Shown: positions 1-64,000 of the stretch, piece by piece
How positions within the stretch are numbered: position 1 is the first letter of the stretch
Layout: each line of letters begins with the position of its first letter
Position numbers and translations under genes: made by a program
Assembly: GCA_000467715.1 (NCBI GenBank)
Contig: AJFK01001074.1
Coordinates: forward strand, 1-64,000
Direction: 5' to 3'
Source: Hysterium pulicare CBS 123377
Taxonomy: Eukaryota; Ascomycota; Dothideomycetes; Hysteriales; Hysteriaceae
Length of the DNA stretch: 64,000 bases
The notes under the pieces: model-generated
What the model was told of the DNA's origin: nothing
Seen by the model: the letters and a program-made list of their open reading frames with translations, nothing else
Database searches by the model: none

Positions 1-544
1 ATACAGAACGTAGCTGAAACATGTAAATTCAGAGGTTTTGGAGCTCTTTTCTTCTTTTCTGCAGAACTTCACTTAACTGGTAGAAGTAGAGCACAACTAT
101 TAAGAGAATCTAGATCGGCTCTTATTTCCTTTAGCATTTCTTTGAAGTCAAGAGTAGGTCTCTAAATCCGTCTAGAATCTTGAATTAAGGATGTTGAGCT
201 CTGAATTAGAGATAGTAATAGTAATATGTACAAGAAAGGGGTGTAGCAGTGAATATTCAAGTCTCAAGTGCTGACTACAGTGAGGCTCCCTTCCTTGGAC
301 ACTTCAGTTATGCGGAATATGATAAATTAACGCGTAAACATTGCTAAACTATTCTACTTACTATTAGGTATGCTATCAAAAACTTCGTGTTCCGCTGCTC
401 TTTCTGTCTTCCAAGTTGGAGGCCTAGTCCATCTCCCGATACTCAAAATTACCACCACATTTGCAACGATAGTCTCAAATCCTAGAGATATCCTCAGGCT
501 CCTTGTTCAATGATAGGCTGGACCTGATTGTTACGATATATATT
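1..544. other. No gene seen at left edge
   Basis: AT-rich sequence with many stops in all frames. I see no coding frame, tRNA or repeat. It lies beyond the 3' end of the minus-strand gene that ends at 545, so part is probably its 3' UTR. Confidence 0.5.
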
Positions 545-1945
545 TTATAGACGTTGATCCTGCCACCATTGCCTGATCGTTCTCGCCACAGAAGTGGGCG
601 CGCTATTAGATACTCTCTTCGCTGCGCCTTGGCCCAGTCGTTTAAGTGCCTCATCTCTGAAACTAATTCCACCCTGTTCAGTGTACGTACCATGCCCATA
701 GAAAATCGGAATGGTCTCATGTTTTCGTTCCAGGATCACTGGTAGCTCAGTCTTGCACGATTGTGACCTGTCTTCGCCGATATTGAGGTGATGTTCCTGA
801 AAACTTCCTCCAGGTTGATTTAACACAATTTGCACGTCTCGCTGTTCCACACAATCATCATCTTGCGAACTTAATAGTGCAGGAGAGGCTTCACGAGCCC
901 ATGCTGGAAGTTTAGTGAGCGTCGCAGATGTCATGTAGCCGTCTTCACGTAGGCTCTGTAATACGACTGCGCCCGTATCTGACTTCTCTATTCCAGATAC
1001 TATCCGCCTGCCATGCGCATCGGTTGATTCGATCAATGAACCAGCCATTTGTACTGCTGGCTTGGATGCGTTGAATGACCGGCTATCGAAGAGAGCTCTG
1101 TTAGATTCTGGAAGTGTGGTCTTAGTCAAGCGGATAACATCAGATCCCAGGGAATTCCGTCCATTAGTAGTCCGCTTGTTTATTTTGGTGCGGCCAAGGA
1201 CTGGTCTGAGGTGGCTCAGGGGCAGATCACAGAGATATTGGCCACAATCTGAAAATTAAGGTTCTCGTTCCCCAATGTCTATACAGGTAAGTAACTTCTC
1301 TCCTACCAAGGATGTCAGTTAGAAACCAATACGGAATTAAGGTAGATGACATGATATTACCTCCGTCCAGAAAGCTCCATAACTTCTAACCCTCACCTGC
1401 ATCTAGTATTTCTTGTTAGCCTTTTGGGTTACAAATAAAGATGACACCCGTATGCCGGAAGGCAGCCATAGGTAGATACGGATGTAAGGCCACCCTTGGC
1501 TTTTCCATGTCAGGCGGCTTAAACGCTATTGACGTTGCGTATTGATAGTCTGGTCTCGCATTCGGCTCCTTACCCTTGTCTCGATATACTGTGACGAGGC
1601 AAAGGGTACTGCCCCACTTCGGACTGATGTCTATAAGACCTACCGACTTGTGCAGAGTAATAAGACACCGACCACTTTTTGAAATCTCCAGAGCGTAGGC
1701 TTCGCTAAAGTCCCGCATTGAAAAGTTGAAAGGCTGGTTTCCCGAAGAAGAGTCTGTCAAGGACACACAGAGATTTTGGCAGAGAATGTTGCGCTCCTTG
1801 TGGTTCATTGGAGGATCAATAACATCTCTTGAACACTCGATTAGCTTCACGGCTCGCCCTGGCGCTGCAATGCATGTGAGATCCGCGGACATGACCACGG
1901 GGAACTGGAAGGTGAAGTCATCAGCGTTTCTTCTCCCTGCTTAAG
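545..1945 (-). CDS. Unrecognised multi-exon gene, 3' part visible
   Basis: Two open stretches on the minus strand look like exons of one gene. The downstream one (about 1249 to 545) is open for some 235 codons and starts just after a good acceptor (TTTTCAG ending near 1250), with no ATG of its own. The upstream one (about 1943 to 1430) also lacks an early ATG and follows an AG near 1944. A donor near 1428 (GTAACC) could join them. The upstream part ends with a motif of the type PRVALHPYLPMAAF, which resembles the C-terminal part of some large fungal NACHT/WD-type proteins, but no domain can be named. The 5' end was not found; an ATG frame at 2321-2121 is a possible but unsupported first exon. 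The joins are inference. Confidence 0.4.
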
Positions 1946-2554
1946 TGAGTCTTTGAAAGGTGACTAGACTTGTGCAGCCAAGGGAGTCCGCAGTAGGACG
2001 AATAACCACACCCTGCCGTGGTGGTCAGAGATTATGGCTGGCAGGACTGGTGCATATTTGCCAAGAACGCACGGACACCTGATTTCGTGTGCTTATGTAA
2101 ACAGTCAAAGAAGAAGACTTTCACCAGAACAACAGTTTGCTTTTCACCAACACCGTGAATATGTTTAGAAGGCAATGTGGCAATGCTGGTCTCGTTGAGG
2201 CTCGATCAACTGCAGGGCGCTTCGAAGGCGGCGCCAACTGAAACAATACCTCCTCACCAACACTCGCCGTACCGCACGGACTTGCAAAGAAATATAACCA
2301 AATCGCAAGATTCCTAGGCATGCAGACTATGTTATATAGATTGCTACTTGTCCCGTCCTTCCAGTACCTCTTTATCTATCTTCAAACTAGGCTTTCCCAA
2401 CCCAACACTTTCTCCGTAAAGACCTGTCTCTAGCCCCTTCAACGAATTCACATCATTCCGGAGCCACCTATAGAAACCTTCATCAACTGATCATTCTTGC
2501 GATATACAACCTCGTAATCTCGCAAACACACACCTCTTCATCAGTGAAATCATC
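1946..2554. promoter_or_regulatory. Intergenic region upstream of the APH-like kinase
   Basis: About 600 bp between the unrecognised minus-strand gene and the kinase starting at 2555. Pyrimidine-rich stretches just before 2555 fit a fungal core promoter and 5' UTR. An open minus-strand stretch at 2121-2321 has no coding support beyond its ATG. Confidence 0.4.
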
Positions 2555-3904
2555 ATGACCAACCAAGACGGACTAGAATGGGTCGAGGGGTTTCTCAGCT
2601 TAGAACCTCGATGGACCAAAGAACCAGACACCAAGACCATCGAATCTATCTCTCGCAAACATCTCAATCTGAACGAAGACTCCCGTTGTTCAATCCAATT
2701 TCATGCGCAAGGAGCCTTCAACAAGCTTTACCGAGTTGAAACCGACGATAACACTTTTCTCTTCCGCACCTCATTGCCCGTTGATCCTCACCACAAAACG
2801 ATGAGTGAAGTAGCGACTATCGAGTTTGTGCGACAAAAAACGGAAATACCTGTTCCGAAGATCTTTGCATTTGATGCGTCGAACGAAAATGATCTTGGGT
2901 TTGAGTGGATTCTCATGGAGATGATGCCCGGTCAGCCGCTGCGTAGAAGATGGAGGAAGCTTTCCATGCCAACCAAAGAGGAATTAATCAGGAAATTGGC
3001 TCGATATCAGGCCCATCTGTTCGAGATTCAGTTCAAAGGGATCGGCAATATCTACGAGAACTCACGCGATATGCAGGAGCCAGCCCAGACCCCCAAGGTA
3101 GTCTCGTACCCGGAAAATCCATCGAACAAGCTTTCCGAAGCGGCTAGATCGAATTTCACACTGGGTCGCATCGTCTCGCTCGTCTTCTTCTGGGGAGACC
3201 ATCTCAGGCATGACGTCCCTCGGGGACCATTTCAAAACAGTCACGACTGGCTTCAATCCCGATTGAGTTTCGTACTCACAGATCAAGACAGAATTCTGAA
3301 AGAGTCTGATGATGAAGACGAAAAGGAAGATGCAGAGACATCCAAAAGCATAGCCCAAAGGCTGTCGGATCTATTGCCCAAGATATTTCCGCCAACCCAC
3401 GAAACTGAATCGACTTTTCTCTTCCACAATGATCTCTCTATGCAGAACATACTGGTTGATGATCAGGGTAACATTACTGCGATTATTGACTGGGAATGCG
3501 TTTCTACCCTACCATTGTGGCGAGCATGTCAACTTCCTGTACTTTTGCAGGGAGCTCAGCGCGATGATCAACCAAATGTTGATGAATATGGCACAGATTA
3601 TCCTAACGAGGAAGGCCAGGTTCCTTCAGATCCAGATGCTCTAGATGATGAAGGCATCACAATAATCTATTGGGAGCATTTGCTGGAGTACGAGCAGACA
3701 CAGTTACGGAGCCTCTTTATTTCTGAAATGGAAAAGATACAACCGTCATGGGTCGAGAGTTGGAAGCAAAGTGTACTCAGGTTCGACTTCGAGACCGCGG
3801 TCCACGACTCTGATAACGGCTGGCGTTTCAAGGCAGTCAACCGATGGCTCGAGGCATATTCCAGCGGAGAAACGTGGAGCTTGAGGGAAGAAATGTTCAA
3901 GTAG
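2555..3904 (+). CDS. APH-family phosphotransferase (kinase-like)
   Basis: A single uninterrupted exon encodes 449 aa. Near residue 290 it carries the Brenner-type catalytic loop HNDLSMQNILVD, and about 20 residues later IIDWE, the metal-binding Asp. Together these define the aminoglycoside-phosphotransferase/choline-kinase-like fold. The N-terminal lobe (about residues 50-130) has an FNKLYRV strand and a VPKIFAFD hinge typical of fungal members. An acidic insert (ESDDEDEKEDAE, near residue 250) separates the lobes. In filamentous fungi this family is large and mostly uncharacterised; small-molecule or protein phosphorylation is possible, and antibiotic resistance should not be assumed. The ATG at 2555 is the first in frame and lies in a favourable context (ATCATCATGACC). 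Confidence 0.85.
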   Translation: MTNQDGLEWVEGFLSLEPRWTKEPDTKTIESISRKHLNLNEDSRCSIQFHAQGAFNKLYRVETDDNTFLFRTSLPVDPHHKTMSEVATIEFVRQKTEIPVPKIFAFDASNENDLGFEWILMEMMPGQPLRRRWRKLSMPTKEELIRKLARYQAHLFEIQFKGIGNIYENSRDMQEPAQTPKVVSYPENPSNKLSEAARSNFTLGRIVSLVFFWGDHLRHDVPRGPFQNSHDWLQSRLSFVLTDQDRILKESDDEDEKEDAETSKSIAQRLSDLLPKIFPPTHETESTFLFHNDLSMQNILVDDQGNITAIIDWECVSTLPLWRACQLPVLLQGAQRDDQPNVDEYGTDYPNEEGQVPSDPDALDDEGITIIYWEHLLEYEQTQLRSLFISEMEKIQPSWVESWKQSVLRFDFETAVHDSDNGWRFKAVNRWLEAYSSGETWSLREEMFK

Positions 3905-4536
3905 TCCAGATAAAACCCAAAGCCGATAGATCAATGGCCGCAGATATTCCATACTCGATTCCAATCTGATCGACCTTCAACAACAGTGACATCGGCGGAT
4001 CACGTGATATCTTACGCGCATCTCATTCTCAATTCTTTTTACCCCCACATGGAGATTTACCATCAGTCAAGCACTTGAAACGCTATCAGCACCCAGGAGA
4101 AACTCTATTAAACCCATTTGCGTGCGGTAAGGCATACGCCGCCTTCGGGTGCCGCCCAGAAACTTCAACATCACACTCTCAATCTCAAATGCTACGTCCT
4201 CGTTGGATGCCTCCCCAGCGGAAGCGCCTTCTTCTTGGATCATTCCAATCACCCTGTCTGTAATCAACATTCTATTTCGACTCAAAAGAAAACAGCTTGG
4301 GTACCGGACGGCAACTGATACTGTTAACGCTCTCTGCGGCACAGCTAAGTCTACGCGCTTACAGCCCGTCCGGCTTTCTTTAGAACATATCGTGCTCAAT
4401 GCCAACATACAAGCATATAAAGATGACAAGAGTTCCCCTTTCTCCCAACTAAACTCTCTCCACTATCCAGATTAGCCCTTTCATTACATCAATCTCCCTT
4501 CAAGAAGCCACCCGACCACATCCACAATCATTCAAT
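3905..4536. other. Intergenic region, no supported gene
   Basis: About 630 bp between the kinase and the small two-exon gene. It holds the downstream gene's promoter. A minus-strand ATG frame of 113 codons (4408-4067) lies here but has no recognisable domain, so I do not call it. Confidence 0.45.
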
Positions 4537-4950
4537 ATGGGTAGAGGTCCAAAGCACTCCAAGCTCATCGAATACTTCATAGAGGACATTCCAGACAGCA
4601 AACTGGTGGGATTTCCGAGTGGCGGGGCACGAATCCATGAGGATATTAACTTCAGACTGGATATGCAGGGTGTACGTAGACCGAGCACCTCTCTTTCCCC
4701 TTTTCAGGAGCCCACGGACCTCTCCCTTGTTCATTCACCATAACAGTTCTAACACCTCTATTCAAACCAGATGACCAGCGACAAACCCGCCAAACATAAC
4801 ATCCAAGTCCAAATCAACAGAGGAGCGAAAATCACCTCGCTCGCTGCTGCTGCGCCGAGGTCCGTTTCCATTGCACTCGTTCCAGCCGATGGATCATGGA
4901 CAGCGAAACAGGTCAAAGCGGAGCTAGTGAAGAATATTAAATTGCCGTAG
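4537..4950 (+). CDS. Small hypothetical protein, two exons
   Basis: Exons 4537-4671 and 4771-4950 join in phase 0 to give 104 aa. The 99-nt intron begins GTACGT and ends CAAACCAG, preceded by a pyrimidine/A-rich stretch. The product starts MGRGPKHSKLIEYF and ends VKAELVKNIKLP. It is basic at the N-terminus, has no signal peptide or membrane segment, and contains a run of four alanines in the second half. I do not recognise the family. The second exon also starts with an ATG, so a shorter 59-aa product from 4771 is possible. Support comes from clean splice sites and a compact closed frame only. Confidence 0.5.
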
Positions 4951-5516
4951 AAATACTGCGGGGGCTACAGAAGTTTAGAGGGTGGGCTTATTCAAACTTC
5001 ATGTTACGCTGGAATGGAGTTCGGCGTCGTTTTGCCCGGAGCATATTTGGTTTTGAACAGGCGTGTCAGAATTATGGGTTGCAGAATTTGTACCTCCATC
5101 AATGTAGATAGTCGTACTTACTGAACAATCTTGCGCTCGGTGAAGAGACGTATGTGACCGATCTCTCGCCGAGACTAACCAAAGATGCTATTATATGAAA
5201 GTCCTGACATTCGCAAGTATAAAATGGTGTCCAGGCTTGCAGTGAGAATATAAAACCTATCGCGAAGCTAACCTAAGGAACTGTCCCTACAGAAGCACGA
5301 AATTCAGACACATTGAATCATCGTGAAGGAAAAAGGTTCTCTATTTCAATGCAAAAATGCTTAACGCCCAATCATACCATGCCACCCAGCGTGGAACGGT
5401 CCCGAATACGAAATCCTAGCCCAAGAGTAGTAGCCTGCGGTTCCGCCGGAAACACCAAGAAATGCAAACAAAAAAAATCGGACCGCAACGCAACGTGCTC
5501 ATTCGTAGCCTTTGCC
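4951..5516. other. Convergent intergenic region
   Basis: Lies between the stop of the small plus-strand gene and the stop of atg7, so it should carry both 3' UTRs. Apparent open frames running into 5500-5750 are the reverse of the atg7 last exon. Nothing else is seen. Confidence 0.5.
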
Positions 5517-7831
5517 TCATATCAACTCACCCTCTCCTTCTTCCTCAAGCTCACCCTCATCATCCCACTCCAACCCCTCAGCAGCCTCATCCGCCTTCCT
5601 CTGCACTTCCGCCAACCCACTTACATCCTCCACCCAACCCCTCTCATTCAGAGCCTTCTTAACAAATTCCCACGGATCCTTCAAGTAGAGGTTCAATATT
5701 GTGTCACTGCAAGCCGAACAGCAATCGTAGGGCTTACCATCAATTAACAGATTGCTAAAGGAAGAAAGAAAGCCTCGGATGGTGTGGGGGACAGCTCCAA
5801 GGGGATGAGTGAAGTGTGGGGGTAGGGAAGGGTGGGAGGGTTTGGATGTGGATGTTGCAGGACCGCCTGTAGCGGGTGCTCGTGCGCGGAGAGGGTGTTG
5901 AAGGATGGAGACGAGGAGTTCGACGAGTAGAGAGGAGGCGAGGGGAGCGATGCCGGGTCGGGTGACTGTGCATTGTTGGTCTAGCGTTGCATCTTTGAGG
6001 GACTATTGCGGATCCAACGTTAGTGAAATTGAGCCCTTGAAACGAGTTGAGGGGAACTCACATCTGCGGGTGCAACAACATCATTGCAGAAATAGCAGCC
6101 TAGTTCTGCACCACCATCTTCGTCATCGAATTTGAGACCATGCCTCATCACTACAAAAGTATCGAAGCCCAATGCAGCATTTAGAACGATCTTGCCGGCT
6201 GCCTTGCCCATGACGGTAGGTAGCCATCTACTCTCCCTTGTATCCATAAGTAGAAAGATTGCATCATGCTCATCTATCAGCGTCTTCAGAAGGTTGAATT
6301 CGACTTTGGTCCTTCTCTCATCTGTCATCGGATGGCCGGCCATAGGAACGGACATCACGTGGCCATTGGAATCAATGCCAGGATAGATCTCGTGCAAAGC
6401 ATCGGCCGCGCGATGGGCTTTCTTGACACCGCCTTGAAGACAATCTTTGAAGTCGAAAAGGGGCTGCCGTACTGGATTTGAGAAGCTGACATTTGCATTA
6501 TCGACGAATGTGATTTTTCTGACTCCCCAGCCCATTAAATTTCGAGAGACGTAAGATCCGAGTGTTCCAGCGCCGAGCAATAGACACTTGCAGTTCTTGA
6601 TTACATCCAAGTCTATAGTTGGTGCTATTCGCCACTTGATCAGTTTGAGGTTGAGGTCGACTGCTTGATCGGCAAGTTTTCGCTCGTCCATATACTCAGA
6701 GAGATCTACGAGACGGGATGTAAGTTTTCCAGCTTCGTTACGCTCCCATCCTGTCACCTTTGGCATCTTTGGGGTACGGGGACGATCTTCCGAGGAGCTT
6801 TCTTCGTTAGCAGTTCCTGAGGCTGGTTCAGATCGAAGGTGAAGAATGAGAGAGTTGGGTTGATCCCGCCGAAGATGCGTGTCGCGGTAGCAAATGATCT
6901 GTACGTCATCCAGCTTCCAACGATATCGGATGAGAACAAGAAGGTTTCGGAGCATCCATCCTGGGTTATTCTCATATGTGGAGGGGTCCGCGAATCCAAC
7001 GAAGCGATCTTCTTTGTCAACGCCATCGAAAAATCCCTTCTCGTATTGATCCAACCTGCCCACAACCCATTTGTACCCTATCTCATCGATTGGCGTTACG
7101 GGCGTTTTTGGCCGTTCCTCCCCAGCCGGAGTACTGGGTTCATTTCGTACTCTTTTAGCGATGAAGAACCCACGTTGGCGAGCATCGTTGCTGTATCTGA
7201 AGGTCTGTACCGAGTCTACTAGATGTGTTGTCTCTCTCGATTGTAGGCGCTTCGGTTCTGAAACAGACTTCCAGGGCGGATCTGAGTGTATAGCCGGATA
7301 ACCGAAGTGAAATGTAAATTTGTACTTCTTTAGGTCGGCGAATGATATAGAGGTAAAGGAGGAGAGAAGCGAAGGGCACTCGTAGATGGAGCCGTCATGT
7401 ATAGCTTCCCATATCTAAGAAGATGTAAGATGGCTCAAGACCGTTTATAGATGCCTGGACTCACTGTACGTCCCGCGCGTTCAATGATGGCGCTTCTGTC
7501 GAGATTCTTATAACTTTCAATGGTGTTGCAGTTCTTTATGATACCCTCAGCTCGGAAGTAGTTCGCAGGGACTCTGTTGTATATATCTGATCAGCGAAGT
7601 TTGCGACAAACGCGAGTGCTCGGATACAGACTCGTCAGTGGTGAGCGCTGTGCCATGGATTTGCATGCGGCTCGATCGCGATGCATGGTCACCTGGCCGA
7701 ATGTCATATAGACCTAGCACTTTTCGTGCAGCATCGTCGAGCTTATCGTGGTTGATCTTGAGGTGTGCGAGATTTGCGTAGAATTGTATCTCAAGGTCCG
7801 TAGACCATGGCGCAAACTGTAAAGCAGACAT
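5517..7831 (-). CDS. atg7: Autophagy E1-like activating enzyme Atg7
   Basis: Atg7 activates the ubiquitin-like proteins Atg8 and Atg12 with ATP and passes them to Atg3 and Atg10 in autophagosome formation. Proposed exons on the minus strand are 7632-7831, 7465-7573, 6062-7414 and 5517-6002, giving 715 aa, the usual fungal length. The N-terminal Atg7 domain starts at [18 protein letters not shown] and [14 protein letters not shown] are family signatures. The adenylation domain has the nucleotide loop [10 protein letters not shown] near residue 380. The catalytic cysteine lies in [12 protein letters not shown] (near residue 564, last exon). The acidic tail ends GEGELI. Introns are 58, 50 and 59 nt; the first uses a weak GTCTGT donor, the only one that keeps frame. 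It shares a 343-bp divergent promoter with the dCMP deaminase gene. Confidence 0.95.
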
Positions 7832-8174
7832 TGTGGGATTCTGCGGAGTGAGAAGTTGTGGGATGAGAGTGCTTGAGGTTGCAGGAGGACGCAGGAGTCA
7901 TTAGAAATACTCTGGATACCTAGCTGCACGTGGTTGTGGTCACCCGGGTGTTGACGGTGAATGTCTCAGGCGTCAAAGCTCACGGACCCCCGCAGACATC
8001 AACAAGGCTGTGGTGGGGTGAATTGGATGCCAAGCCGTGTACCTGAATCGCCAAACAGCCACCACCTGGTGAATGCACAACAGCGAAAAGGTGAATGCTT
8101 AAAGATTGACCATCACGGCCTTGTTGGTCGTCAATCGATCGTCCAGCTACCGTTGCTGTTCTCCACCTGTCAAT
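7832..8174. promoter_or_regulatory. Shared divergent promoter, atg7 / dcd1
   Basis: The start codons of atg7 (7831, minus) and the dCMP deaminase (8175, plus) are 343 bp apart, so both promoters and 5' UTRs must lie here. No clear TATA box or known operator is seen. Confidence 0.6.
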
Positions 8175-9639
8175 ATGCTCATTGGACTTTGCGGAGGTGA
8201 GTTTGCCCTCCTCCGTCGCAAACACTGCAGCTGACAGCTCCCCCAGGTATCTGTGCAGGGAAGTCCTCAATAGCATCATATCTCATTGAAGAGCACAAGT
8301 TCAAACGCATTCAGCTCGCTCGAACCGCAGAAACTCCAGCGGTCGAAAAGTCTGCTTCAAACGCTCACGTACCTAATGTGGAATCGGCCCAGCATGAAGA
8401 CAACCTCTCGTTCCCAGATGCAGAATCGCTTCTGGATTTCGTTACCTTACGATGGAGGGAGCGCTGGGTCACAACCGATATATGGGATGAGAAGGTTGTA
8501 GACGCTCTTCTTCGGCGACCCTTCTTCCTCCTCGTAAGTGTAGATGCACCGGTTAGTGTACGATGGGAAAGATTCAAAGCTAGGTGCGCAGTCCTTAATA
8601 CATGCATGGCGTATATTGATGGATCTAACTCTTTGTTCAATGCAGATGCGCCTCTAATAAACTCACACCACCCTCCTTAGAGGATTTCGTCCTTCGCAAT
8701 GACTCTCATCTCTTCACTCCCGCCACCGGTCTGGCCCCTCTCCTCCAGCGAGCCCAGCTTAGACTACTAAACTCCACTACCTCATTATCAGCTCTCAGAT
8801 CGTCTCTAACCGTCCTCGATCTTCCAAATGGTTCGCGTTTGAGACCAAGCTGGGATCAATATTTCATGCAGCTGGCGGATCTGGCAGCACATCGGAGTAA
8901 TTGCATGAAGCGACGTGTTGGGTGCGTGATAGTCCGGGAGAAGAGAGTGGTCAGTACAGGTTACAATGGAACACCGAGAGGCATGACTAATTGTAATGAG
9001 GGAGGATGTAAGTTCTAAATTCCAGACTTGCAGGCAGATTGGAAGCTGAGAAAGATTGCTGACATGTATGCGCTACATAGGTCCCCGCTGTAATCAAGCC
9101 TCGCACGCTGGCAGTGATCTCAGCACCTGCCTCTGCCTTCACGCCGAGGAAAATGCGCTTTTGGAGGCTGGACGAGATCGGATAGGAGAAAAGTCGATTC
9201 TATATTGCAACACGTAGGTTCTTATACCCCCCATTCTATATCATATTCCCCTAATTTCTTCCCCATTGTTAAGATCAACACATCCCTAACGCAACTTACC
9301 AGATGCCCATGTCTCACCTGCAGCGTAAAAATAACCCAAGTCGGAATCAGCGAAGTCGTCTACAACCAAGGCTACAGCGTCGACACCAAAACCGCCGAAA
9401 TATTCGCCGAGAGTGGTGTGCGCCTACGTCAATTTACTCCTCCGCGAAACGGCCTTATCGATCTATCTCTTGGGTCCCTAGGATCAGATCCTGATAATGA
9501 GGCTGGCGGCATACAGGAGGAAACTAGAGATGCCCGCGCAGTCTTCGACGATCCAGGCTTTCTACGGCCTTTGAAACAGCTCGCTGGGAGACCTGCGCCT
9601 AAGAGCTCTGCTAATGGGCCGTTGCAGGCATATGTGTGA
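8175..9639 (+). CDS. dcd1: Deoxycytidylate (dCMP) deaminase with N-terminal P-loop domain
   Basis: Converts dCMP to dUMP, feeding dTMP synthesis. Exons 8175-8196, 8247-8583, 8646-9007, 9081-9213 and 9303-9639 join to 396 aa with all phases consistent. The N-terminal part starts MLIGLCGGICAGKSS, a complete Walker A (GxxxxGKS) of a P-loop nucleotide-kinase-like fold, interrupted by intron 1. The C-terminal half is the zinc-dependent deaminase: HAEENALLEAG near residue 261 supplies the His ligand and catalytic Glu, and PCLTC near residue 287 supplies the two Cys ligands. An extra Cys-rich stretch (CNEGGCPRCN) just before matches the additional zinc site known in yeast Dcd1. The two-domain layout is usual for fungal Dcd1. 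The start at 8175 is fixed by the P-loop. Confidence 0.93.
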
Positions 9640-9865
9640 GCTATCGAGATTCTGCAACAGGAGGATAGTGCCATATCTACCATGAGATTCATCAATAACC
9701 TACGAGAAAGTAGTAAGAGAACCATCACATAAATCTCCCCTCGACGACAAATACCACAACATCAATCAAATACTTTTTAGCCTCCCACACCATCCATGCC
9801 TTCTTGAATCATTCTCATCAACGTCATAATTCCATACAGGACCCACCCCCGCCGCTATAATCACT

Positions 9866-12800
9866 CTAATCATCCCCAAAAGCCGCCTCCCCTAAATCAA
9901 CCTTCCCAACACTCCACACCTCTCTCTCATCTTCCTTCTCATCACTACTCAACCCAAGACCACCCTGACCACCTTCCGCTTCTCTCCTCTCTCTAGCCTG
10001 TCCACCCAACCTCAGCGCCACACGCTTAAAATAATCCTGCATACTCCTCTTCGAATTCGGCGGTAGACTAGCTCCCGGGCCCGCAATATACTTTTCAAAG
10101 ACCGCGCCTTCCTCATCCACGACGTCGAAGATGGCTAAGAAGGCAGCTTCGGCGGACAGCTTGACTGGAATGACGGGATCTCTGACGCTGGCGAAGATGG
10201 GCGGGGCGAGGAGGGGGATGTGGGGACGGACGAGGTCGTTGTTTTCGCGGCTTACGGTGCGGATGACGACGAGGGCGAGACGGCGCGTGTCGACGGGGTT
10301 GCCGGGTGCGATTACGGGCGCCAGGGCTTCGAAGATGGGTTTTGTTGAGTCGAAGGATTTGTTCGTTGATTCTGTTAGGAGGTATTTTCCTGCTGCTAGG
10401 ACGCAATTATCTGCAATGTTTGGGCGCTGCGAATGTGTTAGTTCAATTATGTGCGTGAAGGTTGATAGTGGACTTACGCTGTCTTGAATACCCGTGCAAA
10501 TGATGGATATTGTTTCTTCTTCGAAATGCTCGGTCAAAGCCTCTACTGAATCTAGTAAGACGGCATTAAGAGCTAGGACTGAGGCTTTGCTAAGGTGGGA
10601 AGTAACGACACGGCTCCTAGAAAACAGTCAGCGAGTATTCAGAATGAAGGTATTGGAGCATCGCATACTTGATAAGGCTTGCAGCTATATCAGATGGCAG
10701 TACTCTGATTAATGCTCCGAGGAGACGTGCGTTCGTGATCGCCATAACATCTACCCAATTGTTAGTGAGTGTTTGAGCAATCTAAGACGTTCGAACCTAC
10801 CATCAGATTCGTCGACATCAGTATCAATAAGCCCCAGGATTGAGTTTCTCGAAGCTTCATTCATGTTCGAGCCCGCTTTGCTGACAACTTCAAACAATGC
10901 CTTAAGCATAGCAGTCCTTACACCTTGATCTGCCGTCTTTGAACCAGTAACGAGTTCAGCAATTAGAGGGTCGATACGTGGCGTCAAAGTAATCAAAGTC
11001 CCGAGGGCTTTCGCAGCCCGGATTCGCAGTATCTCGCTCGACGTATCTGCAAGAGACTTGGCGAATGTCCTCTGAAGCTGGGGTAAAAAGGGTTTCAAGT
11101 AAGTTGGAATCTTCTCCAGGAGGCTATTCAATGTGAATAAAATTGCTGCTTTAACATCCACAGAACGTTCGGATACCACACGAATGAGTGGACCCGTAAT
11201 CTGAGTGACGAATGGCCGTAATGCTTCGCCATTTGTTCGGTCGATTACATCTGAGATGGCTAGAGCGGCCTGTGTTCGTTGATCTGCAGTCCCATTCATG
11301 AGGCCTTGGAGGAAAATAGGCAAGATAGCATTGATACCCTTTGGCAAAGAGAAACCTGGTAGGTCATGGCCAGCAACTCCGATCTGGTTGAGCACTTGAC
11401 GAGTGGATATGACTAACGATTCCATCTCTTCTTTCCTCAAACTCTTTGTCAGTTCGTTTAGAGCAGTCCATGCAGATTTTACAACTTCGGGATCTCGGTC
11501 AGAGAAACCTGTTAACAGATTGCGGATCAGATCGGGATGGTATCTCGAGAAGTCCACTTCTGTCTCAGCGAAGAATTTGGCCAAGTGCAAATCAGCAGAT
11601 CTCCTCCTTCGTTCGTCATCATGTTTCACCAACGCAAGCATTACGCTCATAGCAGTATTGAGACCATCGTACTCATCAACAGAGAGCAAGACAGTGTCGA
11701 ATGACGTATCGAACTCGGAACGAAGCTCGTCATCTTTGCACGCCACTATGTTGTCCATGATAGCGTTCAGGATATTTGGAAGTCGCCTGGTCATTGCTGA
11801 GCTCGCTACTTCAGCAAGCGATGCAATAGCACGTGCATTGAAGGAGCTCATTGGGGATGTTAAGAGTGTCGGAAGAAGATTCGGAAGAATGATGTTTGAT
11901 CTGGTATGATCGGTGAGTAGCGTAAGGAGGGCTGATAGAGCATTTTGAGCTTCATCTTCAGTACGTAGGAGATTGAGAAGATATGGCAGGACTTGGTCGA
12001 CCGCTCTCTTTCCAAGGATTTGCTGCAAAGCGTCGAATGCCTCTGCAGCAGCTTCCCGAACATCGACGTCAGGATCCACGAGCGCAGTTCGAACGACTTG
12101 AATAAGGGTCTTCTCATAATCTTCAAGGACTTCAGGCGAGGCTGATGCTATCAATTCACGCAGAGCAATACAGATACCCTGTTTGGCATCGGTATCCGTG
12201 GAATGTAAGCCCTCTTCTAAAGTCGGCAGCAAGCTGGCCAAAACGCCCTCGCCGGCTTTTCGAATGAGTTCCCCGAGGGCATTTCCAGCGATGACTTTTT
12301 GCTCCATATTGGAACTGGCGAGCCGTCGAATGATGAGCTGGGTGAGAGTCGGAATGAGTTCACGAAGAGTGCGCGGAGTTGCAACCAATGCTTTCCAGAC
12401 ATTGATAGCGGCCGAACGAACCAGCCCAGAAGTATCGCATCTGCAAATGTAGAGGGCTGAAAGGACCTTGTTTCGCCTCTCTTCTCCGAGGACTTCGAGT
12501 AGCGACTGGCCTGCTTCCTTGGCTCCTTCTTCGACCTCATCTTCTTCAGCTTTACCACTGATGCCAGTAAGATTGAAGAGCAGGTCTCCAACAAGTTCGA
12601 CTGAACTGAGACGAATCCGGTGGCTGTCATCGGCAAGACCTCGTTCAAGTTCGGGAAGTAAGAGGTCAATTGCACGAGTGGCAAAATTCTTGACCAGAAG
12701 ACGTCCAGCACGCAATGCAGTCTCTCGGATTGATTCCACGTCGTCTGCAAGCCCTCCAAGAATAGATGGAATAATCTTGCTAAGATAGTTGGCGAAACTG

Positions 12801-15800
12801 TTGCCGAAACAGGCCGGCAAGAATATGAATAGTGACATGAAGCCTTCCCGAACAGAGGGTTTGGAGCTTGAAGCATTTTGCAGAATGCTCGGCAGCGTTT
12901 CTTCCAAACGACTCGTACCCAGGCCAGCGAGAACCTCACTGAGGGCTTGGGCAGAACCAAGTCGGTCGCCTGCCCCTGTATCTGATTTTAGAGTAGCCAT
13001 AAGGCTTGGAATAAGGTCTGGCAATGCATCCTCTCCCAGTTTCTCTACCAGCGAACCGAGAGCCTTTGAGGCCGTAGCACGTGTCGTAGGGACTGGATCT
13101 ACAATAGCAATTCGTAATCCAGCAACCAGTATAGGCAGATGGGCAATAAGATCCTTTCGCTCAGTCAAATGAGCTAAACTTCCAATGATCTGGGCAGCTT
13201 TTCGCTTTGTGGCCGATCTGTCTCCTAGACCCCTCTCAAGAATTCGGACGACCAAAGCCAGTGACGGCGCATCGAGGTAATGAGCAAACGAGACTTTGAT
13301 CAACGCATCCAAAGCATCATCTGTGTATTTCGTTGGATCACTCAATGCTTTGAGGAGGATGCCAACTGTGCTCTTAATCTCGGGGTTGCTGATGACCTCA
13401 CCAAATCGCTGTAAGCTCCTATTCGCAGATGCTCGCACCTCTTTATGACTGTCCGTCAACACTGTTGTCAGGGGTGGAATGATATCCGGCAAGCTCAACG
13501 CTAGCTGATGAGGGTCTAAATATGCCATTGCACCCAAGGAGTCGCATGCTCCTTTCTTGCTTCGCCACTGTTGATCGTCTAGGCCGTCAAGTAGTGTGGG
13601 TAGAATCTGTTTTACGCCATACGAGCTGAGGTTTGCAAAGCAGACCTTGGCGGCATCTAGACAGGCTTCTCGCACATCTGCGCTTGAGTCGCCGAATCCA
13701 GCCAGTAGCTGTGGCACAAGCTGAATAACGTAGGGTTCAAAAACCCTTCCCAGAATCAGGGAGAGTAACTCAAAAGCCAAGAAAGCGCCTTGTCGCTGGT
13801 TCACGTCTTTCTTGTTCTCGGAGGCACCCTTCAGAGTGGACATGATGCGATATTCACGCAAGACGGAAATACCTTGCCCTTCGACGATTCCTGCTAAGCC
13901 ATAAGCAGCACCTCGTCTAGCGGCATACTTCTTTGATTGTAACAGTTGATCCAGCATTTGTTGAATGTAGTTGGAGGCTTCTTGCCCAGAGGACCGCACA
14001 AGAGGTGGAAGGCACCGCGCCACAGCATACTGAACAGGCTCAGATGGAGTACTTAGTGTAGTCAGTAGACGCTGTACGACTTGAGGCACGCGCTTATCTC
14101 CCGGTTTTAGATGCTGGCCTAGTGCACCGTAAAGCACGATGACTGCTTCGTTTACTTGATCATACATTTCCGAACTCCGATCTGGGCCTTCCAGTGCGTC
14201 CTCAAACAGTTTCATGAGAGGCTCAACTTTGGATTGAGCTCTTGTTGTGATGACCGTTCTTGCTGCGTCAACCATTTCATCGCGCACTGTTGCACTCCTG
14301 TCTCCTAAGGGTCCGTCGTAAACCATGAATTGCATAAAGTCCAGCAGGTCGTCATCTTTGAATGAAGGCGACATTTCTTTGAATGCAAGAGCTATGCCGT
14401 CCCGGGCTTCCCAAGGATCCCTCAAATCAACCTTCCGAGGCATACCGTACTCATCCCGCTCGGGGACTCTCGGCTTTGCCTTTTCCTTGTATGTCTCTTG
14501 GAGGCGTTCGATGATATCATGGAAAATGTCAGGGAACTTCATGATAGTTTCTCCCAGTGAGCGTGCTGCCGCTCGTCGGAGTTGTTTGTCAAGCGCTTCA
14601 AGATAAGAAAGCGTTGCAGTGGCCGAGTCCGAGTTTAGCTCGAGGGCGTTGTCTTCCCATATAGTCTGTGCAAGTTCAGCATTTTCTTCTACATCGTCAT
14701 GACAAGCCAGCCATATTTCTTGGCAGAAATTTAGCTCCGTCAAATCTATTTCTGCATCTATTGCTTGTAGGACGGAGGTTCGGACGGAGATTTCAGGGAC
14801 TATTGAACCGCGGACGAGGACCGCTATTTCCTCGTCAGAGATATTAGGCGCGAGTCCTCTGCAGAGATCGAGCAAGCAGTCCTTGATGAGTTTGTAATGT
14901 TGACCGAATCTCTGCATGGATGATATTAGGATTTCAACAAGCTCTCGACGAGGGAGGCGCTGGTCAGAACCTTTCAAAAAGTCAGTAAGCCGAAGAAAAA
15001 ACCAATAATTCAACATACATGAATTGGCATGGAAGGATAAGAACTCTAAAGCTAGCACCAATTGCTCATCGGCTTCCTCTGGTGACGAGCGCGCAATACC
15101 TCCTTTCTCGAGGACAAGGAATATGAGTGGGAAGCAGTATGTCAATGTGACGCTGTCTAAAGATCGTTGCTCACTCATAAACCTCAATCGGTAGAGAACT
15201 CTGGTGACCAGGTCTTCGCGTTGTTAGTACATGCAAATTTATAAGACGTTGGGTTCTTACTTTCTAAGGGTTCCTCTTCATACTCAGACGAGAGTTGTAA
15301 TGCTCCTATTGTTCTAAGAGTGGCCACGCCAACAAAAGGTCTAAGGGGCCCAAGCCGATTTGATATTCGCTCAGCGCATTTGATAAAAGCAATAGCAGGC
15401 ATATCGCCAAGAATCAAGCCTGCACCAGCTCGAATATCCTGTATCAGCAGGTCTACAGAGGGGCCCATCCACTGCTCGGCTTCAGTAGGAGGTCCTGTTG
15501 CAAGGGCCTGGATTAGGCCGATCCCACGCCTCATCTTCAGCTCGACTCTAGCGACCTCTGCACGAACGACCGATTCCTTAGCCAGTTGAGTGTTGACTTT
15601 CGATTGCTCGTCAGCACTTAATTTATTGGCTTGACCTTTCTTCTGCGCGAGTTGTGCTCGGAGCTCTTCTTCCCATTTCAAAGTATCGTAGTCCTTAGTT
15701 TTCTTATTGAGAGTACGATCCTGAGCCTTTTTTGAGAGTACATCGATATAAGCAGTTCCCTCGGGAGTTCGAAAAATGGCCGCTTCTGTCGGCCCTATAG

Positions 15801-18282
15801 AATCGAGTAATTTTGGATCCAAGTCTTGCTTGAACTGGTCAATAATGACTGGCAGGGCTTTATCAGGCGCCACAAATGCCAAATCAGTGGCGGCGCTATA
15901 TGCTGCTTTGCTGATGGCAGGAAATTGGATGTTGGATTTGTCCTACAGACGTTAGGGCACCATGAGAGCTTAGTTTAGTGGATACTTACAGTGGTTATGT
16001 CAATGATTCGCGCCATACAATGATCCAGCTGATCCCGAGCGAGTTCTCCAGGGTCTAAGCCAACCCTCAAACAGAGATCAATCCAGGAGACCCTTGGCAT
16101 GATCTCCGGTCGAGCAAGAGGGAGGAGCTCGACAAATTGACTCTGTAATGCTTCCGGAGGAACAGTTGCATTTACCCTCTTAGAATCAGGTGGAATGCAG
16201 ATCGAGTTTATAATGAGGTATAGCTCACGAGTACCTGTTTTGGCAGTAACTGCAGCGCTGTCTTTGTCGTTCACCTCAATTAATCGGTACCAATGCCACA
16301 GACCTTCAATCGTGGTCTTCGCAACTGTTAGAGGGTTTCGAACATATGTTTCGGTGAAGATTTGAAAAACTGTTTGTTTACTAAGGGACGGAGTGCTTTG
16401 AGCAACCATTAGAAAGATGAAGGCCTGCGACCATGCGTCTCTGGCTTCTGCATTAGTCGACTCATCAGCGAGCCAAGGACCCACGGCTGACAAAGCTTGC
16501 GCGGCTTTCTCGACATCTTCTTCAGTAGAGAGTTTGGTATATACTCTGGGATTGAGCAGGAAAGATAGTTTTGGCTGAGCGACAAGAACTTGAGAAACTA
16601 CACTCGATTTCTTGTAGATTGCGGACAGCTTTGGATCATCCAACTGACGAACTTTGGACAAGAGCAAAGCGGTAACCAGATATCCTACAGTGATCAAACC
16701 AGTTTGGACAGCGGGAAGTGGATTTGCAACGACTTCTTGCCACATTTCCATCATCTTAGGTAAGCTGGCCTGGCAGAAAGACAGTATATCTGGCTTGGAG
16801 AGCTGTTCCGGAGAGAGACTCCACCAGATATTGCCAGCTCGCAGGGCCCACAGGCGACGTACAGGTAAGCGTTTGTCTGCCATGCCTTTGGTGAATGCGT
16901 CCGATATTGATGCTTCAAAGGGAACGCCGTTCTGAAGGCCATAGTTGACATGTTTTATCAACGCAGTAACCTCGGCTACAACAGCGGACTCGTTGGCCTC
17001 CTTCAATGCTACCCCAACGAGACCACTTGGGACCTTTTGGGACATCGAGGTTGAGGTAGGTAGAGCAGCGAGCATTTGCGCATGAAGAACCTTCTGGTCC
17101 GTAGTGGTAACTTTAGCCTGTTTCAATGGGTTCAGTATCTCGTCAACTACCTTCTCTAGAACCTTCTCATTATGTGACCGCGAAGCAAGAACTTCAAAGG
17201 TTCTCAATGCGCCTGCTCGAATTGCTGGGTTGCTTGATTTTATGTTTGAGAGTAAAGGCTTCAACAAGTTTTCGAGAAGGACTTCTGCTAGGTCAATGTC
17301 CGGGGGCAGAGATAGAATCATCGGGGCGACGAGGTCATTCAAGACCACTTCTGGAGCTCTCAAGAGTGCCTTTTCTATTGGAGGGATGACATCCTTCCGC
17401 AGTTCGTCTAGAGTAGCAAAATCGATGAAGAAATCGTGTAACGCATTAGAAATGTGTCCAGGAAGAAGAGTTTTTGATCCTATGTTTTCTCTGACGTAGA
17501 AGTCATAAAACTTAGGTTTCTGCTGCTCTAGAATCGGTTTCGCGTGGGGCAATCGAGCACACACCCCCGCTACTACCCCCAAGAGTACAGCACTACTGGC
17601 TGTCGGTAATGATGCTTTGCCTGTAAGGGCGTTGACGACCTTGCCGATTGACTCTTCTCCAACGGTTCTCGCCCTGAACAAAGTACGTAGAGCGCGGCGG
17701 GTTGTGATTATAGCAGAGTGCTGAACGCGAAGAGCACGCTTGGAACTTCCTGAGCCCATACATGTTTCTAAAACACGTGCATCTGCAAGTACAATGTCCA
17801 GTCCCCATGTGTTCCATTGTTCAGGCTTGGCCGCAAGCTGCTGCAGGAGTGTGGAGCACCAATTGACCAGGACGAAAGACTTGACGGGAGCGATACTGGT
17901 CTTCAAGCACTCAGTCTTCAAGAGCTTGACTATCAATGGGAGGATCGCCTCAGAATGTCCGCTAGTGATTAATGCTATTAAGCATTGCTGGACAGCATGT
18001 CGGGAACGGTTGTCGTCGTAGAGAGGGTTGGTATCGAACAATAAAACGACAAGGAAATTCAGATCAGGCGTGGAAAGAGCTGAAAGTTACAGAATATGTT
18101 AGCCTGAACTAAATCCCTCGAGCTGGAAGAAATGTTGTCTTGCTAGGCTTACAGTCATCTACAATCTTCTGTTGGAGACTAGATAGCTCAGAGATTCTGC
18201 GCTTGGTTGAGCGTGACAAAAGGGCAGTTCGTAATTCTTCACGTTTGAGGGTGTTGGCTCCACTCGCGCCAGCCTCCGCCAT
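9866..18282 (-). CDS. gcn1: Gcn1, ribosome-binding activator of Gcn2
   Basis: Gcn1 binds collided or stalled ribosomes and, with Gcn20, delivers uncharged tRNA signals to the eIF2-alpha kinase Gcn2 (general amino acid control). Eight exons (18153-18282, 15990-18079, 15261-15942, 15019-15213, 10801-14970, 10669-10750, 10478-10616, 9866-10426) sum to 8049 nt, or 2682 aa, close to yeast Gcn1 (2672 aa). The start reads MAEAGASGANTLKREELR. Almost the whole protein is alpha-helical HEAT repeats, with the eEF3-like region in the middle (for example KYAARRGAAYGLAGIVEG and WRSKKGACDSLGAMAYL). Introns are 73, 47, 47, 48, 50, 52 and 51 nt; those of 48 and 51 nt are stop-free and in frame. It is divergent from the DEAH helicase at 18703. 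Confidence 0.95.
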
Positions 18283-18702
18283 CACGAAGGATCCATCAAA
18301 AGCAAAAGGTAAAATGGCCAGAAGTTGTAAAGTTCAAAACTTTGGAAACGGTGGTGGTAAATAATTGTTCGACCGGAGGAAACTTTTCCCGACGCCAAGA
18401 TTTCGAGTGATCAATGTTGGTACCTGCTTTGGACGTTACCAACATACAACAACACGGTTAATTCCCTTCCCCATTAGGCGCAGGGTAAGCCTTCTAGAAT
18501 GTAAAGGCACGACTCGATACCTCTACAACCCTCCAACTCCTCTTTTCCCTGATCGCATCCACTCGAAATTTCCTTTTTTGCATTGGTCGTAGAGACACAC
18601 TCAGTCAAGGTTTGATATATTCTCTCCGCTCTTGCGCCCTTGCGCCCTAAAGCCGATTGAAGCTTCGCTTTTTTACGCCCTCCAAAAGTCTTCGCCGGAG
18701 CT
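18283..18702. promoter_or_regulatory. Shared divergent promoter, gcn1 / DEAH helicase
   Basis: 420 bp separate the two start codons, so both transcripts start here. The sequence is mixed with a pyrimidine-rich part before 18703. No specific operator is recognised. Confidence 0.6.
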
Positions 18703-21700
18703 ATGGTTGCTAAAAAGAAGAAAAAGCCTTTGGCAAACCCTGCACGCGGGTTTGCAACAACAAGTATTGCAAGTAAACCAAAGCAGGATGCTGTTGTTGA
18801 ATCTGCTGCGGATGTGCCCGATATACCCAAGGTTGTATCACCGGATCCGGCCCCTCCAGAGCCAGTCGGAGTTGCTTCCCAACAAGCCCGAGAGGCCCTC
18901 GAAATGACACCGGAAGAACTTGAGGCACAGCTTGAGCATGATGAGCTGCAAATTTTAGTAGAAAAGCATGCGGCAAAAATCCGTCGAGATTCCCGCCGTC
19001 AAACATTAAGAGTGCAGACGGACCGGAGAGTACTTCGTCCACAAGCTCAGATTATGACAACTCGAGATTGGTTGCCGGACGAGCTCATGCTTGATATTGT
19101 CAATTTGGCCAAACAAGAGTCAAATGATGCCAACCGCAAGGTCGACCACCAGCCTCTGATCAAGGCTTTATCAGAAGAAGACGCAATGAGCAAATTGTGG
19201 GCGTTGAAATTGGTACTTAGCGACATGGGTTTCACTGCTGATCACATTCAGCCAGTACTGAGATGGCTTTGCACTAATTCTGCCAATGTCGACCCATTAT
19301 CAACTGCCTGGGGCTTTCAAGAGAGCCTTGAGTGGCTTGCTTTAGACTATGACAAAGCCCATTTGTTGTCATACGAGGAACCTAAGAGCAAAGTAGTAGC
19401 ATCGCGCGATACTTCAAGGCCGAGTAAGAAACTTTCACAACTTTCACTTCTCCACGATGCTAGAAATAGTTAGCATTTTCAAAAGACCGTATACGCTGCG
19501 AATGCCGGCCATGATACTAGAGGTTCTGCAGACTTAACGAGGATTATATATCTCAAAAGCCCGCCTCGCCATGCTTAGAGACATTCATTCATGCTCTTGC
19601 CCAATTCCTTTTTTATTTTTTCCTGCTGCTAATATAATGTTTGCAGGTACACCACCCAACGTCAAATTGGATGGGTCGCAGAGCGCGGAGTCTAGAAGTA
19701 ATGTGGATCCAAAAGGCATCATATCAACCAATTCAAATCCCACAGGATCGGACCCTACCGATGTTGACATAAGTGATTTGGACAGTGACCTAGAGCCTGA
19801 TCAACTTGTGCCAACCTATCTAAAGCTCAAAGCCCAGTTGTTTGGTATCAACCCCGAGCTCGCGGATTCCGGGCCGCGAAGCTCCCGCAAGTCAAAAGCA
19901 CGAGACCATCGGCCTGGGCATGCAGGAAACGGTTCCACCGCCATCCGCAAGATTCAGAGCCAGCTTCAGCGGATCGAGGGCGATATTCTTTTCGAACAAG
20001 AAGTTGCAGATATACAGTGGACTCTTCAGCGGAACCAACTAGCTCAATCTACTGCAGCCAAGAAGAGGCCAGGACCACAAACATCCAACGCAGCCATACC
20101 GACGGATAGCCGAAGCTCGAACTCTCAGTCGGACTTTACCCCCAATCAGTCATCAGGATCGGATCCGGTTGTGGATGATATTTTGTTGCAGGATGACGAT
20201 GGATCATCGGAATCCGAATTACTAGGTGATATGTTCTCTGCGCTGCCCAACGAAGGACTCAACACCAAAACCGAAGAAACAGGTCCAGCTACAACGACTA
20301 TTCAATTGAGGGACTTCGGGAAACAAAGCGGTCTAAGTCCACGGAGGATTCTAGAAGAAACAATTCGAGCAAGGCAAGTGCCAAGTGTTCGTTTACAGGT
20401 TTCTGAACCTTTTGGCTGATGATTGGATAGGGATCCAGATGCCAAGCTGGCTTTTAAAGTTGTATCACCAACGACATACTCTTGTAGACACGCGGTTACG
20501 CTCACCTGGTCAAGATCTCAGGATAGCGCTTACGAATTGGAGATCCCCGGCGTGTCTTGTGACTTGCGGCCTTTGACTGTCATATTTACCGCGACCACCG
20601 TCTCCGCTGTGTCCGAGCAGCAGAGCGAGAGTTACATATCAACTGCGGCACTGTTCTCTATCTTCTCGGGATCTTCAAAGGAGGAGAGGGTGTACCTACG
20701 ACTTCCGTCGACTTGGAGAGACCTGTATAAGGACTTTCTCGAGCTCAAAAAAGATCGGGCTGACTCAGCGGACCGTGCGACAATCAAGGAATTGCGTTCC
20801 ATTATCCAGGATCAGGTTGATCAGGATGAATGCGACGGTGTAGTCCTCACAAGTCGATTTCGATTGCGGAACCAGGGCAGTGGCGCTGTTTCAGAAGCGG
20901 AAGATTCTACCCGAGAGACTATTGCCACCCCTCACGCTTCACAACATTTGAAAGATGTATGGACACAGAAAATATCAACGGCAGCTTACCAGCGGATGTT
21001 CCAGTTGCGCAGCACTCTTCCTGTATATGGATTTCGCCAATCAATTCTGACCACGATCGAGCAACACCAAGTCACTATCATTTGCGGTGAGACTGGGTGC
21101 GGGAAAAGCACACAGATTCCGTCCTTCTTACTTGAAAATGAACTGTCAAGAGGGAACAGATGCAAGATCTTTTGTACTGAGCCCAGGAGGATATCCGCCA
21201 TTTCTTTAGCCCAAAGGGTAAGCGAGGAATTGGGAGAGAATAAGAATGACCTCGGGACGCATAGATCTCTTATAGGATACGCTATTCGACTGGAGACAAA
21301 TACTTCGGCTCAAACGAGGCTCGTTTTCGCTACTGTGGGTATTGTTCTGAGAATGTTGGAATCATCCCGGGGCCTGGATGAAGTTTCTCATCTGATCATT
21401 GATGAGGTTCACGAGCGAAGGTTAGTACAAGACTAACCCCATGTTTGAGCACAGCTGATAAGTCGCAGTATTGATACCGATTTCCTACTTATCGTCCTTC
21501 AATCACTTATGGTGCGGCGACCCGAGTTGAAAGTTGTGTTGATGAGTGCCACTGTGGACGCCCAACGCTTTTCAAAATATCTAAATGACGCCCCAGTCTT
21601 GAATGTCCCTGGACGGACATTTCCAGTGCAGACACAATACCTAGAGGACGCCATAGAATTGACCCATTATACATCCTCGACGGACAAAGAACTCAACGAT

Positions 21701-23476
21701 TCCGATACAAGCGAGAACGAAGACGCTGGTGAAGACAGAGGCAAATCTGGGATACCCAACAAACTCTTTGGGTATAGCAGTAAAACTCGGAATGTTCTAG
21801 CGGAGTACGATGAGTACCGCATTGATTACGACCTCATCATGCGATTGATCGAGTACGTTGCCTGGGATCGAGAATTTAGCCAATACAGTAACGCATTTCT
21901 TGTTTTTCTTCCCGGTATCGCAGAGATTCGACAAATGAACGATATGTTAATGGGCCATCCATCGTTCAATCAAAATTGGCTTGTTTATCCTCTTCACTCA
22001 ACCATATCCAGCGAAGATCAACAGCAAGCCTTTCTCCTCCCTCCTCCGGGCGTCAGGAAGATTGTATTAGCAACGAACATCGCTGAGACTGGCGTTACGA
22101 TTCCCGATATTACCTGCGTGATTGATACAGGGAAGCATAAAGAAATGAGATTCGATGAGAGACGGCAGCTGTCTCGTCTAACTCAATCGTTCATTTCACG
22201 TGCCAATGCTAAGCAGCGCCGCGGACGTGCAGGTCGAGTTCAAGAAGGACTCTGCTTTCACCTGTTTACCAAGTACCGTCACGATGAGTTGATGGCTGAG
22301 CAACAAACCCCTGAGATGCTTCGACTGTCACTACAAGACTTGGTCATGAGGACCAAAATTTGCAAGCTGGGTGATATCGAGAAGACGCTCTCAAAAGCAC
22401 TTGATCCTCCGTCTTCGAAGAATATTCGCCGGGCCATCGATGCTCTCATTGAAGTTGATGCTCTCACAGCTCGAGAGGACCTAACACTGCTTGGTCGTCA
22501 ACTAGCAAAACTACCTTTGGACGCTCACCTGGGTAAACTTGTCTTACTGTCGGCAATTTTCAACTGCGTGGATGTCGGTATAACAATTGCCGCAATTCTG
22601 TCCTCCAAGTCTCCATTCCTCACTCCTATCGGCGCTCGACAACGCGCAGATGCCGCCAGGCTTGGTTTCAAGAAAAGCGACTCCGACCTACTCACCGCTT
22701 ACAACGCATACAGGTCCTGGAAAGCGGTGTGCTCGACTCCAGGGAGATCTGAAATCCAATTCTGCCACAAGAACTTCCTCAGTTCCCAAAATCTGAGCAA
22801 TATCGAAGATCTCAAATCGCAACTCTTCGCTTCCCTCGTCGATGCTGGCTTCGTGAAACTTTCTCAAGACGAACGAAGGGCTCTTAGCCGGTATCGCAGC
22901 ACATCTCGCTACCGAGTCTTTGTCGCTATTCCTGCCCTGTACGATGCGAACTCCACCAATGATGCTCTTGTTACTTCCGTCATCGCCGCTGCATTCTATC
23001 CTAAGATCTTAATTCGGGATGGGAAAGGCTGGCGAAACATCGCAAACAATCAATCCGTCAGCCTCGCTCCAACATCCGTAAACAAGGGAACGCAAACTGC
23101 CAAATATCTCTCGTACTACCATATTCTACAATCAAGCAACAAATACTACAATGCGCACTCCACCTCCATCATACACCCGCTTCCCATGGTTCTCCTCGCG
23201 GGCTCAGATATCGATTTTCGAATTCATGCAGGCGTCATCTCGTTGGGCAGCAATGTTCTGAGATTCGCGGTTAAGGATTGGCAAACTTGTGTTGCGCTGA
23301 AGGTGCTCAGGCAAAGGATTAAGGAAATCGTGAATGCGACTTGGAAGAATCCTGGACGGACGCTTGGGGCTAGGGAGAAGAAATGGATGGAGCTGTTCTT
23401 GAAGGTGTTTGAGGCGGAGAGGGAGAAGAGTGAGAGGTTGGAGAAGAATAAGGATTTGGGCGGGAAAGGCAAATAG
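18703..23476 (+). CDS. DEAH/DEVH-box RNA helicase, DHX29/YLR419w type
   Basis: Four exons (18703-19423, 19647-20373, 20431-21420, 21469-23476) give 1481 aa. The basic N-terminus MVAKKKKKPLANPARGFATT is typical of this family. A UBA-like segment (DMGFTADHIQPVLRWL) follows near residue 175, and then an RWD-like middle. The helicase core has motif I GETGCGKSTQ near 700, motif II DEVH near 806, motif III SAT and motif VI QRRGRAGR. HA2 and OB-fold regions follow. By family it is a translation-linked helicase (DHX29 remodels the 40S subunit on structured 5' UTRs); in this organism that is inference. Intron 2 is of GC-AG type (AG|GCAAGT) and intron 1, 223 nt, is unusually long. Intron 3 is 48 nt. 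Confidence 0.9.
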
Positions 23477-24013
23477 GTCTCACGGTTATGGTGCAGGAGT
23501 ACCGTTCGTGCATTGGTGAGATCGGGCACCACTAAAGTTAACGTTAATCTCTTAATCGCTTGATTTGACTATGACATGAGATTCATGCTTTGATCTCGAA
23601 CTTGGGGTTATCCGCTGAGGCTTTGCGAATCATAGCCAACTTCCTAAAATTCCTATCAGCTGCTGACAATAGATCCCTATTACTGCAAGTATCACCGCTC
23701 CTTCGTTGGTGACCCCCTCTGAAATCTACCTCACTCACCCTTCAAGATCCGCCATTTCCACATCTACATCTTCTGAAACTGCAGACGCTAAGTAGACCAG
23801 ACTGCTGACTTGGAGAAAATACATCCAGTTTGGAAAATCTTGTTTATTATCGTCTTTCACGCGACTTCAGATAAGGATTTGGTTTCGACCTTATAATATT
23901 AAGTTCTGATACTGTCGTAAATAGGTTCTAACCCATTTCGTAAAACGACGCGCAATATCCCCTATACATCCGACTCCAGATTACACCCTCCCTTTTTTCA
24001 TTTTTGGTCGTCC
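23477..24013. other. Convergent 3' region between helicase and msh2
   Basis: 537 bp between two stop codons, AT-rich in the middle. It should hold both 3' UTRs and terminators. No gene or repeat is seen. Confidence 0.5.
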
Positions 24014-26940
24014 CTAAAGTGCCAAAATCCCCTTAAAGAACGGATTCTCCAACAAAGCCTTGTCCCCCTTAACAAGTTCCCTCATCCGCTCCACCTGCTG
24101 TTTCTTCGTAAGCCCCTTAGTCTCCACCTCCTCCTTCCACTTCACCAGCATATCCTTCAAAAGCACACTTCCCTCCTCCACATCCTTCGGACTCGCAGCC
24201 ACATATCCGACCTCATGTTTCCCCGAGAAGTCCTCTAATTCGTCTGCCTTTCGCTTCGCCATATTAATGACCTTCTGCGGGAAGCGGACGAGCTCGGCGA
24301 CGTGGATGCCGAAGGATTGATCTGAGATGCCTGGTTCGACTTTATATAGTAATGTAACCTCTCTCTTCTTCTTTTGCTTCGGGTCGTTGTCGGTGGAAGG
24401 CGAGTCAGAAATATGTGCGACAACATGCAGGTTCTGCACCTGAGGATATGTATCCACAAGGGCGGTCAATTCATGAAAATGCGTGGCGAAGAGGGCAAAA
24501 GCGCCGATTTCTTTTACGATGTGTTCGGAAATGGCCCATGCGAGCCCGAAGCCATCGTATGTAGAAGTACCACGACCTAATTCGTCGATGATTATCAGTG
24601 ATTCCTTAGTAGCGCTCTTCAAAATGTTTGCGGTCTCTAGCATCTCTGCCATGAAGGTCGAGACGCCTTTGAGTTGTGAGTCTGAGGCTCCAACGCGGGC
24701 GAGTATGGAGTCGAAGATAGTGAGTTCTGCTTCTGAGCAGGGGACAAAACATCCGACCTGCGCCATCAAGGCAATGACGCCGATTTGACGGATATATGTA
24801 CTTTTACCACCCATGTTCGGTCCTGTGATGATTATGAACTCTGACTTCCCTCTTTCTAAGCTTACGTCATTTGTTATGAACTGGATATCATCTTGCATCT
24901 CCATACACGGGTGACGGGCTTCTTTTAAGATCGTGTTTCCTGTTCCTCGAGGGTGGATGGTAGGGCGGCAGTAAGCGGTTGGAGCATGAACGGAGACATG
25001 GGCGAAGGAGACGATGACATCCAGGTGAGCGAGGACGGCAGCGAGCTTTTCGACGACGGGGATGTAGGAGGAGGCGACGCTCACGACCTCATTTACAAGA
25101 CCCGATTGCGTTCTATTGTAATTTTCTGAAAGCTGGTCAAATTCTCTTCTGAGCTCTTGCAGATTTGAGGTCGTGAAGTAGACACCATTCTTCTGTGTCG
25201 AGCATTCTTGGTACTGTTTCTTTCCCCGAATGCAACCCGCTTCAGTCCGAGTAAGACGGAAGCACCACCCATGAACACGGTGATTTTCGAGGAAGAGCTT
25301 CTTTTCGGTGTCCTGGTTGAGATCGTTGCCAACGCGCCGATGTTCGACCGTCATCTCGTATTTAATTTTGTCCAGGCGTTTGCGGATGGTCCGTAGCGAG
25401 TCGTCGAATTCTGGCTTGATGATGAATTCGTGATTGTCGAGGGCTTCGAGATCGACCGTTGTTTCAACCATCTCGAGGAGTTTGGCGAAGGAGTCAGAGT
25501 ATTCCTGTTATCAAAGTCAGAATGGAATGAGGAATTTAAAAAATTGAAAAAGCTTACGCGGAGTTTTGAGGTATACTGTTCGTCTAGAGGGTCTTTGTAT
25601 TTCTCATCCATGACCGCTTCAAGCGTACCCAAGAACCCTGGAAGGCGGATTGCAACTTGATATGCCCTGACTACATCCTCCAAATTTGCCACCTTTCTTT
25701 GGAATTTCTTCGCCAGCCTGTAGAGATCTGGAATTGATCGTAGATGCTCTTCTTGCATAGTTTGCCTAAGCTCGGTGTCCTCCACAAACGCCTCAACTAA
25801 CTGTTGTCTCCGCTCGATATCCTTCACGTTCATCAAAGGTTGTTTTAGCCATTGTGCTAGCAGTCGGCTCCCCGTTGGTGTTTTACAATGATTCAGAAGA
25901 CCGTAGAGGCTCATTGTCTTCGAACCGTCCCTTGGTCCTGGCATCAGGTTGAGAGCTTTCAGCGCCGCGGCGTCGAGTTTCATATACTGAGACAGATCAT
26001 GCTGGTAAAGTTGATATTGTCCAAAGTTGGAAGGATCAGACATGACTCCGAGATACTTGATCAGAGCTGCTGCAGATCCCATGGCCAGCTTCAGCTCCGT
26101 CTGCGGGAGAGTTCCAGCAGCCCGGTCATCTCGCAATAATCTCGAAAAATCTTGCTCAATGTCCTTTGTACCGAAATCCGCAAAACCTCGCTCCGCTACG
26201 GCGCATCCACAATTATCCGCAATCGCCCGTAACTTGGCAAGTTCGACATCCTTCTTGTTTGCATCTGCCTGAATCAGACATTCCTTGACGCCCAGCTGAA
26301 TAAGAAGCGATTCGAAGTTCGAGTACAGGTCGTTATCTAGGAACTCGCTGACGCCCAATTCCCTCACACTGGCATCGGCGAAGCACACTCCTACATTTCT
26401 GGCCTCTGATGCTCGTGCAGTGACTTTGACTGCGAGGATGATAGGTGCGTTCTCGATTTGTCCGCCGAGTTCGTCTTCAATGTCTTGGAGATTACCTGGA
26501 GATGCCTGTGCTTATATTAGTCTTTAACCCTTCCAGTGAGTTGTGCTCCATGGTCCCACCTGTTTCGTGATTTTCCAATCCACTCTCTTTCCCGAATTCT
26601 GCCATATCTCCACTCTCTTACTCAATTTGAATAGAGCTTCCCTGAGAAAATTTCGAAAGACCATTACAGTCAGGGTAACGGAATCAAGAGGGGGCTGACG
26701 GCCAAGTTTGCGGAGGACAGAGGTTGTTTTATAGACCTGGTTTTGAACTTAACATTGTTCGTAGCGATCCCCAACGGTGCTTACTGTTCTAGCGATAAAC
26801 ACAGCATCCTCCCCATGAGCCGAATAGTAGTCCCCGCGATCGAATAAACGTATAGTATCATCATTCTTTTCAGGAAGGTTGCGGTAGAAGCGAACGAAGC
26901 TTGTTTCGTCTTCTTCTTTGAGTTCTGGTCGAGAAGCCAT
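24014..26940 (-). CDS. msh2: DNA mismatch repair protein Msh2
   Basis: Msh2 pairs with Msh6 or Msh3 to recognise mismatches and small loops in nuclear DNA and recruits MutL proteins. Exons 26785-26940, 26560-26736, 25558-26505 and 24014-25504 give 923 aa, close to human (934) and yeast (964). The start reads [15 protein letters not shown]. The lever/clamp region contains [18 protein letters not shown] and QASPGNLQD. The ATPase has Walker [15 protein letters not shown] near residue 657, the ABC signature [14 protein letters not shown], Walker [16 protein letters not shown] and the His switch ATHFHEL. The C-terminus, with KADELEDF, is the helix-turn-helix dimerisation region. Introns are 48, 54 and 53 nt. 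It is convergent with the helicase and followed upstream by a 558-bp gap. Confidence 0.96.
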
Positions 26941-27498
26941 CTTGAAGTATATCACCGGGTGCTCAGAGGATAGGTACAGTGATATACAATGGCTTCGAGA
27001 GATTGTGAGGAAGACAAATGGCTTGGCGGAGTTGAAATGGTCGAGCTACGCGACGCGAGAACGCGTTTTCTTGGTGTTCTGCCACCGCCTTTACGCCACA
27101 GTTACGCACGGACCCCAACATTTATATCTCAAGCACATCTGTCCGATTGCCTATATACTGAGCATCACTACTACTTTCCTTGGTAGAACATCTGCAGCAG
27201 TTATAATCAAACGCATAGTTTTTGTATTGTCAGCTCATCTATATCCCACGTTCTTTCATTTCAATTCCCATATTCACATCATAGAGCTCGTAATCACAAC
27301 TTTTCAGATGGGTGCCTATGACGAGTCAGAACAATCAATACTACTCCTCTTGTGCAGAATATCCTTGTTCGAATTTGTAACATCGACTAAAGATACAAAA
27401 CCGTGAACAACCATATAACATACCGCCAGAGATCACCTTCACTCTTATGCATCCACCATTCTTCGGGGCGATAGTGTGCATCATATGAAAGGGCACAC
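26941..27498. other. msh2 promoter and 3' region of the hydrolase
   Basis: 558 bp between the msh2 start and the stop of the next minus-strand gene. Plus-strand open stretches here (26918-27406) carry no recognisable domain and no good start context, so I treat the region as noncoding. Confidence 0.5.
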
Positions 27499-28710
27499 TC
27501 ACGCAGCCTTGATGTACTCATCAAACCAATGCACAGCCTGCAAGAAAGCCTGCTCCTTCGCAAACCTTACGCTCTTCTTACTGATATCCGCGCGGACGGC
27601 AAAGCCGTGTTCGACGTCCGAGTACAGGCTGATCTGATATGGGATGCTCATCTTCTCGAGGATGTCTTCGGTTTCGCGACGCTTGGCTGCAGGGAAAATT
27701 TGGTCGGTTTCTGGTAAATGTATTTAGTAGGGGAAGGTAAGCAGGTCCATGTGCTAATGCCCATATCCAATATGCTGTGATAAGTGCATGATAGCTCGGA
27801 GTAGCCATCGGTTACCCAATTCACTGGATACATATACAGATGCAGACGTGGGATACTTTATACAAGGATAGATGTATCTTACCGGCAGCAGCAATGCTCA
27901 AAGGACCTGCACAGCCCTCGACCTCTTCCCTATCCACGAAACTAGGATGCGCTGTGTATCCCACGTCCAGTTTACCCTCTTTTAAGAATCGGCACACGTA
28001 TTTGCCGCCGAAGCAGTATCCAACACCACCAATGCGCTTGCAGCCGAGCGGACCCCGCATCTCCTTCAGAGTAGTTTCAATAATGGGGTCGACTTGCGGT
28101 GGTAGGTGGTTTTTAAGCCAGTCCATGAGCTGGAAGTCGGCAGGGCGGTTGAGAGCGACGGGGTCACCATTAAAGAGGTCCGGCATTACCACGAAGTAGC
28201 CGTTGGCAGCGAATTGGTCGGCAATGCTGGGAAAAGATGAGTCAGAGGGCTTTTGTTCAAAGCCATATTGAACGTCGACACTTACAGCTGAACATTGATG
28301 AAGTCGATACCAATCACATCGGTAACAAGAAGAATGGCATTCTGAGTGCTCTTATTTTTAGGGTAAGAGAAGTAGGTTCGAACTAATCGTATGTCAGCAT
28401 CTCCCATCCTGGCTTCGTCGCCCATGGTGAGTGCCATAAGTCCTCGTTCTGCAGACTTCCATTGGCACACAGGTTAGGATAGATTCTGTTCCATATGCAA
28501 ATGTCGGGCTAGCCTCAAGGATAGCAACTTGCTTTAACGCCTGGCGGTAAAGAAGGTAGTAGACGCAGACCTATCCTCCGAAAACGACGAATTATGACAC
28601 CCTTGTGGCTAGGAGTACATACTATCACCAATCTTCTTGATCTCTCCAACAGCGGTGCCTTCATGCTTAACACCAACAGTGCAGCAAGCCGCAGGAGGAT
28701 GGGAGGTCAT
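27499..28710 (-). CDS. Dienelactone hydrolase family protein
   Basis: Exons 28623-28710, 28286-28382, 27883-28226 and 27499-27710 give 246 aa, the usual size of this alpha/beta hydrolase family. The start reads MTSHPPAACCTVGVKHEG. The nucleophile elbow is GGVGYCFGGKY, with Cys as nucleophile as in dienelactone hydrolases; SDVEHGF supplies the catalytic His, and an Asp lies earlier in the C-terminal half. In bacteria the family opens dienelactones in chlorocatechol breakdown; fungal substrates are mostly unknown. Introns are 240, 59 and 172 nt, two of them long for this genome. Inside the 240-nt intron an ATG in frame with exon 2 (near 28436) could start an alternative transcript with a different N-terminus of about 18 residues. 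Confidence 0.9.
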
Positions 28711-29236
28711 TTGTAGGTTGTCCTTTGTGCTGAGTATGGTAGAGTGGAAGGAGATGTGTACGTGCCGATTCGAGAAGAGAGGGTGGTCTTAATAGAAGCA
28801 GAGCGTAGTGAAAGGACAGTCAAAGTGGAAGTGCCGCCGCCTTCGGGCCCTTTGTATAAAGATGGTGGAGCTCCAGGCTGTCTTCACATACGTCAGGGTC
28901 CATGTCAATACCGAGGAATGCCCCTCGGTGGGGCAACGAAGAAAATATAGGCAGGGGTCGAGGTGAACTAGCGTTAGTTGCCGGATTCGGCAATGTTTGC
29001 TAGTGGATTGTTCGGAGGAATAGGCGATGAAAGGCCGAGTGCTGGATTTGTGTGCATTCTATTTGTGAATCTGTGGCATATTTGAAAAGGACGGACAGCT
29101 ATTGATTCCGCATATTGCTTGTGTATTACATTTGTAAGGAGTTGTTGTAGCATACTTTCCATACCTCGCATCAGTGACGGTTAGGCGGACCTGGTGGGAG
29201 TTTGTGCTAAACCGCTTGACTACCTGTTGTGTGTAT
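28711..29236. other. Hydrolase promoter and 3' region of the LENG1-like gene
   Basis: 526 bp with no supported gene. A minus-strand frame continuing beyond 29237 is a shifted frame of the neighbouring gene, not a separate one. Confidence 0.45.
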
Positions 29237-30544
29237 TCACGTTCGAGCAGCCTCGAAAGTAGATTGATGCTCCCCGCACCGTCCTTCGCCACCTCGATGA
29301 TTGCTGGATCTGTGATGAATTCTTTCTCTACTGCGCTCTCGGCTTCGGCTCGGTCTCCGGGCATGACGATGCGATGAAGTACGCTCATGCTTCCTATCCC
29401 TACTTCTGCTCCTATGATGCCTATGCCTTGTATCCTTGTTCTCAATCGCGCCATATGCCGAAGGTGTAGGTTGTCCGAGCTGAGCTGCGCGCTTTCCTAA
29501 CATCTCTTTCGTCTGCTCCTCAGAGGGCCCAGTTTGATCTTTATCGCGCTGACTTCCATGTCTCCTGGGCGTATCCAGAGAGAAGTTCTCCAGGTCATCC
29601 TCATCATCTATGCGCTTCTTTCTCTTCCCGTGTCTTTGTCGCCGATCTTCCCTTTCCCTCGCGGCTCTCAATTCACGAACTTCCCTATCTCGTTCGTCGT
29701 CCCACCGCTTCTTGTCTCTCTCGGCTTGCTTCAACTGGTTTTGAGCCTTTTGCATAAAGGCGAATGGGTCAGTGGTGCTGATGCGGGCCTGAGCACGCTC
29801 TTTGCGGCGTGGATCCTCTCTTCCCCAGACGTCCTTGCTCTCGAAACCTGGATAATCCAGCATCTTCTTCTGGCCGGGATTAGATACTTCTACCTCAGGT
29901 GCACGAGCCCTTTTTGACGTATACCATGGATTCTCAAGGCCGCCTTTACCGGCAGCATTCGAAAACCGCATGGTGTATTGATCCTCCAAATCCCGTTCCT
30001 TCTTTTTCTTTTCAGCCTCTGCCTCAGCATTCTTTTGCTGCTTTATGGCGGCTTTCTCATCTACAGGGAACAGACTAATATTGCCAGCATGATTCGTCAA
30101 AGGCACGTCAAGCTCAGGCTTCCTTAGCCTCATGGTAGGCACATCGGCATCTTCATCTCGTGGAGCTGTGACAGACTTCGCAAGTCTGATGTCTCGGTCC
30201 GTATCATCTTCCCCAGCAAGCCGACGGCGTTTTCGATCATGTCCAAAGCCCGACTTCTCTGGTCTGGCGGTCGACTTCTCACTATTCTGTGGGTCTGTCT
30301 TAGGTAGTGGGGGAGGTGTGACGCCTCGAAGAATGGCCAGTCGGCGTTGAGCATCAATTTCGTCCAGACGCCGTTCTTCTTCCGCTTCGCGTTCTGCTGC
30401 GGCTGCTTCGTCGGCCTTGACTCGAGCAATGTTGTCTTTGTTGTAGACGTTCCATGATTTCTTGCCCAGGAGATGACTGGTGAGCGTTAGTGGTATTTAC
30501 AGTGAGCAAAGCCACCCGGCTTCCGTGGTAACTTACAGTGGCAT
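29237..30544 (-). CDS. Cir_N-domain, LENG1-like splicing-related protein
   Basis: A tiny first exon (30537-30544, 8 nt) and a long second exon (29237-30476) give 415 aa. The join restores MPLHLLGKKSWNVYNKDN, the N-terminal Cir_N motif of LENG1/CWC25-like spliceosome-associated proteins. A charged helical part follows (ERDLEDQYTMRFSNAAGKGG, ENPWYTSK), then coiled-coil-like arginine/glutamate stretches, and an RS-rich tail (HRSRSRDRKHERTSSHRH). Nuclear and spliceosome-associated by family. Residues near 319-351 (GPSEEQTKEMLGKRAAQLG and following) duplicate residues 39-71 of the neighbouring Prp1 at DNA level, an unexpected feature inside this protein. The intron is 60 nt with a CTAAC branch site. 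It is divergent from the gene at 31377. Confidence 0.85.
29432..29529 (-). repeat. 98-bp block shared with prp1 (inverted copy)
   Basis: Read on the minus strand this block matches 33,042-33,139 on the plus strand with 9 mismatches in 98 positions and a 36-nt identical run. Similarity stops abruptly on both sides. It is in the coding frame of the LENG1-like gene and encodes GPSEEQTKEMLGKRAAQLG and following residues. Confidence 0.9.
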
Positions 30545-31376
30545 GTTGAGAGTGGTGGATGAAGGTGGGGGTGAAGAAAGGTACTTTGTACATATACCTC
30601 CACCCAGTGAATCTAGACTTGATTCAAGATAAATACTTTCAGAAAGAGAGTCGACGACATAGCAACAGCAAAACAATGCCCAGTGTTCCAACTTCCAAGG
30701 TGCTGGATCGTTGGTGAAACAACGGCTGCAGGTGTTGATGTGTTGGCGTGGGTGATGTGCAAGGAAGAGACGTGGAGAGAGACCGAAACAGGCCCTGCCT
30801 TACGCCACCACTTGTGCACCCACGTTGCAGGCATTGTGCTACGATTAATGCAGGCTAGCCATGGGGTGCTATTGTTAACATCGGCTCTCCGCGTGGACTC
30901 GATCCAGGCCAGGAACACTCCGGAATGCTGCCACTTGGTATTGCATCTGCCTGCATTGCGGAGAAAACAAATTAATCTCCGCTTCTAGAGAGATCGCGCC
31001 ACCATCCTCCTCGAGACGGGCCGCTGGCAATCGCAAAACAACCAGTTGACGACAAAAGCGCACAAAACACCTCTGTGACCACACGCCCGAACCCACGGAT
31101 ACGACATGTACGACACCGAAGCCTCCATTCGTTGACAGAACGCTAGGCCCCGAAGCCCAGCTCAACCGACAACCCGTTTCTTTTGAAACAGCCTTCCGCG
31201 AGACGTTATCTATTGTCAGCGCCGCAAGTAGAGAGAGATAGAAAGGACAGGACAGGACGCATTGCCTAACGTCAGCCCTAGAGAGATCCGCGCCTCATAT
31301 TATATCTCTCTTGCTAGCTGAACAAACAGAACATCTTTCAATTCTCTCTTCTCGCGATCGCCTTGATAGCTGCAAG
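30545..31376. promoter_or_regulatory. Divergent promoter region, LENG1-like / 31377 gene
   Basis: 832 bp between divergent start codons. Open stretches on both strands (about 30,613-31,165) have no recognised domain. No regulatory motif is identified with confidence. Confidence 0.45.
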
Positions 31377-32230
31377 ATGCCTACCTACCTCGTCCACGGC
31401 TTCCGCTGGCCGCGCCCTCTAATCCGCATCCACATCATTCTTCAAAATCTCGACGACGCCGCTGCAGAATGGCTAATGGCTCCTGCGACGACCTCTGCCT
31501 TAACTGAAAACTTCCAGAAACTGCATCCCGAGCTTATGCAATCGCTCCCCTCACTGCGCTTTATTGAGCAATACGACCCCGAAGACACAACGAGGAAGTC
31601 GGAACCCTTCGCCTACGTCTGCGACCAGGTACACGAGGTCCAATTGGGGGTGGACGTGGACGAAGTACGAGGGAAAGGTGTCGCAAACGAGGCATGGGCC
31701 GCATTGGTGGATCTAAGGGATAAGATAGCTCCTGGTGAGAAGGTTGCATGGTTTGTAGTAGTCAATGGGGATACAGAAAGATGGGCACCCCCAACTGTAG
31801 GAATGTTAGAAGGGAGTGTTGGTGGAAGCGTGGGAAGCCAAGGGAGCCAAATAAGTCCTGATAGTGGGGGAAGTAGTGTGACGCAGCAAGATCTCAGTCC
31901 AAATGGTGAGACGGTAAGTTTGTGAAGTTCCTATCCCCTCTGTTCCCATGGAGAGTATACCTTGCTGAGCATTACAGGCTGACGGCTGGGTCCCAATACA
32001 GAAGCGCCAGTCGAAAGGCTTTAAGAAGTGGTTTGGAGGCGGAAAGATAAGAAGAGCGAAAAGGTTAGTGCTTCACTGTCATCTCTTCTCAATAGACACT
32101 GGCAATAGACTCTGACGTGTCTTGGATCTATAGTATGAAAGACCTCCAATCGGAAACAATAATCAAAAGAGTACCATCTACCCCACCACCTCTGCCTGCC
32201 AATGCAACAGCACCTGGAACAGCTGTCTGA
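31377..32230 (+). CDS. Conserved fungal protein of unknown function
   Basis: Exons 31377-31913, 31978-32063 and 32134-32230 give 239 aa. The product begins MPTYLVHGFRWPRPLIRIHI and continues LQNLDDAAAEWLMAPATT, a strongly conserved start that I associate with a family of uncharacterised proteins in filamentous ascomycetes. The middle (VWFVVVNGDTERW-like strand, GEKVAWFVVVNGDTERWAPP) looks like a compact alpha/beta fold. A Ser/Gly-rich linker and a basic segment (KRQSKGFKKWFGGGKIRRAK) follow. There is no signal peptide or membrane segment. Introns are 64 and 70 nt with standard ends and all phases agree. The function is not known to me. Confidence 0.85.
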
Positions 32231-32927
32231 AACTTTGAGGCAATCTAATACTTGTTTGGCGAAGTGACTGGCTGTCAACCTTGAGCAAGGTGTCTCGGTT
32301 TGTATTGGCGCATGACTGAGCGGATTTGGAAAAGGAAAGTCAATGGGTTGGTTCTTCAGTGCACTGGGTCGGCTATGTTCGGACTTATCTGTATATCTTT
32401 AGCATGTTGTTATCAGCAACTTACCATATAGTTTGAATAAACGAATTTACAACTTAGGCAAGAGAAATTCCGCAATGCTTCCAAACATGAAGTGAGATAG
32501 AGCGTAACAATGCCTGGTTCTTTACTCCTCGGTTACCTAGACTGTTTAAACACGGTGAAACAAATGAAATCCAGTTCCCATCCAGAAGTTTGTTCCAGGT
32601 TTGAACCAGCAAGTGTGTCCTAATTTTCGATACATGGGGGAAAAAGTACAGTGAAGCATCCTGGCATGTGAAGTAACATTTTAAGACTAGCGTCGATGAC
32701 TCATCCAAATTTCGAGATCACCTTTACAGCGAAACTTCAACCTACCATAAACCCTCAACTTTGCCGTCTTCAAGGCGCCACCTCAACCATTCTTCACCTT
32801 CCTCTTTGGCGGTCCATCGCGAACTGGGTATTGTTCTCTAGTATCTTTCCTTGAAGCGCCCTAGCTGTATAGCAAGGTTACGACCGATAACGAAATTTAA
32901 AGCAGTCTGCGAGCATCTACCCTCATC
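32231..32927. promoter_or_regulatory. Intergenic region upstream of prp1
   Basis: 697 bp holding the 3' UTR of the preceding gene and the prp1 promoter and 5' UTR. No gene is seen. Confidence 0.5.
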
Positions 32928-35831
32928 ATGTCTGGCAGACGAGACTTCCTATCTATGGCTGCGCCCGAGAACTATGTAGCAGGTCTTGGGCGTGGTGCAA
33001 CAGGTTTTACGACCCGTAGTGATTTGGGACCTGCCCGTGAGGGGCCTTCAGAGGAACAGATGAAAGAGATGTTAGCAAAGCGCGCAGCTCAGCTCGGACA
33101 ACCTACACCTTCAGCATATGGCGCCATCGAGAAGAAGGAGGAGGATGATGATGACGATCGCTTCCAAGATCCGGACAACGAAGTTGGGCTTTTCTCCAGT
33201 GGCATGAACTACGATAGGGACGATGATGAGGCGGACCGAATCTACCAAGAGGTAGACGAGAAAATGGATAAAAGACGCCGCGTAAGGAGGTTAGTGCCCC
33301 CCTTGTCTTTTGCCCTCTACCCTTCTTCTCCCCTAGTTTAATTAATGTATTTATCGTCAACCTTTGATTTTGGTCGAACAGATACCGACTGTTTTCGCCT
33401 CTATAGGGAAGCTCGCGAGAAAAAGGAACGAGAAGAATACGAAAGAAATAATCCTAAAATCCAACAACAATTCGCGGACCTCAAAAGAGCCCTCGGTAGT
33501 GTATCGGAAGAAGAATGGGCTGCCTTGCCCGAAGTAGGCGACATGACTGGAAGAACGAAGCGAGCCCGCGAGGCGCGGCAAAACAATCGGTTTTACGCAG
33601 TCCCAGATAGCGTTATAGCGGCTGGAGCTCAGGCTGGACAGCTCGATACTTCGATTTCGACAGATGAAGGGGATGGCACCATGACCAACTTCGCCTCGAT
33701 TGGAGCAGCACAAAAGTCTGCTCTCCAGGTTCGGCTAGACTCGGCGGCGTCCAATGCCTCAGGCACACAGACAGTGAATGGCGGTACATCGACGTCGGTG
33801 GATCCTCGTGGCTATATTACAGCGCTGGAGAAGTCTCAAGTCACAGCAGGAGAAGTCCCAGTTGAGGATATCAACAGAGCTCGGTTGCTCCTCGAGTCGG
33901 CAGTGAAGACGAACCTACGGAACGGACCCGGCCATGTGGCTCTTTGCCGGCTTGAAGAATTCGCTGGCAAGAGCCATACCGCCAAAAAGGTCATTGCTCG
34001 AGGCTGTGAACTCTGTCCTCATTCAGTCGACTGCTGGGAAGAGAATATCCGAATCAATCGCGAAAACCTCCACAATGCCAAGATCATTGCTGCGAATGCT
34101 ATCAAGCTGAATCCTAAAGCTATCGCTCTTTGGAGAGCTGCTATCGACTTAGAAAGCACAGTCGCAGCACGAAAGAAGGTCACACGCCAAGCACTCGATT
34201 ACAACCCGCAAAGCGTTGAATTATGGAAGACTTTGATAAACGATACCGAAAACATTGAGGATGTCAAACTTCTCTTTGCAAAGGCAGTGGAGACTGTAAG
34301 ATTATCCGAAGAGCTCTGGATATCATACGCTCGTGTCTGCGATCCGGATACCGCACAACAAGTCCTCAATGCCGCCCGCAAAGCTATTCCAACGAGCTGG
34401 GCTATTTGGGTCCAGGCTTGTAGGCTACAGGAACAGCTCGGAAAGAACGACATGACAGATCGAGTCATGGATCGTGCAGTTAAAGCACTGGTCAAAGAAA
34501 ACGCCATGTTGAAACGAGAGGAGTGGATCTCCGAGGCCGAGAAATGCGAAGATGAAGGTGCCATCCTGACATGTGCAGCCATCATCAAAGCAACATTGTC
34601 ATGGGGTCTAGACGAGGACGACGAGCGGAGAGACGTATGGATACAGGATTCGAAGGAGAGTGTCGCAAGAGGCAGATATGCAACCGCTAGAGCCATCCTC
34701 GCCCACTGCATCCGTGTTTTTCCAAACAGCAAGGCCGCATGGCATGCCGGTGCTGACCTTGAGAAACGCTACGGTAATACAGAGGACCTACTCAATATCC
34801 TCGACCGTGCCGTCAACGCCTGTCCGAAATCAGAATCTCTGTGGCTGATGTACGCCCGCGAAATGTGGAACAGCGGTGAAGCAGACAAGGCTCGAGAAGT
34901 CCTCGCTCGCAGTTTCGTTCAACTACCTGGCAACGAAAACATCTATACGCGTGCTGTTGAACTCGAAGTAGACGCAGAAGAATACGGAAAGGCTCGCGAC
35001 CTGCTTCAAATCGCTCGAGACCAAGCTGGAACCGATCGTATCTACATAAAATCCGCAGTCCTGGAACGGCAACTTGGCAACACGGAAGCAGCTCTAGATC
35101 TCATCAACCAAGGTATTCAAATGTGGCCGGGAAGCTGGAAACTCCACGCTATCAAAGGTCAACTCTACGAATCGATGAGCAAACTCCCGCAAGCACAGGA
35201 AGCCTTTTCGATCGGCACACGCGCAAATCCTAAGGCTGTACCTCTGTTTCTCCTCCTCTCACGCATTCAAGAAAAGCAAGGCGCAACGGTCAAAGCTCGC
35301 TCGACACTCGATCGTGCCCGTCAAGCTAATCCTAAGAACCCCGAGATTCTCTGCGAGAGTGTACGCTTGGAACGCCGAGCAGGCAACCTACCGGCCGCGC
35401 AAAAACTCATGGCGGTCGCCCTACAGGAATGTCCAAACTCGGGCCTCCTCTGGACGGAGAAGATCATGTATCTCGAATCGCGCACGCAGCGCAAACCGCG
35501 TGCCCTCGAAGCCATCAAGAAGGTCGAAAACGACCCTATGCTTTTCGTCACAGTGGCACGCATCTTCTGGGGCGAACGCAAACTGGATAAAGCGGCGTCG
35601 TGGTTCGAGAAGGCGATCGTGCTAGATGCGGATTATGGCGATGGTTGGGCTTGGTATTTCAAGTTCTTGAAACAACATGGTACGGAAGAGAAGGTCGGCG
35701 AGGTGCTTGCAAAGATGGCGATTGCGGATCCGAGACATGGTGAGGTTTGGCAGGCTGTTAAGAAGGATCCGAAGAATACGGGGAAGAGTGTGGAGGAGGT
35801 GCTGAAGATTGCGGTTGAGAGGTTGGAGTGA
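32928..35831 (+). CDS. prp1: Pre-mRNA splicing factor Prp1/Prp6 (U4/U6-U5 tri-snRNP)
   Basis: Prp6 (Prp1 in fission yeast) bridges U5 and U4/U6 in the tri-snRNP. Exons 32928-33289 and 33407-35831 give 928 aa, normal for the family. The PRP1_N domain opens the protein: NYVAGLGRGATGFTTRSD, then FQDPDNEVGLF and YDRDDDEADRIYQ. The rest is a long array of HAT/TPR helical repeats, for example CPHSVDCWEENIRINRENLH, AIDLESTVAARKKVTRQAL and WGERKLDKAASWFEKAI. The 117-nt intron uses GTTAGT and CTATAG. Residues 39-71 lie on the DNA block that is repeated in inverted orientation inside the LENG1-like gene 3.5 kb upstream. Confidence 0.96.
33042..33139 (+). repeat. 98-bp block shared with the LENG1-like gene
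   Basis: Plus-strand partner of 29,432-29,529. It encodes GPSEEQMKEMLAKRAAQLG and following residues within PRP1_N. A segment of this kind sits at this place in many fungal Prp1 proteins, so this is probably the source copy (inference). Confidence 0.9.
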
Positions 35832-36626
35832 GGATGATATATTTGCGGATGGAGCTTTATGAAGATATTATGGGTTGTTCTCCTGAGTGGATGGACTGGC
35901 ATAATATGTAGATTATAAGTCTGGCATCACCCATGCGTTAGATTACTAACACAGTCTGTGACAGAACCCGAGGCTTCGCTCCGACCCCGTGATGACGTTT
36001 CTTGCTGTCTGCATACACTGCTTGACCTAGGGATTGTGGTCCTGGAGGAGTATCTAGCCCTCGGCGGACATTAAAAATGTCGCACGCATAAGGTTCTATT
36101 GTATCGTATGCAGGAAAACAAAACTATAAACTCTCTAATTATCACACCCCACGTTGAATATAACCTGCAGTTCAACCATGTTTCATACTCGAAATTGTGT
36201 TGTGTCATACCATACATATAGCAACACCAATAGCCACGCCCTGCAAAGTCCAGCATCTCTCTCTGTGATCCCATCTCATTAAAATTGAAAAAAAAACCTA
36301 AAATTCCATGCCATGCCACACGCCGTGCTATGCCATTCCATTCCATTCCAGTCCATGGGTATCAGAAAAAGCCAATAAGAAACCATTTGTCCCATGCGAC
36401 CGACCATGCAGTAGAAAAAACGCCTTGTGCCCCTATCAGACAAATCAAACACGATGATACAAACCCATCTCCCCCGAAACCCCAAAAAATTCAGCATGGC
36501 GAATTTGACACGCAGAGATAGATAGAAAAGGTAGATCGGTAGTAAAGCGTCGAGAACTGACGTCCAGCGGATGATCTCGACGACGGAAAGGGAGTAGGAA
36601 GAGGAGGGAAATGGGGGAACAATGTT
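35832..36626. other. Convergent 3' region, prp1 / hfi1
   Basis: 795 bp between two stop codons. It holds a short run of repeated CATTC/ATTCC and ATGCC units near 36,305-36,355 and A-rich tracts. Open stretches here have no recognisable product. Confidence 0.5.
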
Positions 36627-38082
36627 TCAAGTACCGATACTTAGACACTGGTCCAGGACGCCGTTTAGAATGTCCATATCACCCAGAGCGCCGCCTTGCC
36701 AACCCCAGTCCGGCTCGTCGATCACCATAGGGTCTCCACCCCCCAGATCGACATGGTAGCCGTTTGTAAAAGGGGGTGCCTGAGGATCAACACCATTGAC
36801 TTTCCCTCTAGCGGTATCACTCCCATCATCCGGGTCGGTATCCAGATGTCTCCCGTTAGCGATCTGTCCAGCGATGAGAGGTACCTGACCCAAATAGCTA
36901 TCTCCAAGTTCGAGCGCGAGGCGGAGATCGTGCATACTAAGCGGTTTCCTCCGTCTCGCCTCGTCTACCTCTATAGGCAAGAAGCCGCCTGGCGCTCTTA
37001 CTAGTTCTCCTCGAAGGACTGCATCCTCTTCCTTCTCAACTTGCTTCTTGTATCCTGCCGTCTTGACATATAACGCACCGTTCTTATTCACACGGCTGAG
37101 GAACTGGCTTAAGGCTTCCTTGATGTATAATTCAGTTGCGAGATTCACGAAGTCTGCGCAACCGGCCGTGTAACCGCCTCCGAGGCCTTCTTCGTAGCAG
37201 ATGGGGAGCATACGCAACGCGATCGATTCCGTGTCGGGGAATTCGTTGGTTTCTATGAAGAGAGGCTGTGTGTAGCGTTTTCTGATCTCGAGATCCCAAT
37301 TTGTCTTTTGATATCCGCCCGTCGACGTGGGTCCGGTGTCGGGGTGCTTGGGGCGGAGAGCGCTGGCGTGGGCGAGCATTGTTTGAGTGAAAATGTCGTA
37401 GGGAGACTGTATGATCGCCCTGGTTGTCAGCCATTGTGACTCAAAAAAGAGACTTGCCAGCTTTCGATCCAAGATATCTCGGATAGAAGTTGGAATAAAG
37501 TACTCACCTCTTGTATAGCCTTTAACCTCTTCCTCTCTCTCCGGTTCAATTGCATAACCTCATGCTTCAATCGTCTTTCAGCTTCATCCCCCGTATTCTG
37601 CTTGCTCACCCCACTCGTCGGTTTATCATTCGCAGAGACCCAGCTCGCAACACCAGGCTCTGGCGCATCGCGAAATATATTCCCATATATTCCACAGACA
37701 AACTGGTTGTGTAGGTGCTCGCGCTGGGGATCACAGCTTATGAAGGGCCGGATGCGCTGGGTTAGTTCATCTTGGTTGAGATTGCCTGTACGCATCCAAA
37801 TATCAGCACAACATGCACTCTAGACTTCTTCCTGTCTCAGATTCATGACTTTCCCCTACCTAGCATAAATTGACTTATTGCGTCTTTATATATGGCCCAA
37901 TCCGCATCTCCAACCGCAGTTTTTAGTGCTGTGTATAAGGGTTCTAGATCTATCCTTGGCGCGGTAACTGTGGGTTTTCCAGCTGGTTTCGTGGTTGCTA
38001 TCGCAGAAGGAAGAGACTTAGAAGATATGATGGGTGTCGAGGTAGAGACTGTGATGGTGTCTGGCCGGATGGTGCCGGCCAT
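36627..38082 (-). CDS. hfi1: SAGA coactivator subunit Hfi1/Ada1
   Basis: Hfi1/Ada1 is a structural core subunit of the SAGA histone acetyltransferase complex, pairing through a histone fold with Taf12. Exons 37860-38082, 37508-37785 and 36627-37406 give 426 aa. The SAGA-Tad1 region begins near residue 45 (RIDLEPLYTALKTAVGDADW), with FMLGNLNQDELTQRIRPFIS across intron 1 and HNQFVCGIYGNIFRDAPEPG after it. Further on are SPYDIFTQTMLAHASALRP, ALRMLPICYEEGL and the histone-fold-like LATELYIKEALSQFLSRV. SMHDLRLALELGDSYLGQ lies near the C-terminus. Introns are 74 and 101 nt. The N-terminal 40 residues are Thr/Ser/Pro-rich and probably disordered. Confidence 0.92.
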
Positions 38083-38733
38083 GATGGAGGTCGTGATGGC
38101 GCAGTGCGATTGCGCGCAGAGAGGGGTGGAGCTGTCGCGAGAAAATTCTAGAGAGGTAGAAAGCTCAGTCGAGGGGTTTGAAAGAAGGTTTTGATGGAAA
38201 TAGGTCGCAAAAGAGGGTGTGGTGTGGTTATTTTGATGAAAATGCGATTGTACATGTTCGTGTGAGGTTGGTTGAAGTTGCGGAGTTCAGGCGGAGGTGG
38301 TGTGGAGAACCGTTCTAGGAAATTACTGAAGATCGATATACTACCATTCAATTACTTCCACGGCGAAACAAATATTTTACAGAAATAGTGCACAGGCTTA
38401 AGCTAGGATAAATCATATAGTCATACGATCTATAGACTTTACTAGCAATAGCTTCAGAGGGACTTGTATTTGCAGCGCAAGACATTCAGGTGGCCCATGA
38501 AGCAAGCCAAAGTCTCAAAAGGGCCAGACTGCTACACCCAGCTTCGTTTACGAGGATGAATCAATTCTTATATTGAGGTTTCATTCTTCGTTGCAATTTC
38601 GAACTCCATTGGAACATTTCTAAGTTCGTTGGGTTTCTCGCCCTTAAATATCATTGCCTCAAAGAAACACCATTGACTCCTTTGTTAATGCTCAACGGAA
38701 AATTTAGGAACGTCCGTCTCTAACCATGAATAG
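38083..38733. other. hfi1 promoter and 3' region of ist1
   Basis: 651 bp with no supported gene. It carries the hfi1 promoter on the minus strand and the 3' UTR of ist1. Confidence 0.5.
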
Positions 38734-39836
38734 TTACCTCTTCAACTGCGCAAATCTCCTGGCCAACTCGTCAACGTCCGGAATCTTCCCACCCGGCCCG
38801 TCCTCCTTTGGCTTTGTCGTCGCTGCCGGAGTATTTGACTGCTTCGGCTTCGCAGCACCCACATTGCCAGGTAATCGTAACTTCGGTGCCACATTGTCTG
38901 TACTGGGGCTAGGAGGCGCAATCCTCAATGGACTCTGGGGTCCAAACTTCCTTGGCGGGGTCGCTTTGCTCAGTTCGTTGACTTCGTCGTCTTTCTTCCC
39001 TTTACCGTTGACGGTCGATTCAGTCTCCAGTGCAGCTTCGAGTTCTTTCCCCTCTTTCTCTGGTTCCGCTAGCTCCCCTACTCCTCCGCCGCCTTCTCCG
39101 TCGTCGTCGTCCGCAGGTGCATCGCCAAATGGAACACCGTAGAACCTCGCTATTTCGGTTAGGTAAGCGTCAACAAGTTCTTTACTCGGCGTTACGATCT
39201 TTAGTTTGTTCAAGACGCGCTCTGCGACTCCTTCGCCCTCCATAGTAGCCAGCGCGACATCCTTTCCGAACTTTTCGACTAGCAGTGCGCGGGCAGAATG
39301 CAGTTCCTTGACTTCGGTGCGAGGTGCGGCATAGATCAAACTACGAACAGCTTCTTCGAGCGCAGGATCAAGCGTTGGGTGAAGACTCGGGGAATTATAG
39401 GGCGAGGAGGGAGGATCGAGGAGTTGAGAGCGCGCGAGGAGCAGCTCGCAGTAGAGTTCGAGCATCTCGTGGAGTTCGGTGGTTATATCGCTTCTTATTA
39501 TATTTTCGACGCGGATACGGGCGGATTCAAGTTTGCCGGTCTGTATTATGTACTTGTCTTAGTATGTTCTTTCCTGGAGGCCGTTGGTTGGCTAGGCTGA
39601 GAAGCTGGCAAAGAAGTATAGACTTCGTGCGGGATCAGAAGATACCTCTATAAGTTGCGCCATTGCCCGTCTTTGTTGTTTTGCGAGTGCTGTGTCCTTT
39701 TGCTGCACCATTCGTAATCGTGATATCGAGAGCTTGAGCTGTACCTTCAGCCTGGACTGAGAGGTGGTTAGCGGGGCCGTTTGCGGGGTGAGGTTTGGGG
39801 TAGAGAGCTTACTACTAGGGAAGTGGAGGGCGCCAT
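38734..39836 (-). CDS. ist1: Ist1, ESCRT-III-associated protein
   Basis: Ist1 regulates ESCRT-III and the AAA ATPase Vps4 at endosomes in multivesicular body sorting. Exons 39813-39836, 39646-39756 and 38734-39540 give 313 aa. After a short leader (MAPSTSLV) the Ist1 helical domain starts SRLKVQLKLSISRLRMVQQK, with KQQRRAMAQLIE and ARIRVENIIRSD, then LYCELLLARSQLL, LIYAAPRTEVKELHSARALL and KFGKDVALAT. The tail is low-complexity (acidic, glycine and proline runs) and ends PDVDELARRFAQLKR, which fits a C-terminal MIT-interacting helix that binds Vps4/Vta1. Introns are 56 and 105 nt. The short first exon is supported by in-phase GTAAGC and CTCTCAG sites. Confidence 0.92.
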
Positions 39837-40737
39837 GATGTATGAATATAGCAGCAATCAGGAGTAAGGGCTCTGAAAGAAATAGGAGGAGATCTTGAGC
39901 TGTTGGAGATAGAGAATTGGTGTTGAAGTGGGAACCTGGAGATTAGAGGATCATCAATGAGCTTGAGTGCTTGGAGGCGGGGCAGGGGTCAACGCGTAAG
40001 CAGGTCTCAACACCAAGTTCCCATCCTCATTCTTCCATCTCAACTTATAACTAGCAATTCTCTGTGTGTCTCATAGCTTCAATATTGCGAAAGTCGTCAT
40101 CTATGGCTTTAGTGTGTGTCTGCGCCCAGCACCAGAGCTGAGAGAGGTCCGCATATATCATTTGGGCTTGGTGAAGGTCATGAAAGCCAGTTGCCCTCAT
40201 CAAGCACATCCAGAAGGTACTTAGGGATATAACGCCCACAAGTATTGTTTGCAAGAGATTTTAGGTTTACAAGAGACATACACGCACTCCTCGCGTGGCC
40301 ATCTTAAGTTACTGTCATTTCCGGAATCTTTTGATTTTTGAAAGGGGCTAGCATGCGTCTAGTCCATCACAAAGGTTCAGATCTCCGAGACCAACTTACT
40401 ATCTTTTCAGAGCTTGTCGTGTTCCGACCCTGGCCTACCTCTAACTATCCAGAGGGTGCTTTGATTCTAGAGCCCGAATTCAATCGACATTGAGGCCCAA
40501 ATCACCTAACATTACACCCAGTACCCTATCCACCCACTCCAACCCATCCCATTCGATGTTTCCGCATGATACCGCGCTTCATTTACGCATATCGAGGACT
40601 TCCCGTTCGTCACCTTCCAAGCTTAAGTCAATACCGGCCCAGTCATAGTCAATATCATGGGTCCTACAATCGTCCAATAGTATCCTAAGACCGAGGGCGA
40701 TCTCCTGCCTACCCTTGAACGGCCCCGTCACATTGAT
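39837..40737. other. Intergenic region, ist1 upstream side
   Basis: About 900 bp. It includes the ist1 promoter and a minus-strand open stretch at 40,254-40,051 without an ATG start (it reads DLHQAQMIYADLSQLWCW), which may be a remnant of the same decayed gene as 40,738-40,917. No intact gene is supported. Confidence 0.4.
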
Positions 40738-40917
40738 TTAGCATGCCTCTTCAAAGTTGTCCGATGGGTTAAACTGAGTGAAATCCTCGGGAGTGGTCGC
40801 CTCTACGAGTTCGAGAGAGCCGCAGATGAGATCCAGAATCTCAGGGTAGAGCTCCTGGAGAGATGAGGACGCGTAAGGATCGGTTGGTCGAAAAGAATTC
40901 TGCGGATCAGACGCCAT
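40738..40917 (-). pseudogene. Short or interrupted reading frame, unknown
   Basis: From an ATG at 40917 the minus strand encodes 59 aa beginning MASDPQNSFRPTDPYASSSL and ending at a TAA (40738-40740). The same frame stays open for about 50 more codons beyond that stop (INVTGPFKGRQEIALGLRIL and on to LEGDEREVLDMRK, ending near 40,580), with protein-like composition on both sides. One reading is a gene broken by a single CAA-to-TAA change; another is an intron that removes the stop. I do not recognise the family. Confidence 0.35.
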
Positions 40918-41209
40918 TTCGAGGTCGTTGTTGGGTCGTCGCTGAAGTGGTAAAGAGAAAGCTAAAGTTAATGTCAGCTGGTTAGTGAAGAAAGTTAGTC
41001 ACGTTCTCCGATGGTGAAGCATCACAACTCAGTCACTACACCTCCTTCGCTTTGTGTGTATCATTGCCTTGGCAACAATGGTATCTATCCTTCATTAATA
41101 AAGCCCTAAGTAAAAAATCCTTACGACGCCTTTCCGGAGTCCTCTATTAGATGTCCCATATTTGTTCCATAAACTCCACACCCCTTCACCCCTCGACCCG
41201 CTTCACTCA

Positions 41210-42246
41210 TCACAACAGCCCCCAAACCCCCACAGCAAGCACAACAATCGTCCATCCCGCAAACACAGAGATACGCTCGGAGGCCATTCCCTTGGGAATA
41301 TTGTTCGTAGCGACGCCTCCTAGGTACCAGGACCCGATGTCCGTCAGCTTGCCCTTTTGCGTCAACATGGCGGCGTTGGGGCCGACGTTTGAGACGGAGG
41401 AGCGGAAGGCGCCGAAGTAGGAGTAGTGTGTTATGTTTCTATAGTAGATCGAATCAGTACCCCGAATCTATTTTCTCCTTCGCAAGAGATATTTGGAATA
41501 GAGAAAGGCTGGGGAAGAATCTAGGGGAAAGGGGAAAAGGAGGAGACTTACTCCATACGATCAAAGTACTCGCTAGACATGTTATAAAAGCTCTGCGTCG
41601 TCTCCAAATCCTGGTTCGGATATCCATACTCCGTAACCCAGACAGTCAAGTTAGGGTAAGCAGCCATAACCTCCCCAATATGACTAGCCATGCCCTCGAA
41701 ATTCCCATACCAATGTATAGGAATGAAATCTGGATGGCAACCTCCTATATTGCCACACTGTTCAAAGAAGCTCTGTAACCACGTGAATCCAGATGGAGCA
41801 CCCGTCATGGCAGGAAGCCCAAGTTTCACACCCAGCTTCTTCAGTGGCTCGATCTGTGCAACCCAGGTCTTCGCGGCGAGGTCGGGGGCGATGTCACTCC
41901 CGCCAGTAGCACCATCGCCGTCTGGCTCGTTGAATGCGAGTACGTAGCTGATGTTGGCGCCGGCTTTGATTTGCGTTGTTACGGCGTCTAGGAAAGGGGT
42001 TCCTTGGTCGGAGACAGAGGCTCCCCACAACATGGGAACGAAGGAGAGGGAGGCGTGGGATGTGTAGGCGCTCGTTGGTTGGTATCCGTAGTTGTAGTAC
42101 CAAGTTAGGTCGCTGTTTGTCACCCATATTGAGTCGTCTTCGGAGTGGTCGCCGCCAACGTAGATGAGACCGCGTTTTGCAGAGGTAGTAGCGGTAACGA
42201 GAGAGAGGAGGGGGAGCGTGGTCAGGAGGGAGGCGGTGAGGTGCAT
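41210..42246 (-). CDS. Secreted, probably GPI-anchored GH128 glycosidase
   Basis: Exons 41552-42246 and 41210-41438 give 307 aa. The N-terminus MHLTASLLTTLPLLSLVTAT is a signal peptide, with mature sequence starting near KRGLIYVGG. The single GH128 catalytic barrel shows WYYNYGYQPT, FVPMLWG, the acid/base in YVLAFNEPDG, HWYGNFEG and the nucleophile in WVTEYGYPNQ, as in the Asl1-like beta-1,3-glucanases. The C-terminal exon ends in a hydrophobic stretch (VFAGWTIVVLAVGVWGLL) right at the stop, which looks like a GPI-attachment signal. Several N-glycosylation sites are present (NIS, NLT, NMS, NIT). Probable role: wall beta-1,3-glucan remodelling (inference). The intron is 113 nt. Confidence 0.92.
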
Positions 42247-43531
42247 GGTTGCGGTCTTGGGCCGATGATTGAACGCGGGCGTGTGAAGGAAATTGCGGAT
42301 TTTGAGAGTTTAATGTCTGTAGAGATTTTTATTTAGGGTGACCTTGAAGTGATCTTTCCTTAGTCCTGAAGTCGTTGCATGTACAATTTCAACGATCGAA
42401 ATTGTGAGCAAGAAAGAAGGTTGACTGTCACATTCATCACACTGAATCTTGCACAAAAACGAAAGGACGCGAAGTATGAACGACGCCGAACAGAACTTAG
42501 ACTGGAACCTTCAACAGCTTAAGTAAAAGAGAAGAGACAGGAAGAAACTACAGCTGAAAGGCGCTGCAGTGCCATTAAGAAGGTGCTGAGATAGGCGTAG
42601 GATCCAGCCCGCTCAAATCAGCCAGGGGTTCTTGGAAAGTTTAAGAAGCTGAGCCGCGTCCTTATCGTAGACCCTCGAAATAGCTAGATATGCATTGGCG
42701 ATGCAGGACGGACGCGGGAGAGCGTCCAAGCTGCGTCTTACAGAACGCCAAAAGTGCCTATCCGAGTAAGATGTTCTTGGTGGCGTCCGAAACTGATGAT
42801 TCTGGATCCCGGCGTGGCGCCTCAATAAACTTTTGTCCAGGGGCGGGGACACTGTAAATCCGAGCACCTAGTTTCGAAAGTCTCAGATACTAGGTATAAT
42901 TCAATATATTTTTCTATAGATGCTGGAATGAAACTGCTTTAAAGACATGTATTAGCACCAGTAGAATTACTTAAGGCTCTCAATCTCCAATCCAAAGAGA
43001 AAGATAAATAATCCCTTTTCCTAACAAGACTGAACTACACCTCCTCCAAGAGCGACTCCTCGACTCAGCCAAGCTCAACCAAAGCCTCTCAATTTCCCAT
43101 CCAAACGCCATTTCGCATCTTCTGAACCCTTCTAAAGCCATTGATGTCACAATGTCAATCCGCACCAAGACCTTTGAATTAATCATCTTGAATTCTCAAT
43201 ACCTGAACATAGCGCGAGGCCTCTGGCCCACGCATTTTTGGGAATTACAATCTCCTCCTCGAGTCTATAAACGCTTCTGGACCAAACCAAATACAATGCA
43301 CACACACAATAAAAACTAAATCTAGGAAAGACGTCCGTGTCACATGGGAGGATCGTATAAGTAAATCCTCCCTTTGCTTTATAAATGTTCCCTCCATATT
43401 CGGAACAACAAAGAAGCGCTATCAAAAACCATATCCCCATCCCATAGAAACAGAAGGTTTGACATGTACAAAAAAGTTACAAATACTGCTAAATTTACAG
43501 TCCCATTTTCCTATTTAATGCGCAGGCATTT
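42247..43531. other. Gene-free 1.3 kb, GH128 promoter and flc 3' region
   Basis: Both flanking genes are on the minus strand, so the left part is the GH128 promoter and the right part the 3' UTR of the Flc-like gene. A minus-strand open stretch at 42,613-42,867 and one at 43,183-43,440 have no recognisable product. A and T tracts are common near 42,900-43,000. Confidence 0.5.
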
Positions 43532-45824
43532 TTAGTAAGCATGTCGGGGAGCACCGAAGTCTACGTCTGGTAGCCTTGGTGCCCTGCCGGCTGGTGGGCT
43601 TATGCTCCTCTCTCCACTCGCACTTCGCATGTGACTTCGACCACCAAAGCTGGCTGCGTCGCTAAGGAGGTGCTCTTGGCCGTCTCCATGGAATCTTCGA
43701 GCACCGCCATAAGCTGTCGGTTGCTCAGTGAGAGGAACTGCCTCGTAGCCACGTACGCCGAAAGGAGCTGGAACGGTGTGATTGTGCTTGTACTCAGTCG
43801 GGTCCATGAGGAGAGAGTTACGAGCGTCAAGAGGGGTGAGAGTGTCGAGATCACGCATTTTCTCTGGAACAATGGTATTAGTAAAAAGGTTGGAGCAAAA
43901 GTTTCGTGATGATTGAGACTTACCGGCTTCCTTTCTCTTCTTGCGATGAGGGTTGTCACGGCAGCAGATAATGATTGCATTCACAGCAATCAAGATAGCG
44001 AGCAACCCGGTCAGAACGGCCTGCATGACTACGAGGACAAGACCAGTGATCGTCTTCGTCGTCTGTGCAACGCCTAGCTCCTCGACAAACACCAAGATAC
44101 AAACGACGGAGAGCACGCGAACGACTTGGATAATGATGTTGATCCAGTTACCAGACTTCAGCGAGAAGGGTCGAGACCAGAGGAGGAGGACCAGAAGCAA
44201 AGACTCAATGATGAGCTGGCCAGCCGATTGCACAAGACCGTGGCCATCGGCTCCTGCAATAACGCATCCTTTGGCGAACATGTAGACAATGGCAGGAACG
44301 AAGAGCCACCAATAGCTTTTCTTGTAATTTTCGTAGAAGAGACTGTATTTTCTCCAAACTTCTTTGTCGTCATAGAGAGCTGAGGAATCGCCCTCCAGTT
44401 TTTTATAACGGTGAGCAATTTGCCAGATCTTCCAGGTGAAGAAAAGCAGGATGGCGGTGAATATTACAAGAGTAACCCCTGCAAGTAACTTGGCCGCCCA
44501 TGAGTCACCGTTCGTGAATTGATAGATGCAGTAAAGGGTCCAGACACCGTAGAGGAGCAAGATCAAGTTAGTAATGGTCTTTGCCAGGAGCCACCAGTAT
44601 CGTTTGCGGAAGCCTGTCAAGCTTTTGGGGAATGATCCGAAAAGTGCCCAAGTTTCGAGGATGACCTTGAAGAGTAGGATACCAACGGTGATCGCAGCGA
44701 TGACAATGGCGAAGATGAGCAAAACGGTCATGAACGTGTTCGCTTGAGGGATCGAGAGTTCTTCAACATAACCTTGGATGCCGTGAACCACGTGCATCAC
44801 CTTGTTATCTCCAGCGCCCGTGCTATTACCGTCCGTTCCGTTGACCGAAGTATTGATAGAGTCCCGAGCGAAAAGAAGGAAGGTGTCCAATCCACGTCTG
44901 GTAATGCTGGTATTGGTATTGGTTCCATCACTATAGAGCAAAGTGGCGTTCTTGAGGAAGGCCACACTGTCTGTGGTTAAGTTCCCACCAGTATGATTAC
45001 GGAAGGTGTCGATCGATGTTTGCATTCCTTCCCAATAGATGAGACCACCGCTGAAGCCGAAATTCTTCGAGAAGCTCCTGTAGATGCTGGGATATTGAAC
45101 GCTGAGCATGCCATTCATAGCCATGGACTGGAACCAACCCATGACTTCGGTAAAGGTCGGGCTGGACGTTGGTGTGCCCGCATGACCAGCAGTTCCGAGG
45201 GCGGAAATGCCGGATAATAGGAGGGCGGCTCCAGCGATACCAGCAGCAACATATGATACAGCTGGGACGTTGAAGGATTTCCCGTTGTTCACAGCCGATG
45301 TTATACACGCTAGCTCTGCGCCACCGTCTAATGCCTTTAGTTGTAGAGTTGCCTGCCCATCAAGATCGGGAACACTGAAAGCGATGGAAGGGATTTGCGA
45401 AACGAATGAATCAGGGATGTCTTGCGTGCCTTCAGCAGCGAAGTCGCCAGCGGGTACTGAAGATGTTAGTCTGAACATATATGTAGCCTTGTTATACGAA
45501 CGTACCTGGACAGAGCTGTGCTACAAAATTCTCCTTGTCGCAAGGTTTGAAGTCTTTCTGATAGACCTGTTTGCCATAGGCTGTAACGACCATCGAGGCT
45601 GTAACATTCTGTGATTTTGCGCTCGTTCCGGCAACGTCGAAAACGATCTTCTTGGTCGCTCGGTTAAATTCGATGTTTAGTTTGTTGACTTTGATGTCTG
45701 AATTGTCCGAACATGTACTGAACCCGTCGGTCTTAAGTATGTCGGCAGCGAATACCCCTAGAGGAGCAGACGCTAGTAATAAGAAGGGCGCGAGCATTGT
45801 TGAATATGTACTATGAACTCTCAT
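43532..45824 (-). CDS. Flc/TRP-like multispanning membrane protein
   Basis: Exons 45506-45824, 43924-45456 and 43532-43863 give 727 aa. After a signal peptide (MLAPFLLLASAPLGVFAA; the start may be the first or the tenth residue) comes an ML-like lumenal domain (ADILKTDGFSTCSDNSDIKV). Next is a glycosylated region with many N-x-S/T sites, and then about eight hydrophobic helices such as TFMTVLLIFAIVIAAITVG, TVGILLFKVILETWALFG, WWLLAKTITNLILLLYGVW and ITGLVLVVMQAVLTGLLAIL. This is the fungal Flc2/Flc3 and Pkd2-like TRP family, linked to FAD import into the ER, calcium and wall integrity; which applies here is unknown. The cytosolic tail is Ser/Arg/Pro-rich. The last intron (60 nt, TACTAAT branch site) is stop-free and in frame. 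Confidence 0.93.
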
Positions 45825-48155
45825 CGTGTCGACTGTGTGGTCGACGTGGGAAGGATTCGTTCACCACAGAACCCGATGTTCTTCGACGACGATGGCAGTT
45901 AAATCGCGGTATGCTTCGTCTAGTACCAAAGGACTTGATCGTGATAAGGAAAGACCAGAAGGCGTCTATATTAAAGGTTGTACGAAAATTTCTCGAATAG
46001 GATCAACCTAGATGGGGGGCTCGAAGACGTAAGAATAATGTAGCTGGGATAGGTAGGAAGAAAAGAGAAGCCGCTGGACGAAAGAAGTGATGATGAAACG
46101 AGGGACAAACGACGAAGCGTCCAAGCTGTGTGAGAGTGAAAGACTGAGGTTGAAGAGCGGGTTAGAGTGATGAGAAGGCGTCGAAGGGGGAGGGAAGCAA
46201 GTTTCAGCCACGGACCAAGGGCCTGGCCAAGCGCAGCAAGGATACGAAGTGGTGGGCCGAACGGTGCAACAGGCACGGGAACTGAGTCGTAATTTGCGAG
46301 TACACGGAGACGAAAATGCACAAATGCTCGAGGGATTCTCAACGATTATCGATCAGCGGGAAGAGAATCTTTTCCTCTTGTACTGATCGCATGTGCATCT
46401 TATTCAGCTGGCCATCGGCCACTACCACCGCCTCGCAGGAGCTGGACAATGCAACGCTGCAGAAATGGCCTGCCCAGGGTCGAGGTCTTCCAGATGCTGA
46501 AGGCTAAGCAGCTGGTGGCGGTCGCTACCGCCAACCATGCCTCCGTTGCTGGTTTGACGTTTCATAAGCTGGGGAATACCCAGCAGACAAATGGGAGGGG
46601 TGTTGTTTATTTTACCGCTGCTGCTCTGTCGCTCGAAACACCACACGAGCGAGACTTCGCAGCATCATCACGTTTATTGCTGTTGTTATTCTTTACAACT
46701 TGGCGCTCAATCCCCGATTTCTCGGCGGTTGCGTGCTACGTGCAGGGTAGCGGCGAGGTTCTGTCACCCAGTCGTTGTCAAGTTCGTGTCAAAGTGGCTG
46801 TGTCGCCCCAAAAATAGAGCTCCTTGCACCGCTCACGCCGTATCCTCCCACGTTCATCCCTTCGTCGAAATACTTCCCCATAAAAAATGGGTCGCTTTCT
46901 ATTGAATTCCTTCTATGCGGAATCATCCCGATCTCAAATACATGGCCCTCGAGGAATGCGCAGGTACAAAAATATTCGTGCAACATTCCACCACATCGAC
47001 GTCACTCCCTTTGGGCCCCTTCGAATTCACGGACATCCCGTCATCTTCTCTACAAATTCCACGTGATGGTAGGGATGCAGAGTTCACTAGATAAGTATAC
47101 GACACCTGCATGTACATGAGCTAAGAGAAGCCATTGAAAGTCATTGCCTGCTTTCACGTAGACAGCACGATGATAGGAACATAGGATGATGACTACACAT
47201 ATTTCTTTGGGACAATCAATGCCACTTGTCTTATTATTTTGACACTGACATTATCATATCTTGGATTTAAAGGTGTGGCCATTTCACAAATTGTACTTTT
47301 CATCAGTTCTTCACCGGCAGTACACATAACACACGCCAACATCGACGGATTCGATCTTTATACCACTAGCCGTAAAGTATTGAAGCGTGTGCGACAGTTG
47401 TAGATGGGAAGACAGTAGGATCTGCTTCCTATATCTCGCTGGAGCCTCTGTTTCATTTCCAATTTCAACCTTGCTCAGCTACGCTATCTAAAAGTAATGC
47501 TATTTTCTTCTTTTCCTCTTTCTCTGCAACCTCTCTTATCTTATGTTCTTGCGTTGAGTTCGATGCTGGCAGAGACAAGAAGAAGATTGAGAGTGCTTCG
47601 AACTCTTTGCTTGTCATGCAATGATATCTAACCAGCTTTTACGAAGAGTACTCTAGCTTGTGATGGACCCAAAGCACGGACAGCTAACCTTGTATATCGC
47701 ACAGCCTCGATCCTTTTCTGTTCCTCCAGCGAACTTCTTTCTATTCGCCAACACCTTAAACAAGGTTGATCTTTGAAGCACTATAACCCAAACGCCTACA
47801 CCCTTTAGAGACGTTTCGTCATCTAGCTACCACTCCAAGACGGAACGCCCGAACAACCAAAATACCAACTTTTCGCTCCTTCGCTATACGAAATACCACG
47901 ACCCAACCTCGGATCATGCATGCGATAAGCCTTAAGATCCTTGTTTACGACTAATCAAGCTAGTATGCTACAGTCACTACGCTACTTCAAATAACACTTG
48001 TTCCTGACAGAATCCTTCCCGATAAAATCCTATGTACTCAAACACATCGCGGGTATCTTGCAACATTCTTATAGGCAACCGCAACCTTTCCTCAATCCCG
48101 GAGCATCTCCAACTATCTTCCTATATCTCCCTCTTCGTCTTCATTATTCACGGAA
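45825..48155. other. Gene-poor 2.3 kb upstream of the Flc-like gene
   Basis: The left part carries the Flc promoter. Three overlapping plus-strand open stretches at 46,449-47,119 have no good start or domain. Pyrimidine-rich sequence at 47,450-48,000 looks like a long leader but I find no gene it leads into. Confidence 0.45.
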
Positions 48156-48494
48156 TTACGGACAGGTCTCCGCTGAAAGGATACTTTCCAACTCCTCCAT
48201 CATCTCGTCCGCGCCCTCCAACCCCAACCCCAAACTCAACCCATAAGCACATCGCCCGTTTTCCAACTCTTGATTCTGTAATTGGTTCACTAGGTCTTCC
48301 ACTCTCTGCTTTAATGTCTCCTCTCTTGGCTGGCCAGAGTGGGAGGACGCTAGAAGCCGGTCTTGCAGAGTTGGAGAACTTGAGAGATAACGATCCATCG
48401 TAATGGAGGGCTTCCGGCGCTGATTCTTCGATTCCCTTGGTTTTGCATTGAGGTAATAGTGTGGAGATAGTCGTGAGGCTTGTACGGATTCCAT
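48156..48494 (-). CDS. Possible small coiled-coil protein
   Basis: A minus-strand ATG frame of 112 aa (start 48494), or 80 aa from a second ATG at 48398. The C-terminal half (TLKQRVEDLVNQLQNQELEN, then DEMMEELESILSAE) has a leucine heptad pattern and composition that looks translated rather than random. No domain is recognised, no intron is needed, and nothing else supports it. It may equally be chance. Confidence 0.3.
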   Translation of the reverse strand: MESVQASRLSPHYYLNAKPRESKNQRRKPSITMDRYLSSSPTLQDRLLASSHSGQPREETLKQRVEDLVNQLQNQELENGRCAYGLSLGLGLEGADEMMEELESILSAETCP

Positions 48495-49158
48495 GTTTGA
48501 GACGATGTGGTATTAGCTCTGGAAGGCCCTGAATACGCCGCAAAAAGAACGTGCTAATAACAAGTATTTGTGGGAAACGCGTAATTGGCTAAATAGTAGG
48601 ATAGGCCTCAAGAATATGTAACTATTAGAGGATTGAGCTCAGTTGCAGGCTTGCTTTTGGTACATAAAGATGGGTTATAGTATCATTCACTTCTAGGAAG
48701 CATAGGGGACATCCGAAATGTATATAGCAAATCCAAGTACAAGCATTGGATAACTGTGCAATACGCACAACAAGACTTTCTGCGCATTCATCATACTTTT
48801 GCATCGTCATTGAACGTTGCGAGCGGGAGTGCACTTTTGAGAAATGCACTTCGACGAGTTTTGCGCAAACACGCAGTTGCGCGCATAACTTTTGGCATTT
48901 GCCTGCGACCACCAACACACCTCGCTACAACGAAGGTCTGAAACTTACATTCTGCGAAACACTCCCGGCGCATTTCAAAGACCTTAGAACACACTATTTC
49001 ACATTTGCGAAACAGTTCAATGTAAGTTCATCGTACTATCACCACTTTACTAAAGCCTTTTTCTTTAAGTTTATTTTATTATACTCTTAATATAATATTT
49101 AATACCTTTTACTCTAATCTAGACTTACAGATAATAGCTTAAGAAAATCTTTGTACGC
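48495..49158. other. Intergenic, AT-rich toward the minisatellite
   Basis: No gene seen. From about 49,050 to 49,150 the sequence is strongly AT-rich (repeated TTTAT, TAATAT), which may mark an old repeat, and it leads directly into the tandem repeat. Confidence 0.4.
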
Positions 49159-49500
49159 TGCATATTGGAAAGGCTGATATTCGTCCCACAGCCCGAATAG
49201 GACGGTTTTAAGGAAAGTGTTGAACACGGAGTGTAAAGGATATTGGTGTCCCTGCCCACTGCCTAGATAAGAAGGTTTTAAGAAAAAGTGTTGAAAGCGG
49301 AGTGGAAAAGGATATCGGTCTTCCTTCCCATTGCCTAACTAGGAAGGTTTTTGGAAAAAATGTTGAAACCTGTATGAAAATGGTAACGGTCCCAGATCTG
49401 AAGCGTGGTCCGTGCAACTGCCTGAATAGGAAGGTTTTAGGGGAAAGTGTTGGAAACGGCAGAAAATGGTAACGGTCCCAGAAGCAACGCTTCCGAGGAG
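49159..49500. repeat. Imperfect minisatellite, 70-87 bp units
   Basis: Four units start with GAAGGTTTT or a close variant at 49,201, 49,271, 49,343 and 49,430, each followed by AAAGTGTTGAA-like sequence and ending in GCCTGAATAG or a variant; a partial unit precedes them at about 49,159. Periods are 70, 72 and 87 bp. The last two units share AAAATGGTAACGGTCCCAGA. The open frame on the minus strand through it is a by-product of the repeat. Confidence 0.85.
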
Positions 49501-49733
49501 GTTTGCTTCTGAAGCGAAAAGTCGGTGCATACAAACGACCCAGTCACAATTCTAGTACTCGGAACATTTCAATGTAAATGAGATGGGCTTGATTCTACAT
49601 GCAGTCGGAAGGAGGTTAAAAGATTGAGGCGTTTCTTTTTAGGTTTCGTACTATTCGCTCGAAATACTTCAATGCACTATACTTAGTCCAGGTAATCCCA
49701 TTTCCCTCAGCCCCTGATCCTATGTACCCCTCT

Positions 49734-51680
49734 TTAAACTAATTTGACCTTTCTCTCGACCAAGTCTCCTTTCTCTACACACGCTCTTGCCTCTCCATCC
49801 ATAAATCCATGCACGTATGCTCCTCCAACAACACTGAACATTTCCCCTCCACCTCCCGTACTCGTCCTTTGAATCGGTCTTATCACAAGCGGCACCTTGC
49901 TCCCCCTCAGAACCATAACCTCATCGCCTTCCCTTGACCCTTTCGGTACCATCGCAAAGAAGCCACTCTGAGTAATGGTGAACTTCCAATCCCGTGTCAA
50001 CTTCAACAACATTCTTGCACTCCGCAAGTCCCACCACGGGAAACGTTCTTCACTCGCCGCTTTGGCAAAACTTGCATGGAAACTCTTGGAGTCATGTTCT
50101 ATATCCTCGTCCGAGAGACGAGCTTGTGGGTAACCGACACAATCTGCGACGAGGGTTCGCCAAAAAGCTTGGAAAATAGGTTCGTTTGTTGGAGGATAGA
50201 CTTGTTTGGAAGCAGGGAACTGGATGAAAATTGGTGAAAAGGTGTTAGAGGACCTAGGTGGGATGGTGTTATCGAATTCGTTAGTGATTGGCTGATCGAG
50301 TTGTGAGAAGTATTTTAAAAGCCAAGAGTGTAAATTTCCCCAGGTTTCGACATATACATCCGGGATGGACTGATCGCGGCATTTGCCTGAGTCGTAAACT
50401 TCAAGGTTGCTAAGGCTGCCGAGGGATATGGCTTCTACATTGAGTTGACCAGGGGGTGAGATCTCTATGGGAGTCGTGCAGGTCGGATCACCCGCGTGGA
50501 AGATGTTACGTTGAGCAAAGAGGAACTTGGCTTCACCAGGCGCAGCGAAGTCAGGAACCCAGGAAGGTAGGTCAGGCAGACGGTCTGGATTGTCGAAGGT
50601 GGCCCACTGAGATTGTGAAATGATGTCCAGGTTCCGAGACTCGTTGATAAGAGTCTCTGCAACAGAGGTGAAGAGCTCCGAAGCAGGTTGTCGGTAGTCG
50701 ATGCTCACTCCCAAGGAATGAGACGCGAGGCCTAGAAGAGCATAAACCTTGTCCCGTATATCGGTGGCCTTAGTGTGCTGGAATCGAGCAAGTACATCCA
50801 GAAGCGTTGATTCACCTCCGTGCTGCATTTCTTGAAATATACGCCGTTGCGCCTTGATGATCTGCACATTCGTCCAGACTCTTGTCGTCTCATGCACACG
50901 ACTATCATGGCTGAGGACGGCGTCGCGATGATACCAATCCGTGTAATATTCCTTGTCCAGAAACCGTTCCGCAGTGTCCCAGTCTAAGACTGACTTCCCG
51001 CATATCAACTGGACTCGTGGTGCACAGGACACTTCTTGCACGATCCAAACTCTTTCCCAGATTGATGGCTCCTGGAAAAGCGCCTTTAGAGAGGTCCAGT
51101 TGCGAATGGATTCCGGATGCTGCGTAATATCTAGCCCTTTGAATTCCTCCTGAAGGGTACGCATGCCGCTTGCTATTCGATTACTGTGTTCCCCGAGCCA
51201 GAAGAGATCTACGCTACATCGCATATAAATCTCTCGCATCAGGCCGACTTGCTTACTCCGTTCGTCGAGGTTTGTCTGATCGATGCATATGGCATCGACC
51301 CAAAGAGTACGTTCGCGGTCCGGATAGCGAAGATTGCGCAATGCTGCCTCAAGATTACGAGTAACTTTGATCTCGGAGCCATTAAGCCAAATGCTTTGAG
51401 TGAATTGCGATGGACCCCACACATATGATAAGGCCTCGTACGGTTTCCCACTGGTTAGAGTCGCATGCTCAAGCCAGCAGTCCACATCAGCTTCAACACT
51501 TTTTGCCGGAAGTAAATTCACTAGGCGGATCTCTTTGCGCTCGGGGTTCAGAGGAAGGTAAGTGAGACCTTCGAGAGAACCTTGTGAAGACTTTCGAACG
51601 TGATCGAGGCGACCTGAAAGGCTTCTGATAGGTGTAGATGTGTTGGTTTCTGGTATTGTGGGTTGACAGCTGGATGACAT
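49734..51680 (-). CDS. HET-domain protein (heterokaryon incompatibility type)
   Basis: A single exon encodes 648 aa. The HET domain spans roughly residues 80-230 and has the three classic blocks: YEALSYVWG near residue 81, LWVDAICIDQTNLDER near 127 and RVWIVQEV near 215. The C-terminal half (KVYALLGLASHSLGVSIDYR, WVPDFAAPG, EGDEVMVLRGSKVPLVIR) is the usual extension of this family. HET proteins trigger cell death after fusion of unlike hyphae, but most copies have no known partner and are better called immunity-like. The ATG at 51678-51680 starts MSSSCQPTIPETN and no upstream exon is needed. It lies between a minisatellite and frq. Confidence 0.93.
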   Translation of the reverse strand: MSSSCQPTIPETNTSTPIRSLSGRLDHVRKSSQGSLEGLTYLPLNPERKEIRLVNLLPAKSVEADVDCWLEHATLTSGKPYEALSYVWGPSQFTQSIWLNGSEIKVTRNLEAALRNLRYPDRERTLWVDAICIDQTNLDERSKQVGLMREIYMRCSVDLFWLGEHSNRIASGMRTLQEEFKGLDITQHPESIRNWTSLKALFQEPSIWERVWIVQEVSCAPRVQLICGKSVLDWDTAERFLDKEYYTDWYHRDAVLSHDSRVHETTRVWTNVQIIKAQRRIFQEMQHGGESTLLDVLARFQHTKATDIRDKVYALLGLASHSLGVSIDYRQPASELFTSVAETLINESRNLDIISQSQWATFDNPDRLPDLPSWVPDFAAPGEAKFLFAQRNIFHAGDPTCTTPIEISPPGQLNVEAISLGSLSNLEVYDSGKCRDQSIPDVYVETWGNLHSWLLKYFSQLDQPITNEFDNTIPPRSSNTFSPIFIQFPASKQVYPPTNEPIFQAFWRTLVADCVGYPQARLSDEDIEHDSKSFHASFAKAASEERFPWWDLRSARMLLKLTRDWKFTITQSGFFAMVPKGSREGDEVMVLRGSKVPLVIRPIQRTSTGGGGEMFSVVGGAYVHGFMDGEARACVEKGDLVERKVKLV

Positions 51681-52486
51681 ATCTATAGAAGAGTGTTAGG
51701 TCTCTGTTCTGAAAGGAAGTTCGGATTACGCAGCATATCTGGAATTGACTATCTACCTGGGTCCCTCAATGGCAATGCCGCAAGACGACTTCTCGATCCT
51801 CGTTGGTTTGAAAAAGATGTTATAAGGATACTAGACCATACTCTAATTTGGTTTCTGGGAGTTGGACCATAAAAACACATGAAGTTGGGCTTTAGAATAT
51901 AAGTACAAGCAAGAATTCGATGAAAGTATTTCAGAAAAGTCGAAAGTCTGCGCCTCAATATTACGCCCCAGGGTGCAGGATTCGTGGCGCAGCGTCCCCA
52001 ACGTGAGACAAAGCCCCTGTGTTTTGTAGTCCATGTCATGATGCCTTCGCAGAGGGTGAGTCCGAAATGGATGAGGTATAGATTCAATGCTCCTCTCAAT
52101 GTTGAAGTGAGTTTCGTGGGAAGGAGACCGGCCGGGAGGCCTCGCTGGAGCCAAGATACTTCAACTCAGAGTACGACCTATAGAAAGAACATCATTCACA
52201 TCGCCATACGCAAACGAGATTTAGGCAACAAAGCAAGTGATAAAAACTAGCTACTTTAACTTGAACAGTTAATCGAGCGGAACAAAGGGGGTATATTGTA
52301 GTAACAAAGTCCATATCGAGACAAAAACGCCAAGCTGAATGCTATTTTGTGCATAGACTTTCATGACTTTCCACAGTTGATCCAAGTATATCTCGTCCCG
52401 TTCACTACAAACCATTTATCCTGTACTATACTCCATGATGCGTCGATATTCCATCCGAACTCCATACCAATACCGTTGTAAACAAA
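51681..52486. other. HET promoter and frq 3' region
   Basis: 806 bp. The left part is the HET promoter, the right part the 3' UTR of frq. In Neurospora an antisense frq transcript starts downstream of frq; whether one starts here cannot be seen from sequence. Open stretches here have no product. Confidence 0.45.
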
Positions 52487-55400
52487 TCAAGGAGACATCT
52501 TCTGCGCCTTGCCAGGTAACTGCGAAGCCATTGCAATGCTATCAATGGTCCTGGCTCGCTTCAAACCCTTCAATCTCGACGTGGCAGCGCTATCCCTCGT
52601 GGTGCTATGTCGTTGGGTCGTATCGTCATCTTCAGTAAGCCCCGCAGCGAGCGACTCTGGACTGTTGAATCCACTTCCGCCTCCGGCAGTTGCTGCTGAG
52701 CTACCAGCTGGAATATCTTCAGCTAATCGATCGGCTAAGTTGGAATCGTATTCGCGCTCCCTGGCATGCACAGTTGCTGGGTCTACGGCACGAGCTGTTG
52801 CGAGAAGGTCGACGCTATCATCATCCGATTCTCCTCCGTGTCCCTCAGATGATATGGTCTCGCCATCTTCTTCGCTTGGATACGAATCTGTGGTGTGATT
52901 GGGTGAGATATTGAGTAGTTGAAGAGCCGTCCGTTGAACCTCTTCAGAGCTCTCTGAGGCCGAAGAGGAGACATCAGACTCCAGATCAGAGTCAACATCA
53001 CCGAAACATGTCGAATCAAACGGAAGAAATGACGCAGGAGGTAAAACTGAACTTGGGAGGTCTTTGCGTTTAGCTGATATGATTTCTTCCGATACTGTTA
53101 GCCTGGACGAATTGCTAATACCCCGATCGGTGGATAGGTAATCTTTCTCTTGTAACACACCGAGGATAATATTCGAATCATGCTTCAATTTTACGCTTTG
53201 CCGACGCACCGCGGTGATGTTCGGGTTGTCTTCGTAAGCTTGTCGACGTTTCACTTTAATTATGAAGTTGTCCTCCGGCTGAACGCCTCCGAGTCCAGAC
53301 GCCTCAAAGTCGATTGCTTCAACGCTTCCTTCACTACTCGGATTCTGAAGCGCTTCGAGCGAAAAATCAAATTCCTGTTCATCCGATGTCGTCTGATCCA
53401 TTTCCATTGAGTCTCCATCAACGAATGAATCATCTAATGGTCCCCTGGCTTGGTCTAACTCCATAATGCGAGCCATCACAGGGAAGGTATTTGATGCGCC
53501 TACTGGCTGCGCCGTAATGTTGCTGTATGAGGCCGGATCCGCACCAGAAGATAAATGTCGATCACCGCTCAAATCGGTGCAGAATTTTGCGTTATTGTAA
53601 AAAATCATGGGACCATCGTCACGTCGCTTTCGCGAAGATGGGCTTCTCATAACCGAGCTGCTAAACCCTGAAGAATTCCCTCTTGGATGTCTTTGCATCG
53701 GCGAATTACTCGCCGAGATCATATCACCGGTATAACAATCTTCATCGTCGTCGGATTGGTCCCTATGGAAAAAGAGAGGATTATACGCAAATCTGTTTTG
53801 GTCTTTTTCTCTTGCTGCCCGCGCCATTCGCCGTGCATGTCGTTCAGGGTCTGCACTGGAAGAGTCATTACCACTATGGCCAGTCTTTGATCGTTTACTC
53901 GAAGGCTTGATTGCATCCCGTTCATTTGGCGAAGACCCACTAAGACTTTCGGAAGAGCTGTCACTACTTCCTCGTGTAACCTCATGACCACCCTTCCAAC
54001 GCACCTTGCGACCATCATGAGATAATTGGAACTTATCACTGTAGTCAGTGATTGCCTTCTTCACAAAATCTAACGTTACGTTAATTGTGTGTAACAGTGC
54101 CATGTTGAAGAGGACATTCAGGTAAATCCATCCATGGCCATCTTCTGATCCTTCTCCGGAGACCATATTTGGAGGTGTGAAGCCCAGATGTCGGATGTAC
54201 TCCATGTTTTCGGCTGGGAATTGAGCTCGATATGGATCCAGGTCCAACGGTCGCGTGGGTCTCTGGTCCGGTGAACCAGAGCCAGAATTGATCTGCTCCA
54301 GTACCGGCGTCGACATGTAAGGGCGAACTTCCTGTGGTGGATCGACTTGTGCTTGGTCTGCGAGCTCATCGTCTTCGTCCATAGGCATTATGTGGGCCTC
54401 GCGAAGACCTTCCTTCCGTGATTGCTGACCACTGGCTTCCTTGGCTCTTTGGTCTGCCATAGCAGCAGATTGAGAAACTTCCTGTTGCTGTAAGGGCTGC
54501 GGGTGGCTTAAAGAGGCAGGTAGTTTTCCAGCAAATATCTGTTCCAGCCGGCGCACAACAAGCTTCTTCTTCGACTTCTCGGTCATCGGAGCGTTGTGTT
54601 TTGGTAAAAGACCAACAGGGATGTCATGCAGATATGATTGGACGTTCTGCTGTTGTCTATTGAAAGTTGCTTTCGAACTCTTGCGATGGATCCTTTCATG
54701 GCCTGACGGGGCCGATGTCGAGTTCTGGCCGGACGTAGAAATGGATGCGTACCCTGATTCGGCAAACTGTGAGGTATGGGACGTGGTAGTCGTATGCCCG
54801 AGCGGCGGTGCATATGAACGGGATGGATAGTCACTATTCGTGGTCTGATCGAGTTCGACAGCAAAACTGCGGAGCGTCTCTTGCAGCTCTTTCTTCTTGT
54901 GCTCTGGTAGGCCATGAAACCGGACCTCAAAAAGTTTCTCGTCTTGAAGATGGGCGTCGTACATCTTCTCATACTTTCTCAGCTTCTGTTTCAATTTCCT
55001 GTTCGCAACCGTTAGGTCGTCAATGACACTCCTGAACTCTTCCGTACTACTCCCTTCAGTGTCAAGATGGGTCAAACCTGCCCGGTAAGGTAGAGTCGAC
55101 GATTGTGGCAGGGGCACCATCCGCGGATCTTGTCGGTCTGGAGGAGTCTCTGAAAATGAAGAGTTTCTGATGAAATACGGTGGGTCGTCTTGTGGTCATT
55201 AGTAACCATTTTTAGGAGTCCAAGCGCAGACTCACTGTCAACGAAGGATGCATTGCTCTGGACAGCATTGTTGTTTGTGTGCTCAAACCACTTTCCGGCG
55301 TCACTGCTCTCTCCTGAGCTCTGCTTGTTTATCCCTTGTAGTGATATGCCCGAAGGAGGATTCGCTTTGTCACTAGGAGGGCCCGTCCAAGAGTTGAGCG

Positions 55401-55548
55401 AAGTAGCTTCGAAAGGTTGCGGAGGGGGTTGGTGTACGGCTTTGGTGGAAGCTGTTGGGGGAGAATGACGGAGGGACACAGATTTGTGTGCTGGTGGACG
55501 GCGGGGATGAGGGGCCCTCATTTGCTGCGAGATAGGAATCGTATTCAT
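52487..55548 (-). CDS. frq: Frequency clock protein FRQ
   Basis: FRQ is the negative element of the fungal circadian oscillator: with FRH and casein kinase 1 it inhibits the White Collar complex that activates frq. Exons 55236-55548 and 52487-55149 give 991 aa (Neurospora FRQ is 989). The N-terminus MNTIPISQQMRAPHPRRPPA with SVSLRHS matches FRQ. The dimerising coiled coil FRSVIDDLTVANRKLKQKLR follows soon after intron 1. HLGFTPPN, HDGRKVRWKGGHEV, DEDCYTGDMISASNSP and MIFYNNAKFCTDLSGD are FRQ hallmarks; SSRKRRDDG is a candidate nuclear signal. Acidic PEST-like stretches (SYPSEEDGETISSEGHGGES) fit its regulated turnover. Intron 1 is 86 nt. The ATG at 55548 is the most upstream one in frame. Confidence 0.95.
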
Positions 55549-55709
55549 ATTGCTTGTCTGTTGTTATGAATAGTAAGGCAATCCGGGTGCCATTGAGGCG
55601 CAAAGGCTGGCCGTTTCGAGATGGCGCTGAACCTTGATTCGTAAGACCCAGATGTGCGACGTCGAGATCTAAGAGAACTTGATAGATATGGCGCTCGAGA
55701 CACCACTAA

Positions 55710-55715
55710 GATCGA
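55710..55715. promoter_or_regulatory. Proximal GATCGA, candidate White Collar site
   Basis: GATCGA followed by GAATCCGAGATGG about 162 bp upstream of the frq ATG. GATCGA-like sequence is the reported consensus of the White Collar complex in Neurospora, which has a proximal light element near the frq start site. A single hexamer is weak evidence by itself. Confidence 0.4.
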
Positions 55716-56453
55716 GAATCCGAGATGGCGTGAGAGGTGATTGTCGCGGTGTTAAGGGTGGATGGATTTGGCACCGCAAGCTCTCGTGCTATGTGCTATA
55801 GCGGAGGGTTGGCTTCTGGGTATGCTGACGATGGATTGTGAGGTGGAGGAGGAATGGAGCAGAGCCATCTCTGGCTGATGGGAGGAGAGTCGTTGAGCAT
55901 GGTTCTCATCGCGATGATATTCTGATGGGTGGTGATTCCGATGAGAGGAATGCCAAGATTTCCATGAAGATCGAGGCGGACGTCACAATGTGGCCCGCTG
56001 GGTGCCTAGGCAAAGGTGGGTACCCAGGCAAAGGGCCCAGACCACGCAGGGGTACAACATCGACGATGAGAGCCTCTCCCGTTTTTGCCCCCAGTTTCTG
56101 CTGGCGTCGCAAAAGCCTTCCGTGCCAACCAACAGCGCTCAATCTTCAACTCACCCAGCAATCGGTGATCCGGTCTTCGACTGCGATCCAGACAAAACAT
56201 GCCCCAGCCCCTACGTTCACGCTCGCTGATGTCGCTGTCGAGCATTCATCTCGTGATACTTGGAGCAGGCACTCAGAAGTCAGCCTTGTTCAGACACCCT
56301 CGCGCTGGTGTCTAGACATGGCATGCGTGTTTGTGTAATGTGAAGATATTGGATGCAGCTGACCCAATCCTCATCCACGGTGCGAACCGCAATCGGCAGG
56401 GCTGATCAGCCCGCCTCTGGCTGTGCTTTCGCCTCTTCCTCCAATTAAAACCC

Positions 56454-56465
56454 GATCGCGATCGA
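56454..56465. promoter_or_regulatory. Distal GATCGCGATCGA, candidate clock box
   Basis: Two GATCG units side by side, forming a near-perfect palindrome, about 0.9 kb upstream of the frq ATG. Placement and doubling resemble the distal light element/clock box of Neurospora frq. The assignment is inference. Confidence 0.4.
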
Positions 56466-58000
56466 TTGTTCTGCCACTTGTCCATAGGCACGACGCCTGA
56501 TATGAGGTCATATCTCGTGAGACGTGCATTTCCCGACGGTTGCAAATGATAGACCCTAGTTTCTCATGAACCAATGCGCCTACGGCGCCAATTCAACTTG
56601 CATCTCGATTGCATCCCTTTCCTAATCTTTCTGCTTATGGCAACCTATCGTTCCTTCTGTTTGATCGGTTAGACCCTGAAGACCATGATAGCCGTCGACA
56701 TTCACCCGGAGAGAACTCTTTGCTGTCGTATGACTGGATCGTGATGACTTGCATGCAAAAGCTTCACACCAGCCACTGACGACGGATGACTTCGTATAGT
56801 AAACATCGTCCGACGCTTGCAGCGGGATGCCTTGGAAGTATCGTCGGTGACATAGTTTTCTGATCTCTACGAGCCAGGGAGCATGGAGATCTATCGAGGA
56901 AAGGGCGCAGAATTCTTTCATGTCGACCTCAAACGCTTGGTTACCGAAAGTTATGTAGGCGTACTGTATGAGGAGTCTGCCTGGCTTTCGGAGAAATAGC
57001 CCTCTTAGAACTAATTAGATTGATAGGAAAGTATACATTGGAATCGGAGGATATTAGGCACTACTGAAGCCACTGCCAGGGCCTTATTGAACTGCGGTTC
57101 ATTATATTTAAGGTTGTGTTGCCTCCACCGGTTCTCCACGTGGAAGTGCTTCTCCACTCATCTACTACTCTGCAACAGTTCCGGGAAGAGTTCCGGAGTA
57201 ACTTCATGAGGTATGCGTGTGAACTTCAGTCCAAACATTCGTTCATAAATCCGGTTTCTGATACCTGCTATATATTTTCAACTAAGCTTGAGGTATTGAG
57301 GTACTGAGGTTGAGGACACTGATAGTTCGTCCTTAGTAACTGCGATTGCCCGTAGGTCTTGCTCGTTCAAAGTCTTTGACATGTAATCCCCTTCATTGTA
57401 ATATGGCGCTGGCGGAGTACTGGAGGAAGGTAAAGGCCTCGATGAAATACAGGAGGAAGGTAGAGACGATGATGGAATGATAAAGGCCCTGGTGGAATGA
57501 TTTTACTTTCTTGGATGGGATAATGAAGGAGTTTTGGATCCTTAAGACCGCTCGGCGCCTGTTGTTTAGTTCTTTAGATGGCAGCTGCGCGTATTCTGGA
57601 ACATTTGATCAAAGATATTGCTTGCTAGAGGGTAGTGAGAAGATTGTCATCCCACTCTCAATAAGGTACCGAGTGAGAGAGTGAATGGCACTTTTGCCTG
57701 TAAGTCTACCGAAGTAGATAAATGGAAGAACTCGTCATGCCTATCGACTGCAGACATTGTGAAATCGGTATAGCTGATTAGTAGTAGAAGTTAAGGTGAG
57801 ACTCGTGCTGGAGAGATTCCGTGATCAGATCAAGGGTTAGGGTTGGCGGAGTTCCCCAAAAGAGAAGCCAAACAACCCCAATACAAACATTAGCAAATCT
57901 TCTCATAACTTTTAAAAATTCAAGGCATATAATCTTACGAAAGCGGATAGATGAAATAATTGGTTGTACCTATCAGCTACTGATACTAATGTGATAACTA

Positions 58001-58759
58001 TCAGACTTGGTGAGCTTGCGTTTCGTGCTCCATGGGCGCCACCTTTGTACCATAGACCATCTTGCATCCGTCCCTAAAACATTCGCTAGGGAATTCGACT
58101 GGAGAGGGAGTATGGGTAAGTAGATGATTATCTAACCGTGCGGAGCGGTCTTGCATAGATATGACGGCACTACACTCTCTGCAGATAACATTGAAGGAGG
58201 CATTTCCAGCCTTAAACAGGAACTTCAGTGTGAACTCTGTACTCCAATCCTTCGCTTGCGTTTTAGCATATTGACTAGAAAGACGTATCATATTTTCTAT
58301 ATGAAGCCAGTAAAAATAATGGTAACAAAGAGAAAACGGCTTACGCGATATGTGATCCTTAGGAATTCTCCATCGCGCACACAGATTCTTGATCATTGTA
58401 GTTCGCTCCTTCTGGAAGACATATGTATTGAGGGTCGGGTGGTAGTCTAGGATGTAGTGAAGAATGTTCTTCATGTTCACAATGCCTTCACCCGGGTAAA
58501 GGTAGATGGCGCAAATCTTCCCCTTACGCGTGGCAAATTGAAGGTACAAATCCCCTCCTTTTTTACTTCTGTCAACAACACCAAAGGGGTTCCCATCCTA
58601 GTCAACAAGCCTAGGCTTGACGGGGAGCAATTTTGGCGTCGTAGTGTTAGAGGATCTCGTAGGTCGGCTCTTAGGGGTCAGCTCTGGGTGGGCGTCGAGG
58701 GCGTTGAGAGCGTGGGGATGCTTTGTGGAAGGACCTGACCTTGAGAGGAGATGCTTCAT
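58001..58759 (-). pseudogene. Interrupted zinc-finger-like reading frame
   Basis: From an ATG at 58759 the minus strand reads MKHLLSRSGPSTKHPHALN and on to KPRLVD, then a TAG (near 58,598-58,600), then in the same frame DGNPFGVVDRSKKGGDLYLQ and about 190 more codons to 58001. The last 60 residues hold two candidate Cys/His fingers (CRECSAVISMQDRSARLDNH, then CFRDGCKMVYG with HETQAH). Either one nonsense change (a C-to-T at CpA would do it) interrupts one gene, or the TAG is a splice acceptor of a gene with other upstream exons. An internal intron near 58,260-58,350 is also possible. The family is not recognised. Confidence 0.35.
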
Positions 58760-59475
58760 GCCTGGCCATGGGGGAATATGATTTATGGGAAGCCATCATG
58801 GAGTAGGTCATGGAGTAGGTCATGGGTAGATTTATCTTGGAGTAGGACGCGGTCGTAGCCATCTTGGAGTGGGACCTGACCGCAGGAAATACGTGAAGAC
58901 AGGACTTGTTCATGGTGCTGGCCCGGCGGCACAGCAACGCGGGAAGACAGAACCTGCTGGTCGTTCTGGCTCGCTGGTAAAGCAGTGCGGGCCTGTCGAT
59001 CGTTTTCTTGAGAAACTCGCTGAGTGCCAAACGGTATAGAGCTGCGCTGGTTTTTTGATGTAGCTCTAAGTGGCTGGCGGCTGCGACTGCTGGTTCTGTT
59101 CTGTTGAGAATAGAATGCTCATTCTCTTTGTTGGCACCAGGGCGAGGGTCCAGGGAAGACTCGTTCTCATTGAAACTTAGGATTATAATAAGCATCTTGT
59201 TGTGCATAATAACTGCTGCTTTTCTCGCTACACGCTTTCGCAGTGTCTGGTGATCTAAGAGTTGAGCTTTTCCAAAATTGAAGTGCCTGCGCGTCAACTC
59301 ATTTTCGAAACTGGTCTAGGCCCTTGTCAAGGTATCACAAGGTGTCCATGTCCGCATGAGACGGTCTATCGCTCGGTTCGCCTGGTCGTTGATGGAGTCG
59401 AATCGAGTATCAACCTCTTTGGACAAATCCTAGTATTTACGCTTTCTGGTATTGGTATTGGTGTTTCTGCAGACG
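58760..59475. other. Low-complexity region, no supported gene
   Basis: It contains short tandem copies of ATGGAGTAGGTC near 58,797-58,825 and weaker related repeats up to 58,980. A minus-strand open stretch across it (59,297-58,671) lacks an early ATG and its product is itself repetitive, so I do not call it a gene. Confidence 0.4.
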
Positions 59476-59595
59476 GTCTCGAGGTTGGCGTGTTGAGTGA
59501 CTGCGGACCGGAAGTATCGGGAAACAGTCTCGAGGTTGGCGTATTGAGTAGTTGCGGTCTGAAATTTCGGTAGACTTCTCGAGGTGAGGACGAGG
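59476..59595. repeat. 51-bp tandem repeat, two full units and a part
   Basis: CTCGAGGTTGGCG recurs at 59,478 and 59,529, each followed by TGTTGAGTGACTGCGG or a variant; a third, shortened unit begins with CTCGAGGTGAGG at about 59,578. The end of the third unit (near 59,587-59,618) is echoed at 63,183-63,215. Confidence 0.8.
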
Positions 59596-59726
59596 TCGTT
59601 TTACAGACTGAAGAAAAACCGTAACCGTTCTAAACAAGAAAGATCAAAGAAAAATATTAAAATTATATCAAGGTTGTCTGTCTACTCTTTTACATATTAA
59701 TAATTATGAAATGTAATCAAGTTAAT

Positions 59727-62397
59727 TCAAACCATCTCAATTGCCCCATCGTCCGCATATCTTACTCTACCCCTTTCCGAATGCATGATAAGCGGTGTTA
59801 ACCCAGTAGAGTCCACGGCGTCGTTCGGAGTGCCGCCTGCAGATTTGATAGACCCAACCCCAGATATCGTGATCGCTCCATCATCGTTTAGAATCTTCCA
59901 CTCGGTCGAAAGTGGGCTGACCTTCGAGCCCGGCCTCGGGGAAAGGATTTCCTGGCTCTCCGGAAACTTCCCAAACGACGAGGATGCCGCTAGCCCGAAT
60001 AAGTTCATGGGGTCGCAAATATCGACGATCAACCCGTCCCGATAGTGGCGGAAGACGAGATACCAAAGCATGAAGAGGTTCATGAGGAGGACTACAGCGA
60101 AAATGATGATGTAGAGCTTTTTGTAGAATGCGTCACCCCCAGAAACAAATAGGGTTGGTTCTAGCATCGCAGGGAACGCCTCGGATTCCCCTGAAACGTT
60201 CGTGAAATTCTTGGAAAGATCCTGTTTGGAATTATTGGCGACGTACTATAAGAAGTGGAGAAGAACTTACCTCGGGAATCTCGAACGGGGAGTCTTGAGC
60301 TGCCAGCAATAGGGAAGGCATCAGTATGGAGCCTAAGGCTTCTGCTAGGCTGGGTAGGTCTGGCTGTAAACTTGCATTTGTTAGCATTAGCCTCGACAAG
60401 AACGATGGATTATCGCCCTGCGAATCGGTTTCTCCAAGGTTCAGGGCCACAGACGTGGCTGCGAGAGAGCCTACTGCAACCCAACCAGTGCTTATTGTGT
60501 CTAATTTCGATGTATTGCGCTTATGATACGACATCTGGTTGCTATTTTCGGCACAGTGGGCAGTCATGACACTCGCATTTCCGGCGACGGCGAGCTCGGT
60601 AGAGCAGTCGGCAAGCAAGCCTGCTTGCATCGAGCAGAGGAAGTATGGTTTGGATGTGTTGTTGGAATTTCCGAGCAAGTATATGGAATCTCTGCCGTAG
60701 TTTTTATACGCATCGGGCCAGTTTGTCCTGTTCAGTATCTGATTTTACCCAATGGTCAGCGCTGTGTTAGAGCCTACTGTACTCAAATCTCTTGCTTACC
60801 GTTTGAAATGAAGATGGGTATCTATAAAACACTGCATCGCTTTTAGATCGTGATGTATTTGCAGTAGGATGGAGCTTACTCGGCCGCGTCTTATTCTCGC
60901 TCCAATTGAAAACACCATCCAACGGTGTTTTTACCGAAGCAAATTTGTCCCAGTCAAAAGCGGTGATGAAAAAAGTATCCGCGCCCTCAGATTCCAGGTC
61001 AGTCGTCGTATTCAAAGATCCTTTGTTTTGTAACACTTGTTCTTCATAAACAAGATCTCCAATTTCAGCTCTTTCGGCGTTTGCACAGAGAATGTTGAGG
61101 AATGGGCTCGGCACCGATGCCCGCAGTTTGTAACGCCCAACACCACCATCAAATTCCTAGACGCAGTCAGATACGAAAATTTTGATAGATGAAATTCGAG
61201 TTTCTTACACCAGGTTGTGGAATTGACTCTCTAGAGGATCTCGCCGCCTGTAAGACTCCTGGGTGAGGTAGCGCCAGTGTGACGTTGTTCACAACTCTCC
61301 CAAACTTGTCAAAAGTCTCTTGCATGTCGATGCTTTGAACCCAAGAACTGTTTAGCTGGCACTGCAAAAGGGTTCTTCTATCCAAAACCGACGGAGCAAG
61401 TCTCCCCGACTGGTTTATACTCTGATTGTGCTCTTCTCCTATGTCCTGCCACTGTCCCAAGTAGCTGCTGTATGAGTCGCTTCCTTTAGACGAGTACACT
61501 ATACCCAAGAAGCTTCTGGCCGCTGATTGACTGGTATCCTGCTCTAGAGGATATCTGCTAGTCGTCTCTAAGTACCATTCGTTTGCGAAGGACGTTTTCA
61601 CCGTACCGCTAACGGTTATATGTCGAGGGTCAACATCTCGTAATACCGGCTGTACTACTTCACATAAGCTACAACTTGATTTGAGAGAATATACATACTT
61701 AGACTATTTGACGCAGTCCCATAGAGCGTTGTGGCAATAGCTGCTGCCAGAACGTACCACCCCAAGAATGACTTCATCCCAAGGTCAAGCACCTTCCCAT
61801 CCCCCACCATACTGCCGGGATCGATGATCCAGTCTCTCATACAGATCTGATCGAGGCTTACTCCATGGGGTACATTCATGTTGATCGAACGCCTTGTAAG
61901 GACCTGACCAAGAAATAGGACACAAACGGATCCGAAGGTAATCTCAATCACTTTCGCAGTGATTGAGGCTACTTGTTTCGCAAGGAAAGGATCGCGTATA
62001 CTGTCCCAAACGGGGCCCCAAATGGCGATGGCAAGATAAGCTCCAGAGAGTAAGGTAGAAAGTAAGGATATGGCCAGATATTTCCAATAGCTGCTCTTTG
62101 GTCTACCTGGGAGGGGATCTGACAGTGTTAGCAGCACAAACCGCCGGGAAGACTATGATACCACTAACTCTCCTGGGTCGCAATCAAGGCTGGGGAATGT
62201 GTGCGACTGATAACAGTGTGGCGTATTGCATCATTCCCAATCCCTGGATCTTGTTCGCTGGTTTCAACCTCTGTCTTCGCATTAATGCCTCGAATGCCTA
62301 AACCAGCTGATCGGAGGGAATGAGAATCAGGCTTGCTCGAGGCCACATTAGTCCGCTCTTCAGGTAGCATAGTGGCCCTCACAACTGGAGAAGGCAT
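59727..62397 (-). CDS. Fungal multispanning membrane protein, unknown function
   Basis: Six exons (62169-62397, 61699-62118, 61209-61657, 60800-61156, 60271-60738, 59727-60221) give 805 aa with all phases consistent. A polar, probably cytosolic N-terminus is followed by three hydrophobic helices (YLAISLLSTLLSGAYLAIAI, ITAKVIEITFGSVCVLFLGQ, FLGWYVLAAAIATTLYGTA). Next comes a long region rich in N-glycosylation sites (NQS, NSS, NVT, NTT, NTS, NRT, NAS), and one last helix LYIIIFAVVLLMNLFMLWYL before an acidic cytosolic tail. The layout suggests a plasma-membrane or vacuolar protein with a large outside domain, a type common in filamentous ascomycetes without known function. The second intron would be only 41 nt, so that join is the least certain. 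Other introns are 50, 52, 61 and 49 nt. Confidence 0.8.
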
Positions 62398-63421
62398 TTT
62401 TCGAAAAGGAATACTGTTGAAGATGTGCTCAAAGGACGATACTTGAATCTGCTGGGCAGAACTTTCATTTTGAGCTGAGGGGCCGCTATTATTCTCTCGT
62501 CTCTGTTAACACAGAGCCTCATCCCACGTTTAATTAATCCTTACGCTCACCTGCATGAGCTGCGGTTCTCGATGTTCACCTTACTTCAGCTCCTCTGCAA
62601 ACGGAAGGTTTTTGGCCCCCAAACTCTTCTTCCTGCATGCCAAGGTTGGTGGAGGTCACTCCGAGACCATTCCCTAACCTCAAGAAAACGCCCAAAAGGC
62701 TGTGCTGAAGAATGCGCTACTAATACGAAATGTGTCTTCCTCCTTTCGCGAGTGGAATCTAAACGCATTTTAAGTAGAATCACCTCCGCTTTGGCCCCCG
62801 TCTCAATGTTATGGGTTGTACGAAGTACATACTGTCATATTACTTACAGCCTCACTGCAAGGCTGCCTTTATTCCCGGCTTTTGTTGTCTTGCAGGGCAA
62901 AGCATAGCTCGAAAGGAAGGGCGACCGGCGCCTATACACTATTCAGAGCGGGTCTTTCCACGAAGGATGCCAAGGCTTCAAAGATTGCCCTGTTGGAGAG
63001 AGCGGCGCAAGAAGCAGATTGTGGTTCGAAGATAGCGACGAGGGGCCATTTTGCTCGAATGCTGGGCATTTTGACGAGAAGGATGAATTTAGACGCAGAA
63101 CTCAGAAGGAAAGGAAATCATGTGATAGATGTGAATACAAATTATTGAGAGAGTTACTGTATCTCAACCTCGATGATTGCAAAGGACGAGCGGTCGTTTT
63201 ACAGCCTGAAAGAAACTTTGGTATGGGCTAGCATGATCTCTGAGGGATACGAACTTTCTCATCGAAGTAGCAGGATTGAATAAAGTGCCTGAGCAGTAAG
63301 GGAATCAATGACGAAAACTAGTGAAGTAATATAAAAAGATGTGAAGTGCTTAAGCAGGGTCTTACACTATTTTACATGTTCGACATTGAAGAGTTCTCTG
63401 TTGCCAATCATCACAACATCA
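62398..63421. other. Intergenic region between membrane gene and coq9
   Basis: About 1 kb. The left part is the membrane gene's promoter. 63,183-63,215 repeats the motif GGACGAG..GGTCGTTTTACAG..CTGAA also found at 59,587-59,618. No gene is supported. Confidence 0.45.
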
Positions 63422-64000
63422 TTATATCCTCACTCCCTTACTCCTAAGGACGTTGAAAATTGAATGTCCCGTGTAATCGACCCATTCACCAAAAGCTCCT
63501 AGAAAGCCTCCGACCTTTAAGGCATCCTCTAACCGGTCATCTAAGAACTTCTCTGTTTCTGTGAAGTCCTTCGATGTGTCCTGTGTCATGAACACTTCTG
63601 TCGCTGAATATATTGCAGAAAGGCTTGCACGTTTCGTGTACCAGCTTGTGTCGACGCTGGTGTCACCGGCGAGGAACCAAATCTCGTCTGCAAGTCGCGC
63701 GAGTTCAGCGAAGGAGTCTGGGACGTAGCTTGGTTGGGCCATGGTTGCCAATGCCTAATATTCGAGTCAATCATCTACCATGCTAACAAGTGGAATGATC
63801 TGCCACAGAGCTCTGCATAGTGTAGTGAAATAAAGCACTCAGTCCAGAAGCGTGGACATGAACGACTTACCTCCTGCCATCTATGTATTATAGGCTCGTT
63901 AGCACGTAGTCGTGCTAGGGTCAACGTCCTGACTTTCGCTCCAATGCCCAGCTTCCTTCCGCTTTGCTCGCCCTCCGCAGGAAACTGTACAGTATCCTTC
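63422..64000 (-). CDS. coq9: Coq9, ubiquinone biosynthesis lipid-binding protein (5' part outside window)
   Basis: Coq9 binds lipid in the mitochondrial matrix and supports Coq7 hydroxylase in coenzyme Q synthesis. Two exons are visible: 63871-64000, open to the window edge, and 63422-63754, separated by a 116-nt intron. The joined sequence reads LGIGAKVRTLTLARLRANEP, IIHRWQEALATMAQP, then ADEIWFLAGDTSVDTSWYTK, RASLSAIYSATEVFMTQDTS, a diagnostic Coq9 signature, and ends VLRSKGVRI. The mitochondrial presequence and N-terminal part lie beyond 64000, so this record is partial only because of the window. Confidence 0.93.

Follow-up and report, generated by a model that had tools for sequence, protein, structure and literature searches.

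A 98-bp coding block shared in inverted orientation by nearby prp1 and LENG1-like genes of Hysterium pulicare: a probable local templated copy

Two splicing-related genes of Hysterium pulicare CBS 123377 contain the same short block of coding sequence in opposite orientations, and the DNA on either side of the two copies is dissimilar. How one coding piece came to lie in two such genes, which of them supplied it and whether it matters to the recipient protein were examined for the window (i.e. the whole stretch analysed, 64,000 nucleotides, positions 1 to 64,000 of contig AJFK01001074.1, assembly GCA_000467715.1). The features concerned are as follows.

29237..30544, minus strand: LENG1-like (Cir_N-type) gene, exons 30,537-30,544 and 29,237-30,476, 415 aa
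29240..29432, minus strand: the LENG1-like protein's RS-rich tail, which by translation follows the block in frame
29433..29530, minus strand: block, LENG1-like copy, preceded by a charged stretch and followed by the RS-rich tail
31377..31925, plus strand: 182-aa open frame between the two genes, ATG at 31,377
32928..35831, plus strand: prp1 (Prp6 orthologue), exons 32,928-33,289 and 33,407-35,831, with PRP1_N and HAT/TPR repeats
33042..33139, plus strand: block, prp1 copy, inside PRP1_N

The block and the genes that carry it

A search for inverted repeats across 28,000-34,500 returned a single pair, 29,433-29,530 (minus) and 33,042-33,139 (plus), with arms of 98 nt that are 91% complementary and are separated by 3,511 nt. 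Direct comparison of the arms showed 89 of 98 bases to be identical in an ungapped alignment, the longest identical run being a central one of 36 nt. When roughly 700 bases around each arm were aligned locally, the match stopped exactly at the 98-base limits, and the 120-base flanks behaved like shuffled sequence, their scores being reached by 14% and 77% of 300 shuffles. In a self-BLAST of the window the pair had an E value of 3.2e-32. Both copies are read in frame and in the same phase, as residues 319-350 of the 415-aa LENG1-like model and residues 39-70 of Prp1. The first-pass annotation had described this identity, the 36-nt run, the dissimilar flanks and the in-frame reading of both copies, and these points were borne out by the alignments, shuffles and translations. 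It had also placed the plus-strand arm correctly, but its minus-strand arm lay one base low, where 22 of 98 positions match as against 89 of 98 at 29,433-29,530. The two genes had been called adjacent as well as splicing-related; the latter holds, but they are not strictly adjacent because the 182-aa open frame that starts at 31,377 (plus) sits between them. This frame had no Pfam match and is probably, to judge from its sequence, exon 1 of a longer, spliced gene. Pfam domains found elsewhere in the gene content were FRQ, HET and TRP, which are suggestive of a filamentous ascomycete. A search of the assembly for 5.8S rRNA gave nothing above threshold among the 39 of 1289 candidates that were scored.

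The identity of prp1 is clear from its product. Conceptual splicing joined the two exons in frame (33,289 to 33,407), and the protein carries both PRP1_N (170.2 bits against a Pfam cut-off of 22.4) and eight stretches of TPR_14, the combination that marks Prp1/Prp6; its best PDB match was human Prp6 (E 3.5e-40). With the block removed, PRP1_N scored 167.4 bits instead of 173.8 (6.4 bits lower), and neither copy of the block gave a PRP1_N match when searched alone. On these scores the block in Prp1 is a variable linker, a weak part of PRP1_N. Residues 5-103 of human Prp6 align to residues 4-104 of Prp1, with a stretch of similar length and different sequence at the block, while budding yeast Prp6 aligns up to query residue 31 and again from 95, the intervening stretch being about 34 residues shorter. 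An extract of PMC4701394 describes the N-terminal region, unlike the repeats, as not highly conserved, and reports that, in fission yeast, spliceosomes stall at the pre-catalytic stage when short pieces of the Prp1 N-terminus are deleted.

The LENG1-like gene has one intron of 60 nt (30,477-30,536, GTAAGT...CAG), conceptual removal of which left one open frame. The Cir_N domain at residues 10-44 scored 21.0 bits, just under the cut-off of 22.6, and the sole PDB match at E <=1 covered query residues 1-96 (9s2g, 'Uncharacterized protein C5E4.10c (LENG1)', E 1.3e-5). Splicing might have taken the block out of the LENG1 mRNA, but no typical splice donor was seen by eye ahead of it. Human LENG1 is given in part of PMC3415423 as a C-complex protein that is 100% disordered by prediction. 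The linker that holds the block in the LENG1-like protein is presumably disordered too, and a charged linker ahead of an RS tail would accommodate additional residues. No segment common to Prp1 and LENG1 is described in the PMC literature on LENG1 and the spliceosome or on Prp1 and LENG1 that was looked at.

Divergence between the copies and their number in the genome

The two copies differ at nine positions, seven of which are third codon positions. Six differences are silent and three replace an amino acid (T/M, G/A and N/K, LENG1-like/Prp1); the earlier statement that the changes were mostly silent was right, with six found in place of about five. Simple counts under three assumed transition biases gave a dS of 0.27-0.34 and a dN of 0.045-0.048. 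Silent divergence near 0.3 is at the level found between species and is not polymorphism-like, and it lends no support to the suggestion that the copy is recent. If both copies had been free to change, at least six silent differences of nine would arise in 0.9-2.2% of cases (P 0.009-0.022). With the Prp1 protein held fixed and the LENG1 copy free, P was 0.09-0.17 and the model was not rejected. The pattern suggests that at least one copy is constrained at the protein level, for which Prp1 alone could account; constraint on the LENG1-like copy is possible. If nine differences are placed at random, an identical run of at least 36 nt arises 13% of the time (P 0.13), an unremarkable frequency. No tract of unusually high identity was thus present within the block, and there was no sign of the ongoing gene conversion that had been proposed.

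The genome assembly of the same strain (37,200,777 bases, 596 contigs) was searched with the block both as protein and as DNA. Among the best candidates scored, these two places alone were recovered and no third copy was found in the 37.2 Mb, and a repeat family was rejected on this count. Four stretches of the window, 22,094 bases in total, were also compared with the whole genome: 32,700-36,000 and 28,900-32,700 matched each other, via the block only, and 10,751-18,041 and 18,700-26,400 matched themselves only. As a background sample totalling 303,650 bases, the window and 24 other stretches of this genome were each compared with themselves, giving 11 similar pairs at E <=1e-3, a sample that yields no rate because the window had been chosen partly for the block pair. 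The block pair was the sole inverted pair among the 11 and the sole one of at least 60 nt at >=85% identity; the other ten were direct, four lying more than 1.5 kb apart (all in stretch L016) and six nearer. Such copies are not common in the DNA sampled. Searches with the Prp1 protein yielded three stretches that fitted the peptide pattern in a viral contig collection and 37 in a prokaryotic genome contig collection, none of which was confirmed. The GRGATGFTTR motif, searched as a degenerate DNA pattern, had no match in the viral contigs and one in the genome contigs; the latter, in a Gemmatimonadetes bacterium record, was taken as chance, about one being expected by a rough estimate. Neither query thus recovered a fungal sequence, as is to be expected with viral and prokaryotic collections.

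Origin of the shared block

With 89 of 98 bases identical and sharp edges, the two copies very likely share a common DNA origin, and the earlier view that DNA was copied, rather than that two proteins converged, is upheld. Its choice of prp1 as donor fared less evenly. Fungal Prp1 proteins would usually contain a segment of this kind, the ground on which the first-pass annotation had chosen its donor. The fungal relatives in the comparison were budding yeast Prp6 and the chain of C5E4.10c (LENG1), which we take to be the product of an S. pombe gene and which scored -6.2 bits over the block region. Prp1 is favoured as donor because human Prp6 has a stretch of similar length and C5E4.10c aligns so poorly there; the shorter budding yeast Prp6 and the small contribution of the block to PRP1_N point the other way. 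On balance, a direction from prp1 to the LENG1-like gene appears plausible from these alignments.

We consider it probable that the block arose by a single local templated insertion, in which one short piece of prp1 coding sequence was copied into the nearby LENG1-like gene. Nearby DNA would have served as the template, either for a patch in break repair or for a replication fork that switched template. A local template is favoured because the copies are only 3.5 kb apart, a proximity that, by simple arithmetic, only about 2 in 10,000 genome positions drawn uniformly at random would show. The template may also have been RNA, since the block lies wholly within one prp1 exon. The insert would have landed in the sense direction and in frame in the linker ahead of the RS tail, and would have been tolerated for these reasons. 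As 98 is not a multiple of three, the true insert would have had another length, or bases of the host gene would have been lost. One event would be enough, after which the copies would have diverged to about 0.3 silent changes per site. The main consequence would be an added peptide of 32 residues, which may form a short helix and need not have a function. Six silent differences among nine are rather many for a copy without function, and the budding yeast and PRP1_N comparisons above sit awkwardly with an origin in prp1.

Several known processes resemble this one in part. In partial gene duplication, part of one coding sequence joins another and a chimeric protein results, whereas here only 98 bp are involved, they lie inside an existing exon and the reading frame of the recipient is otherwise preserved. 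Under ectopic gene conversion between paralogues, silent and replacing sites would both stay alike; these two genes, by contrast, are similar in the block alone, and no signature of conversion was detected. The closest kind is formed by the Class 2 templated sequence insertions described, in an extract of PMC5110952, from human genomes, which have distant templates and are suggested to be RNA-derived. In both cases a short sequence templated elsewhere would have been patched into a break, and here too a second copy lies elsewhere in the genome with unrelated flanks; the block differs in that its template is 3.5 kb away and the insert is coding and in frame.

Other histories were weighed against a single templated insertion. 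The peptide may have been copied once and then kept by selection, the helix from the Prp1 N-terminal domain enabling the LENG1-like protein to dock on a Prp1 partner. The excess of silent differences when both copies are taken as free is what such selection would leave, and in fission yeast spliceosome activation involves the N-terminus of Prp1 (PMC4701394, in part). Single-sequence AlphaFold models also made part of the block helical in each protein (LENG1 piece as modelled, residues 31-44; Prp1, residues 42-56), so that the block may form a short helix, although confidence was low (mean pLDDT 58.5 and 59.0; pTM 0.14 and 0.19). However, as many silent changes occur in 9-17% of cases with prp1 constrained and LENG1 free, the block lies in a weakly conserved part of PRP1_N and a search with the block alone matched nothing in PDB at E <=10; we regard selection for the peptide as unlikely. 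Repeated gene conversion, by which the inverted copies would be kept alike, is improbable. Copies in this orientation 3.5 kb apart could pair, and the central 36 nt are identical, but a run of that length is unremarkable under random placement, silent divergence near 0.3 argues against recent homogenisation of the whole block, and 98 bases are short for efficient conversion.

The history would also be different if the LENG1-like gene had been the donor to prp1 or if the segment were ancient in both proteins. The weak place of the block in PRP1_N and the roughly 34 residues missing from budding yeast Prp6 would fit, but human Prp6 has a stretch of similar length at the same place, the C5E4.10c chain has no positive alignment there, and ancient sharing would hardly preserve 89 of 98 bases; we hold either version to be very improbable. 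Least credible of all is an assembly artefact or chance. The assembly is a draft in 596 contigs, but an artefact would have to explain nine differences, seven of them in third positions, between copies with different flanks on the same 143,650-base contig, and chance is excluded by the E value of the pair.

Possible function and significance

The templated insertion that we favour leaves room for a functional outcome, in which the LENG1-like protein gained a working Prp1 peptide that docks on a surface vacated by Prp1, as a hand-over between splicing stages. This reading was considered because Prp6 (Prp1), as described in part of PMC4825928, is present in pre-catalytic complexes and leaves on activation, and because human LENG1 is assigned to the C complex (PMC3415423); we rate it as decidedly unlikely. 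The new contact between two spliceosome proteins that the first-pass annotation had raised as a possibility is neither favoured nor disfavoured by the present results. If relatives had retained the peptide, the locus would clearly illustrate how a very small patch of DNA can carry a binding segment from one component of a molecular machine to another, and a site usable by both Prp1 and LENG1 would be indicated. If it were not kept, the block would be a well-preserved example of DNA repair adding short coding pieces to linkers cheaply. Since the inverted copies share one phase, crossing over between them would exchange the ends of both proteins and leave the frame intact.

Open frame between the inverted copies

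An open frame lies between the 98-bp copies in the LENG1-like gene and prp1.

31377-31925, plus strand, open frame

No Pfam match to this frame was found. The segment flipped by any inversion between the two copies would include it.

5.8S rRNA in the assembly

In the 37.2 Mb assembly of the same fungus, no 5.8S rRNA was found above threshold among the 39 of 1289 candidates scored. Of 14 control genomes, of which the named ones are prokaryotes, 9 produced a match in the same search, and the missing match in this fungus may be due to the assembly or the method.

Tandem array and genes in the window

43,532-45,478, TRP-channel family gene
49185-49482, imperfect tandem array of a 72-bp unit (TRF and self-similarity)
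49,734-51,680, minus strand, HET-domain open frame
52487-55120, minus strand, Frequency clock protein (FRQ) gene (427 bits)

In the window, TRF assigned 2.6 copies of the 72-bp unit to 49,185-49,368, and comparison of the window with itself extended the self-similarity to 49,482. The array is located a few hundred bases past the 3' end of the HET-domain open frame, and the HET gene is adjoined by the FRQ gene.
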